DNA from: Alphaproteobacteria bacterium
GTDB taxonomy: Bacteria; Pseudomonadota; Alphaproteobacteria; Rhizobiales; Xanthobacteraceae
Direction: 5' to 3'
NCBI GenBank assembly: GCA_037200445.1
Contig: JBBCGH010000001.1
Location: forward strand, 5,654,001 to 5,718,000
Length of the DNA stretch: 64,000 nt
In this document: piece by piece, positions 1 to 64,000 of the stretch
Numbering within the stretch: position 1 is the stretch's first letter
How the letters are laid out: every line of letters starts with the position of its first letter
Translations under genes and position numbers: made by a program
Notes under the pieces: generated by a model
What the model was told of the DNA's origin: nothing
Databases searched by the model: none
Seen by the model: the letters and a program-made list of their open reading frames with translations, nothing else

Positions 1-643
1 GGATCTCGCCGGCAAGAAGATCGGCAATCCGGCGGGCGACGGCGCGCGCACGATGTGGCCGGCGCTGGCGAAAGCGAACGGCATCGATCCGAACTCGGTG
101 ACGTGGGTCAACATCGACGCCAATGCGAAGCTCGGCGCCCTCAAGGCCAAGACCGTCGATGCGACGACCTCGTTCTTCAACCTGCATCATGTGTTTGCGC
201 GCGAACTCGGCAGCGATATGGGCTTCCTCGCCTGGAAAGACGCGGGCGTGAACCTCTATGGCAACTCCATCATCGCCAATGGCGCGTGGCTGAAGGCGAA
301 CCGCGACAAGGCCGCGCAATTCATCAAGATCACCCAGAAGGCATTCGCCGAATGCGTGAAGACGCCCGAGCCGTGCATCAAGGCGCTGGTCGAGGCGAAC
401 GGCGCCCTGCTCTATGACAACGAGCTGACCAACTGGCACCTCGTCACGATCCTTATGAACGACGAAACCTCGCGCACCGTCGCGCTCGGCTGGCACGACG
501 ACAAGCGCATGGAGAGCGACTACAAACTGGTCGACGAGTATCTCAAGATGGAAAAGCCGTACGACATAAAGACGGCTTACACCAACGAGTTCCTCGACAA
601 GAGCGTCAAGATGCCGCCGATCAATCCGCCGAAGCTGTACTAA
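1..643 (+). CDS. ABC transporter substrate-binding protein, C-terminal part (start outside window)
   Basis: The frame is open from base 2 and ends at TAA 641-643, so about 213 C-terminal residues are visible; start and signal peptide lie upstream. It opens with an L-x-GKKIG-x-P segment typical of type 2 periplasmic binding proteins of the NMT1/SsuA-like group, which deliver small organic substrates to an ABC permease. The rest has the alternating helices of this fold and no stop or shift. No permease follows: the next gene is on the other strand, so partners would be upstream. The substrate cannot be told. The family call is fairly sure, any finer call is not. Confidence 0.75.
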   Translation, partial: DLAGKKIGNPAGDGARTMWPALAKANGIDPNSVTWVNIDANAKLGALKAKTVDATTSFFNLHHVFARELGSDMGFLAWKDAGVNLYGNSIIANGAWLKANRDKAAQFIKITQKAFAECVKTPEPCIKALVEANGALLYDNELTNWHLVTILMNDETSRTVALGWHDDKRMESDYKLVDEYLKMEKPYDIKTAYTNEFLDKSVKMPPINPPKLY

Positions 644-656
644 TGGCGGGCATCGC

Positions 657-1508
657 TCACCCGAACTCCGGCCCGATCACCGCGTAGGTACGGACCGTAT
701 CGTCGAAGCTCTCATCGCGCCCGAGCAGCATGCGGGTGAACGGCCGCTGCACCGAGAAGCCTGCGGCTTCGAGCCATGAGCGGACACCTGTCTTGGCGTC
801 CGCGACGTCGAGGTAGATCGTGCTGCCGATTTGGCTCAGCGCACGGGCGAGCAAGGCTTTCGCCACCTCGTCGTCCTCGGCGATCAGCGGCCCAAGATGG
901 GAAGCGGTGCGGCCGCCGCGGCCGAGCAGCAAGCCGACGATCCGGCCTGCGCGCTGTGCGACGAGATTTGCCGGTGGCAAGCGGCCGCGCAAGCGCGCGA
1001 GGATTTTGCTCCGATCATTGCCGAAGACAGCAGTGTCATAGGCGCATAACGCCGGCCAGATCGCATCGGTGATCGGTTCGATTGCGGCGGGCATGACAGG
1101 CAGCGGCATGGCGCGTCGCTCCGATGCGAGCCGGGTAAATCCCCACGCTTCTTTAAATCCGAGAGGAGCATAGACCTTGGCGCCCGCGGGCGTGGCGTCG
1201 AGCACCGGAACGAGCCCCGCCGCGCTGACATCCGCGATGCAGCGATGCAAGAGAGACGTGGCAAGCCCGCGCCGGCGTTCTCCCGCCGCCACCAGCACCA
1301 TGCTGATCCAGGCGCAGCGCTGATACGGCAGCCACGTGGCGGTCGCGATCGCGCGGCCCCGTTCACGCACCGCGTAGGCGGTGCCGAAATCGAGAAACAT
1401 GCGCCAGTCCGCGCCGGCCTGATTCCAACCGGCCTCGGCGACAAGCGCTTCGGCGTCGGCGAGATCCGCGAGCGCAAGTCTCCCGATCTCGGGTTCAGAA
1501 TGCGCCAT
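657..1508 (-). CDS. GNAT family N-acetyltransferase with C-terminal YitH-like second domain
   Basis: About 283 residues. The N-terminal half is a GNAT fold with an acetyl-CoA-binding loop of the R-x-x-G-x-A kind (RRRGLA, in the context [17 protein letters not shown]). The C-terminal half (FGNDR, then [13 protein letters not shown] and GPLIAEDD) resembles the Acetyltransf_18 domain of YitH/HolE-type proteins, which moves an acetyl group from acetyl-CoA to an amine; the acceptor is unknown. I chose ATG 1508 (MAHSEPEI); a longer frame upstream is Ala/Arg/Ser-rich and unlike the family. The start overlaps the end of the epimerase gene by 14 bases, so the two are probably one transcript. Confidence 0.8.
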
Positions 1509-2529
1509 CGCGCTTGCCGAAGCCGGTCGGCTTGCCGAGGCTCGGCAGGCCGCGCGCAACCCAGTCCGCGGTCCAGTCGATCAGACGCGCGAGCGGCACG
1601 CGCGGATAGCCGAACAGCGACATCGCCTGGCTGGCGTTGATCAGCCACGCGGTTGGCGCCTCCGCGCCCGAGAACGCCGGCGCCTTGCCAAAGCGCGCGC
1701 CGAACGCTTCCGCCAGCCAACGCACGCTGATCGTCTCCGGACCGCTGACGTTGAGTGGTGACGCCGGCGCCGTGCAGTGGCCGAGCGCGCGGAGCACCAT
1801 CGCGTTGGCATCGCCCTGCCAGATCACGTTCACGTGCCCGGTCGAAAGATCGATGGTTTCACCGGCGTACACGCGCGAGGCGACATCGAACAATACGCCA
1901 TAACGCATGTCGATCGCATAATTCAGCCGGATGGCGCGGCCGTGCGTGCCGCGCGTGCGCGAGAAGAACTGAAACATCTGCTCACGCGCGACGCAGGAGT
2001 TCGCGTAAGCGCCGGGCGGCGGAGCCATCGGCGTCGCCTCGGTCGCTCCACCGTGTCGCACATCGACGTAGGGATAAACGCAGCCGGTCGAGTACGCGAC
2101 GATACGTGACGCAGCGAATGCCTCCGCGACAAGCGCCGGCACATAGCCGTTCATCGCCCAGGTGAAGGCTTCGTGGCCCGAGGCGCCGAACTTGAATCCG
2201 GCCATGAAGATGACGTTGGGCAATTTCGGAAGCTTCTCGATCTGTACAAGATCGAGCAGATCGGCTGCCACGCACTCGATGCCGTGCGCAGTGAGATTCT
2301 CGCGCAAACCCTTCTCGCTGAAACGCGCGACGCCCACCACGCGCTTGTCCGGCGCCGCGCGTTTGGCGAGTCGCGCGAGTGTCGGCCCGATCTTGCCGCC
2401 GACACCGAGAATGATGAGGTCGCCCGCGATGCTACCGAACTCGCTGACAAGCTCCGGCGGCGGTGCGGTCATCACATCTTCAAGATGCGCCACATCGCGG
2501 AAACGGTCGGGCAGTGCAAAATCAGGCAT
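1495..2529 (-). CDS. NAD(P)-dependent epimerase/dehydratase family protein
   Basis: About 344 residues from ATG 2529 (a TTG seven codons upstream is the alternative). Residues 42-48 (GVGGKIG) are the Rossmann dinucleotide loop, followed by V-x-G-V-A-R-F. The extended SDR active-site region is present as YSTGC (about 146-150) and YANSC (175-179), but the Lys of Y-x-x-x-K is Cys179. The late [10 protein letters not shown] segment is usual in this family, which acts on NDP-sugars or related hydroxy compounds. The gene faces the MetE-like gene across 74 bases, so the two may share a control region. The product is clearly a family member; activity is uncertain because of the missing Lys. Confidence 0.75.
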
Positions 2530-2603
2530 ACGGCTCACGGGATTTGGCAAGGCGTGGAGCGCCTCTATAACATGGCGTCCGAGAAGCCGGGAGACTTCAC
2601 CGC

Positions 2604-3614
2604 ATGGCTGCGCCGCAGATCAAGACGACGGTTGTAGGTTCTTATCCGTTTCCCGACTGGCTCGGCGCGTTGCCGTCCGAGCAGGCGGTGATCGACGCAA
2701 CGCGAGTCGTCATCCACACACAGGAGCAGGCCGGCATCGATCTTGTCTGCGACGGTGAACTCTATCGCTTCGACGTGAACCACCCCGAGACCAACGGCAT
2801 GATCGAGTATTTCGTGAAGCCGATGGCCGGTGTGCGCTCGGGCGTGACATTCGATGAGCTGGTAGCCTATCGGGCGCAGCCCGCGACCAAATTCCGCACG
2901 CGCCCGCCGGCCGTGGTCGAGGGCCCGATCGGACCGGGCACGCTCGATCTGCCGCAGGCCTGTGCGCGCGCGAGGCGGCTGACGAACCGGCCGTTCAAGT
3001 TCACGCTCACGGGCCCGCATATGCTGGCGAAGATGCTCTACGACGTTCACTACAGGAGCCTTCCCGACCTAACGATGGCGATCGCCGATGCGCTCGCCGC
3101 GCAGGTGCGGCATCTCGATGCCGACGTCGTGCAGGTCGACGAGGCGAACCTGCCGGGCAGTCCGGACGAATGGGAATGGGCCGCGGCGGCGATGAACCGC
3201 GTGCTCGATGCGGTCAAAACCACACCCGCGGTGCATCTTTGTTTTGGCAATTACGGCGGGCAGTCGATTCAGAAAGGAACCTGGGCGCAGTTGATCGGCT
3301 ATCTCAACGCGCTGCACGTCGACCACATCGTGATGGAGACCGCGCACCGCCCGCCGGACGAACTCGCGGTGTTCCGCGATTTGCGGCCCGAAATCGGATT
3401 CGGCCTCGGCGTCGTCGACATCAAGTCGACCGAAATCGAGACGGCGGAAGAGATCGCGCGCACGATCGAGCGCGCCGGAAAAGCAATCGGCGCGGAACGG
3501 ATCAAATACATCCATCCCGACTGCGGCTTCTGGATGCTCAAGCGCAATATCGCGGATGGAAAGATCCGCGCCTTGGTCGAGGGACGCGACCTTCATCACG
3601 GGTCGCTTGCGTGA
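2604..3614 (+). CDS. MetE C-terminal domain-like methyltransferase (cobalamin-independent)
   Basis: 336 residues, the size of a stand-alone catalytic half of cobalamin-independent methionine synthase (full MetE is about 750). The zinc ligands of MetE can be placed: His211 and Cys213 (HLCFGNYGG), Glu245 (METAHRPP) and Cys307 (HPDCGFWML), with spacing close to MetE. The N-terminal [10 protein letters not shown] is also typical. Known members transfer a methyl group to or from thiols, with folate or other donors. Stand-alone versions are often not methionine synthases but belong to demethylation or thiol-transfer pathways. Starts at ATG 2604, divergent from the epimerase gene. Family call strong, substrate unknown. 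Confidence 0.8.
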
Positions 3615-3654
3615 GACCGATATGCGGGAGGTGGCAGTAGCTGCTGCGCTTCGG

Positions 3655-4224
3655 TTACGCCATTCTGCCGATCAATCGGAGTAACAATGAGTTCGCCAAG
3701 TGTTGGGCAGATAACAAGTCCGCGCTGATACACTCCCACTCGGCTTCGTTCGCCGGCCTCTCGATTTGTTGTTTCAACGCAAGGTCTGCTTGCGCATCGG
3801 AGGCATCCGCATGCCTGTCGTCCAGCCTGCGAATTCGTTCATCAACTGCTACGTCGAGCCAGAAGCCGCGGAGGCCGCCATCAACTGCCAGCTGCGCCAA
3901 GTCCGCTCGCTGCCATTGACGAGTATATGTTGCATCGATGAGTGCGATCTCGCCGACAGACCGTATGCTTCGGGCAGCCGTGTGCAATGCAGTGTAGATT
4001 GTCCGGGAATAGAGTTCGCTCTCATAGTATTTTTGCGGCAGCTTCGCGAGAAGATCGACGCCAAGAATCTGTTTGCGAAGAACATCGCTGCGGAGCAGCC
4101 GGACCGCTGTACTGGGTTTGTCCGACGCGAGAATGTGACGACGGATTTCCTCCGCCAGGAGTGCCGCCACCGAAGATTTTCCAGCACCCACGGGCCCGCC
4201 TATAGCGATGATCGGCGGCATCAT
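3655..4224 (-). CDS. P-loop kinase-like ATPase (stand-alone domain)
   Basis: About 189 residues from ATG 4224 (MMPPIIAIGG); a GTG at 4254 would add ten residues. Walker A is GGPVGAGKS at residues 9-17. The LRSDVLRK segment (about 44-51) and the later ALIDATYTRQWQRADL resemble the C-terminal ATP-binding half of bifunctional aminoglycoside-phosphotransferase-like/ATP-binding proteins, here without the APH half. By family it may phosphorylate a small molecule or act on a nucleotide; nothing fixes the substrate. It lies convergent with the MetE-like gene and divergent from the sugar transporter, so it seems a single-gene unit. Confidence 0.65.
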   Translation of the reverse strand: MMPPIIAIGGPVGAGKSSVAALLAEEIRRHILASDKPSTAVRLLRSDVLRKQILGVDLLAKLPQKYYESELYSRTIYTALHTAARSIRSVGEIALIDATYTRQWQRADLAQLAVDGGLRGFWLDVAVDERIRRLDDRHADASDAQADLALKQQIERPANEAEWECISADLLSAQHLANSLLLRLIGRMA

Positions 4225-4404
4225 CAGATCTCGCAGACTGCTTTTCTCGCACACCCAGGCGGGTTCGCTTCCCCATGACGAGTGGATATCATAGCTGATG
4301 GCCCATCGTTAATCGGTAATGCAACCCGGGGCTCTGTCGGCGCCTGAGGCTTGCCATGTTACCCGCGCGCTCCCTATGGTCTCCGTCGATACCGAAGCGG
4401 GCCA

Positions 4405-5433
4405 ATGGCGGACGTTCGTCTCGAGGGGATTACCAAGACTTGGGGACAGGCTGCGGCAGTTGAGAACATCACGTTCTCGGCGCCCGCCGGGCATCTCGTC
4501 GCGTTGCTTGGGCCCTCGGGCTGCGGCAAGTCAACGACATTACGGCTGGTCGCCGGACTTGAGACCGCGAGTTCCGGCACCATCAGAATTGCCGGGCGTG
4601 ACGTTACCGGCCTGCCGCCCGCAAAGCGCGGCGTCTCGATGGTGTTTCAAAATTACGCGCTGTTTCCGCATCTCTCGGTCGCCGAGAACATCATGTTCGG
4701 CCTGAAAGTGCGGGATGTTCCGAGAGCGGAGCGCGACGCACGGCTGAAACGCGCCGCCGCGATCCTCGGGCTCGATGCGCTGCTCGAGCGCAAGCCGTCG
4801 CAACTCTCCGGGGGCCAGCAGCAGCGTGTCGCGCTCGGCCGTGCGATTGTGGCGGAGACGCGCGTGTGCCTGATGGACGAACCGCTCTCGAATCTCGACG
4901 CGCAGTTGCGTGTCGAGATGCGCCGCGAAATCCGCGCATTGCAGCGGCGGCTCGGCATGACCATGCTGTATGTCACGCATGATCAGGTCGAGGCGATGAC
5001 CATGGCGGACCAGGTGGTCCTGATGCGGAACGGCCGCATCGAGCAGGATGCCGCGCCCGCGGCGCTCTACGAGAAGCCGGCCACGATCTTCGCGGCGCGC
5101 TTCGTCGGCACGCCGCCGATGAACGTCATTCCGGCAGCGCTCGTGCCAGAATCGTTCGCCACACCGCCGGGCGAGCGGGCGCGCGATACGATCGCGGTCG
5201 GCATCCGCGCCGAGGCCGCGCGTCTCGCTGCGGACGGCATGCCCGCAACGGTCGCGGCGGTGGAATATCTCGGCGCCGACACGCTGCTCGACACGCGGAT
5301 CGGCGATCAGCCGTTCATCGTGCGCGTCCCCGACCGCGCAAACGCATCTGTCGGCGAAACCATCGGCATAAGCTGGGATCCAGTTGCCGTGCACTGGTTC
5401 GATCTGTCGTCACAATGTCGTATCGATCAATAA
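4405..5433 (+). CDS. Sugar-type ABC transporter ATP-binding protein (MalK/UgpC-like)
   Basis: 342 residues from ATG 4405 (MADVRLEGITKTWG); an in-frame ATG 54 bases upstream gives an atypical leader. Walker A GPSGCGKS at 36-43, Q-loop Gln82, signature LSGGQQ at 134-139, Walker B LMDEP at 156-160, then a C-terminal TOBE-like regulatory domain, as in MalK, UgpC and PotA. It powers import by the two permeases encoded at 6758-8472. The gene order ATPase, binding protein, permease, permease on one strand indicates an operon. The substrate may be a sugar, polyol, glycerol phosphate or polyamine-like compound. Confidence 0.9.
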   Translation: MADVRLEGITKTWGQAAAVENITFSAPAGHLVALLGPSGCGKSTTLRLVAGLETASSGTIRIAGRDVTGLPPAKRGVSMVFQNYALFPHLSVAENIMFGLKVRDVPRAERDARLKRAAAILGLDALLERKPSQLSGGQQQRVALGRAIVAETRVCLMDEPLSNLDAQLRVEMRREIRALQRRLGMTMLYVTHDQVEAMTMADQVVLMRNGRIEQDAAPAALYEKPATIFAARFVGTPPMNVIPAALVPESFATPPGERARDTIAVGIRAEAARLAADGMPATVAAVEYLGADTLLDTRIGDQPFIVRVPDRANASVGETIGISWDPVAVHWFDLSSQCRIDQ

Positions 5434-5462
5434 GAGAAGCAGCCATCCAATGGGAGGACATC

Positions 5463-6753
5463 ATGGATCGCAGGAAATTTCTCACCGGCACCGCGGCATT
5501 TGCAGGCAGCGCAATCGCCGCGCCGACGCTGGCGCAGGGCGCGACCGAAGTCTCATTCTTCTATCCGATTGCGGTCGGCGGCCCGATCACCAAGATCATC
5601 GACGGCTATGCGGCGGATTTCGAGAAGGCCAATCCATCGATCAAGATGAAGCCGATCTATTCCGGCACCTATCAGGAGAGCATCACCAAGGCGCTGACCG
5701 CGCACAAGAGCGGCACGCCGCCGGTCACTTCCGTGCTGCTCTCGACCGACATGTTCACCCTGATCGACGAGGAAGCGATCATTCCGTTCGACGGCTTCAT
5801 CAAGACCGACGACGACAAGAAGTGGCTCGCCAGCTTCTTCCCGGCCTTCATGGAAAAACAGCCGTACCGGCGGCAAGACCTGGGGCGTGCCGTTCCAGCG
5901 CTCGACCATTGTGCTCTACTGGAACAAGGGGCTGTTCAAGGAAGCCGGCCTCGATCCTGAGAAGGCGCCGGAGAATTGGGCCGAGCAGGCCACGTTTGCG
6001 GAGAAGCTGACCAAGCGCGATGCCTCCGGCAATACCACGCAATGGGGCGTGCAGATCCCGTCGTCGGGGTTCCCCTATTGGCTGTTTCAGGGCCTGACCA
6101 CGCCGGCCGGCGCGATTCTGATGAACGAGGCGGGCGACCGGACCTTCTACGACAAGCCCGAAGTGATCGAAGCGTTGCAATACTGGGTGGATCTCTCGCG
6201 CAAGCAGAAGGTCCATCCGCCCGGCATCGTCGAGTGGGGCACGACGCCGAAGGATTTCTTCGAGCGCAAGGTCGCCATGATGTGGACCACGACCGGTAAC
6301 CTCACCAACGTGAAGGCGAACGCGAAATTCCCGTTCGGCGTCGCGATGCTGCCGGCGCACAAGCGGCGCGGCTCGCCGACGGGTGGCGGCAATTTCTACA
6401 TCTCCAAGAAGGCGAGTGCGGCCGAGCAGGCGGCGGCGTTCCAGTTCATCAAATGGATCACGACACCGGAGCGGGCCGCGCAATGGAGCATCGACACCGG
6501 CTATGTCGCGGTGCGCCCGGACGCCTACGAAACCGACGCGATGAAGAAGTATGTGGCCGACTTCCCGCAGGCGGCCGTCGCGCGCGATCAGCTCAAGGTT
6601 TCGGTTGCTGAGCTCTCCACACACGAAAACCAGCGTGTCACCAAGGCACTCAATGACGGCCTGCAGGCCGCGCTCACCGGCACGAAGTCGCCCGAACAAG
6701 CGATGAAGGACGCGCAGGTCGAGGCGGAGCGGATCCTCAAGTCGTATCGTTAG
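5463..6753 (+). pseudogene. Sugar-type ABC substrate-binding protein, interrupted by a single-base frameshift
   Basis: Starts at ATG 5463 after GGAGG at 5453-5457 and opens with a Tat-like signal (MDRRKFLTGTAAFAG). Residues 1-135 read as a family 1 extracellular solute-binding protein. At 5867-5868 the frame shifts: the codons for EKQPY are followed by an extra C, after which the protein continues in the next frame as GGKTWGVPFQRST and runs undisturbed to TAG 6751-6753. Removing one base gives a normal protein of about 429 residues. The intact remainder and intact neighbours fit either a recent mutation or a sequencing error. If real, the transporter lacks its receptor. Confidence 0.85.
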
Positions 6754-6757
6754 CTTG

Positions 6758-7633
6758 ATGTCGAGACTCACGAGCGCCGTCCATGGCTGGCTGCTGCTGC
6801 TGCCCGCCATGGCGCTGCTCGCGCTGTTTACCCATTGGCCGGCGCTTGCGACCTTCATCGACTCGTTCTACTCGACCCCGCGCCCGCGCCGGCCTTCGCG
6901 TTTCATCGGCCTCGACAACTACGCGATCATCGTCGGCGATCCGGTGTTCTGGCGCTCGCTTTGGAACAATCTCCTGTTCGCGGTCGGCACCATTCCGGTT
7001 TCCATCGCCCTCGCAATCCTGATGGCGCTGTGGGTCAACGACCGGATCGCAGGGCGCACGCTCGTGCGCATGGCGTATTTCACGCCGACTATCCTGCCGA
7101 TGATTGCGGTCGCAAACATCTGGCTGTTCTTCTACACGCCCCAATACGGCCTGCTCGAACAGCTTACCGGCGCGCTCGGGCTACCCTCACACAATTGGCT
7201 CGGCTCGCAGGACACGGCACTTGCCGCCGTCGTTGTCGTGGCGGTGTGGAAGGAAGCCGGGTTCTTCATGATCTTCTATCTGGCAGCCCTGCAAGGCATC
7301 TCGCCCTCGCTCGGCGAAGCCGCTGCGCTCGAAGGGGCCTCGCGCTGGACCTTCTTTCGCCGCGTGCAGTTTCCGCTGCTGATGCCGACGACGCTGTTCG
7401 TGCTGATCAACGCCGTGATCAACGCGTTCCGTACCGTCGACCATATCATCGTCATGACGCGCGGCGGGCCCGACAACGCGACCACGCTGCTGCTCTATTA
7501 CATCTATCAGGTTGGCTTCAACTACTGGGACACGACCTACGCGGCCGCGCTTACCACCATCCTGTTGGTGATGCTCGCGCTCGCGGCATTCATGCAGTAC
7601 GGCGTACTTGAACGGCGGATCCACTACCGATGA
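6758..7633 (+). CDS. Sugar-type ABC transporter permease (MalF/UgpA-like)
   Basis: 291 residues from ATG 6758, four bases after the binding-protein stop; a TTG just upstream is an alternative start. About six membrane segments are visible, starting with WLLLLPAMALLALF. The cytoplasmic EAA loop (EAAALEGASRWTFFRRVQFP, from about residue 187) contacts the ATPase. This is the first of a heterodimeric permease pair of the MalF/UgpA group. The 3' end overlaps the next gene by four bases (ATGA), giving translational coupling. Confidence 0.9.
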   Translation: MSRLTSAVHGWLLLLPAMALLALFTHWPALATFIDSFYSTPRPRRPSRFIGLDNYAIIVGDPVFWRSLWNNLLFAVGTIPVSIALAILMALWVNDRIAGRTLVRMAYFTPTILPMIAVANIWLFFYTPQYGLLEQLTGALGLPSHNWLGSQDTALAAVVVVAVWKEAGFFMIFYLAALQGISPSLGEAAALEGASRWTFFRRVQFPLLMPTTLFVLINAVINAFRTVDHIIVMTRGGPDNATTLLLYYIYQVGFNYWDTTYAAALTTILLVMLALAAFMQYGVLERRIHYR

Positions 7634-8472
7634 GCGCCATCGCCCGCCCCGATCCCTATGCGCCGAGCGGCCTATCCCGTATGCTCGAAGGCGCGGCTGC
7701 GTGGATGCTCGCGATCCTCTGGGTGCTGCCGCTGGTTTACGCGGTCTGGGCGGCGTTTCATCCGGCCGAGTTCACCACGCGCTTCTCATTGCTCGCGCCA
7801 CTGACCTTGGAAAATTTCGAACGTGCCTGGGCGGCGGCGCCATTTGCGCGCTATTTCTTGAATACATTCGTGCTGGTGACGCTGACGCTCGGCTGTCAGC
7901 TTGTGCTCTGCACGCTCGCGGCGTACGCCTTCGCGCGCTACGAATTCGTCGGCAGCAATGTCGCATTCGCGCTGGTGCTGGCACAGCTCATGATCATGCC
8001 CGATGTGTTGATCGTGGAGAACTACCGCACCATGAGCCGCATCGGCATCATCGACACGATCCCGGCGATTGCTCTGCCTTATGTCGCCTCGGCCTTCGGG
8101 ATCTTCCTCTTGCGCCAGACATTCAAGACCGTGCCGAAGGAGCTGGATGATGCCGCGCGCGTCGAGGGGGCGACACCCTTACAGGTGCTGCTGAAGGTCT
8201 ACGTGCCACTGGCGAGGCCGATCTACGTCGCCTACGGGCTCGTGTCGGTCAGCTATCACTGGAACAATTTTCTCTGGCCGCTGATCGTCACCAATTCGGT
8301 CGAGGCACGCCCTCTTACCGTGGGCTTGCAGGTGTTCTCGTCCGGCGATCAGGGCATCGACTGGGCGATTATCTGCGCCGCCACGCTGATGACGTCCGCC
8401 CCGCTGCTGGTCGGATTTCTGCTGTTCCAGCGCCAGTTCGTGCAGAGCTTCATGCGGGCGGGAATACGATAG
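7630..8472 (+). CDS. Sugar-type ABC transporter permease (MalG/UgpE-like)
   Basis: 280 residues, start ATG 7630 overlapping the preceding stop. About six membrane segments; EAA-type loop DDAARVEGATPLQVLLKVYVP near residue 173. This is the second permease of the pair and the last gene of the transporter operon. Directly after its stop comes a reverse-strand GntR remnant, so an old recombination end may lie here. Confidence 0.9.
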   Translation: MSAIARPDPYAPSGLSRMLEGAAAWMLAILWVLPLVYAVWAAFHPAEFTTRFSLLAPLTLENFERAWAAAPFARYFLNTFVLVTLTLGCQLVLCTLAAYAFARYEFVGSNVAFALVLAQLMIMPDVLIVENYRTMSRIGIIDTIPAIALPYVASAFGIFLLRQTFKTVPKELDDAARVEGATPLQVLLKVYVPLARPIYVAYGLVSVSYHWNNFLWPLIVTNSVEARPLTVGLQVFSSGDQGIDWAIICAATLMTSAPLLVGFLLFQRQFVQSFMRAGIR

Positions 8473-8483
8473 GACCACTGCTA

Positions 8484-8835
8484 TCGGCTGAGCGATTGCA
8501 GCGCGCATACGCGCGAGAACGTTCCGCAATTGTGCGATGTCATCCTCGGTCGCGCGTTCGGCAGCTTTCGCGGCGACGAGTGTTTCCATCACGGCGCGGG
8601 CCTCGGTGGTCTCCAGCGCTTCGTCGGCCGTAACCGCCCGCACCCGCGCACCGCGGTTCGGTTCGGTTCGGTTCGGTTCGGGAATGATGAGGCCTTCACC
8701 TTCAAGTTTGCCTAGGGCCGTCCGAATGTGGACGCGGTTCGATTTGAAGCGGGTAGCGAGTTCGACTTCGATCAGCCGTTCATTGGGCATAAGCTGCCCG
8801 CTGATGATCGCCCCCCCCGGCAAGGCAGCCGTCAC
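8484..8835 (-). pseudogene. GntR/FCD-family regulator remnant
   Basis: Reading from GTG 8835, about 117 residues match the winged-helix domain of a GntR regulator (IISGQLMPNERLIEVELA, then IRTALGKLEGEGLI) and the first helix of an FCD effector domain (EARAVMETLVAAKAAE, DIAQLRNVLARM). Homology stops near 8484, where the frame runs into the antisense of the permease gene, so two thirds of the effector domain is gone. The start of the first helix is also missing, and a run of eight C (8811-8818) may hide a shift. The wing carries a duplicated EPNR block caused by tandem GGTTC units. Such proteins normally control a neighbouring catabolic operon; this copy cannot bind a ligand. Confidence 0.7.
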
Positions 8836-9166
8836 ATCCGATTCCGGCGCTGATGATTGTCTCGGGGCGCGGCACGCTCGGAGAGTTCACCTATGGCCAG
8901 GCTTTAGTCGGGAAGACCATTCGACCGGTCCTGGATGCGCTTGCGCTCGAGCATCACACCTGCACGCGGCTCGATGAGCTCGATTTCATCGCGGATTGCG
9001 CGATTCTCCGGGCGATCGCCACCCAGGCGTCTGTCGCGTTGATCCTCTCGTCGCTGCCAAATGGCGGAAAGGTTTCGCGCCGACATGACGAACCGTGCGA
9101 GTACCAGTTGGTCGGACGGCAACACGCGTCCGATGAACCGCTTTGAGATCACCCGACGGCTCGTAG
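8836..9166. other. Degraded sequence between gene remnants
   Basis: No intact gene. A plus-strand frame at 8853-9146 (IVSGRGTLGEFTYGQALV, then VALILSSLPNGG) faintly resembles the effector-binding domain of LysR regulators, but the match is weak and there is no DNA-binding domain. The reverse frame (8904-9188) resembles nothing I know. I read the stretch as decayed coding DNA. Confidence 0.3.
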
Positions 9167-9325
9167 CAAAACTTTCGGCGCATGGCATTCGACCAGCCGA
9201 GTCACTACGGCAACGACAACAGTTGCATCCTGGATGCCATCGCCACCACCGGCCTTGATCGGGCGCGCGGTATCGTCGCTGTCGGCATGGCGGGCGTCAA
9301 CGAGGTCAAGCAAGAAAAGTGGCCG
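9167..9325 (+). pseudogene. Amidohydrolase (2-pyrone-4,6-dicarboxylate lactonase-like) fragment
   Basis: After an in-frame TAG at 9164-9166 the frame reads FRRMAFDQPSHYGNDNSC, LDAIATTG, then DRARGIVAVG. This resembles the strand-loop region after the first metal site of amidohydrolase-2 proteins of the LigI type, where a V/Q-P-S-x-Y-G-x-DN-x-x-LDA segment is followed by ARGI. The N-terminal HxH site and the rest of the barrel are missing. LigI-type enzymes hydrolyse lactones in aromatic breakdown. The fragment is too short to function. Confidence 0.5.
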
Positions 9326-9459
9326 GGTGTGACGGCCGCTTGCGACAAGCGATCATCGCAAGCAATTGGCGCCACCAGAAATCAGCAAGCTCGTTGCCGC
9401 GAAGTGACCTTGCAGGACCCATACGCGCGCCAGCATCCACCGGCGCGCAGACGAGGTGA

Positions 9460-10182
9460 TCAGCGTTTCACCTGCTCAAAGCCGAGATAGGCTTCCTTGA
9501 GCCGCGGAGAGTCAGCTAGCGATCTTGGCTCGCCCTCGAGCACGATCGAGCCTCGCATAAGCACATAGGCGTGTGCCGCGAGGGATAGCGCGACGGCGAC
9601 ATTCTGCTCCACTAGAATACCTCCGATGCCCATCTCGTGGCGAATGCGTTCGATCGCTTGATGCACGCTCTCGACCACTAGCGGCGCGAGGCCGAGCGAG
9701 GGCTCGTCCATCAGCAGGTAGTTCGGGCGCGACATCAGCGCGCGTCCGATTGCGAGCATCTGTTGCTCGCCGCCCGACAAAGTACCGCCGAATTGACGGC
9801 GCCGCTCGCCGAGCCGCGGAAAGAGCGCGTAGATATCGGCGAGGCGGTCGCGGACTTCGACCGCGGTGCGCACCACGCCGCCGACCTGGAGATTTTCCTC
9901 GACCGTCATCTTCTTGAAGATCCTGCGGCCCTCGGGAACAAGCGCGATGCCGGCGCGGGCGGTGAGATGCGCGGCCTGTCTCGAGAGGTCGCGGCCGTCG
10001 AGCAGGACGCGGCCTTGCGTCGGCTTCACGAGACCCATGATCGCCTTGATGGTCGTGCTTTTCCCTGCGCCGTTCGCGCCAAGAAGCGCGACGATCTGGC
10101 CCTTCTCCACGGTGAGATTGACGCCGTGGAGCGCTTCGACCTCATCATAGGCGGCGTGCAGGTTCTCAACCACCAACGCCAT
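9460..10182 (-). CDS. livF: Branched-chain amino-acid-type ABC ATPase, LivF-like
   Basis: 240 residues. Walker A GANGAGKS at 35-42, signature LSGGEQQ and Walker B LLMDEPSLGL all intact; the QNVAVALSLA segment late in the protein is typical of LivF. It energises the LivH/LivM permease encoded upstream on the same strand. Its start overlaps livG by 17 bases, and it is the last gene of the minus-strand operon that begins at 17219. Liv systems of this order also import aromatic acids, urea and amides, so the symbol denotes the family, not proof of leucine transport. Confidence 0.88.
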   Translation of the reverse strand: MALVVENLHAAYDEVEALHGVNLTVEKGQIVALLGANGAGKSTTIKAIMGLVKPTQGRVLLDGRDLSRQAAHLTARAGIALVPEGRRIFKKMTVEENLQVGGVVRTAVEVRDRLADIYALFPRLGERRRQFGGTLSGGEQQMLAIGRALMSRPNYLLMDEPSLGLAPLVVESVHQAIERIRHEMGIGGILVEQNVAVALSLAAHAYVLMRGSIVLEGEPRSLADSPRLKEAYLGFEQVKR

Positions 10183-10954
10183 CGCCGCCTCCGGAGATGA
10201 GCTGCTTCACGCCGAGATAGGCCTGCACCACCCGCGGATCGCTCTGCGCGCCCGATGGCGTCCCGGTAAAGATGGGATGCCCTTGGTTAATGACGGTGAC
10301 ACGGTCGCAGAGACGGCCAACGAGCTCGAGATCGTGCTCGACCAGCACAAGCGCACAACCTGCGGCCGCGATGTCCTTGACCAGCGCGGTGAGGCGCTCG
10401 CGTTCGGGTTCGGTAAGGCCAGTCGCGGGCTCGTCGAGCAGCAGGAGCTTGGGCCCGGACACGATCGCGCGCGCGATCTCGACGAAGTGCCGCCGGCCGA
10501 ACGGAAGAGACTTCACCATGGTACCGGAAACGTCAGCGAGGCCGACACGCTCCAACGTGTGGTCGACCGCATTCGCGACGCTTGCCGCCGAAAGCGGACG
10601 CAAAACCGCAAACCAGCCGCTCGCGTGCGCGAACCAATGACTCGCAAGCCCGGCCGCGACGTTCTCGTATACGGTGAGCTGATCGGCGAGCCGCACCTTC
10701 TGGAACGTGCGCGCGATCCCGCGCCGCGCACGGCGATGCGGCGGCAGGCGCTGGATGTTGCCGTCCTGGAAGCGGATCGTGCCGGCATCGATGCGTAGCA
10801 CACCGGTAATACAGGCGACGAGCGTGGACTTGCCGGCGCCGTTCGGACCGATCAGGCCGAGCACCTCCCCCGGCGCGACGGACAGGCTCACCTCGCTCAG
10901 CGCTTGCAAGCCGCCAAATCGTTTGGAAACGCCGCTGAGCTCCAGCACATTCAT
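10166..10954 (-). CDS. livG: Branched-chain amino-acid-type ABC ATPase, LivG-like
   Basis: 262 residues. Walker A GPNGAGKS at 36-43, a RRGIARTFQ Q-loop, the LivG-type signature (LPFGRRHFVEIARAI) and Walker B LLLLDEPATGL. The helper ATPase that pairs with LivF in Liv transporters. Overlaps livM by four bases and livF by 17, so translation of the operon is coupled. Confidence 0.88.
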   Translation of the reverse strand: MNVLELSGVSKRFGGLQALSEVSLSVAPGEVLGLIGPNGAGKSTLVACITGVLRIDAGTIRFQDGNIQRLPPHRRARRGIARTFQKVRLADQLTVYENVAAGLASHWFAHASGWFAVLRPLSAASVANAVDHTLERVGLADVSGTMVKSLPFGRRHFVEIARAIVSGPKLLLLDEPATGLTEPERERLTALVKDIAAAGCALVLVEHDLELVGRLCDRVTVINQGHPIFTGTPSGAQSDPRVVQAYLGVKQLISGGGDGVGG

Positions 10955-11865
10955 CGGCGCAGACGCTCAAGCAGGCCGCCGATGCCGGAAGGCAAGAACC
11001 AGAGCACGAAGAGCACCATCGTGCCGTAGACCAGCAGACGATAGTTGTCTTCGCCGAGTGTGCGCAGTCCCTCAGGGATCGTGGTGAGCAACACAGTTGC
11101 GATCACGCCGCCGAGCGGACTGCCGATGCCGCCGACGACCGCCATCATCATGTATCGGAACGATTCCTGCTCGTTGAACAGGTCTGGCGTGAGGAACCGC
11201 ACGTACGCGGCGAACAGCGCGCCAGAAAGTCCCGCGAGGGCAGCCGAGGCCGTGAAGGCGATCAGCTTCACGGCAAAGATGTTGATGCCGCTAGCCTGGG
11301 CGGCGATCTCGTCATGCCGCACCATCTTCAGGATCACGCCGAGCGTGCTGAAGCGGTCGATATAGACGAGCGCTCCGAGCACCACGAGGCATACAGCGAG
11401 CATGATGAGGTACCAGGTCTGCTTGTCGATGCCGCCGGTCGGGATGCCGATCAGGCCCATCGGCCCCCGCGTGATCTCGACCGAGTTGGTGAGCAACTGG
11501 AAGATCAGGATGCCGAAGCCGAGCGTGCCGATCGCGAGATAGTGTCCCTTCAGCCGTGCCGCCGGCAGGCCGAGCAGGAACCCGCACAGCATCGCGAGCA
11601 AGACGCCATAAAGTCCCGCGAGGATCGGCGGATGGCCTTGCTTGGACAGAACGCCAAGTGTGTAGGCGCCGATGCCGACAAACCCGGCCTGTCCGAACGA
11701 CAGGAGCCCAGTGAGGCCGGTCAAGAGGTTAATGCTGAACACCGCGAGCGAGAAGATGAGCGCGGTGATCATCATGTTGATCCAGAACGTGCCGAAGGTG
11801 AGCGGCAGCACGGCGAGCATCGCCACCGCCGCGATCAGCGCGGTCCGAACAAGTCGCCTAGACAT
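10951..11865 (-). CDS. livM: Branched-chain amino-acid-type ABC permease, LivM-like
   Basis: 304 residues with eight or more hydrophobic segments. The LLTGLTGLLSFGQAGFVGIGAY block is the LivM hallmark. A KMVRHDEIAAQASGIN loop is the coupling segment that contacts the ATPases. It forms the transmembrane pore with LivH. Overlaps LivH by eight bases and LivG by four. Confidence 0.88.
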   Translation of the reverse strand: MSRRLVRTALIAAVAMLAVLPLTFGTFWINMMITALIFSLAVFSINLLTGLTGLLSFGQAGFVGIGAYTLGVLSKQGHPPILAGLYGVLLAMLCGFLLGLPAARLKGHYLAIGTLGFGILIFQLLTNSVEITRGPMGLIGIPTGGIDKQTWYLIMLAVCLVVLGALVYIDRFSTLGVILKMVRHDEIAAQASGINIFAVKLIAFTASAALAGLSGALFAAYVRFLTPDLFNEQESFRYMMMAVVGGIGSPLGGVIATVLLTTIPEGLRTLGEDNYRLLVYGTMVLFVLWFLPSGIGGLLERLRR

Positions 11866-12718
11866 TCTCGTCGACCCGCTCCGGAACGAGACCGCGAGGG
11901 AAGAAAACCAGGGTCAGCACCAGCAGCGCGAACGCGATCGATGTCGAGTATGCGTTCGAGACGTAGACGGCCGCGGCGCTCTGGATCATGCCGATCACGA
12001 CGGCGCCGGCGATCGTGCCGTTCACATTGCCGAAGCCGCCGAGGATGATCGCCGCAAAAGCGTTGAGCATTTCGCTGCGCCCGAGATCCGGCGCGATCAT
12101 ATTCACGGGACCGGACAGGGCACCGGCTGCCGCCGCCAGCATCGAGCCGATGACGAGCGAGAGCCGCGACACCTGGTTCACGTCGATGCCCATCGCGGCA
12201 GCTGTCTCGTGATCCTCCGAGACGGCGCGGAACTTGCGTCCGAGGTTCGTGAACTGGACCAGCCACCACAGTCCACCGAGCAACGCGAAACTCGCGACCA
12301 CGCAGAGGATGCGCTGGACACTGATCCCTACGGTGCCGATCGTCACAGAGATATCGTTGTAGGGCGTGCTGAACGGCCGCGGCGTCGTACCCCAGACGAG
12401 CTCGGCGATGTTGATCAGCACGATCGACATTCCCATCGAGGCGATCAGGCCATTGAGCTCGACACCGCGAAATGGACGAAATGCCGTTCGCTCGAGTATC
12501 ACACCGAGCATCGCGTTGACCGCCATCGCTGCCGCGATCGCGCCCACGTAGCCGAGGTACGGCACAGTGGTGTAGGCGACGAAGGCCCCGATCATCACCG
12601 ACTGGCCCTCAGCAAAATTGACCATACGCATGACACCGAAGGTCAGCGTGAGGCCGACAGCCACGAGCGCATAGCTGCCGGCAAGCACCAGCCCGTTGAC
12701 GATGATCTGGACAAGCAT
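11858..12718 (-). CDS. livH: Branched-chain amino-acid-type ABC permease, LivH-like
   Basis: 286 residues, largely hydrophobic. LTFGVMRMVNFAEGQSVMIG is the conserved early LivH segment, and RAVSEDHETAAAMGIDVNQV the coupling loop. It starts four bases after the binding-protein gene ends. Paired with LivM at 10951-11865. Confidence 0.88.
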   Translation of the reverse strand: MLVQIIVNGLVLAGSYALVAVGLTLTFGVMRMVNFAEGQSVMIGAFVAYTTVPYLGYVGAIAAAMAVNAMLGVILERTAFRPFRGVELNGLIASMGMSIVLINIAELVWGTTPRPFSTPYNDISVTIGTVGISVQRILCVVASFALLGGLWWLVQFTNLGRKFRAVSEDHETAAAMGIDVNQVSRLSLVIGSMLAAAAGALSGPVNMIAPDLGRSEMLNAFAAIILGGFGNVNGTIAGAVVIGMIQSAAAVYVSNAYSTSIAFALLVLTLVFFPRGLVPERVDENV

Positions 12719-12722
12719 CGCG

Positions 12723-13883
12723 TTATTGGACGACTTCGAGCGAGCCGTCCGGCTTGTTGCGAATGAACACGAAGTTCAGCCCGTCGGGCTTTGCGCCGCG
12801 ATCCGCGTCGAATTCGTAGTGCCCCATCACAAGGTCGAGCTTCGTCGCCGCCATCGCCTTGGCGAAGTCTGCGGGCTTGACGCTACTGCTTCGCTTCAGC
12901 GCATCCGCGATCAGAAAGACCGCGTCATAGCTCGCGACGTCCCAGTGCGTCGTGTCGTGCTTCTCGCCCAGCTCCTTCTGCGCGCGCTCCTCAAGCCGCG
13001 TCACAAAGTCCTTCTGCATCGGCGTGTTGGCATCGCTCTTGAGGAAGAAAGCTGCGCGTACCAGCCCGATCTTGCCGGCCTGAGCGCCGACCTGCCGCTC
13101 AAAGATGCGTGGCGGAGGCGGATAGTCCGAAAACAGTGGAATGGTCAGACCTGCCTCGACATATTGCTTGACGAAGTTGGCCGCCTGCACCGCCGAGATC
13201 GACACGATGACGATATCTGGCTTGGCGGACGAGATGCGCGTAATCGTCGAGTACCAGTTGGTGTCACTGCGATCCTGCGTGATATCAAGCACGACCTTCT
13301 TGCCCGCCTTCTCCATCAGGGCGACCATGTTCTTGCGGAACGTCAGACCGAAGTCATTGTTCTCGACTGCGATCGCAACGTTCTGGAACTTGAACACTCT
13401 CTGCAGCAGCGCCGCCTCGTGCTCCTGGGCGAAGCGATTCTGCATCGAAGACTGGAACGTGAAAGGCCCGGCATCCTTGGCAATTCCGTCGGCGGTCGAG
13501 ATGTTGACGAGGAAAGGAATCTTTTCATCGGCCGCGGCCTGCGCTGCGGCGATCGAAGCGCTGGAGCAGAACTCGCCAAACAGCAATTGTGCCTTCTCCT
13601 GGCTGATGAGGCGCTGCGCCTGATCATGTGCTGGCCGCGGCTCGCACTGCGCGTCCCCAAAAACAAGCTCAATCTTGTAGCCACCCGCGAGGTCTTTTGC
13701 GTTCACCTCCTCGGCCGCCATCATCGAGGCGATGCGGTTGGTCTTGCCAGCCCATGACGTGTTGCCGGTGAGCGGCATCAGCGCGCCGACCTTCACGGTG
13801 CCCTTGCTGCCGGCCTGTGCGAACGCCGCGACTGGCGCCGCAATGACAAGCGCGGCAGCCACAGCCGCGAAACGGTTTCTCAT
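12723..13883 (-). CDS. Branched-chain amino-acid-type ABC substrate-binding protein (Peripla_BP_6)
   Basis: 386 residues. A Sec signal peptide (MRNRFAAVAAALVIAAPVAAFAQ) is followed by KVGALMPLTGNTSWAGK, the standard opening of Liv-type receptors, and two alternating lobes. It captures the substrate in the periplasm and hands it to LivH/LivM. Upstream in the operon are three redox or ring-cleavage-like enzymes (13913-17219), so the substrate is more likely an aromatic, terpenoid or amine carbon source than leucine. Confidence 0.87.
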   Translation of the reverse strand: MRNRFAAVAAALVIAAPVAAFAQAGSKGTVKVGALMPLTGNTSWAGKTNRIASMMAAEEVNAKDLAGGYKIELVFGDAQCEPRPAHDQAQRLISQEKAQLLFGEFCSSASIAAAQAAADEKIPFLVNISTADGIAKDAGPFTFQSSMQNRFAQEHEAALLQRVFKFQNVAIAVENNDFGLTFRKNMVALMEKAGKKVVLDITQDRSDTNWYSTITRISSAKPDIVIVSISAVQAANFVKQYVEAGLTIPLFSDYPPPPRIFERQVGAQAGKIGLVRAAFFLKSDANTPMQKDFVTRLEERAQKELGEKHDTTHWDVASYDAVFLIADALKRSSSVKPADFAKAMAATKLDLVMGHYEFDADRGAKPDGLNFVFIRNKPDGSLEVVQ

Positions 13884-13912
13884 GACGATCCTCCCGCTAT
13901 GTTTTTCTCGGT

Positions 13913-15931
13913 CTATCCGGCCAAGCCCTTCTTACGGAGCGTTGTCGGGAATTTCTCCTCCGCCGCCCACGCGATCATCGACGCATCGCGGATCGCAGTG
14001 AGGAAGTCGCCAGGAACGTTGTTGCAGTCTCCTGCCATAACCCATGGCACACCCGCCTCGTCGGCGAGCTTCGTCACGTCGCGCAGCGGTTTTGGTCCGA
14101 TTGCGAGAACGATCCTATCGCCCGCAAGATAACGTACAGTACCTGACGCGGTGCGGCACAAAATCTCATCACCGTCAATCGAGACCACCGGCGCGTCGGT
14201 GATGATCTGCGTCTTTGCATCGCGCAACCGCAGCAGCACGTCCCATCGATTGTTGCGTGCCATCTCTTTCGCAACGACGCCCTGCCCTTCGAGGATTGTG
14301 ACATGCTTCGCGCGTTTGGCGATGCATTCCGCTGTCTCGATCCCGACCATGCCACCGCCGACGACCGTAATGCTGGATCCGTCCGGAATGAGATCGGGCT
14401 GACGCAGCACGTCCCAGGCCTGCAGTACAGGCACGTTCGCCGAAATCGGAAAGGGCGCATCGCGCGACACCGCGCCAGTTGCAACAACGATCAGGTCGGG
14501 TTTGTAGGCCCTAATGCTTTCGGTAGTCGCCGCGACACCGGTCTTGACCGGAACATCGAACTGTTCGAGCGCCGCAACTCGATAGGTCCACACGCCCGAC
14601 ACGTCCTCCTTGTCGGGTGCGGCAAGCGCGAGATCGATCTGTCCGCCCGCGCGCGGGTCACGCTCCCACACTTCGACCGCGTGACCGTTCGCCGCAAAGA
14701 TGCGCGCGGCTTCCAGCCCCGCGACACCGCCGCCAATAACGAGTACGCGTGTTGCCTTCCTCTCGGCACCGTTAAGTCCCGGTTCGAGTTTGTCGAGCGT
14801 CTCGAACTCGGTACCCATGAGCGGGTTCTGCACGCAGGCGACATCGAGCTCCAGCGTGAGACGCTCAAAGCAGACATTGCAGGAGATGCACTGACGGATC
14901 GGTCGCCTCACCTCGCCGAAGGCTTTGCGGCACCAGTGCGGGTCGGCGACCAGCGCGCGGCAGAGTGCGATGTAGTCGGCACTGCCGGCCTTTAGCACGC
15001 CCTCGGCATCCTCCGGCGTCAGGATGCGCCCGGCCATGATGACCGGCACATTCACGGCGTCCTTGATCGGCCGAGCATAGGGCTCGAGGAAGCGGCGCGG
15101 GAACGACGGCGGCTGAATGCAATAGCGCGACAGTTCCGGCGTCTCGTTGGTGCCACCCGACAGATCAATCGCGATCACGCCTGCGGCTTCGAGCGCCTTC
15201 GACAGCATAATGATCTCGTCGACCGAGTAGCCGCCGTCGGCGTATTCCGTCGCCGAGAGGCGTACCATCATCGGAAAGCCCGGCAGCTCAGAGCGAATAA
15301 GCTGTACCGTCTCCATCAAAAGGCGAGAGCGATTCTCGACGGAGCCTCCGTATTCGTCGTCGCGCTTGTTGTGGCGCGGCGTGAAGAATTGCTGGAAAAG
15401 GTAGCCGTTGGCGGCGTGCAGCTCCACAGCGTCATAGCCCGCGCGATAGAGGCGCACAGCGCTCGTCAAAAAGTGCTCTTGAATCTCCGCGATATCGCTC
15501 TTTGTCAGAGCGCGCACCTCATCGCCCGTTGCGGGATTTTTCCCCGGCGACGGCCCGACCGGCTCCATCCCGAGCACCGACCGCCGCAGCAGCATGCCGC
15601 GATGATTAAGCTGCCCGCAAACGAGCGCGCCCGCATCGTGGATCGCCTTGGTGAGGTCAGCGAGCCCCGGAATGAACCGGTCGTCGAAAATACAGAGTGA
15701 CGCGCGGTGATTGCGTGCATTGCCGGAAACCACCATCGCCTCGGTGATGATCATCGCGGCGCCGCCACGCGCCCGCTCCGCGTAGTAGATCTTGTCGCGC
15801 TCGGTGGAGAAACCGTCGGTCGTGCCGAAGTTGGTTCCCATCGGTCCCATCACGACACGGTTCTTCAGCCGCAGCGGCCCCATCTGGCCCGGCTGCTGCA
15901 GCAGCATCGCTTTTCCGCTCGGGGTGCGCAT
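13913..15931 (-). CDS. FMN/[4Fe-4S]/FAD oxidoreductase (trimethylamine dehydrogenase / 2,4-dienoyl-CoA reductase type)
   Basis: 672 residues, the usual size. Residues 1-340 are an old-yellow-enzyme TIM barrel (RLKNRVVMGPMGTNF; YDAVELHAANGYLFQQFFTP with the HAANGYL block). Near 347 the C-x2-C-x2-C-x11-C motif (CISCNVC) holds the iron-sulfur cluster with the spacing style of trimethylamine dehydrogenase. The C-terminal half has an FAD/NAD domain (VIGGGVAGLEAARI) and a second dinucleotide loop (VVGGGMVGIETAE). It would reduce an activated double bond or oxidise an amine. The start overlaps the preceding stop by one base (TGATG). Confidence 0.85.
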   Translation of the reverse strand: MRTPSGKAMLLQQPGQMGPLRLKNRVVMGPMGTNFGTTDGFSTERDKIYYAERARGGAAMIITEAMVVSGNARNHRASLCIFDDRFIPGLADLTKAIHDAGALVCGQLNHRGMLLRRSVLGMEPVGPSPGKNPATGDEVRALTKSDIAEIQEHFLTSAVRLYRAGYDAVELHAANGYLFQQFFTPRHNKRDDEYGGSVENRSRLLMETVQLIRSELPGFPMMVRLSATEYADGGYSVDEIIMLSKALEAAGVIAIDLSGGTNETPELSRYCIQPPSFPRRFLEPYARPIKDAVNVPVIMAGRILTPEDAEGVLKAGSADYIALCRALVADPHWCRKAFGEVRRPIRQCISCNVCFERLTLELDVACVQNPLMGTEFETLDKLEPGLNGAERKATRVLVIGGGVAGLEAARIFAANGHAVEVWERDPRAGGQIDLALAAPDKEDVSGVWTYRVAALEQFDVPVKTGVAATTESIRAYKPDLIVVATGAVSRDAPFPISANVPVLQAWDVLRQPDLIPDGSSITVVGGGMVGIETAECIAKRAKHVTILEGQGVVAKEMARNNRWDVLLRLRDAKTQIITDAPVVSIDGDEILCRTASGTVRYLAGDRIVLAIGPKPLRDVTKLADEAGVPWVMAGDCNNVPGDFLTAIRDASMIAWAAEEKFPTTLRKKGLAG

Positions 15932-16881
15932 CAGGCCGACTTCGCACGCTCCGCCGCCTGCTTGATGCGATCCGGATCGGCAGCAATTTTGACGCCCGCG
16001 CGCTCCTGCTCGAGCAGCATCACGGAACGCGAGTCGCGCCCTTCCCAGCCGCGGTTACAGGCTTCGCGCATCTCGGCGTAGGCGAGATTGCACATGCGCA
16101 TTGGAACGCCTAGCTCGCGGCCGAGCTGTGTCGCCAGCATCACGTCCTTGGTGGCCAGCTTCAGCGCGAAGTTTGGCGGATCGTATTTCCCTGGCAGGAA
16201 TTGCTCGAGCAGCCCGTCGAAGGTCAGGCGGCGACCGCCGACCCCTTGCCGCACGGCCTCCCACAGTGCCACCGGGTCCATGCCGGCCTTCACGCCCATC
16301 GTGAAGGTCTCGGCGAGCGCACAGGTGATCGCGTAGCCCGACATGTTGTGCACGAGCTTTGCAACGGTCGCGGAGCCGATTGGCCCAATGTAGGCCGGCC
16401 TATCGCCCATCGCGTCAAGTACCGGCTTGAATTTGTCATAGGAGGCTTTGTCCCCGCCAACCCAGATCGCCATCTTGCCCGAGGCGGCGCCGGACGGTCC
16501 GCCGCTCACCGGCGCATCGAGCATGTGCGCGCCCCTCTCGGCGAAGGCGGCGTTGATCTTCTTCACGATACCTTGTGCATTGGTCGACAGGTCGAAATAG
16601 ACCACGCCCTCGGTGATGCCTTCGACGAGGCCGTCCTTGCCGAGCGCGACATTCTCGACGTCCGCCGGTTCGGGCAGCGACGTGAACATCACATCGCACT
16701 TCTCTGCCAGAGCGCGCGGCGTGTCCGCCCATTCGGCGCCAGCCTGCAAATGGTGGCTGGCGGACTGGCGGTGGAGATCGTGCACCACGACCTTGTATCC
16801 GGCCTTGACGAGGTTGGTGGCCATCTTGCCGCCCATCGTGCCGAGGCCGATGTAGCCGACGGTGATGTTGTCCTTGGTCAT
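15931..16881 (-). CDS. 3-hydroxyisobutyrate dehydrogenase-family NAD(P)-dependent oxidoreductase
   Basis: About 316 residues from ATG 16881, preceded by a GGGGGAG ribosome site; an upstream in-frame start would add an Arg/Gly-rich tail. GYIGLGTMGGKMATNLVKAG is the NAD(P)-binding loop, DAPVSGGPSGA the substrate loop, and GSATVAKLVHN carries the catalytic Lys. Family members oxidise beta-hydroxy acids. It lies between the CMD-like gene and the flavoprotein gene in one operon, so it probably handles an intermediate of the same pathway. Confidence 0.85.
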   Translation of the reverse strand: MTKDNITVGYIGLGTMGGKMATNLVKAGYKVVVHDLHRQSASHHLQAGAEWADTPRALAEKCDVMFTSLPEPADVENVALGKDGLVEGITEGVVYFDLSTNAQGIVKKINAAFAERGAHMLDAPVSGGPSGAASGKMAIWVGGDKASYDKFKPVLDAMGDRPAYIGPIGSATVAKLVHNMSGYAITCALAETFTMGVKAGMDPVALWEAVRQGVGGRRLTFDGLLEQFLPGKYDPPNFALKLATKDVMLATQLGRELGVPMRMCNLAYAEMREACNRGWEGRDSRSVMLLEQERAGVKIAADPDRIKQAAERAKSA

Positions 16882-16883
16882 CG

Positions 16884-17219
16884 TCACTCCCCCTTGTTGC
16901 CTTCGACCAGCACCGTGTAGGCGACCTGCGCGGCCGACATCGCCGCCGGCCACCCGGCGTAAAACGCCATGTGAGTAATGACTTCCGTGATCTCTTCCTG
17001 GGTGACGCCGTTGTCAATCGCGCGCGTAAGGTGCGAGACGAGCTGTTCGGGACGATAGGTCGCTACCAGCGCCGCGACTGTAATGAGACTGCGGTCGCGC
17101 TTGGAGAGGCCCTTGCGTTCCCACAAGTCGCCGTAGACGACATCATTGGTGTAGTCGACAAGCGCTGGCGTGAATTGCTTGATGCGATCTCGCTTGGCTG
17201 AAGGGGGTGCCTTGGCCAT
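16884..17219 (-). CDS. Carboxymuconolactone decarboxylase family protein
   Basis: 111 residues from ATG 17219 after GGGAG; the longer frame upstream is Arg-rich and unlike the family. KGLSKRDRSLITVAALVATYRPEQLVSHLTRAIDNGVTQEEI is the CMD signature region. No CxxC pair is present, so it is nearer to 4-carboxymuconolactone decarboxylase (PcaC) than to peroxidase-like AhpD. First gene of the minus-strand operon that runs to LivF at 9460, three bases before the dehydrogenase. Confidence 0.85.
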   Translation of the reverse strand: MAKAPPSAKRDRIKQFTPALVDYTNDVVYGDLWERKGLSKRDRSLITVAALVATYRPEQLVSHLTRAIDNGVTQEEITEVITHMAFYAGWPAAMSAAQVAYTVLVEGNKGE

Positions 17220-17751
17220 TCTCTGCTCCCGTGTGATGTTGGTCGCGCGTGCGCGCCGTCGTTTTGTCCGTAGCACCTCAGTATTGATGTCGTCAGGTCG
17301 GATTTGATCTGACGTACATGCATTTTTGAATGCAGATCGACATCCGCATCGTCCCCACTAGCCTTCGATGGGGGGTATTCCTCCGGCCTTTTGCTTGGCT
17401 CCACAAAGCAGGCCCGAGTTCCTTGTTCTGAAGTTATGCGCATTTCGACCTATATCGTCGTAGAATAACCACTTTTAGCGATCGTTAGCTTTGGTCGACG
17501 GGGGAGCGATGCATCTAGCCTGGCCATATGAAGCACATGACGGTCGAGACACCATGCGCACGTTCGCCGATGGACTCCACCATCCTCAAGAGGGTGCATC
17601 TCGGGCCTGCGGCAAGGTTGTTATTGAGACAATTAGCAATCAAACGATGAGCTTAGACATCGCACGGTTCAGCCTCGCCCGATTTGCTTGAGGTTACTTG
17701 GCATCTCGGGGCCGCAGGTGCATCAATAGGATTGATGGGGAGGGTTGTATC
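17220..17751. promoter_or_regulatory. Divergent control region between two catabolic/transport operons
   Basis: 532 bases with no credible gene, between the starts of the CMD operon (minus) and the polar amino-acid transporter operon (plus). It must hold promoters for both. The only clear structure is the palindrome at 17319-17334. I could not pick convincing -35/-10 boxes. Confidence 0.6.
17319..17334. promoter_or_regulatory. Palindromic operator candidate
   Basis: TGCATT and AATGCA form a perfect inverted repeat around TTTG, and a second pair, GATCTG (17306-17311) and CAGATC (17333-17338), overlaps it. It lies about 100 bases upstream of the CMD-family start. Size and symmetry suit a dimeric GntR or LysR-type regulator. 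Confidence 0.4.
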
Positions 17752-18630
17752 ATGCCGGCAATGCGACGCGCATACCTTGGACTGGCGGCGACGCTCGTGG
17801 CCGCGACGATTGCCGGCCCGGCGTCAGCGCAGGAAACCAACGCGATCGTCAAGAAGCTGCGTGAGACGAAGACGCTCACGATCGGCCATCGCGAGTCCTC
17901 GATCCCGCATTCCTACATCGACAACGACCAGAAGGTCGTCGGCTATTCGATCGAGCTGTGCCTCAAAGTCGCCGATGCGATGAAGCAGGAGCTCAATCTC
18001 CCGGAGCTGCAGATCAAGTATGTTCCGGTCAACATTCAGAACCGCATGGCGCTGGTCGCGAACGGAACGGTCGACATCGAGTGCGGATCGACCGTCAACA
18101 CGCTCGGCCGCCAGAAGCAGGTGGACTTCACGCTCGTCACGTTCATCGCGGCCGATCGCGTGATGGCCAAGAAGGACGCCAACATCAAGGAGGTCGAGGA
18201 CCTTGCCGGCAAGGTGGCGATCGTGCCGCAGGCGAGCACCAGCGAAAAAGTGCTGAACGAGCTGGTCGCCGCGAAGAAGCTCGACATCAAGGTCAACCAG
18301 ATCCGCGATCACGCCGATGCGTTGCTCTCAGTCGAGACCGGACGCGCCGACGCTTACGTGACCGACGACATCATCCTCTACGGCCTCGCCACCAAGGCGC
18401 GTCAGCCCGGCTCCATGGCGGTGGTCGGGCGCGCGTTGAGCTACGCGCCCTACGGCTTCATGATCCCGAAGAACAACCCGACCATGCTCACCGTCGCGAA
18501 CCGCACGCTCGCGCGCCTGTTCCGCTCCGGCGAATTGCAGACGATCTACACCAAGTGGTTCGATCAGGTCGGTTTCCCGCTGACCGACGAAATGAAGCAC
18601 GCGATCGCCGTTCAGGCGTTTCCCGAATAG
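17752..18630 (+). CDS. Polar amino-acid ABC transporter substrate-binding protein (GltI-like)
   Basis: 292 residues from ATG 17752 after GGGGAGGG at 17737-17744. Sec signal peptide, then LRETKTLTIGHRESSIPHSYIDN and the family 3 binding-protein pattern (GYSIELCLKVADAM; ANGTVDIECGSTVNT). Most like the glutamate/aspartate receptors. First gene of an operon that continues through two permeases, an ATPase, HyuB and HyuA. Confidence 0.88.
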   Translation: MPAMRRAYLGLAATLVAATIAGPASAQETNAIVKKLRETKTLTIGHRESSIPHSYIDNDQKVVGYSIELCLKVADAMKQELNLPELQIKYVPVNIQNRMALVANGTVDIECGSTVNTLGRQKQVDFTLVTFIAADRVMAKKDANIKEVEDLAGKVAIVPQASTSEKVLNELVAAKKLDIKVNQIRDHADALLSVETGRADAYVTDDIILYGLATKARQPGSMAVVGRALSYAPYGFMIPKNNPTMLTVANRTLARLFRSGELQTIYTKWFDQVGFPLTDEMKHAIAVQAFPE

Positions 18631-18636
18631 GCCGTC

Positions 18637-19365
18637 GTGAATTACCGGTGGAACTGGAGCGTCCTGTTCCAGGAGCCCTATTTCGGCTGGATGCTGTCGG
18701 GACTGCGCTGGACCATTCTGGTCACGGTCTGCGCATGCTCGATCGGCCTTGCGATCGGCACCGTGATCGGCGTCGCGCGCACGCTGCCGAGCCGCACCGC
18801 CCGCCTGCTCGGGACTACCTACGTCGAGCTGTTTCGCAACGTGCCGGTGCTGGTGCAGCTTTTCCTCTGGTTCTACGTGCTGCCTGAGCTGGTGCCGGAT
18901 GATTGGGGCCGCTGGCTCAAGCGCGACCTGCCGCTGCCGGAGTTCTGGACCTCGATCGTGTGCCTTGGCTTCTACGCGGCTTCGCGCATCGCCGAGCAGG
19001 TCCGCTCCGGCATTCAAGCTGTGCCGCGCGGGCAGCTAGCCGCCGCGCTCGCAAGCGGCCTCACGCTCACGCAAGCGTATCGGCTGGTCCTGCTGCCGAT
19101 TTCGTTCCGCATCATCATTCCGCCGCTGACATCCGAGTTTCTCTCGATCATCCGCACTTCGTCGGTCGTTCTCACCATCGGCCTGCTCGAATTGACGGCG
19201 CAGAGCCGGCAGATCGAGAACCATACCTTCCAGGGGTTCGAAAGCTTTGCCGCCGCAACCGCGCTCTATGTGGCGATTGCGCTGGTTGCCACGTTCGCGA
19301 TGCGGCTTGTCGAACAGCGAATGGCGATCCGCGGCTTCGTTGCGCAGGGGAGCCTTGCGCAATGA
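18637..19365 (+). CDS. Polar amino-acid ABC transporter permease (GltJ-like)
   Basis: 242 residues from GTG 18637, six bases after the binding-protein stop. Five or so membrane segments; [20 protein letters not shown] and the coupling loop [21 protein letters not shown] are family hallmarks. Longer than many relatives because of an insert after [11 protein letters not shown]. Overlaps the next permease by four bases. Confidence 0.88.
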
Positions 19366-20018
19366 ACACGTTCGACTGGGGCGTCATCGTCCGCGCGCTG
19401 CCGTTCCTGTGGGAGGGCATGAAAATCAGCCTGCTGCTGACCGCGGCAGGGATCGCGGGCGGCATCGTGTTTGGCACCGTGCTGGCTACGCTGCGGCTGT
19501 CGCCGATCCGCGCGCTCACCGCGCTCGCAAGCCTCTATGTCAATACGTTCCGCTCGCTGCCGCTCATTCTGGTGTTGTTCTGGTTCTATTTCCTGATGCC
19601 GCTTGCGGTCGGGCGCCCGATCGGCGCGTTCCCGTCGGCGATCACGGCCTTTATTCTGTTCGAGGCCGCGTATTTCTGCGAAATCATCCGCGCCGGCATG
19701 ATGAGCGTGCCGCGCGGACAGGTATTCGCCGCCAAGGCAACCGGCATGACCAACCTGCAGGTTTTGTGCTTTGTTGTCCTGCCGCAGGCATTTCGCGCGA
19801 TGGCGCCCGTGATGCTGACCCAGAGTATCGTGATGTTTCAGGATACCTCGCTCGTCTACGTCATTACGCTGCGCGACTTCATGACTGCTGCGAGCGTTGT
19901 CGCCAATCGCGACGGGCGCGTGATCGAGCTCTATTGTTTCGCCGCGGCGGTCTATTTCGTGATCTGTTTTGCGGCCTCGCTCGCGGTGCGCGCAAACCAG
20001 CCGCAGGCCGCCGCATGA
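19362..20018 (+). CDS. Polar amino-acid ABC transporter permease (GltK-like)
   Basis: 218 residues from ATG 19362 ([15 protein letters not shown]). Coupling loop [22 protein letters not shown] and terminal segments [13 protein letters not shown] typical of the second permease in Glt/Aat systems. Overlaps both neighbours by four bases. Confidence 0.88.
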
Positions 20019-20755
20019 GCGCGCCGATGATCGCCGTCGAGGACGTCGACAAGTGGTACGGCGCCACGCATGTCCTGAAGGACTGCAGCCTGACGATCGC
20101 GCGCGGCGAGGTCGTCGTCGTCTGTGGCCCGTCGGGATCGGGCAAATCGACGCTGATCAAGTGCATCAACGGGCTGGAACCGATCCAGAAAGGGCGCATC
20201 CTTGTCGATGGGATCTCGGTCGGCGAGCGCAAGACCGATCTGCCGAAGCTGCGCGCCCGCATCGGCATGGTGTTTCAGCATTTCGAGCTTTATCCGCACA
20301 TGGATGTGCTGGCGAACATTTGTCTCGCGCAGCGCCATGTGCTCAAGCGTCCGCAGGCCGAAGCCGAGGCGCGCGCCCGCGCGCTGCTCGAGCGGGTCGG
20401 CCTCGCCGACAAGGCGAATGCGCATCCGAGCGACCTCTCCGGCGGCCAGCAGCAACGCGTGGCAATCGCACGTGCCCTTGCGATGGATCCGATCGCGATG
20501 CTGTTCGACGAGCCGACCTCGGCGCTCGATCCCGAAATGATCAGCGAGGTGCTCGACGTGATGGTGAGCCTTGCGCGCGAGGGCATGACCATGATTGTCG
20601 TCACGCACGAAATGGGCTTTGCCCGCGCCGTCGCCGACCGCGTCGTGTTCATGCACGAGGGCCGGATCGTGGAGGCGCGGGCGACAGCCGATTTCTTCCG
20701 TCAGCCGGAGAGCGAACGCGCGCGGCTGTTCCTCTCGAAAATTCTCGCGCATTAG
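20015..20755 (+). CDS. Polar amino-acid ABC transporter ATP-binding protein (GlnQ/GltL-like)
   Basis: 246 residues from ATG 20015. Walker A GPSGSGKS at 38-45, signature LSGGQQQR at 141-148, Walker [11 protein letters not shown] from about 164. Drives the two permeases just upstream. The next gene, hyuB, starts 24 bases after its stop with its own GGAGG site. Confidence 0.9.
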
Positions 20756-20779
20756 TGTTGGAAAGTCTGGAGGTCGCGT

Positions 20780-22459
20780 GTGGCTGAGCGAAGCATGAGT
20801 AGAGCGGACGACGCAGCAGCCGAGGTGTTCGATCCGGTCACGCTCGAGATTTTCTGGAGCCGCCTGATCTCGATTGCCGACGAGGCGGCCGCAGGCCTCC
20901 TGCGCACCGCCTTTTCCACGATTGTGCGCGAGTCGAACGACTACGCCACCGTGCTGATGGACCGCAACGGCAGTTCGTTGTCCGAGAACACCGGCGGCAT
21001 CGCGTCATTCTCCTGCATCCTGCCGCGCACCACCAGGACGTTCCTCGAACGCTTTCCGGCCGAGACCTGGCGGCCGGGCGATTGCGTCATCACCAACGAC
21101 CCCTGGCTTGCCACAGGCCACCTGCCGGATTTCACGTTCGTCAGTCCGATCTTTCATCACGGCGCGCTGGTCGGCTTTGCCGGCTCCATTGCGCATTCTC
21201 CTGACGTGGGCGGCGCGCTGTGGTCGGCCGACTGCCGCGAGCTGTTCGAGGAGGGGATTCGCATTCCGCCGATCCGCTTCCTGCGCGAGGGCCGGCGCAA
21301 CGACGAGTTGGTCGATATCCTGCTCTCGAACGTGCGTGTGCCGCGTCAGGTGCTGGGTGATCTCGAAGCGCAGGTGACGGCGAACGAGGTTTGCGTCCGC
21401 CGTATCGAAGAGTTTCTCGGCGATATCGGCCTCGCCGACCTGCAAGGACTAGCCGCCGCCATCCACACGCGGGCCGACGCCGCAATGCGTCGTGCCATCG
21501 CGGCGGTTCCCGAGGGCACCTATCGCGCCACGCTGGAAGCAGACGGCTTCGACGAGCAGATCACCCGGATCGAATGCAGCGTATCGGTCAACGGCGATCA
21601 CATGCACATCGATTATGCGGGCACGTCGCCGCAGATTGATCGCGGGATCAATTGCGTCTTCAACTACACGCATGCCTATTCGGTTTATCCGGTCAAATGC
21701 GCGCTCGATCCGTTCACGCCGCGCAATGAGGGTTCATACCAGGCGATCACCGTGGCCGCGCCAGAGGGCTCCATTCTCAATCCGCGATTTCCCGCTCCTG
21801 TCGGCGCGCGGCAACTAACCGGCCATCTGCTCGCGGGCGCGATCTACCGCGCGCTCGCCGATGTCATTCCCGACCGCATCATCGCGGAGAGCGGTGCTGC
21901 GCCCTCGATGCGCGCACTGTTCAGTGGGGTCGACCGCAATGGCGACCATTTCAGTCAGGTGCTGTTTGCGACCGGCGGCATGGGCGCCTCGCCACATCGC
22001 GACGGACTGCCGACGACCTCGTTTCCGACCAATGTTGGCGCCGGCAGCATTGAGGCGTTCGAAAGCGTCTCGCCGCTGGTGGTGTGGCGCAAGCAGCTGC
22101 GCCCGGATTCCGGCGGCGCTGGCCGCTTTCGCGGCGGACTCGGGCAGGAGGCGGAGATCGAAGTCCGTTCGCCGTCTTCGGTACGGCTCTCCTTGTTGTC
22201 GGACCGGCGCGATCACCCGGCGCTTGGTGTGCTCGACGGCCGCTCCGGCGCGCCTGCGCTGATCGAATTCGGTGACGGTACGCGTCCGCATCCCAAGTCT
22301 CGCACCACCATCGCGACCGGAACGCGGCTGCGCATGATCTATGCGGGCGGCGGCGGCTATGGCGATCCGACATCGCGTGACGCCGAGGCGCTCGCGCGCG
22401 ATCTGCGCGATGGCTACGTCACGCCCGAGGCCGCGCGCACGCAATACGGGGCGAAGTAG
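20780..22459 (+). CDS. hyuB: Hydantoinase B / oxoprolinase family protein
   Basis: 559 residues from GTG 20780, six bases after GGAGG at 20769-20773. FDPVTLEIFWSRL at the start, RESNDYATVLMD, a TNDPWLATGHLPD segment and the C-terminal GGGGYGDPTSRD are hallmarks of HyuB. With HyuA it forms ATP-dependent enzymes that open or carboxylate cyclic amides and ketones: N-methylhydantoinase, 5-oxoprolinase, acetone or acetophenone carboxylase. Following a polar amino-acid importer in one operon, a five-membered lactam or hydantoin substrate is plausible. Confidence 0.88.
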   Translation: MAERSMSRADDAAAEVFDPVTLEIFWSRLISIADEAAAGLLRTAFSTIVRESNDYATVLMDRNGSSLSENTGGIASFSCILPRTTRTFLERFPAETWRPGDCVITNDPWLATGHLPDFTFVSPIFHHGALVGFAGSIAHSPDVGGALWSADCRELFEEGIRIPPIRFLREGRRNDELVDILLSNVRVPRQVLGDLEAQVTANEVCVRRIEEFLGDIGLADLQGLAAAIHTRADAAMRRAIAAVPEGTYRATLEADGFDEQITRIECSVSVNGDHMHIDYAGTSPQIDRGINCVFNYTHAYSVYPVKCALDPFTPRNEGSYQAITVAAPEGSILNPRFPAPVGARQLTGHLLAGAIYRALADVIPDRIIAESGAAPSMRALFSGVDRNGDHFSQVLFATGGMGASPHRDGLPTTSFPTNVGAGSIEAFESVSPLVVWRKQLRPDSGGAGRFRGGLGQEAEIEVRSPSSVRLSLLSDRRDHPALGVLDGRSGAPALIEFGDGTRPHPKSRTTIATGTRLRMIYAGGGGYGDPTSRDAEALARDLRDGYVTPEAARTQYGAK

Positions 22460-22462
22460 GCG

Positions 22463-24556
22463 ATGACCGAACGCACGGTTCGCGTCGGCGTCGATGTCGG
22501 CGGCACATTCACCGATCTCGTGCTGCACGATCCGCGGCGCGATCTCGTCCATACCGGCAAGCTGCTCACGACGCCCGACGATCCGAGCGAAGCAATCGTT
22601 ATCGGCATCCAGCGGCTGCTGAAGGAGACGTGCCTCAACGCCTCCGAACTGCACAGCATTGTGAACGGCACCACGCTGGTTACCAACACGGTGATCGAGC
22701 GGACCGGCGCGGCGGTAGGCCTCATCACCACCGAGGGCTTCCGCGATGTGATCGAGGTCGGGCGCGAAACCCGCTACGACCTCTACGATCTGTTTCTCGA
22801 AGCGCCGCCGACCCTCGTGCCGCGCTACCGGCGGCGCGAAATCAAAGAGCGCATGGATTTCGAGGGGCAAGCCCTCGTGCCGCTCGATGAAGCCGCTGTC
22901 GCCGCCACTGCGCGCGAGATGGTCGAGCGTGATGGCGTCGAGGCGATCGCGATCTCGTTCCTGCATGCCTATCGCAATTCCGTGCATGAGCGCCGCGCCG
23001 CCGAGATCATTCGCGGCCTCTATCCGGACCTTCCGCTAACGCTTTCGTCGGAGGTCGCGCCCGAGATCCGCGAATTCGAGCGCACCAGCACGGCCTGCGC
23101 CAATGCCTACGTGCAGCCGCTGATGCGCCGCTATTTGGACCGGCTCGAGACAAAGCTCGGTGCAATTGGCTTTGCGGGCCGGCTCTACGTCATGCTGTCG
23201 GGCGGCGGCATTGCGGCCGTGCAGGAGGCGCGGGAATTCCCGATCCGACTGATCGAATCGGGGCCCGCAGCCGGTGCGATGGCGGCTTCCTTCCTGGCCC
23301 GCCTTGCCGGACTCGACCGGGTCGTCTCGTTCGACATGGGCGGGACCACGGCCAAGATGTGCCTGGTCGAGAACGGCGCACCCGATCACAAATTCGATTT
23401 CGAGGCCGGGCGGGTCCGCCGCTTCGTCAAAGGCTCCGGCTTGCCGCTCAAGGTCTCGGTCGTCGACATGATCGAGATCGGCGCGGGTGGCGGGTCGATC
23501 GCACGCGTTGAACCCTCATCCGGATTGATGAAGGTCGGTCCGCGCAGCGCGGGCGCAAAGCCCGGCCCGGTATGTTACGGCCTCGGCGGCGCCGAGCCGA
23601 CGGTGACGGATGCCGATCTTGTTCTGGGCCGGCTCAATCCAGACTATTTCCTTGGCGGCGAAATGCATCTCGACCTGAACGGCGTGCGCCGTGCATTCAA
23701 GGACGGCGTCGCGAAGGATTTGAAAATCCCCGCGATGGACTCCGCGCTCGGCGTCCAGCGCATCGTCGACGAAACCATGGCCGCCGCAACCCGGATGCAT
23801 CTCGCCGAGAAGGGCCGCGATCCGCGCCGCTACACGCTGATCGCCTTCGGCGGTGCCGGGCCGGTGCATGCCTATAATCTCGCGCGCCTGCTCAAGATGA
23901 AGCGCCTCGTCGTCCCGCTCGGCGCGGGCGTTGCGTCGGCGCTCGGATTCCTGGTGGCACCGCCCGCGACCGACATGGTGCGCAGCTATGTGGCGCGGCT
24001 CGAACGCCTCGACTGGGATCACGTCAACACGCTGTTCGCCGCCATGACCGAGGAAGGCTCGCGCCTGCTCAGCGAAGCGGGAGCCGACTTCGCCGCGATC
24101 GCGCTGCGGCCGACCGCCGATATGCGGCACGTCGGTCAGGGGTTCGAGATACCCGTGCGGCTTCCCTCGACCAAACTTGGCCCCGGCGATCTTCCGGCGA
24201 TCCGCGCGGCGTTCTTTGCCAGCTATCGGGAACGTTTCGGGCGCGTGGTCGAGGACTCGCCGGTCGAGGCGCTGAGCTGGCGTCTCGCTTGCGTTGCGCC
24301 CGGACAGGACATCCGCATCAGGCCGGCCGCCGGCGGCGCTGCCACGGCATCAAGCGCGCATCACGGAACGCGCGACGTGCTGTTCGAAGGAGTAGGGCTG
24401 CTGCAATGCGCCGTCTATGACCGCTATGCGCTTGCGCCCGGCACGACATTCGACGGCCCGGCTCTCGTCGAGGAGCGGGAGTCGACCTGCTGCATCGGGC
24501 CCGACGCGCACGTGACCGTCGATCGGTTTCTCAACCTGGTGATCGACCTGAGTTGA
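22463..24556 (+). CDS. hyuA: Hydantoinase A / oxoprolinase family protein
   Basis: 697 residues. GVDVGGTFTDLVL at about 8-20 and FDMGGTTAKMCLVE near 289 are the two phosphate-binding loops of the ASKHA ATPase fold; HSIVNGTTLVTNTVIER and FGGAGPVHAYNL are further HyuA marks. It is the ATP-using partner of HyuB, three bases upstream. Last gene of the plus-strand operon, ending seven bases before the convergent Bug gene. Confidence 0.9.
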   Translation: MTERTVRVGVDVGGTFTDLVLHDPRRDLVHTGKLLTTPDDPSEAIVIGIQRLLKETCLNASELHSIVNGTTLVTNTVIERTGAAVGLITTEGFRDVIEVGRETRYDLYDLFLEAPPTLVPRYRRREIKERMDFEGQALVPLDEAAVAATAREMVERDGVEAIAISFLHAYRNSVHERRAAEIIRGLYPDLPLTLSSEVAPEIREFERTSTACANAYVQPLMRRYLDRLETKLGAIGFAGRLYVMLSGGGIAAVQEAREFPIRLIESGPAAGAMAASFLARLAGLDRVVSFDMGGTTAKMCLVENGAPDHKFDFEAGRVRRFVKGSGLPLKVSVVDMIEIGAGGGSIARVEPSSGLMKVGPRSAGAKPGPVCYGLGGAEPTVTDADLVLGRLNPDYFLGGEMHLDLNGVRRAFKDGVAKDLKIPAMDSALGVQRIVDETMAAATRMHLAEKGRDPRRYTLIAFGGAGPVHAYNLARLLKMKRLVVPLGAGVASALGFLVAPPATDMVRSYVARLERLDWDHVNTLFAAMTEEGSRLLSEAGADFAAIALRPTADMRHVGQGFEIPVRLPSTKLGPGDLPAIRAAFFASYRERFGRVVEDSPVEALSWRLACVAPGQDIRIRPAAGGAATASSAHHGTRDVLFEGVGLLQCAVYDRYALAPGTTFDGPALVEERESTCCIGPDAHVTVDRFLNLVIDLS

Positions 24557-24562
24557 GCGCGA

Positions 24563-25555
24563 TCAATTCTTGATACTGATGCCGCGCGAGCGGATGATTT
24601 CGCCCCATTTCGCCGACTCCTTGGCGTAGTAGACGGGGAAGTCTTCAGGCGTGCCGGCAGCGACGATCACGCCCTGCTTCGACAGCGGCTCGCGTGCCTC
24701 CGGCGATTTGAGCGCGGCAATGAGCGCGGTGCTGAGCGTTTTGATGATCGCCGGCGGGGTCGCCGCCGGCGCCAGTAACGCGACATCGGTCGACGACTGG
24801 AATCCCGGCACGCCCGCCTCCGCGATGGTCGGAAGGTCGGGCGCGGCCGCTATGCGTTCCGTCGTGCTGAGGCCGAGCGTCCGGAGCTTGCCGCCCTCCG
24901 CCATCGGCAGCGCAACGACCGAGTCAGAGAATCCGGCGTTGACCTCGCCGGCGACCAGCGCTTGCAGCGCAGGTCCGCCGCCGCGATACGGCACATGCAA
25001 CATGCCGAGTTTCGTCATGGACAGGAGAAGCTCCATCGCCATATGGCTCGAGCCGCCCGGCCCGGACGACTCGAAGCTCACGCCGTCCGGCTGACGCGCC
25101 CGTACGTAATCGAGGAAGCTTTTCACGTCGGTGACCGGAACCGACGGGTGTACGCACAGGACCTGCGGACTGGTTGCCACGAGGCCGATCCCGGTAAACG
25201 CCTTGTCGCTGTCATAGGGCAGTTTGCCGAGCAGGTAGGGCGCCATCGCGTAGGTGCTGTTGGTCCCCAGCAGCAGCGTGTAGCCGTCCGGCTCGGATTG
25301 CGCGACGGCGGTGTGGCCGATGGTGCCGGACGCGCCGGGACGGTTTTCGACCACCATCGTCTGCCCAAGCTCGGCACCCATCCGCTGCGCGAGGATGCGC
25401 CCGATCACGTCGGTGATGCCGCCTGGCGGCCACGGAACGATCAGCTTGATCACGCGTGACGGATAGGCCGCCTGCGCGGCCACGCGCCGCGTCGCCGCCA
25501 GTCCGGCGGCAGCAAAGGCAGACAACAAAAGGCTGCGGCGGGAAAATGGCGTCAT
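24563..25555 (-). CDS. Tripartite tricarboxylate transporter substrate-binding protein (Bug/TctC), orphan
   Basis: 330 residues from ATG 25555 (MTPFSRRSLLLSAFAAAG); the frame continues upstream without family-like sequence. Twin-Arg-type signal, then YPSRVIKLIVPWPPGGITDVIGR and NRPGASGTIG, the Bug fold marks. Bug proteins bind carboxylates or amides in the periplasm. No TctA/TctB membrane genes are nearby, so it is an orphan receptor. Divergent from the aminotransferase gene across 133 bases. Confidence 0.9.
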   Translation of the reverse strand: MTPFSRRSLLLSAFAAAGLAATRRVAAQAAYPSRVIKLIVPWPPGGITDVIGRILAQRMGAELGQTMVVENRPGASGTIGHTAVAQSEPDGYTLLLGTNSTYAMAPYLLGKLPYDSDKAFTGIGLVATSPQVLCVHPSVPVTDVKSFLDYVRARQPDGVSFESSGPGGSSHMAMELLLSMTKLGMLHVPYRGGGPALQALVAGEVNAGFSDSVVALPMAEGGKLRTLGLSTTERIAAAPDLPTIAEAGVPGFQSSTDVALLAPAATPPAIIKTLSTALIAALKSPEAREPLSKQGVIVAAGTPEDFPVYYAKESAKWGEIIRSRGISIKN

Positions 25556-25688
25556 GCGATTTCCTTCATCGCCCCGGGCTTCCGAGAGGAGCGTCATTGT
25601 AGCAGAATATGGTTGAGCCGGCCGACTGAACACACAACCGGCAAGTCGCAACGTCCGTCGCAACAACTTCTCGCCGACCAAAAACCAT

Positions 25689-26837
25689 ATGCCCAGACCA
25701 CTGGCCGAGCGTGTCGTCGGACTGAAACCCTCGGCGACGGTCGAAATGACGGAGCGGGTGCGCAACGCGCGCGCGGCCGGCCGTAAAATCATCGGACTAT
25801 CCAGTGGCGATCCGAACATCGAAACCGATCCCCGCATTATCGCGGCGGCTGAGCGCGCGATGCGCGGCGGCGACACGCACTATGGCTCGCCCGCCGGACT
25901 ACCGGCGTTGCGTGAAGCGATTGTCCGCCGCGACGCCGTTCGCTCGGGCGTGTCCTACGATCCGGCCGACGTGATCGTGACGCCGGGTGGAAAATTTGCG
26001 CTGCTCACCGCGCTGATGGGCACCATTCAGGCCGGCGACGAAGTGCTCATTCCCGAACCCGGCTGGGTGAGCTACGGCCCCTGTGTCCGCCTGTGCGGCG
26101 GCACGCCGGTCGAGATCTCGATGCTCGACCGCATCGATGCGTCGGCGCTTGAGCGCGCCGTCTCGCCGCGTACCAGGGCGATCATCGTCAATTCGCCGGT
26201 CAACCCGACCGGCCGCGTGTTCACGGCGGCCGAGATCGCGGCGGTGCTGGCGTTCGCCAAGCAACACGATCTGTGGATTTTGTTTGATCAGGTCTATTGC
26301 GATCTGCTCTACGAGGGCACTTTCCCAAGCCCGCAGCGGATGCCGGGCGGGCAGGAGCGCGTCTTCGTCATCGACAGCCTGTCGAAAACCTTCGGCATGA
26401 CCGGATGGCGCCTCGGCTATCTGCTCACGCCGCCTGGCCTTTCGAAGACGATCCTCAAATTCATCCAGCACTCGATCTATTGTGTTCCGGGCTTCATCCA
26501 GGCCGCCGGCATCACGGCGCTTTCGCTCGAAAACGAACTGGTGCCGCGCTATCGCCGCACGTTTCGTGCGCGGCTCGAGACGGCGGCAACGCGCCTGTCT
26601 GCCGTGCCCGGCATTGCCTGTAGTGTACCACCTGCGACCTTTTATCTGTTCCCGTCGGTCGCCGCGCCGGACGCCGAAGTGGCGAAGCGATGGCTCGACA
26701 CGATCGACGTCGCAACGGTGCCCGGCTCATCGTTCGGCGCATCGGGTGCAGGACACTTGCGTCTTTCGCTGACATGCTCGGACAGCGAGCTCGACGATGC
26801 ACTCGACCGTATCGCGCGGATCGGAATAGCGGCTTGA
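25689..26837 (+). CDS. Pyridoxal-phosphate aminotransferase, class I/II (AspC-like)
   Basis: 382 residues, the normal size. GDPNIETDPR at the N-terminus, NSPVNPTGR (substrate/PLP contact), and DSLSKTFGMTGWRLGYL with Lys233 as the Schiff-base residue. Converts an amino acid and a keto acid, probably aspartate, aromatic or alanine type. The following genes code for an amino-acid importer, so it may deaminate the imported compound. Confidence 0.88.
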   Translation: MPRPLAERVVGLKPSATVEMTERVRNARAAGRKIIGLSSGDPNIETDPRIIAAAERAMRGGDTHYGSPAGLPALREAIVRRDAVRSGVSYDPADVIVTPGGKFALLTALMGTIQAGDEVLIPEPGWVSYGPCVRLCGGTPVEISMLDRIDASALERAVSPRTRAIIVNSPVNPTGRVFTAAEIAAVLAFAKQHDLWILFDQVYCDLLYEGTFPSPQRMPGGQERVFVIDSLSKTFGMTGWRLGYLLTPPGLSKTILKFIQHSIYCVPGFIQAAGITALSLENELVPRYRRTFRARLETAATRLSAVPGIACSVPPATFYLFPSVAAPDAEVAKRWLDTIDVATVPGSSFGASGAGHLRLSLTCSDSELDDALDRIARIGIAA

Positions 26838-26878
26838 ACTCAAGAAATGCGGCCGTCAATAGCCGCCGGAAAACCACG

Positions 26879-27682
26879 ATGATGGCTCTTCGTTTTCTTC
26901 ACACCGTCTTGGCGCTGACAGCGCTTGCCGCAACCGCCGTCACGGCGGCCGCGCAGGCGCCGCAGGGGACACTCGCAAAGATCAAGGAACGCGGGAAGCT
27001 GCTTGCCGGCGTGAAGCTCGATACGCCGCCATTCGGGCTCCTCGACGACAAGAACGAGCCTGTCGGCTTCGACATCGATCTCGTGCGCAGCATCGGGGCG
27101 CGCATCGGCGTTCCGGTCGAACTCGTGAAGGTGACGTCGGCGACCCGCATTCCGCTGCTGGTGAGCGGCAATGTCGATCTCGTGGCGGCCTCGATGACGC
27201 ACACCCGCGAGCGCGACAAGGCGATCGACTTCAGCATCACATACTACACCGGTGGCCAGTCGCTGATGGTGCCGAAGGCCAGCACCATCACCGGGGTCAA
27301 GGATCTCGGCGGCAAACAAGTTGCCGTGCAGCAGGGCACGACGCTTGAGAAGAATCTCGCGGCGGCCGCCCCGACGGCAAAGATCATCGCTTTCCGCGAC
27401 TACACAGCCGCATGGCTCGCGCTAGCACAGGGCCGCGCCGACGCATTCACCGGCAGCCTCAACGTGCTGCAGGGGTTCCTCAAGGACAATCCGAATTTCA
27501 AGATCGTCGGCGAGATGTTCAGCGTCGAGCCGTTCGGCGTCGGCGTGCGCCAGGGCGATTCCGATCTGCGCGACGAGATCAATTTCGCGCTGCAGGATCT
27601 ATGGACCTCGGGCGAATACGCGTCGCTTTATCGCAAATGGTTCAACGCCGATCCGACGATGCCGATCGAGGTGTGGCCGTGA
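26879..27682 (+). CDS. Amino-acid ABC transporter substrate-binding protein
   Basis: About 267 residues from ATG 26879 (a second ATG follows directly). Signal peptide ending TAAAQA, then LAKIKERGKLLAGVKLDTPPFG, a family 3 binding protein start. The PVGFDIDLVRSIGARIGV and LVAASMTHTRERDKAIDFS blocks are typical. Forty-one bases after the aminotransferase stop, followed by two permeases. Confidence 0.88.
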   Translation: MMALRFLHTVLALTALAATAVTAAAQAPQGTLAKIKERGKLLAGVKLDTPPFGLLDDKNEPVGFDIDLVRSIGARIGVPVELVKVTSATRIPLLVSGNVDLVAASMTHTRERDKAIDFSITYYTGGQSLMVPKASTITGVKDLGGKQVAVQQGTTLEKNLAAAAPTAKIIAFRDYTAAWLALAQGRADAFTGSLNVLQGFLKDNPNFKIVGEMFSVEPFGVGVRQGDSDLRDEINFALQDLWTSGEYASLYRKWFNADPTMPIEVWP

Positions 27683-27706
27683 GGAGCTTCGGGGTTTCCT
27701 GAGGAC

Positions 27707-28381
27707 ATGCCGTACCGATTCGACTGGGCGCCGATCTGGGCCAATCGCGACCTGATCGTCGACGGTTTCCTCATGACGATTGCGCTGTCGGCGCTCGGGC
27801 TCTGTCTCGCGCTCATTGTCGGCGTGATCTTCGGGACGGCCGGTTCGTCGACACGGCGCGCGCTTCGCACATGCGCCGCGGCTTACGTCGAAGTCATGCG
27901 CAACATTCCGCTACTGGTGCACATGTACTTCTGGTACGTCGGGCTGGCGTTTCTTCAGCTTCCGCCGTTCGCCTGCGCGGTCGCGGCCCTCACGCTCTAT
28001 TCGGGAGCCTACGTTGCCGAGGCGGTCCGCTCGGGTCTCGGCGCGGTCCCGCGCGGTCAGCGGCTGGCCGCGCTCGCCACGGGCCTGACGCCCCGGCAAT
28101 CGCTTTTGTATGTGGTCTATCCGCAAGCCCTACGCATCATCACGCCCTCGCTCGCAAGTCTGTGCTCGCAGCTCATCAAGGATTCCTCGCTCGCGTCCGT
28201 GATCGCGGTCGCCGAGCTGACCTATCAGGCCTCGGCCATCGAGGGGCAGACGTTCCGGACGTTCGAGGTCTACATCACGATCTCGCTGCTCTATCTCGCG
28301 CTCGTGACGGTCGTGACCTACGGGCTGTTGTTGGTGCCGGTCGCGCGCGACCGGCCGATGCAGGGCTTGAGCGATGCCTGA
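27707..28381 (+). CDS. Amino-acid ABC transporter permease
   Basis: 224 residues from ATG 27707 after GAGGA. Membrane segments and EVMRNIPLLVHMYFWYVGL, VPRGQRLAALATGLTPRQSLLYVVYP (coupling loop) and SSLASVIAVAELTYQA. First of two permeases, overlapping the second by eight bases. Confidence 0.88.
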   Translation: MPYRFDWAPIWANRDLIVDGFLMTIALSALGLCLALIVGVIFGTAGSSTRRALRTCAAAYVEVMRNIPLLVHMYFWYVGLAFLQLPPFACAVAALTLYSGAYVAEAVRSGLGAVPRGQRLAALATGLTPRQSLLYVVYPQALRIITPSLASLCSQLIKDSSLASVIAVAELTYQASAIEGQTFRTFEVYITISLLYLALVTVVTYGLLLVPVARDRPMQGLSDA

Positions 28382-29024
28382 CGTCATTCTCAAAAATCTG
28401 CCGTTTCTGCTCGCCGGCCTGCGCCTCACGGTCGAGATCGCCTTGTTGTCGATCGTCGGCGGGACGTTGCTCGGTCTTGCGATTGGCGTTCTGCGCTATC
28501 TGCGCATACCTCTCATTGCCCGGTCATTCGATCTCTATGTTGTGTTCATGCGCGGCACGCCGCTGCTGGTCGTGCTGTTCAGCTGCTATTTCGGTTTGCC
28601 GGCCTTGTTCGGTCACAAGACCAGCGCCTATTGGGCAGCGGTCGGCGGATTTGTTCTGTTCATCGGCGCGTATCTGGCCGAAGACATCCGTGCGGGTCTG
28701 AGATCAGTCTCGCCTAGCCTCGTTCAGGCCGCACTCGCGACCGGGCTGACGCGCGCCAGTGTATTGCGGCTGATCGTCGTGCCGATCGCAGTGCGGAACG
28801 TGATTCCGACACTGTTCAACCAGTATGTCCGGCTGTTCAAGTTCACTTCGGTCGCGTCGGTGATCGGCGTCAATGAATTCACCGGCAGCGCGATGCTGGT
28901 CAACGGCCGCGAATTTGCCCCAATCACCATCATCGGATTCGTTGCGCTGACGTATTTCCTGCTTTGTTTTGCGATCTCGCTCGTCGGGCGGACACTCTAC
29001 GCGCACCTCGCGGTGCGCACTTGA
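28374..29024 (+). CDS. Amino-acid ABC transporter permease
   Basis: 216 residues. DLYVVFMRGTPLLVVLFSCYFGLP and SVSPSLVQAALATGLTRASVLRLIVVP are the family segments; the coupling loop reads SVSPSL in place of the usual VPRGQ. No ATPase gene follows: the next intact gene is the transposase at 29578. The ATPase must be borrowed from another system, such as 20015-20755 or 49418-50191, or was lost when the downstream sequence was rearranged. Confidence 0.87.
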   Translation: MPDVILKNLPFLLAGLRLTVEIALLSIVGGTLLGLAIGVLRYLRIPLIARSFDLYVVFMRGTPLLVVLFSCYFGLPALFGHKTSAYWAAVGGFVLFIGAYLAEDIRAGLRSVSPSLVQAALATGLTRASVLRLIVVPIAVRNVIPTLFNQYVRLFKFTSVASVIGVNEFTGSAMLVNGREFAPITIIGFVALTYFLLCFAISLVGRTLYAHLAVRT

Positions 29025-29519
29025 ACAAAGCGCGCCGAAAGCGCCAACCAGCGCCCGTCGGCGCCTTCCCGGGAATTTCGCAGGTCGAACTCGGAGCGCA
29101 GGCCCTTAGTCTAGGCCAAATCAGCAGAGTCCGGAGGTTCAGAGAAAGAGGGAGAGAACGAACCCCGACCCTCGGCCGCTACCGCAGCCCCGAGGTTTGC
29201 GCGCGAAGGCCCGCTGTTGTTGGGCTTCTCGACGCGTCTGCGAACCTGGAGAGAAGGTTGGTCGCGAGCGGTCTGGCGGAGGGAGTGCGACTGGGATCCA
29301 ACGTTCTCTGAATTTGTAGCCTGGATCCCGCCGGAGCAGATGCGACTGGGCTCCAACTTGGTGCTTGCTTCAAAGCACATTCTCCGGCTTGGCGAATGCG
29401 GAATGTGTCCGCTAGTGATCAAAGCAGACATCAACCCAGTGCCGAGTGAAGTCTGCCTGTGACCCAGAGTGGATATCCCCGGTGTGGCGTCGCACCTCAG
29501 AAGCTGGCCGAAAAATAAT
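29025..29519. other. Intergenic stretch with short repeats, left of the IS element
   Basis: 495 bases without a credible gene. It holds a near-identical 17-base direct repeat (TGCGACTGGGATCCAAC at 29286-29302 and the same with one change at 29341-29357) and copy A of the dispersed repeat at 29405-29487. A reverse frame at 29111-29578 has no family-like sequence. Confidence 0.6.
29405..29487 (+). repeat. Dispersed degenerate repeat, copy A
   Basis: Begins TGTCCGCTAGTGATCAAA, then GCAGACATC, and later GAAGTCTGCC and AGAGTGGATATCCCC. These blocks align in order and spacing with copy C at 42157-42240 over about 80 bases, and more weakly with copy B at 31395-31470. It lies outside genes. Confidence 0.6.
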
Positions 29520-29521
29520 GA

Positions 29522-29598
29522 GGTGATTTCAGTCCTTTGTGGTTCCGTCGGATTTGCGAGATTCGATGGAGGCCACAATGGCTTGGACTGAAATCACC
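29522..29598 (+). promoter_or_regulatory. Long-range hairpin covering the transposase ribosome site and start codon
   Basis: GGTGATTTCAGTCC at 29522-29535 is the exact reverse complement of GGACTGAAATCACC at 29585-29598, which codes for transposase residues 3-7. Inside the loop TTGTGG (29537-29542) pairs with CCACAA (29573-29578). The GGAGG site (29568-29572) and the ATG lie within this structure. In transcripts entering from outside the element, the start would be masked. Confidence 0.7.
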
Positions 29599-30414
29599 CG
29601 GGCGCAGTATCGGCGCGACGGGCTGGGCTATGCAAGCGACCTGAACGATGCGGAGTGGCTTGTCCTGTCGTTCTTCCTGCCTGCACGCTGCCATGTCGGA
29701 CGTCCGCGCGAAGTCGATTTGCGGCTGGTGATCGACGCGATCCTGTATGTGCTTTCGACCGGCTGCCAATGGCGCGCACTGCCGCACGCGTTCCCGCCGC
29801 GCTCGACGGTTCAGTATTACTTCTATCTCTGGCGCGACCAGCGGCTGTGGCGGCGGATCAATCTCGCGCTGGTACGGCGAGCCCGCGAAGCGATGGGCCG
29901 CAACGCCGTTCCCTCCGCCGGCGTGATCGACAGCCAGAGCGTCAAGACCACGGAAAGCGGCGGCCCACGCGGGTTTGACGCTGCCAAGAAGGTCAAAGGA
30001 CGCAAGCGCCACATGATCACCGACACGCAGGGCTTTCCGCTCGCCGTCCTGGTGCACGCGGCCAACATCCAGGACAATCACGGTGCGGTGCCGTTGCTTC
30101 GCACGCTGCGGCAGACATTCCCCAGGCTGCGGTACGTCGTCGCCGATCGTGTCTATCGTGGACCCAAGCTGCGCAAAGCGATCGCTGCGTTCGGCCGCTG
30201 GAGGATCGAGATCGTCACGCGATCCGAGCGGATCGGCACCTTCAAACCCGAGCCCAAGCGCTGGGTGATCGAGCGTACCTTCGCCTGGTTGGGACGCAAC
30301 CGCCGTCTCGCCAAGGACTTCGAACGCACCATCGAAAGCGCCGAGGCATGGTTCCTGATCGCCTCCGTCCGACTCATCTCTCGCCGCCTCGCAAGACAGC
30401 AGGAACAAAGATAG
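29578..30414 (+). CDS. IS5-family transposase (DDE)
   Basis: 278 residues from ATG 29578, after GGAGG at 29568-29572; the frame extends 13 codons further upstream. The catalytic triad can be placed at Asp118 (VIDSQSVK), Asp190 (VVADRVYRG) and Glu232 (IERTFAWLGRNRRL), in the IS427/IS1031-like layout. Length is normal and nothing is broken, so the element may be active. It sits between the ATPase-less amino-acid transporter and an SDR gene. Confidence 0.92.
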   Translation: MAWTEITRAQYRRDGLGYASDLNDAEWLVLSFFLPARCHVGRPREVDLRLVIDAILYVLSTGCQWRALPHAFPPRSTVQYYFYLWRDQRLWRRINLALVRRAREAMGRNAVPSAGVIDSQSVKTTESGGPRGFDAAKKVKGRKRHMITDTQGFPLAVLVHAANIQDNHGAVPLLRTLRQTFPRLRYVVADRVYRGPKLRKAIAAFGRWRIEIVTRSERIGTFKPEPKRWVIERTFAWLGRNRRLAKDFERTIESAEAWFLIASVRLISRRLARQQEQR

Positions 30415-30547
30415 AGTTTTGAGTCAGACTCTCAGGACGGCTTGGTCCCAGGGCCCGTTCAGGCGCACGATCCGAGCCGGCTGTAGGGCCTTTCCCCTCC
30501 CTACGCTCCCTCGTATGACGGGGGAGGAAGTGAGGGAGAGGACTCGC

Positions 30548-31321
30548 ATGGCCTACAAGGGCTTCGATCTGACGGGCAAGGTGTCGCTGATCACCGGCGG
30601 CAATGGCGGCATCGGTTTCGGCATGGCCGATGCACTTGCAGAGGCCGGCGCCGACGTCTGCATCTGGGGCACCAACTCCAAGAAGAATGCAGACGCCGCC
30701 GAGAGGCTGAAGCGCCACGGCCGCAAGGTCCACACCCAGATCGTCGATGTCGGCGACCAGGCCCGGGTCCAGGCGGGCTTCGCCGAGACGCTGAAGGTCA
30801 TGGGCCATGTCGACAACTGCGTCGCCAACTCCGGGGTCTCGGGCCGCGGCAAGGGCTCGCTGCTGGAGATGGACTACGAGGAATGGCGTCGCGTCATGCG
30901 CGTCAATCTCGACGGCGTGTTCTTCACCTTCCAGGTCGCCACCCGCCACATGGTCCAGCGTGGCAAAGGGGGCTCGCTGGTGGCGATGGCCAGCACCGCC
31001 GCTATCGAGGGTGCAGCGCGGTCCAGCCACTACGGCGCAAGCAAGGGCGGCGTCTGCGCCATGGTGCGGGCGCTCGCCGTCGAGCTGGCGCGCTACAAGA
31101 TCACCGCCAACTCCATCCTGCCGGGCTGGATCGAGACCGAGATGACCGCCAACGCCTTCGGCAATGAGAAATTCGCCGACAACGTGATGCCGCGCATTCC
31201 CGAGCGGCGCTGGGGCGTCGGCGCCGATTTCGGGCCGATTGCGGTCTATCTGGCGAGCGGCGCCACCGGCTATACGACGGGGCGCGATTTTGTCATCGAT
31301 GGCGGCTATACGTTGTTCTAA
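30548..31321 (+). CDS. Short-chain dehydrogenase/reductase (SDR)
   Basis: 257 residues from ATG 30548, after a purine-rich GGGAGAGG. Cofactor loop TGGNGGIG at 16-23, VANSGVSG in place of the usual NNAG block, catalytic Ser149, Tyr162 and Lys166 (HYGASKGG), and a C-terminal DGGYTLF close. A classical SDR oxidising or reducing a hydroxy/keto group; the substrate is not visible. It stands alone just after the IS element, which could supply read-through transcription. Confidence 0.88.
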   Translation: MAYKGFDLTGKVSLITGGNGGIGFGMADALAEAGADVCIWGTNSKKNADAAERLKRHGRKVHTQIVDVGDQARVQAGFAETLKVMGHVDNCVANSGVSGRGKGSLLEMDYEEWRRVMRVNLDGVFFTFQVATRHMVQRGKGGSLVAMASTAAIEGAARSSHYGASKGGVCAMVRALAVELARYKITANSILPGWIETEMTANAFGNEKFADNVMPRIPERRWGVGADFGPIAVYLASGATGYTTGRDFVIDGGYTLF

Positions 31322-31394
31322 TCCGAACCACCCGCGGGAGAGTGTGGCTGACCAACACTCCTTCGGCGGCAGCTGACCCAATCAACCTGCGGAG

Positions 31395-31470
31395 CACGTC
31401 AACTTTGCTCCAAAGCAGACATTCGGTTTAGCCAACATACGTCCGATGCGGGTCCATTAGGCGACATCGA
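31395..31470 (+). repeat. Dispersed degenerate repeat, copy B
   Basis: CTCCAAAGCAGACATTCGGT, then ACGTCCGATGCGGGTCC and GCGACAT match the order of blocks in copy C (GGTCCAAAGGCAGACATCGG, then ACGTCTGCTACGGGC, GCGGACAT). It lies about 100 bases beyond the 3' end of the amidohydrolase gene. Confidence 0.5.
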
Positions 31471-31568
31471 GCTGGGCGCGCACGATGTGGGCTAAGGGCC
31501 AAAAGTTGACCTGATGCCACCGCTCGAGATTCGCTAACCCCTGCCAGCCGACAGCCTAATTCGCCGAG

Positions 31569-32798
31569 CTACGTTGGCGCGTGGATAAGGGGTAGCGAGC
31601 GCGTGAAGCTACGGCGGCCGCGCTTGATACCCAGGAGCGGCTGCGCGACTTCCGCAATCGCCATCGCCGGATCCATTGAATCGAGCACGACGAAATCGGC
31701 CGGATTGCCGACAGCGATCCCGTAGTCAGCGAGATTCATCAGCCGCGCAGGCCACGTCGTGACGAGGTCAAAACATGCGTTGAGTTCGTGCCGCGTCCCA
31801 GCTTGCGCGATGTTGGCGTAGAGGTTGGCCATCCTCACAAGCGAGCAATCACCATACGGTGTAAATGGATTGAGGACATTATTCGTTGCCAACGAGCAGG
31901 TGACGCCGCACGCCGCGAGCTTGTGGGCGGCCGTAACCCCGCGCGGAACATTGAGGTCATGCGCGCGTCCCATCAGGAACAGGTCGGTCGCGGGCAACAC
32001 CGTCACCGCGACCCCCGAATCCGCGAGTCGTTGTCCGATTTCGGCGAAACGCGGGGCCGTTAACGCCGAAAGCTTCGTGACATGGCCAACCGCGATCCGC
32101 CCGCCGTATCCATAAGCCGTCGTTTGCCGGCAGACCTCATCGAGATCCATGCGCGATGCATCCAAATCGAAGTCGAGATGAAAATCGATGTCGAGATCGA
32201 AGCGCCGCGCTATGTCGAAAATGCGCGCAATTTGCCCATGCGGATTCGTGTCGGTGTAGGGGCAGCCGCCGATCAGGTCGGCGCCCTGTTCGCACGCCGC
32301 GACAAGAAGCTCCTCCGTGCCGGGATCGTTGAGCAGGCCTTCCTGCGGGAACGCACAGATTTCAAGATCGATGGCCCAAGCATAGTCGCGCTTGAGCCGG
32401 CGCACTGCCTTGAAACCCCTCAGGCCAACGCGAGGATCAACTTCGACGTGAGCGCGCATGCGCATCGTGCCTTGCACGATCGCCTTCTCCAGAGTGCGCC
32501 GCCCGCGTGCGTAGATATCGTCTTCCGTGAAGCCGCTTTTGGCGGCTGCGACCAGGGCGATCGCCTCTTGTAGCGTTCCTTCGCTGAGCTGGCATCGATC
32601 CAGAATGCACGACTTGTCGAGATGGATGTGGGTGTCGACGAACCCCGGCGCAACAAGCCGGCCCTCGGCATCCTCTTCCGGCGCGTCGGACAAAATCGTT
32701 GGGGCGATCTCGGCGATTTTGCCTTTTGCGACGCCGACGTCGAACGTCTCCTCGTCGTGCCCGGCGAGGCGCGCTCTGCGGAGGACAGAATCGAGCAT
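31569..32798 (-). CDS. Cytosine-deaminase-like amidohydrolase with altered active site
   Basis: 409 residues, the size of CodA. Metal ligands His57 and His59 (DTHIHLDKS), His207 and His239 (GHVTKL) are spaced as in E. coli CodA (61, 63, 214, 246). The position of CodA Asp313 is Asn306 (ATNNVLNPF), its neighbour Asp314 is Asn307, and catalytic Glu217 is Phe210 (HLDFDLD). So it is not a standard cytosine deaminase; it may hydrolyse another cyclic amide or ureide, or use a different mechanism. Last gene of the minus-strand arm, separated by three bases from the fused Liv protein, whose substrate it likely processes. Confidence 0.8.
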   Translation of the reverse strand: MLDSVLRRARLAGHDEETFDVGVAKGKIAEIAPTILSDAPEEDAEGRLVAPGFVDTHIHLDKSCILDRCQLSEGTLQEAIALVAAAKSGFTEDDIYARGRRTLEKAIVQGTMRMRAHVEVDPRVGLRGFKAVRRLKRDYAWAIDLEICAFPQEGLLNDPGTEELLVAACEQGADLIGGCPYTDTNPHGQIARIFDIARRFDLDIDFHLDFDLDASRMDLDEVCRQTTAYGYGGRIAVGHVTKLSALTAPRFAEIGQRLADSGVAVTVLPATDLFLMGRAHDLNVPRGVTAAHKLAACGVTCSLATNNVLNPFTPYGDCSLVRMANLYANIAQAGTRHELNACFDLVTTWPARLMNLADYGIAVGNPADFVVLDSMDPAMAIAEVAQPLLGIKRGRRSFTRSLPLIHAPT

Positions 32799-32801
32799 GA
32801 T

Positions 32802-35300
32802 CTATTGCGCCGCTTCGGCACGGCCGAGATAGGCGGCCTCGAGCGCGGGGTCGTCCGCGAGCGCCTCGGCGGTATCCTCGCGGACGATACGGCCCGACTC
32901 CAGGACGTATCCCCGGTCCGCGACAGTCAGCGCCAGCGCCGCCATCTGATCGACCAGAAGGATCGTCATGCCGTCGTCGCGCAACTGCGCGAGGGTGGCG
33001 AACAGTTCGCTGATGATAGTCGGTGCGAGGCCAAGCGACGGCTCGTCGAGAAGGAGGATGCGCGGTTTCGCGATCAAGCCGCGTGCGATTGCCAGCATCT
33101 GCTGCTCGCCGCCGGAGAGGAGTCCCGCCCGGCTCGAGAGCCGTTCGCACAGCCGCGGAAATTGCGCCAGCAGCGCGGCAATCTCGGCGCCATGATCGAG
33201 GTTGCTGCGCGTATACGCGCCGAGCATGATGTTATCGATCACGCTCAACTCAGGGAAAACCTGTCGGCCTTCCGGCACCAGCGCGACGCCGCTCGCAGCG
33301 ATCCGATGCGCGGAGAGATGATCCACCGGCTTGTCGTCGAGCACGATCGCGCCCGTGACGGGACGCAGCAGACCGGTCACGGCGCGCATCGCGGTCGATT
33401 TGCCGGCGCCATTCGCACCGAGCAGCGCCACCATCTCGCCGGGCCTGACTTCGAATGAGACTTCGTCGAGCACAGGCGCCATGCCGTAGCCAGCGCTCAG
33501 TCGCAGGCATGACAGAATCGCATCGCGCGGACCGCTCCACGCCATAGCGCGCGGGCGAACCCGCATCTCGCCATCGCCGAGGTAGGCCTTGAGCACGCGT
33601 GGATCGCGTCGAACTTCGGCCGGCGCCCCTGAGGCGATGACTGCGCCTGCATCGAGTACGACGATATGGTCCGAAATGCCCATGACGAGCGTCATGTCGT
33701 GCTCGACGAGAATGACGGCGACTCCGAGATCGGCGATGCGTCGGATCAACTTGCTCAACTCCGTCTTGTCGGCGCGCGTTAGACCGGCCGCCGGTTCATC
33801 GAGAAGCAAGACCCGAGGATGTGTTGCGAGCGCGCGGGCGATCTCGACCAGACGCCGGTCCACATGCGGCAGATCCTGTGCAGGTGTCGCGAGCGCGCCC
33901 TGATAGCCGACGAATGACAACAGAGCCTCGGCGTTGCCGCGATCGCGGATCGTCGCAGCGCGTCCGAGCGGATTGCCGAGCCGCCCCCGGCGGGCCGCGA
34001 CGATCACGTTGTCGAGCACGGTCATCGCGCCGAACAGCTGTGTGGTTTGATACGTGCGCGCGATGCCGGCGCGCGCAATGCGCCAGGCCGGCGCGCCGGC
34101 AAGCTCCGCGTCGCCGAGCCTGACGCTACCTGCGTCGGGCCGGTAGAATCCGCCGATCATGTTCAGAACGGTCGTTTTGCCGGCCCCGTTTGGTCCAATC
34201 ACGCTGGTAATTCGCCCGGGCGGCGCCGCGAAGCTCACATCGGTAGCGGCCTTGATGCCGCCGAACGAAAGACCGATGCCGGATACCGACAGCGGTGGCG
34301 CATTCTCGACCGCGAGGAATTGTCCAATGTCGGAATCGCTGGCCGCCATATCCGCCGCTTTGGCGCGTCGGAAATAGCGCGCGATCGTCCCGATCACTCC
34401 CTCGGGCGCGAGCCACAACACAACGAGCAGCAGAACGCCGACGAAAAGCAGGCGATATTCGGCGAGTCCCGAGAGCAACTCCGGAATGAGGACGGTCACG
34501 ACGGCTCCAACCACTGGACCGAATACAAAGCCGGAGCCGCCGACGATGACGGCGAGCAGAAACAGGATGGATTGCGAGAACGGGAACGAATCCGGAGCGA
34601 CGAACATCATGAGCGGCGCGAAGATCGCACCCGCAAGTCCGGCGAACAACGCGGAGATCGCGAAGGCCGCTGTCTTGACGCTGACAGGATTGAGCCCGAC
34701 CGAGCGCGCCGCGACCTCACTCTCACGCACCGCCACCATCGCCATGCCCCATGCGCTCACGGCGAGCCGATGGAACACATAGAGCGAAAGCGCTGCGAGC
34801 AGGATCGCCATCAGCGCCATCTCGCGTTCGGCGAAACTGTGTCCGCCAATTGCCGGCGGTACGAGGCCCATCAGGCCGTTCTGGCCGCCGGTCAAATCCT
34901 TCCACTCGATTGTGCCGTGCTGGACGATGAAGGCAAACGCAATGGTGACCATCGCGAGATAGGGTCCCGTGACGCGCAGCGCAGGGAGCGCGAGGGCGGC
35001 ACCGATCCCGCCTGCCACGAGGCCGGCGATCGGAAACGCAAGCCAGAACCCGACGCCCTTCAGCGTCAGGATCGCTGCCGTGTAGGCGCCGATGGAATAG
35101 AAACCGACGTGCCCAAGCGAGACCTGCCCGGCAAGACCGAGCAGGACGTTCAGCCCCACGCCGACGACCGCGGTGAGCGCGACGAGCGCCAGAATGAAGT
35201 GCGTGTAGCCTTCGGAGATGAACACCAGGGCGACGACCGCTGCTGTCAGCGCCAGGATCGAAAGCGTCATTGTCGAGGGCGCGGCCGCTTTCATGGTCAT
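32802..35300 (-). CDS. Fused LivM-LivG-LivF ABC transporter protein
   Basis: 832 residues in one frame from ATG 35300. Residues 1-310 are a LivM permease (LLGLAGQVSLGHVGFYSIGAY at 53-73; coupling loop VRESEVAARSVGLNP). Residues 336-577 are a LivG ATPase: Walker A GPNGAGKT at 369-376, Walker B LLLDEP at 498-503. Residues 595-828 are LivF: Walker A GANGAGKS at 628-635, signature LSGGEQQ at 728-734, Walker B LLLDEP at 749-754. The LivG signature is degenerate (LPHVDRR). The frame stays open upstream to 36209, but that part is a shadow of LivH. The ATG overlaps the LivH stop by four bases. With LivH and the receptor it makes a complete importer. Confidence 0.9.
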   Translation of the reverse strand: MTMKAAAPSTMTLSILALTAAVVALVFISEGYTHFILALVALTAVVGVGLNVLLGLAGQVSLGHVGFYSIGAYTAAILTLKGVGFWLAFPIAGLVAGGIGAALALPALRVTGPYLAMVTIAFAFIVQHGTIEWKDLTGGQNGLMGLVPPAIGGHSFAEREMALMAILLAALSLYVFHRLAVSAWGMAMVAVRESEVAARSVGLNPVSVKTAAFAISALFAGLAGAIFAPLMMFVAPDSFPFSQSILFLLAVIVGGSGFVFGPVVGAVVTVLIPELLSGLAEYRLLFVGVLLLVVLWLAPEGVIGTIARYFRRAKAADMAASDSDIGQFLAVENAPPLSVSGIGLSFGGIKAATDVSFAAPPGRITSVIGPNGAGKTTVLNMIGGFYRPDAGSVRLGDAELAGAPAWRIARAGIARTYQTTQLFGAMTVLDNVIVAARRGRLGNPLGRAATIRDRGNAEALLSFVGYQGALATPAQDLPHVDRRLVEIARALATHPRVLLLDEPAAGLTRADKTELSKLIRRIADLGVAVILVEHDMTLVMGISDHIVVLDAGAVIASGAPAEVRRDPRVLKAYLGDGEMRVRPRAMAWSGPRDAILSCLRLSAGYGMAPVLDEVSFEVRPGEMVALLGANGAGKSTAMRAVTGLLRPVTGAIVLDDKPVDHLSAHRIAASGVALVPEGRQVFPELSVIDNIMLGAYTRSNLDHGAEIAALLAQFPRLCERLSSRAGLLSGGEQQMLAIARGLIAKPRILLLDEPSLGLAPTIISELFATLAQLRDDGMTILLVDQMAALALTVADRGYVLESGRIVREDTAEALADDPALEAAYLGRAEAAQ

Positions 35301-36169
35301 ACTTTTTTCGCCGCCGCGCGGCCAAGCAGCCCGTTCGGCATGACGGCGAGCGCAAGGATGACGACCGCGAATACGATGATCTGCGTGTAGCTCGAGCCAA
35401 TGAACGCGGTGACCGAAGCCTCGATCAACCCATAGAGCAGCCCTGCCAGCATCACCCCCGACGCAGAGGTGATGCCGCCGAGAATTGCGACAGCAAACGC
35501 CTTGATGCCGAACAGCGTGCCCATCTCGGAATGAATGCTGAATAGCGGCGCAATCAGCATGCCGGCAAGCCCGGCGAGCGCGGTCGAAAGCGCAAACGAG
35601 AACGCGATCGCTGACCGTACGTTGATTCCCATCAGGCGCGCCGCATCCTTGTTCTGGACTACGGCGAGAAGCGCCTTGCCGAGACGCGTGCGGTGGAACG
35701 CGATCTGCAGCGCGACCGCAATCCCGACGCCGACGACCGGAATGATCAACTGCAGCGGAAACACGCCTGCGCCGAAAAGATCGATCGGCTTTTGCGCGAG
35801 GAACGATGGAAAAGCGCGCGGCTCCTTGCCGAACGTGAACAGCACGATATTGTCGAGCACGATCCCGCCCGCAACCGTCGCCATCAGCCAGGCATTCGAG
35901 CCGCGCTCTGCGAACGGCCGTACCAGCGCGCGCTCGACCAGAAGGCCGAACAGAGCGCAGAGCGCAAGCGACATCGCCACCGCGAGCGGCATCGGCCAAC
36001 CGAGCTTGATCCCGAACGTGTAGCCGAGCACAGCGCCGAGCATCATCGAGGAACCCTGCGCGAAGTTGACCGTGTTGGAGACGACGTAGGTGACGTGGAA
36101 GCCGAGTGCGATAAGTCCATACATGCTCCCGACCGCGAGGCCGGAGACGATCGCCGAAATCAAAAGCAT
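35297..36169 (-). CDS. Branched-chain amino-acid-type ABC permease, LivH-like
   Basis: 290 residues, mostly hydrophobic. ALGFHVTYVVSNTVNFAQGSSMMLGAVLG and NKDAARLMGINV (coupling loop) identify LivH. It pairs with the permease part of the fused protein encoded next. Sixty-nine bases separate it from the receptor gene. Confidence 0.9.
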   Translation of the reverse strand: MLLISAIVSGLAVGSMYGLIALGFHVTYVVSNTVNFAQGSSMMLGAVLGYTFGIKLGWPMPLAVAMSLALCALFGLLVERALVRPFAERGSNAWLMATVAGGIVLDNIVLFTFGKEPRAFPSFLAQKPIDLFGAGVFPLQLIIPVVGVGIAVALQIAFHRTRLGKALLAVVQNKDAARLMGINVRSAIAFSFALSTALAGLAGMLIAPLFSIHSEMGTLFGIKAFAVAILGGITSASGVMLAGLLYGLIEASVTAFIGSSYTQIIVFAVVILALAVMPNGLLGRAAAKKV

Positions 36170-36238
36170 CGTTTACCCGGATGAGACGCAGCGGGACGCA
36201 GGCCGACAAGCCCGCGCCCCGCCGCCTTGCGTCGAAGT

Positions 36239-37423
36239 CTAGTTCGTCAGCGGAAGAATCTCGCCGTCCTTGAAGTGGGTGAAGATGTAGTCGTCAGATG
36301 TCAGCGCGTCGTGGTTCGTCGGCGTGAACGGCTTGTCGTAGGTCTTGATCAGCCCCTCGTATTTCGGAAGCGCGTAGAGCGCCTCGCGGACCTTCGGGCC
36401 TTCGGTCGAGCCTGCCTTGGCGATGGCAAGCGTCATCAAATTCATCGCGTCGTACGCATTGGCGATCCCCACGGCGGGGGTCACGTCAGCGAGGCTCTTG
36501 ATCTCCGGATACTTCTTCTTCAGCGCTGCAAGCACGCTTTCGGCCTTCGGCGAAAGTTTTCCCGAGAAGCTGAAAGTCTGAATGAAGTGGACCCGCTCAC
36601 TGCTCGGCCCCGCAAGCTCGCTGAAGCGCCCGCCGGCCGGACCCCAATGCGAGACGATCGGAACGCTCCAGCCCATGCGGTCGAGTGATTTGACCACCTG
36701 TGACGAAGGCGCCACGTTTGCCACCAGGAACAGCACGTCCGCACCGGCTTCCTTCAGCCGGGTCAACTGTGGCACGACGTCGACATCGGCGTCTTGGAAT
36801 TTCTCGATGCCCGCGTAGGGCATGTTCTTCTCAGCGAGCGCCTCCTTGAGGCCCTTTTCGTTCGACTCGCCCCAGGGATTGTTGATCAGGATCATCCCAG
36901 GCTTCTTGGTCGCATATTTCTTGGCCGCGTAGTCGATCATGGCCTTGTCGACCAGCACATCGACGGCCGAGACCCGGAACGCATAGTTCTCGGCCGCGCC
37001 GTTGCGGGTGATCGGTGTGCCGGCCGCCCAGACGCCCATGAACGGCACCTTGTTCTGGTTGGCGAACGGCACGATCGCGATCGACACCGGCGTGTCGAGG
37101 CCGCCGAACAAGCCGACAACCTTCTCGCGCTGCACCAGCTCGCGGGCCGCCACGGCTCCCTTGGCGGGATTGCTTTCATCGTCCCGCACCAGAAGTTCAA
37201 CCTTCTTGCCGAGCACACCGCCTTTGGCGTTGATCTCGTCGATGGCGATCGAGAGTCCGCGAACGATCGCCTCGCCGGACTTCGCCGATTGGCCGGACAT
37301 TGCAGCGACGAGGCCGAGCTTTATGGTGTCCTGCGCGAAGGCTGGTGCCGTGAGGGCGGTCATGGCGGCGGCAGCCAGAAGCAGGCGGCGCGTGAGTTGC
37401 GGAAGGCTGTTTCGCACGGACAT
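36239..37423 (-). CDS. Branched-chain amino-acid-type ABC substrate-binding protein
   Basis: 394 residues. Signal region TRRLLLAAAAMTALTAPAFAQ, then IKLGLVAAMSGQSAKSGEAIVRG, a Peripla_BP_6 receptor. The ribosome site AGAGAGG precedes ATG 37423. First gene of the minus arm of the divergent cluster; a palindrome and a direct repeat lie in its leader. The adjoining enzymes suggest an amide or ureide as substrate. Confidence 0.88.
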   Translation of the reverse strand: MSVRNSLPQLTRRLLLAAAAMTALTAPAFAQDTIKLGLVAAMSGQSAKSGEAIVRGLSIAIDEINAKGGVLGKKVELLVRDDESNPAKGAVAARELVQREKVVGLFGGLDTPVSIAIVPFANQNKVPFMGVWAAGTPITRNGAAENYAFRVSAVDVLVDKAMIDYAAKKYATKKPGMILINNPWGESNEKGLKEALAEKNMPYAGIEKFQDADVDVVPQLTRLKEAGADVLFLVANVAPSSQVVKSLDRMGWSVPIVSHWGPAGGRFSELAGPSSERVHFIQTFSFSGKLSPKAESVLAALKKKYPEIKSLADVTPAVGIANAYDAMNLMTLAIAKAGSTEGPKVREALYALPKYEGLIKTYDKPFTPTNHDALTSDDYIFTHFKDGEILPLTN

Positions 37424-37456
37424 GGCGTTACCTCTCTGTGAAACCCCGGTATCTTA

Positions 37457-37483
37457 GGCATGTCCGTTCGCAAGGGACATGCC
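37457..37483. promoter_or_regulatory. 9-base inverted repeat in the receptor-gene leader
   Basis: GGCATGTCC (37457-37465) and GGACATGCC (37475-37483), nine bases apart, are exact reverse complements. In the minus-strand transcript this can fold as a hairpin about 34 bases before the start codon; as DNA it may be an operator. Confidence 0.5.
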
Positions 37484-37566
37484 ATTGCAGGCGTGTTGAA
37501 AACCCTGTGAAACCCCGGACTTGCGTCCCTTCTGCACAGAAAATAGTCAATATTGCTGACCGATTG

Positions 37567-37600
37567 GAGAGATCGTATGCAATACTGCATTCGATCTCTC
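37567..37600. promoter_or_regulatory. 34-base palindrome, operator candidate
   Basis: GAGAGATCG (37567-37575) pairs with CGATCTCTC (37592-37600) and, inside, ATGCA (37577-37581) pairs with TGCAT (37586-37590) around ATAC; only one T/T mismatch on each side interrupts it. The inner ATGCAATACTGCAT resembles GntR/FadR-type half-sites. It lies about 100 bases before the NTF2-like start. Confidence 0.55.
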
Positions 37601-37696
37601 GGGCTCTCTTAAGGGGTACGCGCCGACGAGAAAAATGCATGGTAGCGAGCCTGAGATTTCCTCCGCCCGACCGAACAAGAGAGGATGAAGACGAGC

Positions 37697-38134
37697 ATGT
37701 CCGCCGCAGCCGCCAAAGCCGCCGTGATTGCCCCCTCCGAAGAGACCGGCGCAGCAGCCGACATCGTCGAGAAATTCCTCGTCGCCTCCATGGTGCCGGA
37801 CCCTGAAACCGCCGCGCGCTACATTGCAGAGCCGCTCAAGCTCACCTTCACGGGAGGCCGCAAGTTCTCGCATCCGCGCGAGAGCACGGCGTTCAACGCC
37901 AAGCGCTACAAGTGGGTGAAGAAGAAGATGGAGCGCTCGGATGTGGCGCCCGCCGACGGAGAGACAATCGTCTACAACATCGGCACGCTCTATGGCGAAT
38001 GGCCGGACGGCACACCGTTCGAAGGCAACCGCTACGTTGACCGCTTCGTCGTGCGCGGCGGCAAGATCGTGCAAATGGACGTGTGGAACGACAGCGCCGA
38101 GCGTCTGCTTGCACGCAATGGCATCGATGCCTGA
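37697..38134 (+). CDS. NTF2-like / SnoaL-like protein
   Basis: About 145 residues from ATG 37697 (MSAAAAKAAV); ATG 37685 has its GAGG site directly against it and seems less likely. The pattern VEKFLVASMVPDPETAARYIAEPLKLTFTG, the central RYKWVKKKMER helix and VDRFVVRGGKIVQMDVWNDSAERLL fit the cone-shaped NTF2 fold, which serves as isomerase, lyase, hydrolase or ligand-binding protein. First gene of the plus arm, 35 bases before the FdrA-C gene. Its exact role is unknown. Confidence 0.65.
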   Translation: MSAAAAKAAVIAPSEETGAAADIVEKFLVASMVPDPETAARYIAEPLKLTFTGGRKFSHPRESTAFNAKRYKWVKKKMERSDVAPADGETIVYNIGTLYGEWPDGTPFEGNRYVDRFVVRGGKIVQMDVWNDSAERLLARNGIDA

Positions 38135-38169
38135 CTAGTGTCGAGCGCGCGGCGCCGAGACAGGCAAAA

Positions 38170-38361
38170 ATGGTCGAAAAGGATCGCGACATTTCGCGAG
38201 ATTTGTTCGCTGCGCCGCCGCGCGTGATCAACATCGGACTTGAGATATTCGCAACGGATCTTGCCAGCCAGGACGCAAAGGTTGCGCACGTGCGCTGGAG
38301 TCCGCCAGCGGGCGGGAATTCTCACCTTGCGGGCCTTCTCGAAAAGCTCCAAGGCAAATGA
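38170..38361 (+). CDS. Small protein equal to the FdrA C-terminal domain
   Basis: 63 residues: LFAAPPRVINIGLEIFATDL, then VAHVRWSPPAGGNSHLAGLLEKLQ. As I recall it, E. coli FdrA ends in LLENVAVINIGLRSFALEL and VVHYQWSPVAGGNKKLARLLERLQ, which matches along its full length. The FdrA gene of this cluster (39628-41106) stops short of this domain, so the domain is encoded separately, two genes earlier. The start ATG 38170 has only a weak ribosome site. The stop TGA overlaps an ATG (38358) of an eight-codon frame that ends across the next gene's TTG start. Confidence 0.75.
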   Translation: MVEKDRDISRDLFAAPPRVINIGLEIFATDLASQDAKVAHVRWSPPAGGNSHLAGLLEKLQGK

Positions 38362-38380
38362 AACCCCGAGAAGGCCGGAC

Positions 38381-39631
38381 TTGAGAACAATCGATCAAGC
38401 CAATCAAGAAGCGCTGCGACGTATTCTCGCCGGCGATCCCGTCTTGGTCGACGTGATCCCGGCCTCCGAGGCCATTCCGGACTTGGCGGATCGCATGATC
38501 CTTCATGCCGGACCGCCGATCGGCTGGGATCGGATGTGCGGTCCCATGCGCGGGGCGGTCACAGGTATTGCGGTGTTCGAAGGCTGGGCAAAGGATCTCG
38601 ACGATGCGGCGTCGAGCGCGGCCGCCGGCTCCTTTGTTTTCCACCCCAATCATCACTTCGGGGCGGTTGGTCCGATGACCGGCATGACGACCAGAAGCCA
38701 GCCGCTCATGGTGGTCGAGAACAAGACTTACGGCAATCGTGCCTATTGCGCGATCAATGAGGGCCTCGGCAAGGTGATGCGGTTCGGCGGCAATGACGCC
38801 GAAGTCTTGAACCGCTTGCACTGGATCCGCGAGACTCTGGGACCCGCACTGGGACGCGCGATTCGTGAATCAGGCGGCATTCCGCTGAAGCCGTTGCTTG
38901 CGCGCGGACTGACCATGGGTGACGAGATGCATCAGCGGAACGTCGCGTGCTCCAGTCTGCTGCTGCGTCAACTCGCGCCGCTGCTGGCGCGGACATCCAA
39001 AGACGGCGGCGAGCTTGTCACCTGCCTGGACTTCATCGGCCACAACGATCAGTTCTTTCTCAATATCGCGATGGCGATGGGAAAGGCACTCACCGACCCG
39101 GCACGCGACGTCACGGCGTCGTCTATGGTCACGGCCATGTGCCGCAACGGCACTGACTTCGGCCTTCGCGTCTCGGGCACGGGCGACCGTTGGTTCACCG
39201 CACCCGTTGAGATGCCGACCGGAATCTACTTTCCGGGCTTCAGCGAAAGGGACGCCAATCCGGACATGGGGGACTCGGCCATCGTGGAGACCATCGGCCT
39301 CGGCGCTTTCGCGATGGCCGCGGCGCCGGCGGTGGTCGGATATATCGGAGCGGGGCGCGCCTCCGAGGCGGCGGCGTTCACGCGATCGATGGCGGAAATT
39401 ACCGTCGGGCCCAATCCCGCATGGGTCATTCCGGCGATGGATTTTGCGGGTGTGCCGACCGGCATCGATATCCGTCTCGTCGTCGAGACCGGCCTCGCTC
39501 CAATCATCAACACCGGGATCGCGCACCGAGAGCCTGGGCTAGGTCAGGTCGGCGCCGGCATCGTGAAGGCGCCGCTCAAATGCTTCCAGGACGCGCTTGT
39601 GGCTTTTGCCGAGACGATAGGCGTTAAATGA
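38381..39631 (+). CDS. DUF1116 protein (AllG/YlbE-like), putative carbamoyltransferase subunit
   Basis: 416 residues from TTG 38381, six bases after AGAAGG at 38369-38374; E. coli YlbE has about 419. ANQEALRRILAGDPVLVDVIPA, GPPIGWDRMCGPMRGAVTG, MTRSQPLMVVENKT-type and RNGTDFGLRVSGTG blocks mark DUF1116. In E. coli the FdrA, YlbE and YlbF proteins (renamed AllF, AllG, AllH) were reported to make up oxamate carbamoyltransferase of allantoin breakdown. The 3' end overlaps fdrA by four bases. An upstream in-frame ATG would add an atypical Arg-rich leader. Confidence 0.82.
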   Translation: MRTIDQANQEALRRILAGDPVLVDVIPASEAIPDLADRMILHAGPPIGWDRMCGPMRGAVTGIAVFEGWAKDLDDAASSAAAGSFVFHPNHHFGAVGPMTGMTTRSQPLMVVENKTYGNRAYCAINEGLGKVMRFGGNDAEVLNRLHWIRETLGPALGRAIRESGGIPLKPLLARGLTMGDEMHQRNVACSSLLLRQLAPLLARTSKDGGELVTCLDFIGHNDQFFLNIAMAMGKALTDPARDVTASSMVTAMCRNGTDFGLRVSGTGDRWFTAPVEMPTGIYFPGFSERDANPDMGDSAIVETIGLGAFAMAAAPAVVGYIGAGRASEAAAFTRSMAEITVGPNPAWVIPAMDFAGVPTGIDIRLVVETGLAPIINTGIAHREPGLGQVGAGIVKAPLKCFQDALVAFAETIGVK

Positions 39632-41106
39632 GCGTGATCCTCAACGAGGTTCGCCGCGCAACCTATCTCGACTCGATCGTCCTCATGCGCATCTCCCGGC
39701 AGATCGCAGCCCTGCCCGGAGTCGAGGAAGCCGGCCTGATCATCGGAACGCCGGCGAATAAAGAGATTCTCCGCGACGCCAACATTCTCGGCCCGGAGGG
39801 CAGCGCTGCCGATCCGGGCGACCTGATCATTGCACTCAGGACGAGCGATGTGCGCACCGCGGAAGCCGCGCTCGCAGAGGCGAAGCGGCTGCTCGATCAA
39901 CCGAGCGCGCTGGGTACGACGGCGGCGATCGAGTCGTCGCGCACCGTTCGCGCCGCCATCCAGAGGCTGCCCGAGGCCAACCTGGCGCTGATCTCGGTTC
40001 CTGGAGACTTCGCGGTCGCCGAAGCGCGCAAGGCGATGGAGCTTGGGCTCCACGTCATGATTTTTTCCGACAACGTGCCGATCGCGGACGAGGCGACGCT
40101 CAAGCGCACGGCGCGCGACCGCGGCCTCTTCGTGATGGGACCGGATTGCGGAACGGCGATCATCGGTGGCGTGCCTTTGGGTTTCGCAAATGTTGTTCCA
40201 ACCGGAGACATCGGCATCATCGGCGCATCCGGCACCGGAATTCAGGAAGTGTCCTGCCTGATCGCGCGCGCCGGCCGCGGCATCAGCCACGCGATTGGGA
40301 CGGGGGGACGGGATCTCAAAGCCGAGGTCGGCGCAATCACGACTCTGATGGCAATCGATGCGCTCGACGCCGACGATCGTACGAAGCATGTTGTGCTAAT
40401 CTCCAAGCCCCCCGCCGCTTCGGTCGCCCGGGCGGTGCTTGAGCGCGTCGCGAAGAGCTCGAAGCCGTTCACGATTTGCTTTCTAGGCGCGACAGACTTC
40501 GCGCTGCCCGCAAATGCGCGCTCCGCCGGGACACTCAAGGCGACGGCCGAATTGGTTGTCGGTGGAATAGGAGCAGTTCCGGCGAACCCGCGATTGTTGC
40601 AATCGAATGGACGCAAGCGGGTGCGCGGCCTGTTCGCAGGCGGAACACTCTGCAGCGAAGCTCAAATCATATTCCGGCAAGCCGGGCTTCCCGTGATGTC
40701 CAACGTGCCCGTACCGGGCGCCTCCCCGGTGACTGGCACGTATGACGGTCATGTCCTGATCGATCTCGGCGATGACGAGTTCACGCGTGGACGCCCGCAT
40801 CCGATGTTCGAACCAGGCGTGCGCGATGCTCCGTTGGCCGAAGCAATTGCCGATCCCAATGTGGGAGTCGTTCTGCTGGATGTCGTGCTCGGCTATGGCG
40901 GCCATCCCGACCCCGCGGGCCATCTGGTTGCGCGCCTTGCGAACCGGGATGGCCGCCCGGTCATTGTGGCTTCCGTCACCGGCACTGACGCAGATCCGCA
41001 GCCGCGTGAAACCCAGATACAGAAGCTTGTCGACGCGGAGGTGATTGTTGCCGGCTCCAATGCGGACGCGGCCGAAGCGGCAATTGCGGCGCTTAGCGCT
41101 CACTGA
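39628..41106 (+). CDS. fdrA: FdrA-like protein (AllF), lacking its C-terminal domain
   Basis: 492 residues against about 555 in E. coli. DSIVLMRISRQIA near the start, MGTP-type IIGTPANKEILRD, VMGPDCGTAIIGGVPLGFANV, GIIGASGTGIQEVSCLIARAG with ISHAIGTGGRDL, and VLLDVVLGYGGHPDPAGHL are FdrA marks; the core resembles succinyl-CoA synthetase alpha. It ends after AAEAAIAALSAH, where E. coli FdrA still has about 50 residues; those are the 63-residue product at 38170-38361. It belongs to the putative carbamoyl-transfer complex with DUF1116 and DUF2877. Confidence 0.85.
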   Translation: MSVILNEVRRATYLDSIVLMRISRQIAALPGVEEAGLIIGTPANKEILRDANILGPEGSAADPGDLIIALRTSDVRTAEAALAEAKRLLDQPSALGTTAAIESSRTVRAAIQRLPEANLALISVPGDFAVAEARKAMELGLHVMIFSDNVPIADEATLKRTARDRGLFVMGPDCGTAIIGGVPLGFANVVPTGDIGIIGASGTGIQEVSCLIARAGRGISHAIGTGGRDLKAEVGAITTLMAIDALDADDRTKHVVLISKPPAASVARAVLERVAKSSKPFTICFLGATDFALPANARSAGTLKATAELVVGGIGAVPANPRLLQSNGRKRVRGLFAGGTLCSEAQIIFRQAGLPVMSNVPVPGASPVTGTYDGHVLIDLGDDEFTRGRPHPMFEPGVRDAPLAEAIADPNVGVVLLDVVLGYGGHPDPAGHLVARLANRDGRPVIVASVTGTDADPQPRETQIQKLVDAEVIVAGSNADAAEAAIAALSAH

Positions 41107-41120
41107 GGCATGGTCAATCG

Positions 41121-42113
41121 ATGAGGGTCAGCAACAGCGAAAAGCAACACCGGGACACGGCGACGCGCGATCACAGGTCGGCCGGCGGTCCGCTTGTCGT
41201 CGTCCCGATCCTCCGGTCAGGCGTTCTGGCGCGCCAATTCTGCGAACGCGTCGTGTTCGCGAATGTCGAAGCTGTTTTCGAACGCTGCCTCTATCTGCGT
41301 TCCGGCGACGATTTCATTTGTATCGGCGACCCCGAAATCGGCAATGGTCCGATGACGCTGATCGGAAATCTTCGAGTTTTGCCGACTCTCAGGTCCTTGG
41401 CGGGACAACTCTCGTTCGTGTGTGACGAGCATATCACGATCGGTGACTCGGTTCGGTTTACCTTCGATCACAGCGAACTTTGGCGCCCCCTGGGTTGGCC
41501 TAAGTGCGCGTCGCCTGAGCGCCTGATCGATATCTGCGCCGGTTTGATATCGCGTGCCGCAACCGGTGCGCCACAAGAAGGCATTGCACGCTACGTCGCC
41601 AGCAGAATTGAGACACCCGCGCGTCAGCAGCCGCTGACGCGCGTCGCTCGGCCGCGCATCACGCGTTTCGAACACTGGCTGTCAGACTTAGTTGAAGGCA
41701 AGCACACTCCGGCTGCTGTCTCCCGCGAGGCCGTTCAAGGCTTGATCGGGCTTGGCCCCGGGCTGACCCCATCGGGGGATGACTTTCTCGTCGGCGTACT
41801 GTCGGTTCTCGATGCTCTGGGTGAAAGTGAGCCGCAGACGGCGATGGCCCGTGCAATTGTGGACGCGTTGCCGGGATTGACGACCTCATTGAGCGCTTGT
41901 TTCTTGCGAGCGGCAGCGGCAGGGCACTTTGGCGAGCACCTTCACCAAGCCGTTTCATCGGTCATTACCGGAGACGTCGATGCGGCAATCGCAATCGCTG
42001 CAGAAATCGGTCACAGCTCCGGATGGGACATCATGGCCGGCATCTTGATCACGCTTCGGATTGCCGCCGCGGTGAAGGTGCCTCAGCGACTCACACCTTG
42101 GGCGTGGTCTTGA
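41121..42113 (+). CDS. DUF2877 protein (AllH/YlbF-like), putative carbamoyltransferase subunit
   Basis: 330 residues. The C-terminal half holds the family signature GLIGLGPGLTPSGDDFLVGVLSVLDAL, and later SSGWDIMAGILITLRIA. The N-terminal 25 residues are charged and variable, so a later start is possible. Third member of the AllFGH-like set, 14 bases after fdrA. Nothing of the operon follows: the intergenic repeat copy C begins 43 bases later, and no carbamate kinase is found. Confidence 0.82.
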   Translation: MRVSNSEKQHRDTATRDHRSAGGPLVVVPILRSGVLARQFCERVVFANVEAVFERCLYLRSGDDFICIGDPEIGNGPMTLIGNLRVLPTLRSLAGQLSFVCDEHITIGDSVRFTFDHSELWRPLGWPKCASPERLIDICAGLISRAATGAPQEGIARYVASRIETPARQQPLTRVARPRITRFEHWLSDLVEGKHTPAAVSREAVQGLIGLGPGLTPSGDDFLVGVLSVLDALGESEPQTAMARAIVDALPGLTTSLSACFLRAAAAGHFGEHLHQAVSSVITGDVDAAIAIAAEIGHSSGWDIMAGILITLRIAAAVKVPQRLTPWAWS

Positions 42114-42156
42114 GCTGCAAATGAGCGACTCCGCGCTACGCCTGCACCAGCACAAA

Positions 42157-42240
42157 GGTCCGCTATGGGTCCAAAGGCAGACATCGGTCTGCTCTGCCGT
42201 GACGTCTGCTACGGGCTAGGAGCGGACATTCCCCCTGTGC
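42157..42240 (+). repeat. Dispersed degenerate repeat, copy C
   Basis: GGTCCGCTATGGGTCCAAAG, GCAGACATCGGTCTGC, GACGTCTGCTACGGGC and AGCGGACATTCCCC follow in order. The unit is itself partly palindromic: GTCCGCT and AGCGGAC face each other at its two ends. Best match is copy A at 29405-29487. It closes the carbamoyltransferase-like operon. Confidence 0.6.
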
Positions 42241-42351
42241 TTAAAAGACTTGTGGTCAGTGATACTTGAAGTGCACGCTGATCGAGTAGCGCACCCCTCA
42301 GGATCATTCTAAGATCGACCCAACAACGAAACCATCTCAGGGAGGAACGAA

Positions 42352-43974
42352 ATGACGGACAAGCTTGGCTGGATTGATCGGCGGCGGCTGTTGCAGCTGC
42401 TCGGTGCCGGCGGTGGCGCAATTGCGGCCGGATTGCCGAGCCGCGTGTTTGCGCAAGCGCGCAAGAACACTCTAGTTCTCGGCATCGACATCAGCGACAC
42501 GATCACGCTCGATCCCGCGCGGCTTGCCCAATACACCTCTCCGATGACGGTGTCGGCGGCTTACGACTCGCTCGTCACCATGAAGCCCGGCGAGTATATC
42601 AAGCTTGCGCCCTCGCTAGCGACCAAATGGGAGCGCACGCCGGACGGCAAGGGCTGGCGCTTCACGTTGCGCGACGGCGTCAAGTTCTCGACCGGCAACG
42701 TGATGACGGCTGAAGACGTGAAATGGTCTTTCGATCGCGTCATCAATCTCGGCGATCAGCCCTCGCAATACATCGCGCATGTCGACCGCGTGGAGATCGT
42801 CGACAAGTCCACTATCGACATCATCCTGAAGCAGCCGACGGAGCCGCTGCTCACGATCATCGCGGCGCCGGAATTCGTCGTGCTGGAGCGCAAGGTCGCG
42901 GAGGCGAACGGCGCGAGTGCCGCCAAGGATGCCAAGACCGCCGACAAGGCCGCTCAGTGGATCAACAGCAATTCCTGTGGCACCGGCGCCTACCGGATCA
43001 CCGCATGGGAGCGCAACCAGCAAATCCAGCTCGCGCGCAACGATCACTACTGGGGCGGCAAGCCGCCCTACGAGCGCATCGTGATCCGGCATATCTCGGA
43101 TGGTGCCGCGCAGCTTCTCGCCGTACGCCGTGGCGACATCGACGCGGCGTTCAACCTGATCCCGGAACAGATCGCCGCGCTCAAGAGCGAGCCGACCGTT
43201 CGCCTCGCTCCGCTGGCAAGCCTTGATTTCGTCTACATGGCGCTGACGCAAGAGCCCGAGTTCAACAAGGCACTCGCCGTGAAGGAAGCGCGCCAGGCGA
43301 TCGGCTATGCGATCGACTACGACGGCATCGTCAAGTCGATGCTCGGCGGCGCCGCCCTTCGCCCGGCGCACTTTCTTCCCATCGGCGTCAGCGGCTCGAC
43401 CGAGGAGATCGCACGTCAGATCGGATTCAAACAGGACCTCGCCAAGGCGAAGGAGCTGCTCGCCAAGGCCGGCTTGAAGGACGGTTTCGAATTCGAGATC
43501 GCTTACGGCAACGCCGCCGTGCAGGGCGTCACCTATCAGGACCTCGGCCTGAAGATTCAGTCCGACGTGGCGCGCGTCGGCATCAAGGTCAATCTGCGCC
43601 CGGTCGATCAGGTGAACCTGCGCACCGAATACACCACCGGCAAATCCAGGGGCGGCGTCCTCACCTTCTGGAATCCGCCGGCGGTGGAGAACCAGCTTTG
43701 GGCTGCGGCTGTGGTGCAGCGCGTCGCCAAGCGTGTGCACTGGACTCCGCCGGACGACATCGTGAAGCTCGTCTCGCAGGCCGCGACCGAGCCTGACCCG
43801 AAGAAGCAGGCGGACTTGTGGGTGGAATGGCAGAAGAAGGTAGTCGATCAAGCCAACCACTTCATCCTGTTCCAGCCGGTGTATCAGATCGCGGTGCGCA
43901 ACGCCGTGAAGGAGTTCCCGCTGACCGCGGCCGGGTGGATGCTCGACCTGCACGGCGTGACGCCTGCCGGCTGA
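42352..43974 (+). CDS. Peptide/nickel-type ABC substrate-binding protein (DppA-like)
   Basis: 540 residues from ATG 42352 after GGGAGG. Tat-type signal IDRRRLLQLLGAGGGAIAAG, then TLVLGIDISDTITLDPARLAQYTSP, a family 5 solute-binding protein; WERTPDGKGWRFTLRDGVKFSTG and AEDVKWSFDRVI are hallmarks. It binds di/oligopeptides or other larger solutes in the periplasm for the permeases that follow at 44059-45947. Confidence 0.9.
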   Translation: MTDKLGWIDRRRLLQLLGAGGGAIAAGLPSRVFAQARKNTLVLGIDISDTITLDPARLAQYTSPMTVSAAYDSLVTMKPGEYIKLAPSLATKWERTPDGKGWRFTLRDGVKFSTGNVMTAEDVKWSFDRVINLGDQPSQYIAHVDRVEIVDKSTIDIILKQPTEPLLTIIAAPEFVVLERKVAEANGASAAKDAKTADKAAQWINSNSCGTGAYRITAWERNQQIQLARNDHYWGGKPPYERIVIRHISDGAAQLLAVRRGDIDAAFNLIPEQIAALKSEPTVRLAPLASLDFVYMALTQEPEFNKALAVKEARQAIGYAIDYDGIVKSMLGGAALRPAHFLPIGVSGSTEEIARQIGFKQDLAKAKELLAKAGLKDGFEFEIAYGNAAVQGVTYQDLGLKIQSDVARVGIKVNLRPVDQVNLRTEYTTGKSRGGVLTFWNPPAVENQLWAAAVVQRVAKRVHWTPPDDIVKLVSQAATEPDPKKQADLWVEWQKKVVDQANHFILFQPVYQIAVRNAVKEFPLTAAGWMLDLHGVTPAG

Positions 43975-43999
43975 AACGGGTGGCGGCGAAGATTCCGTA

Positions 44000-44037
44000 A
44001 AAGGCGCAATGCGTGGCGCGCGGTGGCGCGCGCCTTT
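44000..44037 (+). terminator. Stem-loop between receptor and permease genes
   Basis: AAAGGCGC (44000-44007) pairs with GCGCCTTT (44030-44037), with GC-rich sequence between. No long T run follows. Such stems after a receptor gene protect its mRNA or thin out read-through, so that more receptor than permease is made. Confidence 0.45.
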
Positions 44038-44058
44038 CGCTTGATAGGTGCTTGATCC

Positions 44059-45069
44059 GTGTCGCGTTACATCCTGTCCCGGCTCGTGCTCGCGGTGGTG
44101 ATGGCGCTGCTTGCGACACTCGTCATCTTTCTGCTGGCCAATACCGTACCCGGCGACCCGGTGTTGGCGCAGCTTGGCGATCTTGCGGCTTCCAACAAAG
44201 AGTTCGTCGCGGAATGGCGAGCCAAATGGGGCCTCGATCTGCCGCTGTGGCAGCGCTACGTGATCTTCCTTCAGCAGCTTTTCCACGGCGATCTCGGCAT
44301 CTCGATCTCGTCGCAGCGGCCGGTGTTGCAGGACATCCGCGACTTCGCGCCCGCAACGCTGGAGCTCGCCAGCATTGCATTCGTGCTGTCGCTCGTCGTC
44401 GGCATCCCGCTCGGCATCATGGCGGCGGTGCGGCGCGATAGCTGGATCGACCATCTTGCGCGCCTGATCTCCCTCATCGGCGTCTCTTCGCCGACGTTCT
44501 GGCTCGCCTTCATCATGCTGGCTCTGTTCTATGGCGGCTTGCAGATCGCACCGGGACCGGGACGGATCGACGCCATCGCGCTGCCGCCCACGTCCGTCAC
44601 CGGGCTCTATCTGATCGACAGCGCGCTTGCCGGCGACTGGGACACGTTCCGCGACGCGGCGGCGCATTTGGTGCTGCCGTCGATCGTGCTCGCGGCGGCG
44701 ACGCTCGGGCTCATCACGCGGACCACGCGTGCGAGCATGCTCGAAAGCATGCAGCAGGATTATGTGCGCGTTGCACGCGCCAAGGGCATCCGCGAGCGCC
44801 GCATCGTGATCGGTCACATCCTGCCGAATGCGCTCATTCCCGTCGTGACGCTCGGCGGGCTCGCTTATGCCAATCTGCTGACGGGCGCGGTGCTGACCGA
44901 AACGATTTTTTCCTGGCCCGGCCTCGGCCGCTACACCTTCCGCAGCGCCGTGACGCTCGACTTTCCCGCCATCATGGGCATCACGCTGATCGTCGCGGTG
45001 GTCTATCTGGTCATCAATCTGCTGATCGACATCAGCTACGCGCTGCTCGACCCTCGGGTGGTGAGATGA
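44059..45069 (+). CDS. Peptide/nickel-type ABC permease (DppB-like)
   Basis: 336 residues from GTG 44059 (SRYILSRLVLAVVMALLATL). The N-terminal segment RYILSRL, the long periplasmic loop with VPGDPV, and the coupling region RTTRASMLESMQQDYVRVARAKG are typical DppB features. Six membrane segments. Overlaps the next permease by four bases. Confidence 0.9.
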   Translation: MSRYILSRLVLAVVMALLATLVIFLLANTVPGDPVLAQLGDLAASNKEFVAEWRAKWGLDLPLWQRYVIFLQQLFHGDLGISISSQRPVLQDIRDFAPATLELASIAFVLSLVVGIPLGIMAAVRRDSWIDHLARLISLIGVSSPTFWLAFIMLALFYGGLQIAPGPGRIDAIALPPTSVTGLYLIDSALAGDWDTFRDAAAHLVLPSIVLAAATLGLITRTTRASMLESMQQDYVRVARAKGIRERRIVIGHILPNALIPVVTLGGLAYANLLTGAVLTETIFSWPGLGRYTFRSAVTLDFPAIMGITLIVAVVYLVINLLIDISYALLDPRVVR

Positions 45070-45947
45070 GTATCGCAAGCGCGCCAGCGCTATCCGCCCG
45101 AGCAGTTGTGCCGGTCGCGTCGAAAACGCGGCGCTGGCTGCGCCGTTACGGGCTGCCGGTGCTGGGCGCGCTCGTCATCCTGGCCTGGATCATTGTTGCG
45201 CTGAGTGCGCCGGCGCTTTCGCCCTACAATCCGGCGACCGTCGATGTCACGGCGCGGCTGCGGCCGCCATCGTCCCTACACTGGCTCGGGACCGACGTGC
45301 TTGGGCGCGACGTCTTTACCCGTTTGGTCTACGGCACGCGCGTCTCGCTCACCACCGGCATCGTCGTCGTGCTGGTCGGCGCCATCATCGGCACGCTGGT
45401 CGGCGGCATCGCCGCCTATGTGCGCGGACGGCTCGAAGAGCTGATCATGCGCCTCACCGACCTGGTGCTCTGCTTCCCGCCGATCATCCTCGCGATGGCG
45501 ATCGCGGCGGCGCTGGGCATCGGCACGACGAATACCATCATCGCCATGCTGGTCGTGTGGTGGCCGAAATTTGCCCGCCTCGCGCGCAGCCTCGTGCTGG
45601 TGCAACGCACGCAGGAATATGTCGAGGCCGCGGTCGTGATGGGGCTTAGTCCCGCGCGCATTTTCATGCGTCATATCCTGCCCAATTCGATCGGGCCGCT
45701 GATCGTGCTGGTGACGCTCGACGTCGGCAACGCCATCATCACGTTCGCCGGGTTGTCGTTCCTCGGTCTCGGCGTCATTCCACCGACGCCCGAGTGGGGC
45801 TCGATGGTGTCGGAAGGCCGCGAATTGATCGAGCAATGGTGGGTCGCGACGTTTCCGGGTGCTGCGATCCTGACCGTCGTGCTGGGCTTCAATTTTCTCG
45901 GCGACGGCATCCGCGACTGGCTCGATCCGCGGTCGCGCAGGCGATGA
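45066..45947 (+). CDS. Peptide/nickel-type ABC permease (DppC-like)
   Basis: 293 residues. HWLGTDVLGRDVFTRLVYGTRVSL and QEYVEAAVVMGLSPARIFMRHILPNS are the DppC marks. Overlaps DppB by four bases and the ATPase gene by four, so the operon is tightly coupled. Confidence 0.9.
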   Translation: MSIASAPALSARAVVPVASKTRRWLRRYGLPVLGALVILAWIIVALSAPALSPYNPATVDVTARLRPPSSLHWLGTDVLGRDVFTRLVYGTRVSLTTGIVVVLVGAIIGTLVGGIAAYVRGRLEELIMRLTDLVLCFPPIILAMAIAAALGIGTTNTIIAMLVVWWPKFARLARSLVLVQRTQEYVEAAVVMGLSPARIFMRHILPNSIGPLIVLVTLDVGNAIITFAGLSFLGLGVIPPTPEWGSMVSEGRELIEQWWVATFPGAAILTVVLGFNFLGDGIRDWLDPRSRRR

Positions 45948-48031
45948 TGGTGGACACGCGATCCCGGCTCGCGAGCGCTCGCACTCCCGCCGCGGCGGGC
46001 ACGGCTGTGCTCGACGTGCGCGACCTGCAGACGCAGTTCTTCACCGATGCCGGCATCGTGCGCGCCGTCGACGGCGTCACGTTCTCCGTCGCGGCCGGCG
46101 AGACGCTTGGGATCGTGGGCGAGTCCGGCTCGGGCAAGAGCGTCACGGCGCTGTCGCTGATGCGGCTTTTGGACGAGCCCGCCCGGATCGTCGGGGGCGA
46201 GGTGCGGTTTCAGGGGCGCGACGTGCTCGCGATGAACCCGGACGAATTGCGCGCGCTGCGCGGCGATGGCGTTGCGATGGTGTTCCAGGATCCGATGACG
46301 TCGCTCAATCCGGTGCTGCGAATCGCGCGTCAGCTGGTTGAGACGATGCGGGCGCATGGCCGCTTCAGCGAAGAACAGGCGACGACGCGCGCGATCTCGC
46401 TGCTCGGCCGCATGGGGATCACGGCGCCAGAGCGCGCGATCGATTCATATCCGCACCAGTTTTCCGGCGGCATGCGCCAGCGTGTCATGCTCGCCATGGG
46501 CTTTTCCAACGAGCCCGCACTGCTCATCGCCGACGAGCCGACGACTGCCCTCGACGTCACCATCCAGGCGCAGATCCTCGACCTGATCGTGGAGCTCAAC
46601 CGCGATTTCGGCGCGGCGATCATTCTGATCAGCCATGCGCTTGGCGTCATCGCGAACGTGTGCCGGCGCGTCATCGTGATGTATGCCGGCGAGGTGGTGG
46701 AGGAAGGGCCGACCGAGCAGGTGCTTGCCGACCCGCGCCACCCGTATACGTGGGCGTTGATCAATGCGGTGCCACGCATCGACCGGCACCTTCCGGGCAC
46801 ACGGCGGCTGACCACGATCGAAGGCGCGCCGCCCGACTCGCTCGCGATGCCGTCGGGATGCCGTTTTGCGGCCCGCTGCCCGTTCCGCATTGCCAAATGC
46901 GACGAGCACCCGGCGCTGGTTGACCTGGCGCCGGGACGCAAGGCGCGCTGTTGGGTGACGCAATCGGGAGAACCGTTACCACCGCCTGCAACGGCACAGG
47001 CGGCAGCGGTTTCCAGCTCACCCGCGCCGGCCCCGTCCACAACCGCAATTGCAGAACCGCTGTTGAAAGTGCGCGGCCTCGTGAAGCACTTCCCGTTGCC
47101 GCGTGATGGTCTCTTTGGCGCGAAGAAAGTGGTTCGCGCCGTCGACGGCGTCGATCTCGACGTGGCAGCGGGAGAGACCGTCGGCGTCGTTGGTGAATCC
47201 GGCTGCGGCAAGTCGACCTTTGCGCGGCTCGTGGTGCGCATTCACGAACCGACAGCAGGATCGATCCGCTTCGCCGGCGAAGAGATCGCAGAGGCGCCGG
47301 CTTCCGCGATCCGGCCGCTGCGGCGGCGCATGCAGATGGTGTTCCAGGATCCTTACGCGTCGCTCAACCCGCGCATGACAGTGGGTGATATCCTGAGCGA
47401 GCCGATCCGCTTTCACGGCTTGACGGACTCGCCACGCGCGACCGCGCAGCGCGTCGAGGAGCTGCTCGCGGCCGTCGGCCTCAATCCGAAAATGGCGATC
47501 CGCTATCCGCATGAGTTTTCCGGCGGCCAGCGTCAGCGCATTTCGATTGCGCGCGCGCTCGCACTCAAGCCCGAGTTCATCATCGCCGACGAGCCGATTT
47601 CCTCTCTCGACGTGAATATCCAGGCACAGATCATCAATCTGCTGATCGATCTGCAGGAGCGATTTCGGCTGACTTACCTCTTCATCGCGCACGATCTCGC
47701 GGTCGTCCGCCATATCTCGGACCGCATCGCGGTATTCTATCTCGGCAAGGTCATGGAGATTGCGCCTGCGGAAGATTTGTTCACGGCGTCGCTCCATCCG
47801 TACACGCGTTATCTGATCTCGGCCGTGCCGATACCCGATGCGGACGCGGAGCGAAAACGCGCGCGTCTTCCACTTGCCGGCGAGCCGCCGAGCGCGATCG
47901 ATCCGCCGTCCGGTTGCTGCTTTCGCACGCGCTGTCCGATCGCAAAACCTATTTGCGCGGAAGTCGTGCCGCCGCTCGCAGCGCAGCGCAGCGGCCACCT
48001 CGCAGCGTGTCATTTCCCGGGACAATTCTGA
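45944..48031 (+). CDS. Fused DppD-DppF ABC ATPase
   Basis: 695 residues from ATG 45944; the open frame further upstream is a shadow of dppC. Two nucleotide-binding domains: Walker A GESGSGKS at 59-66 and GESGCGKS at about 417-424, each with its signature ([16 protein letters not shown]) and DEP box. Each carries the C-terminal oligopeptide/dipeptide domain with a Cys cluster ([18 protein letters not shown]). Both halves look active. Last gene of the operon, ending three bases before a convergent gene. Confidence 0.9.
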
Positions 48032-48033
48032 GG

Positions 48034-48705
48034 TCAGGACGCCGCCAGTCCGAAACGCCGGCGCAGCCTGTCCGCGATCAGTTTCCCGGCCAGCGAGATC
48101 AGAAACACAAATCCAATATAGAGCGCGGCCGTCGCGGTCAGGATCTCGATCGGCTCGTACCAGACGTTCACCAGCTTCTGCGATTGCGACATCAGATCAG
48201 GCACCGTGATCACGGAAATCAAGGTGGACGATTTCACGATCACGGTGAACTGGTTTACGATCGAGGGCGCGGAGCTGAGTGCGACTTGCGGCATGACCAC
48301 GCGCCTGAACGTCTGAACCGGCGACATGCCGGCCGAAAACGCCGCCTCGCGCTGCCCGCGTGGCACGCCCTCGATGCCGGCGCGAAAGGTTTCCGCCAGG
48401 TAGCCGCTCGATTGGAGCGCGAGCGCGAGCCACCCCGCGGTGAAGAAGTCGTTGGGAAAGCCGAACACCTCGGGCCACACATATGCGACCCACATCAGCT
48501 GCACGAAGATCGGCGTGTCGCGGAAGAACTCGATCAGCACGAGCGCCACCCATCGCAGCGGCGCGACGTAAAGGCGGATGAGACAGAGCGCGAGCCCGCC
48601 GGCGATCGCGGCGAGAAACGCGATGGCGCAGACTTCGATCGTAACCGCGAAACCCGCAAAGAGCACGTCGCGCTGGTTCCAGACGAGGCGCTCCCAATTG
48701 CCCAT
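48034..48705 (-). CDS. Amino-acid ABC transporter permease
   Basis: 223 residues. EFFRDTPIFVQLMWVAYVWPEVFG, VPRGQREAAFSAGMSPVQTFRRVVMPQ and SSTLISVITVPDLM are polar amino-acid permease segments. It is the last gene of a minus-strand operon ATPase-permease-permease. Confidence 0.88.
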   Translation of the reverse strand: MGNWERLVWNQRDVLFAGFAVTIEVCAIAFLAAIAGGLALCLIRLYVAPLRWVALVLIEFFRDTPIFVQLMWVAYVWPEVFGFPNDFFTAGWLALALQSSGYLAETFRAGIEGVPRGQREAAFSAGMSPVQTFRRVVMPQVALSSAPSIVNQFTVIVKSSTLISVITVPDLMSQSQKLVNVWYEPIEILTATAALYIGFVFLISLAGKLIADRLRRRFGLAAS

Positions 48706-48708
48706 GAG

Positions 48709-49410
48709 TCACGCCAGAATCTTTTGCCGCCAGCGCTCGCTGAACGCGCGCGCGGTGGTCGAGAGCGCGAAGATGATCAGGAAGTAAGTGAGCGCCGCGC
48801 CGGTATAGAGCGGCAGCGGCCGCATCTCCTGCTGGATCACCATCGAGACGTTGTACATGAGGTCCGGTACGGCGATCAGCGAGACGATCGTCGTCGCCTT
48901 GAACAGCGAAATGAACAGGTTGAGCGCCTCGGGCAAGATGCGCCGCACCACCTGCGGCAGCGTGATGCGCAAGAGGATGAGGCCCTCCGACATGCCGAAC
49001 GCGCGGCCCGCATCGAGATTTCCCTGCGGGATCGCCTGAATCCCGGCGCGGAAGGCTTCGGCGAAATAGCCGCTGTAGACGAAGCCGAGTGCGATCACGG
49101 CCGAGACGAAGGGGTGGAATTCAACGCGCCGGCGGATCACGAGGCCGATCAGCAGCGGCAACACGAAATGCACCCACACCAGCATGATGTAGTCGGGTGC
49201 GTTGCGGAGCAGCTCCACATGAAGCGTGCCGACGACACGCGCCGGCAGGAAGCGGTTCATGCGCAACAGCGCGGAGCCCAGCCCAACCGATAGCGCGACG
49301 CAGGCCGCGCACAGGAAGACCAAAGCGTTGAAAATCAATCCCTGCCAAAGTATCGCGCGATACTCCCAGAACACGGAGAGGTCGAGCGACTGCTTCAGGG
49401 CGTCCGACAA
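48709..49410 (-). CDS. Amino-acid ABC transporter permease
   Basis: 233 residues from TTG 49410 (reads SDALKQSLDLSVFWEYR after the start); the frame is open further upstream, but that sequence is antisense to the ATPase 3' end and Arg-rich. AGTAGG precedes the TTG. HVELLRNAPDYIMLVWVHFVLP and IPQGNLDAGRAFGMSEGLILLRITLPQ are family segments. Partner of the permease just downstream. Confidence 0.82.
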   Translation of the reverse strand: MSDALKQSLDLSVFWEYRAILWQGLIFNALVFLCAACVALSVGLGSALLRMNRFLPARVVGTLHVELLRNAPDYIMLVWVHFVLPLLIGLVIRRRVEFHPFVSAVIALGFVYSGYFAEAFRAGIQAIPQGNLDAGRAFGMSEGLILLRITLPQVVRRILPEALNLFISLFKATTIVSLIAVPDLMYNVSMVIQQEMRPLPLYTGAALTYFLIIFALSTTARAFSERWRQKILA

Positions 49411-49417
49411 CGCACGC

Positions 49418-50191
49418 CTACTTGCGGTATTTGGAGAGAAACTGGCGCAGCCGGTCGGACTTCGGCGCGTCGAATATCTGCGCGGGCGGCCCCTCCTCCT
49501 CGATCGTCCCGGCATGGAGGAAAATCACGCGATCCGAAACCTCGCGCGCGAAGCTCATCTCATGCGTCACCACGATCATCGTGGTGCCATCCGCGGCGAG
49601 TTCGCGCATCACGCTTAAGACTTCGTCGGTCAGCTCCGGGTCGAGCGAGGACGTCGCCTCGTCGAACATCATCGCCTTCGGCCGCATCGCGAGCGCGCGC
49701 GCGATTGCGGCGCGCTGCTGCTGGCCGCCGGAGAGCCGCGCCGGGTACTCGTGCGCTTTGTCGATCAGGCGCACGCGCCGCAGGCACTCCTCGCCATACG
49801 CGATCGCTTCCTTGCGCGGAATCCTGCGCACGCGGATCGGCGCTTCGATGACGTTGCCCAGCACCGTCATGTGCGGCCACAGATTGAATTGCTGGAACAC
49901 GACGCCCAGTTCGCGCCGCATCGCGTTGATCTCGGTGAGCGAGCGCGGCTTGCGGCCGCCACGCGCATCGACGCGCGAGCCGAGCGGCTCGCCCTCGATG
50001 TAGATCTCGCCCGAATTAGGCGGATCGAGATAGTTCACGCAGCGCAGGAGCGTGCTCTTCCCCGAGCCGCTCGCGCCGATCACGCTGACCACGCTGCCGC
50101 GATGCACGTCGAACGACACCCCGCGAAGCACCTCGAGGGGTCCATAACTCTTGTGCACGTCGGCGATGCGAATGCGCGGGACATCGCTCAT
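49418..50191 (-). CDS. Amino-acid ABC transporter ATP-binding protein (GlnQ-like)
   Basis: 257 residues from ATG 50191 ([17 protein letters not shown]); a long upstream frame is antisense to the PLP-enzyme gene. Walker A GASGSGKS at 39-46, signature LSGGQQQR at 153-160, Walker [13 protein letters not shown] from about 175 with Ala in place of the usual Pro. First gene of the minus operon, divergent by 99 bases from the PLP enzyme; the receptor is encoded on the other arm at 51460. Confidence 0.9.
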
Positions 50192-50290
50192 GAAGATTGA
50201 GGCACTCAATTTCGGCGCGCAGAGCGCGCATGATGGACAAGTCCGGCCGGCGATGAATATGCTACTTGCGAAAGGGTTTTCGGTAAACCA

Positions 50291-51412
50291 ATGAACCCCC
50301 CGCCCGCCGAAATTGGCGCCGCCGTCGAAGACATCGACACGCCGGCGCTCGTCGTCGATCTCGACGCGCTCGATCGCAACATTGCGAAAATGGCCGAGTT
50401 CGCGCGCACGGCCGGCGTGCGCGTGCGGCCGCACGCCAAGACCCACAAGTCGGCGGCCATCGCGCTGCGCCAGATCGCGCAAGGTGCGGTCGGCCAATGC
50501 GTGCAGAAGGTCGGAGAGGCCGAGGCGCTGGTGCGCGGCGGCGTGAAGGACGTTCTGGTCAGCAATCAGGTTGTCGGAGAGCGCAAGTTGCGCCGTCTCG
50601 CAGCGCTCGCAAGGGATGCAACGGTCGCGCTGTGCTTCGACTCGGCAGAACAAGTCGATGCGGCCTCCCGCGTCGCGAAGGACTTCGGCGTCGAGTTGGG
50701 TGCGCTGGTCGAGATCGAGGTCGGCATGGAGCGCTGCGGCGTCCAGCCGGGCAGGCCGGCCGCGGTACTCGCTCGCCGTATCGCCGACGCGCCGAACCTG
50801 AAATTCCGCGGGTTGCAGGCCTATCACGGCCGCGCCCAGCACTTGCCGACGTATCAGCAACGCGCGCAGGCGATCGCCTCAGCGATCGATGCGGTGCACG
50901 AGACGCTCGATGCCCTGAAAGCCGAGAACCTTACCTGCGAGACTATCGCGGGCGCCGGCACCGGCACGTTCCAGTTCGAGAGCGAGAGCGGCGTCTACAA
51001 CGAGTTGCAGGTTGGCTCGTATGTTTTCATGGACACCGATTACGCCAAGATCGGCAACAAGGATGGCGGTCTTTACACCGCGTTCGAGCACAGCCTGTTC
51101 GTGCTCGCCTCCGTGCTCAGTACGCCGGCGCCCGATCGCGCCATCGTTGACGCCGGCCTCAAATCCTACAGCGGCGAGAAGGGCCCGCCTTGGGTGCATA
51201 TGCTCGAGGACGTACAACTTACCAATATGTCGGACGAGCACGGCAAGCTGGTGCTGGGGCCGAAGGCAAAGAAAATCAAGGTCGGCGAAAAGGTCTGGCT
51301 CATCCCGGGCCACTGCGACCCGACGGTCAATCTGCACGACTGGTATGTCGGTGTCCGGAACGGCCGCGTGGAAGCGCTGTGGCCTATCAGCGCGCGTGGG
51401 GCGAGCGCGTAA
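50291..51412 (+). CDS. D-threonine aldolase-like PLP enzyme (DSD1/alanine-racemase fold)
   Basis: 373 residues, normal length. [16 protein letters not shown] at the start and RPHAKTHKS with Lys50 as the likely PLP Lys; near the end [14 protein letters not shown] with His341 and Cys343 as divalent-metal ligands. This fits D-threonine aldolase, 3-hydroxy-D-aspartate aldolase/dehydratase and D-serine dehydratase of the DSD1 type. Being in a divergent cluster with an amino-acid importer, it may degrade an imported D-beta-hydroxy amino acid. Confidence 0.87.
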
Positions 51413-51459
51413 AGTCGATGAAATAGTGTGGACGCAACGCACGTCCCAGAGAGGGAGAC

Positions 51460-52326
51460 ATGAGTGACATGGTCGACGACGGCAAGCGGGACTTTCTCAA
51501 GCAGGCATCGCTGATCACCGCGGCGGCCGGCGTAGCCGGCGCCGCGATGATGCCAAGCCCGGCGCTGGCGCAGGTGCTGGAAACCGGGGTGCGCGATGAT
51601 TCGGTTCTCGCGAAGTGCCGCAAGGAAGGCGTGCTGCGCGTCGGCTACGCGCAGACCGGCCCATGGTTCTACAAGGACGCCAAGACCGGCGAGCTCAATG
51701 GCGTCTACAAGGACGTCGTCGAGCAACTCGCCAAGGAGCTTCAGGTCAAGGTCGAGTGGAAGGAAGTCACGTTCGCGAACGCCACCATCGCGTTGCGCAA
51801 GGGTGATTTCGACCTGTTCGGCTCGTCGCTGACCTATCTGGTTTCGCGCGCGATCGCGGTCGATTTCGTTGGGCCGTACTATTCAAGGGGCTCATTGCTC
51901 CTTTGCCACAAGGACAATGCCGACAAGTTCAAGACGGCCGCAGACGCGAACAAGCCCGACGTCACGTTCTCGGTGACGGCCGGCGCGAGCGAAGAGCCGC
52001 GGATTCCCCTGCTGTTTCCCGCGAGGCCAAAGGTCATCACCACAACCGGCCAGATCTCGCTCGGTGCGGAGCCGGTGCGAGCCAAGAAGGCCGACGTGTG
52101 GATCAGCGGCGACGTCGACGTGGTCCTGCTCGCGAAGCGGAACGATAGCTGGGCGCATGCGATCGATCCGGGCAATCCGCTTGACCGCCGGCCGAACACG
52201 CTCGCGATCCGCTACGGCGATCCGGAATGGAAGAGCTTCATGGACTTCTATGGCCGCTATCTCACCGTCAACGGGGAGGTCGAGCGGCTGCTCAAACATC
52301 ACGTGGAGAAACTTGGCGGGGCGTGA
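51460..52326 (+). CDS. Amino-acid ABC transporter substrate-binding protein
   Basis: 288 residues after GAGAGGGAG. The signal has KRDFLKQASLITAAAGVAGA, a Tat-like signal with KR in place of RR. Then CRKEGVLRVGYAQTGPWFYKD and GDFDLFGSSLTYLVSRAIAVDF of family 3 receptors. Presumed receptor for the permeases and ATPase on the divergent arm. Confidence 0.87.
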   Translation: MSDMVDDGKRDFLKQASLITAAAGVAGAAMMPSPALAQVLETGVRDDSVLAKCRKEGVLRVGYAQTGPWFYKDAKTGELNGVYKDVVEQLAKELQVKVEWKEVTFANATIALRKGDFDLFGSSLTYLVSRAIAVDFVGPYYSRGSLLLCHKDNADKFKTAADANKPDVTFSVTAGASEEPRIPLLFPARPKVITTTGQISLGAEPVRAKKADVWISGDVDVVLLAKRNDSWAHAIDPGNPLDRRPNTLAIRYGDPEWKSFMDFYGRYLTVNGEVERLLKHHVEKLGGA

Positions 52327-52369
52327 CGCGCGCTGCCATCGATCGCGCATTGCCCCGCAGGTGCCCTGA

Positions 52370-53458
52370 ATGATCATCGACTGCCACGCGCACGTGTTCC
52401 AGAACTGGCACGGCGCCTGTGGACATCCGTCCATCGACGTACATCTGAAATACATCCAGAAGAACGTCACGCGCCCGGCGGCCGAAACCTTTCGGGTGAG
52501 TGACGGCAAGCGCGTGAAGCCGGGCCTGCTCTTTCGCGAGGGCGACAACACCTGGGCCGGGTTGCGCGACGTCGAATTCCGCGTCGGCCGCTATGGCCGG
52601 CTCGAATTCATGCATGAGGGCGAGGAATACGCGATCCAGTACATGCCGGTCGGCATGCAGACGATCGAATCGCCACCCGAGTTCATGATCGCACAGATGC
52701 TCTATGCGGGCGTCGATCACTGCATCCTGCAGGCGGGCGGCGGCTACGGCGCGATGAACGATTTCAATGCGTTCACGCAAAGCGCGTTTCCGGAAAAATT
52801 CACCGGGCTTCTGCACGTCGATGAGGCGGTCGCCGACCGTGCGGACATGCTTGTCGAGGTCGAGCGCGCACACGCGCTGGGACTCAAGGGCCTCTATTAC
52901 TCGCACGACTTCTCGCGCCACGGCTATGCGCGCAATCTCGATCACGATGATTTCCGTCCGTTCTGGGACAAGATCGCCGCGTTGAAGTTTCCGGCCTTCG
53001 TCGAGCTGTCGTCGACCCCTAACTACGACAGGCCTAGCTATATCGCGAACCTCATGGCGCTCGACCGCGTGATGCAGCGTTGTCCGGCGACGCGCTTCGT
53101 GCTGGTCATGGGACCGCCGGTTGCGCATTTCGCCGGCACGGGGAAATGGGACTTCCCGCCGGAGGTGGTCGCCGCCTACAAACGCGACAATCTCCTGATC
53201 GAGATCATGTTCCCGATCACCTGGGGCGGGGTCTGGGAGTACCCGTATCCCGAGGCGCAGGAATTGACCCGGCAGATGCGCGACCTGCTCGGCGCGTCAA
53301 AGCTGGTGTGGGGCTCTGACATGCCGAATGTCGAACGCTTCTGCACCTACCGCCAATGCGTCGACTACGTTCGCCGGCATTGCGCGTTCCTCACCGCATC
53401 CGAAAAGGATGCGGTGCTCGGCCGCAATGTCGGCGCGCTGTTCGGTCTCGGCGCCTAG
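52370..53458 (+). CDS. Amidohydrolase-2 family protein (ACMSD-like)
   Basis: 362 residues. CHAH at 5-8 gives the HxH metal site (His6, His8); ADRADMLVEVERAHALGLKGLYY and the late GSDMPN with Asp317 complete the pattern. Members are metal-dependent decarboxylases or lactonases/hydrolases of carboxylic acids. Third gene of the plus arm with the PLP enzyme and the receptor. Its stop overlaps the first base of the palindromic repeat at 53458. Confidence 0.83.
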   Translation: MIIDCHAHVFQNWHGACGHPSIDVHLKYIQKNVTRPAAETFRVSDGKRVKPGLLFREGDNTWAGLRDVEFRVGRYGRLEFMHEGEEYAIQYMPVGMQTIESPPEFMIAQMLYAGVDHCILQAGGGYGAMNDFNAFTQSAFPEKFTGLLHVDEAVADRADMLVEVERAHALGLKGLYYSHDFSRHGYARNLDHDDFRPFWDKIAALKFPAFVELSSTPNYDRPSYIANLMALDRVMQRCPATRFVLVMGPPVAHFAGTGKWDFPPEVVAAYKRDNLLIEIMFPITWGGVWEYPYPEAQELTRQMRDLLGASKLVWGSDMPNVERFCTYRQCVDYVRRHCAFLTASEKDAVLGRNVGALFGLGA

Positions 53459-53558
53459 AGCATAATCCGGAAAAGTGGAACCGGTTTTCGGAAAAGATCA
53501 TGCTCAAACAAAAAACTAGAGCGCGGCTCCGATTCAACCAAGAACGATAACGCTCTAG
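53458..53558. repeat. Rhizobial-type intergenic palindromic repeat
   Basis: Two adjoining palindromes: GAGCATAATCCGGAAAAGTGG facing CGGAAAAGATCATGCTC (53458-53505), and CTAGAGCG (53516-53523) facing CGCTCTAG (53551-53558). I recognise this composite, with small changes, as a common intergenic element of Bradyrhizobium and relatives. Confidence 0.7.
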
Positions 53559-53629
53559 TGTCCCGATTCCGAAGTTCGCCCTACCTTGCAGCACGCTCTG
53601 AAGCGAACTTCGGAATCGAAGGACACTAG
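53555..53629. repeat. MITE-like element 1 (CTAGTGTCC ends)
   Basis: 75 bases. CTAGTGTCC then CGATTCCGAAGTTCGC at the left; the right end is its reverse complement, with two extra bases, closing in GGACACTAG. A 23-base loop separates the arms. No coding capacity. The CTAG end overlaps the end of the preceding repeat. Confidence 0.7.
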
Positions 53630-53642
53630 AAACCTTATGAAT

Positions 53643-53719
53643 CTAGTGCCCGTTTGAACCTGAAGTTCGTAATCGTGTTTGCGGTTTGGTGAGTGCGAAC
53701 TTCAGGTTCAGGGCACTAG
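53643..53719. repeat. MITE-like element 2 (CTAGTGCCC ends)
   Basis: 77 bases of the same design: CTAGTGCCC, then TGAACCTGAAGTTCG; the right arm is its reverse complement apart from a three-base indel, ending GGGCACTAG. It lies 13 bases after element 1. Arms share CTAGTG and GAAGTTCG with element 1 but differ between. Confidence 0.7.
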
Positions 53720-53784
53720 TGGAGGAAAAGCGGCCCAAGGCGCTTACCGGGCAAAACGCACTGACGTTGCTGCTCGGTAGTAAC

Positions 53785-55449
53785 TCAGTTGGGCCTAACG
53801 TCGTAGACAATTTTACCTCCAACCATGGTCAGAAGAGGCTTGATGTCCTTAATCTCGTCTGGCGCTATTGTGAGATAGTCTTGGTCGAGTACCAAGAGGT
53901 CCGCATACTTGCCGCTCGCGATCGATCCGAGATTGGATTCTTGAAAGAGGAAATAGGCGTTGGACCGAGTGTGCGCGATGAGGGCTTCCTCGCGCGTGAT
54001 GTGCTGGCGATTCACTTGTCTGCCGCCGATCATTTTTCCGGTGACGGCGAAAGCCAGTGTGTAGAACGGATTGGAGGGTGTTACCGCGGTAGCGTCCGAA
54101 CCGAGGCCCCAATGGATCCCCGAGTCCTGTGTGCGCCTGAAAGGCGGCATATCCCACGCTTTGTCACCATGAACCTTGTGCATAAGCACACCCTGGATGA
54201 GCGGCCGACTGTGGAGTTGGACCGACATGCCCAGCCGCTTCATGCGCTCAAGCTGGGTGTCAGTGACTTGGTCGAGGTGTGAAAACACCCAGCGTAGACC
54301 CTTGATGGGGTGGGCTTTGCTGACTGTCTCATATTGATCGAGATAAGCGTCGATTGCGCTCTGCATCTCCACATGAGCATTGACGTGGAGTCCTCGCGCG
54401 GCCAGCGCATCTACGATGCGCCCAACCTGAGCCATGTCCTCGCGCCTCATCGGTGCATCTGCCCGCATGGTGTTGGTAGTCGCCGGCCCATAGATCGACT
54501 CGCCCCAACCGATCTGGTCAAAGTAGTCTGTGCCTTGAAACGGCTTTTGCTGCTGCACTTCCACTAGCGTTCGGTCAACCTGCTCTGGGGTAAACGGCTG
54601 ACGGATTGCGAGCCAGAAAACGCGCGCATTGAGCTCACCATTTTCGGCAAGCCGTCGGTAAGGTTCATAGTGCTTTGCGCTCATCCCACGCCCCCCAGCG
54701 TCGGACCATGCTGTGATCCCGAGGGAATTGAGGTAGGCGATGAAGGTACGGGTGTTAGCGAACCAGGTTTCCTCATCCTTCAGTGGGATTTTAGCCGCCA
54801 CGAACGCCACACCACCGGCCCCCTGTATGAGACCGGTGATCTTACCTGCTAAGTCTTTTTCGATCTTGCCGCCCGGAGGGTCCTGCGTTCCATCATCGAC
54901 CTTGGCAGCCCTCAGCGCCGCCGAATTCAGATAACTGTGATTATAGACTGATTGCAGCACCACGGGATTGTTTGGGGCGATGCGGTCGAGCTCGTCGAGT
55001 GAGAAGCCACGAGCCTCATCGGTAAATTGTTCTTCGGACCATCCGCCCAGTACGGCAATCCACTCGCTCGGAGATGCATCCCGCACCCGGTTCTGGAGCA
55101 ATTGCAGAGCCCGCGCGCGTGTCGTCACGCCATCCCAACGCAACTCGTTGTGCTCGGCCGCGCGTATCCAGTGCGCATGGTTATCGATCAAGCCCGGAAT
55201 AACCGTTCGGCCCTTTAAGTCGATCACTTGCGTCCGCGGGTCCTTGAATTTGGAGAGCTCAGACGTGGGGCCAACCGCAATCACCCGCTGTCCTCGGATC
55301 GCGATCGCCTCCGCAATCGTGAAACGATCATCCACGGTGATGATCTTGCCGTTGTCTAAGACAATATCGGCGATCTGCGCTGTTGCTGGCCCGGGTAGAG
55401 CAGCTGCGATCAGCCCGATCGCGAAGGCTCTGATGATCAACGGCTGCAT
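53785..55449 (-). CDS. Exported YtcJ-like metal-dependent amidohydrolase
   Basis: 554 residues from ATG 55449, after GGAGGAAG; the longer frame is unlike the family. Sec signal peptide (IIRAFAIGLIAAALPGPATAQ), then ADIVLDNGKIITVD and PGLIDNHAHW with His91 and His93. SDATAVTPSNPFYTLAFAV and YADLLVLDQDYLTI close the family pattern. A periplasmic enzyme hydrolysing an N-substituted formamide, amide or similar compound. By eye it is less GC-rich than its neighbours and lies next to MITE-like repeats, which suggests separate origin. Confidence 0.85.
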   Translation of the reverse strand: MQPLIIRAFAIGLIAAALPGPATAQIADIVLDNGKIITVDDRFTIAEAIAIRGQRVIAVGPTSELSKFKDPRTQVIDLKGRTVIPGLIDNHAHWIRAAEHNELRWDGVTTRARALQLLQNRVRDASPSEWIAVLGGWSEEQFTDEARGFSLDELDRIAPNNPVVLQSVYNHSYLNSAALRAAKVDDGTQDPPGGKIEKDLAGKITGLIQGAGGVAFVAAKIPLKDEETWFANTRTFIAYLNSLGITAWSDAGGRGMSAKHYEPYRRLAENGELNARVFWLAIRQPFTPEQVDRTLVEVQQQKPFQGTDYFDQIGWGESIYGPATTNTMRADAPMRREDMAQVGRIVDALAARGLHVNAHVEMQSAIDAYLDQYETVSKAHPIKGLRWVFSHLDQVTDTQLERMKRLGMSVQLHSRPLIQGVLMHKVHGDKAWDMPPFRRTQDSGIHWGLGSDATAVTPSNPFYTLAFAVTGKMIGGRQVNRQHITREEALIAHTRSNAYFLFQESNLGSIASGKYADLLVLDQDYLTIAPDEIKDIKPLLTMVGGKIVYDVRPN

Positions 55450-55487
55450 GTTACTTCTTCCTCCGGCCGTTTTTCCTTTTCTTACGG

Positions 55488-56786
55488 CTAATCCGCCACC
55501 GCTAAAGCCCACGGGAAATCGTCAACACACTCGTTTCCGGCCTCAGTGACAATGAAGGTGTGGCCAACGAAAATACCAAACTGGCCGTCGGCCGAGATTG
55601 GATTCGGCTCGGCCATGAACACCATGCCGGGCTTGAACACCTGCTCGAACGGCTCGGCATGCACGTGCTCGCAGAACACGTGCGGACCGTCGGTGATGAG
55701 GTCGATTCCGTGTGCATGGATGGGGCGCGACTGCACGCCCTTTTCGCGGAAGAATTTTCCCGCGGTGCGGATCGCTTCGACCGGATTGCCGGGCTTGATC
55801 TCAGCCGCCATCTTCTTGAATCCCGGCAGCGCGATCTCGTCCCAGAAGCGCTTCACCATGTCGGTCGGAGGTCCGATGCAGATCGGCGAGCCGACCTGCG
55901 CGGTGTAGCCGCGATAGCCGGCGGCAAGCTCCATGTTGATGATGTCGCCCTTCTGCAAGACGCGGCCGGAGGGGCGCGGGTTACCAAACACTTGTGCGGG
56001 GTTCGCCATCGGGGTCGAGCCAATAATCAGGAAGTCGATATCGCCACCACCTTCGAGGATTGCCGCACCCGCTGCAGCACGGAGCTGATATTCGGCGACG
56101 CCCGGCCGCGCGCGCTCGACCATCGCATTCATGGCGTCTTCGCAGAGCTTGCCAGCGCGGCGGATGCAGTCGAGCTCTTCGGTACTATGCACTGAGAGCA
56201 GCTCGTGCATCCAGCCGTGCGTGAAGACGAACTCGGCGCCAGGCAAGCCTTCGCGGAGCGCGTTAAATTGATTGACCGGCAGGTAGTCCTTGTGGCGTGG
56301 GTCGATCTCGAGGAGACCGATGCGGCCGCGTTCAAGCTTCAGCTCCTTGATGCGATCGACCATCACGGCGGCGTATTGCCCGCCGCGGCTGCCGCGCACA
56401 TCGGAGAGCGCGGCCGACGTGACGCGCCGCACGGCTTCCGCATGCGTACCGCCCATCGAATAGATCAGCGTGGGCTCGCCTTCGAGCGGCACCACGACGT
56501 AGCAGCAGAGCGCGTGCCACTCCCAATGGCCAGTGAGCCACAACATGCCGCCGCCGAAGCTCCAATGGCTCGGCCCTCCCGGCACGATCACGCAATCGAG
56601 CTCATGCTCGCGCATCTTGGCACGGATCGCCGCGTAGCGCCGCGCGTATTCGGCGCCTGAGAACTGCTCGTACACGGCATCGCGGTAGTATGGCGTGCCG
56701 CGCATCATGTTGAACGGCTGGTTCTCGTCGAGCTGGGACTTGAGCTGATCCCAGGGCAGCGGCCGGAGGCGGGCAGAGGCGTTCAT
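55488..56786 (-). CDS. M24 (creatinase/aminopeptidase P) family protein without metal ligands
   Basis: 432 residues. N-terminal creatinase-like domain, then a pita-bread domain. The five M24 metal positions read Glu286 (INMELA), Gln297 (YTAQVG), His359 (HAHGIDL), Glu393 (MAEPNP) and His409 (VGHTF), so the two Asp and the last Glu are gone. This is like creatinase, which works without metal through a His and Glu residues. It may therefore cleave a guanidino or amide compound rather than a peptide. Lies between an Ssu-type importer and an exported amidohydrolase, both on the same strand. Confidence 0.82.
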   Translation of the reverse strand: MNASARLRPLPWDQLKSQLDENQPFNMMRGTPYYRDAVYEQFSGAEYARRYAAIRAKMREHELDCVIVPGGPSHWSFGGGMLWLTGHWEWHALCCYVVVPLEGEPTLIYSMGGTHAEAVRRVTSAALSDVRGSRGGQYAAVMVDRIKELKLERGRIGLLEIDPRHKDYLPVNQFNALREGLPGAEFVFTHGWMHELLSVHSTEELDCIRRAGKLCEDAMNAMVERARPGVAEYQLRAAAGAAILEGGGDIDFLIIGSTPMANPAQVFGNPRPSGRVLQKGDIINMELAAGYRGYTAQVGSPICIGPPTDMVKRFWDEIALPGFKKMAAEIKPGNPVEAIRTAGKFFREKGVQSRPIHAHGIDLITDGPHVFCEHVHAEPFEQVFKPGMVFMAEPNPISADGQFGIFVGHTFIVTEAGNECVDDFPWALAVAD

Positions 56787-56793
56787 GCGATTC

Positions 56794-57801
56794 TCAGTCC
56801 TTGCAGTTGCCGATGGTCACGCGTCCGCCGGCTTTCTCGACCGCGTCCTTGGCGATCGACACGTCGGCGATCTGCTCGAAAGTCAGTTTCTTCTCGGGCT
56901 CAAGGTCGCCAACACTGATGTTGTTCTGGTGCGTCCATTCGGTGCGCTCGCGCACGAAGCCCTCGTTGACCGAGAGGATGCAGTTCTTCGCCAGCACGTC
57001 GATCGCATATTCGACCGCGTCCTTGGGCTTCTGCGTCGCCTCCATGATGATCGGTATAACAGTTTCTTTCTCGCGGTAGATCGCGCGGTTCGCCTCGATC
57101 ATTGCGGCGATGGTGTCGACGAGCAGGGCGCGGTCCTTCGCGATAAACGCGTCCGAAGCGCCGTAGTGATTGAAGGCGTAGTGAGGCAGCAGGTCGGACA
57201 GCATGACAAGCACATGCGCGCCGGGTTTCTTTTGCTGCACAAGCAGCACGTCTTCCGGATGCAGCAGCACGCCCTCGATCTGGCCGGCAATGAAGCCAGG
57301 CAACCGCCCCGCCGTGCCTTGGGAAATGAACTGGGCATCGTCGGCGGAGAGCCCACCCGAACGTAGCACCTCGCGCCCCATCAGCCAGTTGAATCCCCCG
57401 ACGCCGCCCGCGGCCGAGAGCCGTTTGCCTTTCAGGTCCGCGGCGGTTTTCACCTCGGCCGGCACGACGTAGCCCTGCGGCGGACGCGGTGCGAGGGCCC
57501 AGATCTGCTTGCCCTTCAGCCCGCGCGCGATCGCAACGTCGGGAAGGTTCGAGATCGCGGTGCCCTGCGCCACCGCCGTGACCGAGGTGCCAGCCGCGCC
57601 GCCGTCGAATTGGATGATGTTGGCATCGACACAATGCTTGGCGAAAAAGCCGAGAGCCTTGGCCACATAGGGCGCGGTGTGCACGACATTTGGCGGAGCG
57701 ACCGCAACGCCGACATTGATCTTGCGCATCGTGGGGCAGTTTTGCGCGGACGCTGGCGAGGCGAGCGCGAGGCCAATTGCTGCAGCGGCGAGCAGGCGCA
57801 T
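56794..57801 (-). CDS. ABC substrate-binding protein, NMT1/SsuA type
   Basis: 335 residues from ATG 57801 after GGAGGGA. Sec signal MRLLAAAAIGLALASPASAQ, then RKINVGVAVAPPNVVHTAPYVAKALG, the N-lobe start of this group. Cys appears just after the cleavage site (QNCPTM). Receptor of the permease and ATPase encoded upstream in the operon. Confidence 0.85.
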   Translation of the reverse strand: MRLLAAAAIGLALASPASAQNCPTMRKINVGVAVAPPNVVHTAPYVAKALGFFAKHCVDANIIQFDGGAAGTSVTAVAQGTAISNLPDVAIARGLKGKQIWALAPRPPQGYVVPAEVKTAADLKGKRLSAAGGVGGFNWLMGREVLRSGGLSADDAQFISQGTAGRLPGFIAGQIEGVLLHPEDVLLVQQKKPGAHVLVMLSDLLPHYAFNHYGASDAFIAKDRALLVDTIAAMIEANRAIYREKETVIPIIMEATQKPKDAVEYAIDVLAKNCILSVNEGFVRERTEWTHQNNISVGDLEPEKKLTFEQIADVSIAKDAVEKAGGRVTIGNCKD

Positions 57802-57863
57802 GTTCCCTCCGGATCGTTTCTTTTCTGGCCCTTGCCGCCAGCATAGCGGCGCCGGTCGAGTGA

Positions 57864-58712
57864 TCAATCCTGCTCACCCGCAAGCGTCCACGGTGCGACG
57901 CGGCGTTCGAGCACACGCAGGAGCGCGGTCAGCGTGATCCCGAGAATGCCGAGCGTGACGATGGGCACAAACATCTTGTCGACCTGATACGTCGCAGCCG
58001 TACGCACGATCAGATACCCGATTCCGGAAACTGCGGTGTATTGATCCGCCAGCACCATGCCTATGAGACCGCGGCCGACCGCGAGTCGCAGACCGGTGAC
58101 GATGAACGGCAGCGCGCCGGGTAGCACGATGTTCGCCCAAAGTTGGCGCTCCGAGCAGCGGAAAGCGCGGCCGACTTCGACCAGGCGCGGATCGACATTC
58201 TTCACACCCTGATAGGTGTTTATCGCCATCGGGAAGAACGCGAACAGAAACAGCACGATGATCTTCGCGGTCGATTCGAACCCGGCCCACAGCACGATCA
58301 ACGGCACCAGCGCGACCGCCGGGATCGAGTAGAGAAAAGTGATGTAGACGCCGAGCGCGACATCGATCACCCAGAAGCGTGCGAGCAGGAGCCCGGTCGC
58401 AACGCCGATCACTGCCGCAATTGTCAGTCCCACCGCGAAAATAACGAGGCTCGGCCAGAGATAATTCCACAATTCGCCGCTGCGCAGCATGTCGTAAGCG
58501 GCATGCGCGACCGCACTCGGCGTCGTGAAGAGCACGGGATCGATGCCGGAGCCGACATACTGCCAGAGCGCCAGCACTACGATCGCGGATACGATGCGGA
58601 TCGCGAACATTTGCCCGGCGCGGCGGCGCTTGCGCGCCGCGGCAATTTCGCGTGCGCGGGCGCGTTCCGAACCCGAGTCGTCGAGCGGGATATGGGCGGC
58701 TTGCACCACCAT
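57864..58712 (-). CDS. ABC permease, SsuC/TauC type
   Basis: 282 residues from ATG 58712 (a GTG directly before is an alternative). A charged N-terminus, then about six membrane segments. VGRAFRCSERQLWANIVLPGALPFIVTGLR is the coupling loop with the usual P-x-x-x-G-LR ending. It overlaps the stop of the ATPase gene upstream. Confidence 0.87.
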   Translation of the reverse strand: MVVQAAHIPLDDSGSERARAREIAAARKRRRAGQMFAIRIVSAIVVLALWQYVGSGIDPVLFTTPSAVAHAAYDMLRSGELWNYLWPSLVIFAVGLTIAAVIGVATGLLLARFWVIDVALGVYITFLYSIPAVALVPLIVLWAGFESTAKIIVLFLFAFFPMAINTYQGVKNVDPRLVEVGRAFRCSERQLWANIVLPGALPFIVTGLRLAVGRGLIGMVLADQYTAVSGIGYLIVRTAATYQVDKMFVPIVTLGILGITLTALLRVLERRVAPWTLAGEQD

Positions 58713-59497
58713 CACGCCGCCTCAGCCGGTTGCGCGCGCAACTCGTTCCAGATGTGTGCGCGCAGCGCGGCAAAATGCGGATCGGCGCGCAGCGCATTGC
58801 CGTCGCGCGGACGCTCGAGCGGTACGTCGAGGATTTCCTTGATGCGGCCGGGCCGCGAACTCATCACCGCGATACGGTCGCCCAACAATAGCGCCTCGTC
58901 GATAGAATGCGTGATAAACACCATCGTCTTGCGCTCGCCCTGCATTATGCGCAGCAGTTCCTCCTGCAGCACCTCGCGGGTCTGCGCGTCGAGCGCAGCG
59001 AAAGGCTCGTCCATAAGCAGGATGTCGGGATCGATCGCGAGCGCGCGCACGAGCCCAACGCGCTGCTGCATGCCGCCGGAGAGCTGATAGGGATAGCGCC
59101 GCTCGAAGCCTTTGAGCCCGACGAGATCGAGATAGTGCGTCACCCGCTCCTTGATCCGAGCGGCAGGAGCGTGGGCCATCGCGAGCCCGAACGCGGCGTT
59201 GTCGTAGACGGTCTTCCAAGGGAGCAGGCCGAAGTGCTGGAACACCATCGCGACACCTTGCGGCGGTCCCTTGACCGGCGTACCGCCGACGCGGAGCTCG
59301 CCGCCGGTGATTTCGGTCAGGCCCGCGATGCAGCGCAGGAACGTGGTCTTGCCGCAGCCGCTCGGGCCGACGACGCATAGCGTTTCCTTTTCGCGCACAG
59401 CGAGATCGAGTGTGCGGAACGCCGTCACGGCGCCGTCGAGGAACATCTTGCTCGCGTTGCGCGCAACGATTGCCTCGGCGCCGTCTTCTGCCGCCAT
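58712..59497 (-). CDS. ABC ATPase, SsuB/TauB type
   Basis: 261 residues from ATG 59497 ([16 protein letters not shown]). Walker A GPSGCGKT at 44-51, signature LSGGMQQR at 139-146, Walker [12 protein letters not shown] from about 160. First gene of the minus operon ATPase-permease-receptor-M24-amidohydrolase. The order suggests import of a small organic nitrogen or sulfur compound cut by the two hydrolases. Confidence 0.9.
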
Positions 59498-59704
59498 ACG
59501 AATTTGCCTTGTTCGGTCAATGATCCGGGGAGCGCCCAAAGGTGCACTTGAACACAGCAATTTGTCTACGTTCCGCTGCGGCTTGAGGACGATTTCTCCT
59601 GCTCGCTTGCGCCATCGTTTTGCGCCAAACTAAATTTAGGGTGCCCGCAAGCACTGTGCCAATGCGAGTGGCTGCCCCGAGGCAGCGCGCAAGGGAGGAC
59701 CGGG
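59498..59704. promoter_or_regulatory. Divergent intergenic region (Ssu-type operon / molybdenum hydroxylase)
   Basis: 207 bases with promoters for both sides expected. An AT-rich palindrome CTAAATTTAG sits at 59630-59639, and GGGAGGA just before the plus-strand start at 59705 is a strong ribosome site. Promoter boxes are not clear to me. Confidence 0.4.
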
Positions 59705-60160
59705 ATGACGATCGCATTCACGATCAACGGGAAAGCTGCGTCCAGTGATGCTCCGGCCGATACCCCACTTCTTTGGGTGATCCGTGAGGGGCTGAAGCTC
59801 ACCGGCACAAAATTCGGTTGCGGCGCCGGCCTGTGTGGCGCCTGCATGGTGCACATCGACGGCAAGCGAGCCTACTCATGTCAGACGCAGCTGTCGAACG
59901 TGAGCGGCAAGGCCGTGACCACGATCGAGGGTTTGTCGCCGGACTCCAATCATCGGGTTCAAAAGGCCTGGCTTGCCGAACGGGTACCGCAATGCGGCTA
60001 CTGCCAAAGCGGCCAGATCATGAGCGCGGCCGATCTCCTGAAGCATAATCCCAACCCCACCCGCGACGAGATCGTCGAACACATGAGCACGAACATCTGC
60101 CGCTGCGGGACCTACCAACGCATCGTGCGCGCCGTCGAGCGCGCCGCGAAGGAGGGCTGA
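59705..60160 (+). CDS. (2Fe-2S) subunit of a molybdenum hydroxylase (IorA-like)
   Basis: 151 residues. Plant-type cluster Cys39, 44, 47 and 59 (CGAGLCGAC) and the second cluster Cys97, 100, 132 and 134 (CGYC; CRC). It carries electrons between the Mo site of the large subunit and an acceptor. With only two subunits and no FAD subunit gene nearby, the enzyme resembles isoquinoline 1-oxidoreductase or membrane-linked aldehyde dehydrogenases. Two bases separate it from the large subunit gene. Confidence 0.92.
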   Translation: MTIAFTINGKAASSDAPADTPLLWVIREGLKLTGTKFGCGAGLCGACMVHIDGKRAYSCQTQLSNVSGKAVTTIEGLSPDSNHRVQKAWLAERVPQCGYCQSGQIMSAADLLKHNPNPTRDEIVEHMSTNICRCGTYQRIVRAVERAAKEG

Positions 60161-60162
60161 TC

Positions 60163-62361
60163 ATGAACACTCATATTGCGCTGTCCCGTCGTCAAGTGAT
60201 GATCGGCGCTGCCGGTCTGTCCTTTGCTGTTGCCGCTCCCCGCGCGGCCGATGCCGCGATGATCGCCGCTGAGAAGACCGGCCAGGCGCTCACACCATGG
60301 GTCAGCATCGCACCCGACGGCACGATCACGATCCTTTCGGCTGCGACCGAGATGGGCCAAGGGTCGATGACGTCGCTGCCTCTGATCATCGCCGAGGAGC
60401 TCGATGCCGATTGGGACAAGGTGCGGATCGTTCCGGCGCCTCCAGTCGAAAAGATCTACGGCAATCCGGGGTTTGGCGGCATGATGTACACCGCTGGCTC
60501 CAACGCGGTGACAAGCAATTATAAGAATCTCCGACTGTTTGGTGCGCAGGCTCGTCGCGTTCTGCTAAGCAACGCGGCGAAAACGCTCGGCGTGCCGGAG
60601 AGCGAGCTTACGACTGAGCCGAGCCTGGTCGTGCACACGAAGTCGGGCCGTAAGCTCGGCTATGGCGAGATCGCCGCGAAAGCCGAGGTGCCGGCTGAAG
60701 CGCCGGCGGTTATGCCCGAGGATCTGAAGAAGCCGGCGCAATTCCGTCTTATCAGTAAGGACGTGATGCGCGCAGAGCTGCCGCGGAAGGTAAACGGCAG
60801 CGCTCAGTATTCGATCGATGTGCAGCTGCCCGGAATGCTCTACGGCGCCGTCGTACGAGCTCCGGTCGAAGGTGCAAAGCCCGAAACGTTTGACGAAGCC
60901 AAGGTTCTGGCCATCAAGGGTATCGTTAAGGCCATATCGTTGCCTTGGGGCATCGGCGTTATTGCCGCGACTCCTTGGGCCGCGTTTGCAGCGCGGAACG
61001 AAATCGAACACACCGTCACCTGGAGCAAGGACGGCAAGGCCTGGGGTTTCGACAGCGAAAAGGGTCTCGAGGCCTTCGCCAGGACCGCGCTCGATCCGGA
61101 TGCCAAGGCCACAGACTGGTTCAAGCTCGGCGACGTGCGCACCGAGATGCCCAAGGCTGCGTCGACATTCGAGGCCGAGTATCTGTGCGACTACGCATAT
61201 CACGCGCAAATGGAGCCACTGAACGGCGTCGCCTCAGTCTCGCCGGCGGGCGACTCTGCGGAAATCTGGTGCGGCACTCAGAGTCAGACGATGGCGGTCG
61301 AGGCAACCGCCAAGGCCCTTGGGATCGAACGCGACAAGGTCAAGCTCCACGACACCCTCATCGGCGGCGGGTTCGGCCGGCGCGGGCCGCGAGACATGGA
61401 TTTCCTGGTCGACGCCGTGATGCTGTCAAAGGCGGTCGGCCAGCCGGTCAAATCGATGTGGACGCGCGAGGACGACGTCCGCAACGGTAGGTTACGACCG
61501 CTGTCGGCGCATCATCTGACGGCTGGCTTCGACGCCGCCGGCAAGCTGACGGCATGGCAGCATCGGCTTGTTGGCGATCGGGTCACTCCATTCATCGATC
61601 CGGTGCGCTACAACGCGGCGGGCAAGAAGGACTTCATCCTGATGCTCGGCGCCGATGCGAAGGGCTATGATGTCCCGCATCAGCTGGTCGAGCAGGTCTA
61701 TCAGGACACCGGCGTCAGGACGGCGCCGCTGCGGGGCATCGGCTTCACGGCCAACAAGTTCGCGACCGAAACCTTCGTGGATGAAATCGCGCACCGGCAA
61801 GGCGTTGATCCAATCCAGTATCGACTCACTCTGCTGGCAAACACGCCACGGGCTCACCGCGTAATGCAGCATGTCGCGCAGATGGCGGACTGGGGACGCA
61901 AGCGTGACGGCACTGCGCTGGGTGCCGCCTACATCGATTACTCCGGCACCCAAATCGGTACCGTGGTCGAGATCTCGCTCGACCGCCCGACCGGCAAGAT
62001 CAAACTGCGCAATGTCTGGTGCTCCATCGATTGCGGTGTCGCGGTCCAGCCGGACAATGTCGTGGCGCAAACCGAGAGCAGCATCGTCTATGGCATCGGT
62101 CTCGCCCTGACCGAGCGGATCAGCATCAAGAACGGCGCGGTCGAGCAATCGAACTTCTACGACTACGTCGTGTCGCGCAACAGCGACGTTTCGCCGATGC
62201 ATGTCGAGGTGATTCAGACCGACAACCATCCGACTGGCGTGGGTCAGATGGCGACGCCGACGATCGCACCAGCCGTTGGAAATGCCCTCATGGCGATGAC
62301 GGGCGTGCGCCTTCGCCATGCCCCGTTCACCGAGGAGCGCGTCAAGAAAGCGCTCGGCTGA
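60163..62361 (+). CDS. Molybdopterin-binding large subunit of a xanthine-dehydrogenase-family enzyme (IorB-like)
   Basis: 732 residues, IorB-size. Tat signal LSRRQVMIGAAGLSFAVA, consistent with export of the folded complex. GGGFGRRGPRD is a cofactor-binding loop and RGIGFTANKFATETFVDEIA a later one. Near the C-terminus the segment TGVGQMATPTIAPAVGNA has Gln695 where the catalytic Glu of this family (G-x-G-E) normally is; the codon is CAG at 62245-62247. It hydroxylates N-heterocycles or aldehydes in the family, but this change may alter that. Confidence 0.88.
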   Translation: MNTHIALSRRQVMIGAAGLSFAVAAPRAADAAMIAAEKTGQALTPWVSIAPDGTITILSAATEMGQGSMTSLPLIIAEELDADWDKVRIVPAPPVEKIYGNPGFGGMMYTAGSNAVTSNYKNLRLFGAQARRVLLSNAAKTLGVPESELTTEPSLVVHTKSGRKLGYGEIAAKAEVPAEAPAVMPEDLKKPAQFRLISKDVMRAELPRKVNGSAQYSIDVQLPGMLYGAVVRAPVEGAKPETFDEAKVLAIKGIVKAISLPWGIGVIAATPWAAFAARNEIEHTVTWSKDGKAWGFDSEKGLEAFARTALDPDAKATDWFKLGDVRTEMPKAASTFEAEYLCDYAYHAQMEPLNGVASVSPAGDSAEIWCGTQSQTMAVEATAKALGIERDKVKLHDTLIGGGFGRRGPRDMDFLVDAVMLSKAVGQPVKSMWTREDDVRNGRLRPLSAHHLTAGFDAAGKLTAWQHRLVGDRVTPFIDPVRYNAAGKKDFILMLGADAKGYDVPHQLVEQVYQDTGVRTAPLRGIGFTANKFATETFVDEIAHRQGVDPIQYRLTLLANTPRAHRVMQHVAQMADWGRKRDGTALGAAYIDYSGTQIGTVVEISLDRPTGKIKLRNVWCSIDCGVAVQPDNVVAQTESSIVYGIGLALTERISIKNGAVEQSNFYDYVVSRNSDVSPMHVEVIQTDNHPTGVGQMATPTIAPAVGNALMAMTGVRLRHAPFTEERVKKALG

Positions 62362-62422
62362 AATCAGACTCAAAGCGTGTTGGGAAACGAGCCGCACTTG
62401 GATGCGAGCTCAAGAGAGGCAT

Positions 62423-62440
62423 CTTCGCGCATCCGCGAAG
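62423..62440 (+). terminator. Hairpin downstream of the molybdenum hydroxylase genes
   Basis: CTTCGCG, loop CATC, CGCGAAG: a perfect seven-base stem about 60 bases after the stop. No T run follows, so it may slow transcription or stabilise the mRNA end rather than be a classical terminator. The rest of 62362-62648 shows nothing recognisable. Confidence 0.4.
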
Positions 62441-62647
62441 CGATTCGGCTCAGGTTCGGCAGACTATCGTCGCGCTGCGTTGTCCAGCCCAGTCGACTCG
62501 AGAACCGATGCGCCGCGCTTCTGAGGTGAAAAAAGTTCTCTGGAATTTCGCGGATTTGCGTCGGTGTTAGCCCACCGGTCCGGGCGTCACGCCGATGCGG
62601 CCTCTTGCGATCATATCCGAAGGCCGCGAGAAGTTGGCAAGTAACGA

Positions 62648-62738
<91 letters not shown>

Positions 62739-62819
62739 GGCAAGGCGTCTTTTGGCGAGCCACGCGCGGTTTTTCAAGGCCGAAGTGTCGTTCGACTCCG
62801 GAATTGCCGCGACGACGGC

Positions 62820-63785
62820 CTATTCCCGCCCCCGCCAGCGGCGAATCAGGCTCTCGATCAGCCCCGCCAGTCCCGCGGGGTAGGATCGCATCACCACAAT
62901 CACGATGGCGGCGAAGATGACCAAGCTCCATTCGCCGTAGGCCTGCAGGTAGGTCGAGAGAAAATTGATCGGCGGGGCGGCCAGCACCGGCCCAGCGAAA
63001 TGGCCTAGCCCGCCGATCACCACCATGATGATGATCTTCGCCATCTCGCTGAAGTCGACCAGCGAAGGCGTGAGTGTGAGCACGTAGTGGGCGTAGAGCA
63101 CGCCGGCGAGGCCCGCCATCGCGCTCGACAGCGTAAACGCGAACAGCTTGACGTTCGTCGTGTCGACGCCGAGCGACTGCGCGCGCAACTGGTCGTCCTT
63201 CACGGCGCGCATGAAATAGCCGATCGGCGAGCGCAGCACCACATGGGTGAGCAGCACGCAGCCCGCCGCGACCGCGACGAACGTATAGTAGTAGACGGTC
63301 GGCCGCACATGGCCGTAGAGCGACGGCACGCTCAGGCCCAGATCGCCGCGGGTGAAATCGTAAGCCGCGGTGAGCACGATGCGAAAGGTCTCGGCGAAAG
63401 CCCAGGTGGCGATCGCGAGGTAGATGGTGCGCATGCGCAGCACGAGGCGGCCGAGCAGATACCCGCCGAGCGCCGCCATGAGGATGCCGGCCGGCATGCT
63501 GACGAAGAGCGGCGTCTTCAAATGATAGATCAGCAGCCCCGACGTATAGGCGCCCACCGCCGCGAACGCATGCTGTGCGAGTGAGAACTGGCCGGTGAAG
63601 CCTGCGAGCAGGTTCCAGCTCACCGCCAGGATCGCGTAATAGGCGCTGATCGTCAGCACATGCAGCACGAAATCGCCGGTGAACAGCGGGACGGCCACGA
63701 GCGGCAGGCCGATCGCGAGCGTCACGATGGCGACGCGGCGCCAGTCGACGAATGCGCCCCACCCCTTGGTCAGCCCAGCAGACAT
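62820..63785 (-). CDS. Branched-chain amino-acid-type ABC permease, LivM-like
   Basis: 321 residues. ILAVSWNLLAGFTGQFSLAQHAFAAVGAY is the LivM block; MRAVKDDQLRAQSLGVDTTNVK the coupling loop. The LivF-type gene upstream on the same strand overlaps it by 16 bases. The rest of this third Liv system lies beyond the window. Confidence 0.9.
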   Translation of the reverse strand: MSAGLTKGWGAFVDWRRVAIVTLAIGLPLVAVPLFTGDFVLHVLTISAYYAILAVSWNLLAGFTGQFSLAQHAFAAVGAYTSGLLIYHLKTPLFVSMPAGILMAALGGYLLGRLVLRMRTIYLAIATWAFAETFRIVLTAAYDFTRGDLGLSVPSLYGHVRPTVYYYTFVAVAAGCVLLTHVVLRSPIGYFMRAVKDDQLRAQSLGVDTTNVKLFAFTLSSAMAGLAGVLYAHYVLTLTPSLVDFSEMAKIIIMVVIGGLGHFAGPVLAAPPINFLSTYLQAYGEWSLVIFAAIVIVVMRSYPAGLAGLIESLIRRWRGRE

Positions 63786-64000
63786 TCCTGGATCAATGCC
63801 CGTACGCGCGTGTTGTCGAAATCCCGCCCCGGCCCTTCGGCTTTCACGCGACCGAGGTTGAGGAGATAGAGATAGTCGGCCAGCGGAAGCGCCTGTTCGA
63901 CGTTCTGCTCCACCAGCAGGATTGCGATCCCGCTCGCCTTCTTGGTGGTGATGAGGATCTCGTAGACCTGTTCCACGAGGTTGGGCGCAAGTCCCGCCGT
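63770..64000 (-). CDS. Branched-chain amino-acid-type ABC ATPase, LivF-like, C-terminal part
   Basis: About 76 C-terminal residues; the start is beyond the window. The visible part begins with GLAPNLVEQVYE, the segment after Walker B in LivF, followed by ILLVEQNVEQALPLADYLYLLNLGRV with the switch region. Overlaps livM downstream. Confidence 0.88.
   Translation of the reverse strand, partial: TAGLAPNLVEQVYEILITTKKASGIAILLVEQNVEQALPLADYLYLLNLGRVKAEGPGRDFDNTRVRALIQECLLG

Follow-up and report, generated by a model that had tools for sequence, protein, structure and literature searches.

The aspartate that follows strand 8 of the barrel guides annotation and mechanism in the amidohydrolase superfamily, and is called highly conserved there in the available part of PMC4407906. 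In the Escherichia coli cytosine deaminase CodA (PDB 1k6w, 3o7u), an Asp deprotonates water, a His relays the proton and a Glu protonates the ring nitrogen, according to the accessible text of PMC12828455. The closest solved lysine-type relative of the protein described here is AtzC, the N-isopropylammelide isopropylaminohydrolase of pADP-1 (PDB 4cqb, 2qt3). The zinc of AtzC is held by three His residues and Asp303, and malonate contacts Lys65, Gln160, His219 and Asn304. The kcat on ammelide is 26 s−1 for the wild type, 90 s−1 for D303N, 36 s−1 for D303A and 17 s−1 for H219A (Table 2 of PMC4577212), and no activity was detected for H249A. His249 figures in the carbonic-anhydrase-like mechanism that the authors prefer (all from the accessible sections of PMC4577212).

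A second set of described systems concerns oxamic transcarbamylase. E. coli obtains oxalurate from allantoin through AllB, AllC, AllE and AllD, and its allFGHK operon encodes the transcarbamylase. AllFGH, which converts oxalurate to carbamoyl phosphate and oxamate, had no assigned genes until 2024 (PMC11326118, in the portion available). In another E. coli cluster, yahEFGIJ, the CodA-cluster amidohydrolase YahJ lies beside AllH-, AllF-, AllG- and carbamate-kinase-like genes. The run from yahE to yahJ in E. coli K-12 (L184) suggests a second transcarbamylase pathway in that organism.

Here we describe an amidohydrolase gene that lies near homologues of AllF, AllG and AllH in a 64,000-nucleotide stretch of alphaproteobacterial DNA (hereafter the window) and that encodes asparagine in place of the strand 8 aspartate. 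A literature search, with most subscription papers outside its reach, found no publication attributable to the clade to which this protein belongs.

Active site and predicted fold

The gene is an intact frame on the minus strand, with an ATG, 409 codons and a stop (Table 1); the initial annotation had called the frame intact and had left out the strand. The product scores above the Pfam cut-offs for PF07969 and PF01979. Its best NCBIfam match is an amidohydrolase model (253.8 bits against a cut-off of 408), and the cytosine deaminase models, with cut-offs of 403 to 483 bits, give at most 222 (best 221.9 against 438). Judged by sequence, it is a CodA/AtzC-type amidohydrolase of 409 residues. 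Sequence and model give it the (β/α)8 barrel of the superfamily, the HxH motif of strand 1 and the His residues of strands 5 and 6, with Asn306 where the Asp after strand 8 would stand. We treat that Asp as a hallmark of the superfamily and not as its definition, and the protein's place in it, as a divergent branch, is based solely on homology and fold.

Alignment with CodA (the E. coli protein from NC_000913; PDB numbers are RefSeq numbers minus 1) pairs His61, His63, Gln156, His214 and His246 of CodA with His57, His59, Gln152, His207 and His239, and Glu217, Asp313 and Asp314 with Phe210, Asn306 and Asn307. The initial annotation had proposed the last three pairings, and with them a change of both the proton shuttle and a metal ligand; all of this is borne out. 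The spacings that it gave, 32 residues from 207 to 239 and 67 from 239 to 306, are correct, and the phmmer alignment has no gap between His207 and Asn306 against the CodA chains. Two further switches, absent from that annotation, accompany Asn306: an Asp-to-Asn change at CodA Asp317 (Asn310) and an Asn-to-Asp change at CodA Asn279 (Asp272). CodA Val152, Phe316, Asp317, Trp319 and Tyr320 are replaced by Cys, Leu, Asn, Phe and Thr, and overall identity to CodA is 28%. Because the catalytic acids Glu217 and Asp313 are replaced by Phe210 and Asn306, and because the cytosine deaminase models score far below their cut-offs, we do not class the protein as a cytosine deaminase. Plasmid genes 55–57% identical to it are annotated as cytosine deaminase or amidohydrolase family protein, and the former name would mislead.

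An AlphaFold2 model built from 57 sequences (the alignment took 56 of 80 relatives) has a pLDDT of 93.3 and a pTM of 0.92. VIA-align places CodA first (3o7u, Z 55.1, 2.0 Å over 406 residues; Z 54–55 for CodA entries) and AtzC slightly lower (5akq, Z 52.9, 1.7 Å over 387 residues), followed by imidazolonepropionase at Z 38. A sequence search of the PDB found no solved structure closer than CodA and AtzC, and Foldseek and VIA rank the same entries first among the families that they list. As the model superposes on both enzymes, the residue pairing made from sequence is fairly safe. In the model, Asp272 lies in a helical turn after strand 7, beside the position of CodA Val278, which is among the active-site differences listed in the AtzC paper (PMC4577212, available part). 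Asp272 and Asp209 are invariant acids near the barrel mouth.

The likeness to AtzC, at about 27% identity, extends to the three His ligands and to His249, Lys65, Gln160 and Asn304, which correspond to His239, Lys62, Gln152 and Asn307. The two differ at Asp303 (Asn306), Asp307 (Asn310), His219 (Asp209), Trp309 (Phe312) and Asp127 (Glu119), and AtzC has an alignment gap where the window protein has Asp272. His219 of AtzC stands in the Asp209 column and takes the place of CodA Glu217. At the ligand position the window protein appears to be, in effect, a natural D303N variant of AtzC. With Asn306, Asp209 and Phe312 in place of the Asp303 ligand, His219 and Trp309, we do not class it as AtzC, yet it perhaps works like AtzC. 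Because the D303N, D303A and H219A variants of AtzC are active and H249A is not, ordinary hydrolysis by a metal hydroxide is compatible with an Asn in the ligand's place. Molinate hydrolase was considered as a precedent for Asn at the strand 8 ligand and dropped, since its Asn sits in the strand 1 HxH motif (PMC4407906, available part).

A clade with asparagine after strand 8

Three samples of relatives were used. The first, from genome contigs, comprises the best 80 of 424 relatives, fetched with six patterns, one of them DFHLDFDL and none containing Asn306. The second, fetched without DFHLDFDL, covers 142 genomes of the class, 61 relatives, 299 of the phylum and 99 of one family, in which selected places were read. 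The third holds 11 of 60 listed plasmid matches, picked by eye to span identities, together with CodA and AtzC. The 175-row set omits four repeats (copies L142, L153, L160 and L161), and residue counts were made after removal of three more near-duplicates above 98.5% identity (L102, L105 and L174), on 172 rows, 118 with Asn306 and Asn307 (the NN clade) and 54 with Asp. Short matches from the window's own genome (L005–L008) were left out of the alignments.

Asn306, Asn307, Asn310, Asp272, Thr271, Thr313, Lys62, His57, His59, His207, Asp209 and His239 each occur in all 118 sampled clade rows, and Gln152 in 117. Among the 54 outside relatives positions 306 and 310 are invariably Asp, and Asp272 occurs in none (35 Asn, 16 gaps, 2 Ser, 1 Ala). 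Position 210 is Phe in 110 of the clade rows (otherwise Leu 3, Ser 2, Met 2, Val 1) and Glu in 41 of the outside rows (otherwise Asp 11, Val 1, Gln 1). The Phe210 count is biased in the best-80 sample because DFHLDFDL was among the fetch patterns; in clade rows found without it, Phe210 stands at 30 of 37. Of the HLDFDLD and TNNV motifs named in the initial annotation, His207, Asp209, Asn306 and Asn307 are invariant in the clade rows and Phe210 is less strict. A change of CodA Asp314 to Asn was rejected as diagnostic of the clade, since Asn stands there in 22 of the 54 outside relatives, AtzC with its native Asn304 included. An assembly error or frameshift behind Asn306 was likewise rejected, as the same state is common to 118 rows.

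The loss of both catalytic acids, Glu217 and Asp313, is what one might expect of a non-catalytic relative, for example a ligand sensor. We regard this as very unlikely, given the four His residues and Gln152 conserved as above, a gene run with transporters and catabolic genes, and the finding that neither acid's counterpart is needed in AtzC (PMC4577212, accessible sections). We read the window protein as a working enzyme that would use an AtzC-like, histidine-based mechanism. The initial annotation had pointed to a subfamily with another reaction: the distinct subfamily with a fixed altered site stands, but a different reaction is not implied by these residues, because the AtzC mutants are active.

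A 139-row tree, from a quick search under a PMSF mixture model, separates the clade from all other rows at a single branch (SH-aLRT 100). The 175-row tree does so too, with support of 91; the NN row that branches deepest in it, L169, sits on a long branch. At the clade border, identity to the window protein steps down from 47% through 38% to 34%; L169, the 38% row, is a deep member with switched residues at positions 210, 272, 306 and 310, but has Asp119, Lys317 and Gln322. Of the 142 genomes in the class sample, 10 carry clade genes, at 11 places in all (identity of at least 50%). From these sequences, the active-site switch is fixed in the clade and probably arose once. As it is a single change on the tree, statistics cannot demonstrate a mutual dependence of Asp272, Asn306 and the other linked changes.

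That single origin bears on another explanation, in which Asp272 or Asp209 has moved in as a ligand or base and the metal site is chemically canonical. Asp272 separates the clade from its outside relatives completely and is modelled in the turn after strand 7, beside the active-site position of CodA Val278 (PMC4577212, available part), and in the Asp209 column AtzC has the His219 that replaces CodA Glu217. Against this, with one evolutionary event the linkage of Asp272 may be hitchhiking, and Asp209 is present in CodA too and hence is not new. We consider such a relocation doubtful but plausible, and compatible with several of the other readings.

A second NN-type amidohydrolase is found in the window's own genome, outside the window (L002/L153). 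It is 50% identical to the window protein, has Ser210 and Asn317, and is neighboured by taurine-type ABC genes, another amidohydrolase and hydantoinase A and B genes.

Gene neighbourhoods of the clade

The amidohydrolase ATG lies 3 nt past the stop of the LivMGF (ABC ATPase) frame. That frame is listed as 32802–36209; its front is read-through over LivH, and we place its start near 35300. LivM, LivG and LivF joined in one frame (about the last 830 residues), as also in L142 and L182, look like a true fusion of ABC importer components. All three AllFGH subunit families (PF06545, NF004760 and PF11392) are found above their cut-offs in the window. AllG is 52.5% identical to E. coli AllG and 46% to YahG, and AllF is equally near E. 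coli AllF (40.6%) and YahF (40.3%). The small protein encoded before AllG is possibly a component of the same pathway.

Table 1 Coordinates, strand and basis of the features of the window discussed here
Feature	Position	Strand	Basis
NN-type amidohydrolase gene	31569..32798	−	Intact ORF, 409 aa; Pfam Amidohydro_3 114.7 bits
Codons N306-N-V-L-N310, Asn at CodA Asp313/Asp314/Asp317	31869..31883	−	Alignment, clade counts
Codon Asp272, gained acid (CodA Asn279)	31983..31985	−	118/118 clade rows, 0/54 outside
Codon His239, proposed general base (AtzC His249, CodA His246)	32082..32084	−	Alignment, clade counts
Codons H207-L-D-F210	32169..32180	−	Metal ligand His207, invariant Asp209, Phe210 at CodA Glu217 position
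Codons H57-x-H59, strand 1 metal ligands	32622..32630	−	118/118 clade rows
LivM-LivG-LivF single frame (permease and two ATPases)	32802..35300	−	ORF list, Pfam; similar frames in L047, L142, L182
LivH-type permease	35297..36169	−	Pfam BPD_transp_2
Periplasmic substrate-binding protein	36239..37423	−	Peripla_BP_6; closest solved are putative Leu/Ile/Val-binding proteins
Small protein, divergent from binding protein	37685..38134	+	NTF2-like by eye; no Pfam match at 1e-5
AllG, oxamate carbamoyltransferase subunit (start uncertain)	38240..39631	+	PF06545, 299 bits against cut-off 27
AllF (FdrA), oxamate carbamoyltransferase subunit	39628..41106	+	NF004760, 490 bits against 433
AllH, oxamate carbamoyltransferase subunit	41121..42113	+	PF11392, 83 bits against 25

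The window as a whole is dense in importers and hydrolases. Hydantoinase B and A genes (PF02538, PF01968) at 20780–24556 on the plus strand follow what appears to be a polar amino acid-type ABC importer, and may form a second ureide or oxoproline locus. Two more amidohydrolases, of the Amidohydro_2 and Amidohydro_3 types, lie at 52370–53458 (+) and 53785–55512 (−). An apparent IS5-type transposase at 29539–30414 (+), roughly 1.1 kb away from where the amidohydrolase gene ends, adjoins an SDR-family gene at 30419–31321.

Neighbours were counted for the best 80 out of 424 relatives; their flanks reach 8 kb at most, and some are far shorter. Within this set LivG/F genes lie near the NN gene in 30 of 80, LivH in 27, the binding protein in 25, a GntR gene in 33 and a homologue of the small protein in 31. 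A taurine-type binding protein is found in 18, a second amidohydrolase of TRZ/ATZ type in 13 and a PRK08310-type amidase in 10, in each of these 10 directly downstream; AllG with AllF is found in 7, with AllG directly downstream in 5. The second amidohydrolase was left unnamed after one representative reached only 132 bits against the 8-oxoguanine deaminase cut-off of 532. A 939-residue frame in G187 was rejected as a gene fusion and is read as GC-rich read-through, since the L181 match covers only residues 523–921 and the rest has no match to the query set. The taurine-type binding protein, second amidohydrolase and amidase among these differing neighbours suggest that the clade may serve several substrates, and the two importer types near clade genes likewise suggest more than one.

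For the AllG and AllF count, 71 of 81 rows have sufficient flank. The two genes lie near the NN gene in 8 of these 71 members, the window included, with at least three changes on the tree, and 63 have no AllFGH gene in the flank. AllG occurs in 17 of the 142 sampled alphaproteobacterial genomes; in the two that also have an NN gene (G000 and G079) the two genes are at most 6 kb apart. None of 12 more distant places (below 40% identity, E below 1e-20) in AllG-bearing genomes, most of them in contigs, is near AllG. In L010 the order on one strand is binding protein, LivH, LivMGF, amidohydrolase, AllG, AllF, AllH, and in L182 it is binding protein, LivMGF, amidohydrolase, amidase, AllG, AllF, carbamate kinase, AllH. 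L082 and L084 have, also on one strand, amidohydrolase, AllG, AllF, carbamate kinase, AllH and a gamma-glutamyltransferase-family protein. The best solved match of the last is to chains of 5hft, which we take to be the oxamate amidohydrolase HpxW, at 290 and 261 bits in L084 (217 for the next entry) and at 332 and 262 bits in L082 (273 for the next entry). A gamma-glutamyltransferase-family protein also follows the deep member L169 (L183), where an HpxW-like identity is less clear (2nlz 220 bits; 5hft chains 216 and 180).

These neighbourhoods bear on whether the substrate is a ureide at all. A metal hydrolase of a linear amide, carbamate, ester or lactone would fit importers of branched-chain-amino-acid and taurine type and varied neighbours, which suit many small substrates, and the amidohydrolase superfamily is promiscuous. 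Repeated adjacency to genes of carbamoyl and amide chemistry, namely AllFGH, carbamate kinase, the PRK08310-type amidase and the HpxW-like protein, speaks against this, and we consider a linear substrate with no tie to ureides unlikely.

YahJ offers a comparison for the linkage. It is 25% identical to the window protein, the Asp ligand is retained in its Klebsiella homologue (L100) and the gene order of the cluster is different. As YahJ is outside the NN clade and linked to the same gene set, linkage to AllFGH does not explain the Asn. In our analysis yahEFGIJ supports the idea of a pathway, and not a special role of Asn.

A candidate ring-opening reaction

Our leading reading, held tentatively, is that the window protein is a competent mononuclear amidohydrolase of the CodA/AtzC type, whose substrate, a small cyclic ureide or imide, would enter through the ABC transporter encoded ahead of it and be opened to a ureido acid. 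His57, His59 and His207 would hold one divalent metal, and Asn306 would take the place of the fourth, carboxylate ligand or leave that place to water. His239 would deprotonate the metal-bound water, as proposed for AtzC His249 in the carbonic-anhydrase-like scheme. The substrate would present a planar carbonyl face to Gln152, Lys62 and Asn307, whose counterparts in AtzC hold malonate. Since Phe occupies the Glu217 position, a CodA-type proton relay to a ring nitrogen would be missing, and cleavage of a ring amide would seem more natural than heteroaryl deamination.

Deamination or dealkylamination of a small N-heterocycle, of the cytosine, isocytosine or triazine type, with AtzC-like chemistry and a functionally neutral Asn306, nevertheless has arguments in its favour. 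The clade descends from the CodA cluster, and the enzymes known from that cluster take an amine off a C=N carbon (PMC12828455, accessible text), AtzC works without Asp303 and without His219 (PMC4577212, available part), Gln152 is kept almost throughout, and the TRZ/ATZ-type second amidohydrolase recurs in the best-80 sample. In every clade row, however, Phe, Leu, Ser, Met or Val stands in place of the Glu with which CodA protonates the ring nitrogen, the five further CodA positions from Val152 to Tyr320 are replaced in the window protein and the cytosine deaminase models score low. We hold this reaction to be doubtful, though worth weighing.

If a cyclic ureide or imide is opened, the next enzyme to act on the ureido acid would be either an amidase or the AllFGH transcarbamylase, joined by carbamate kinase where that enzyme occurs, and oxamate, where formed, would go to an HpxW-like oxamate amidohydrolase. 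No carbamate kinase match was found in the genome of the window or in that of L010, and the closest HpxW-like gene of the window's genome (55% identity) is unlinked, more than 600 kb away.

Parabanic acid is a one-step hydrolytic source of oxalurate. By the title of a 1965 study, it reportedly induces oxamic transcarbamylase in a Streptococcus. In eight tested genomes that carry AllG together with an NN gene, neither AllB nor AllD exceeds its curated cut-off (the genome of L073, also AllG-positive, was left out). The E. coli control exceeds both cut-offs, as the only control to do so for AllD and as one of two for AllB. Conversion of parabanate to oxalurate is favoured by the sub-threshold AllB and AllD scores, the one-step chemistry and the title on induction. 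As a counterpoint to a ureide substrate, weaker AllD-like and AllB-like matches occur in all eight genomes (best 221 of 496 and 305 of 358 bits), and PuuE allantoinase or ureidoglycine aminotransferase could provide other routes to oxalurate. The substrate is perhaps parabanate and the product oxalurate, a specific assignment that we consider improbable as it stands. The same low probability attaches to the full proposal, in which the NN clade dropped the strand 8 Asp and the proton-shuttle Glu, uses histidine-driven hydrolysis and is the missing parabanate-type ring-opener, which makes oxalurate for oxamic transcarbamylase in bacteria lacking the allantoin route, with oxalate, ammonia and ATP as the end products of the operon.

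A clade that lacks the strand 8 Asp and keeps the histidines bears on whether the carboxylate is necessary in this superfamily, and the AtzC mutants suggest that it is dispensable. For the organism, a soil bacterium, the arrangement would mean that the cell feeds on small ring-shaped nitrogen compounds opened by the NN amidohydrolase. The NN operons point to a substrate class, and could fill the step upstream of AllFGH in genomes where AllB and AllD are not recognised.
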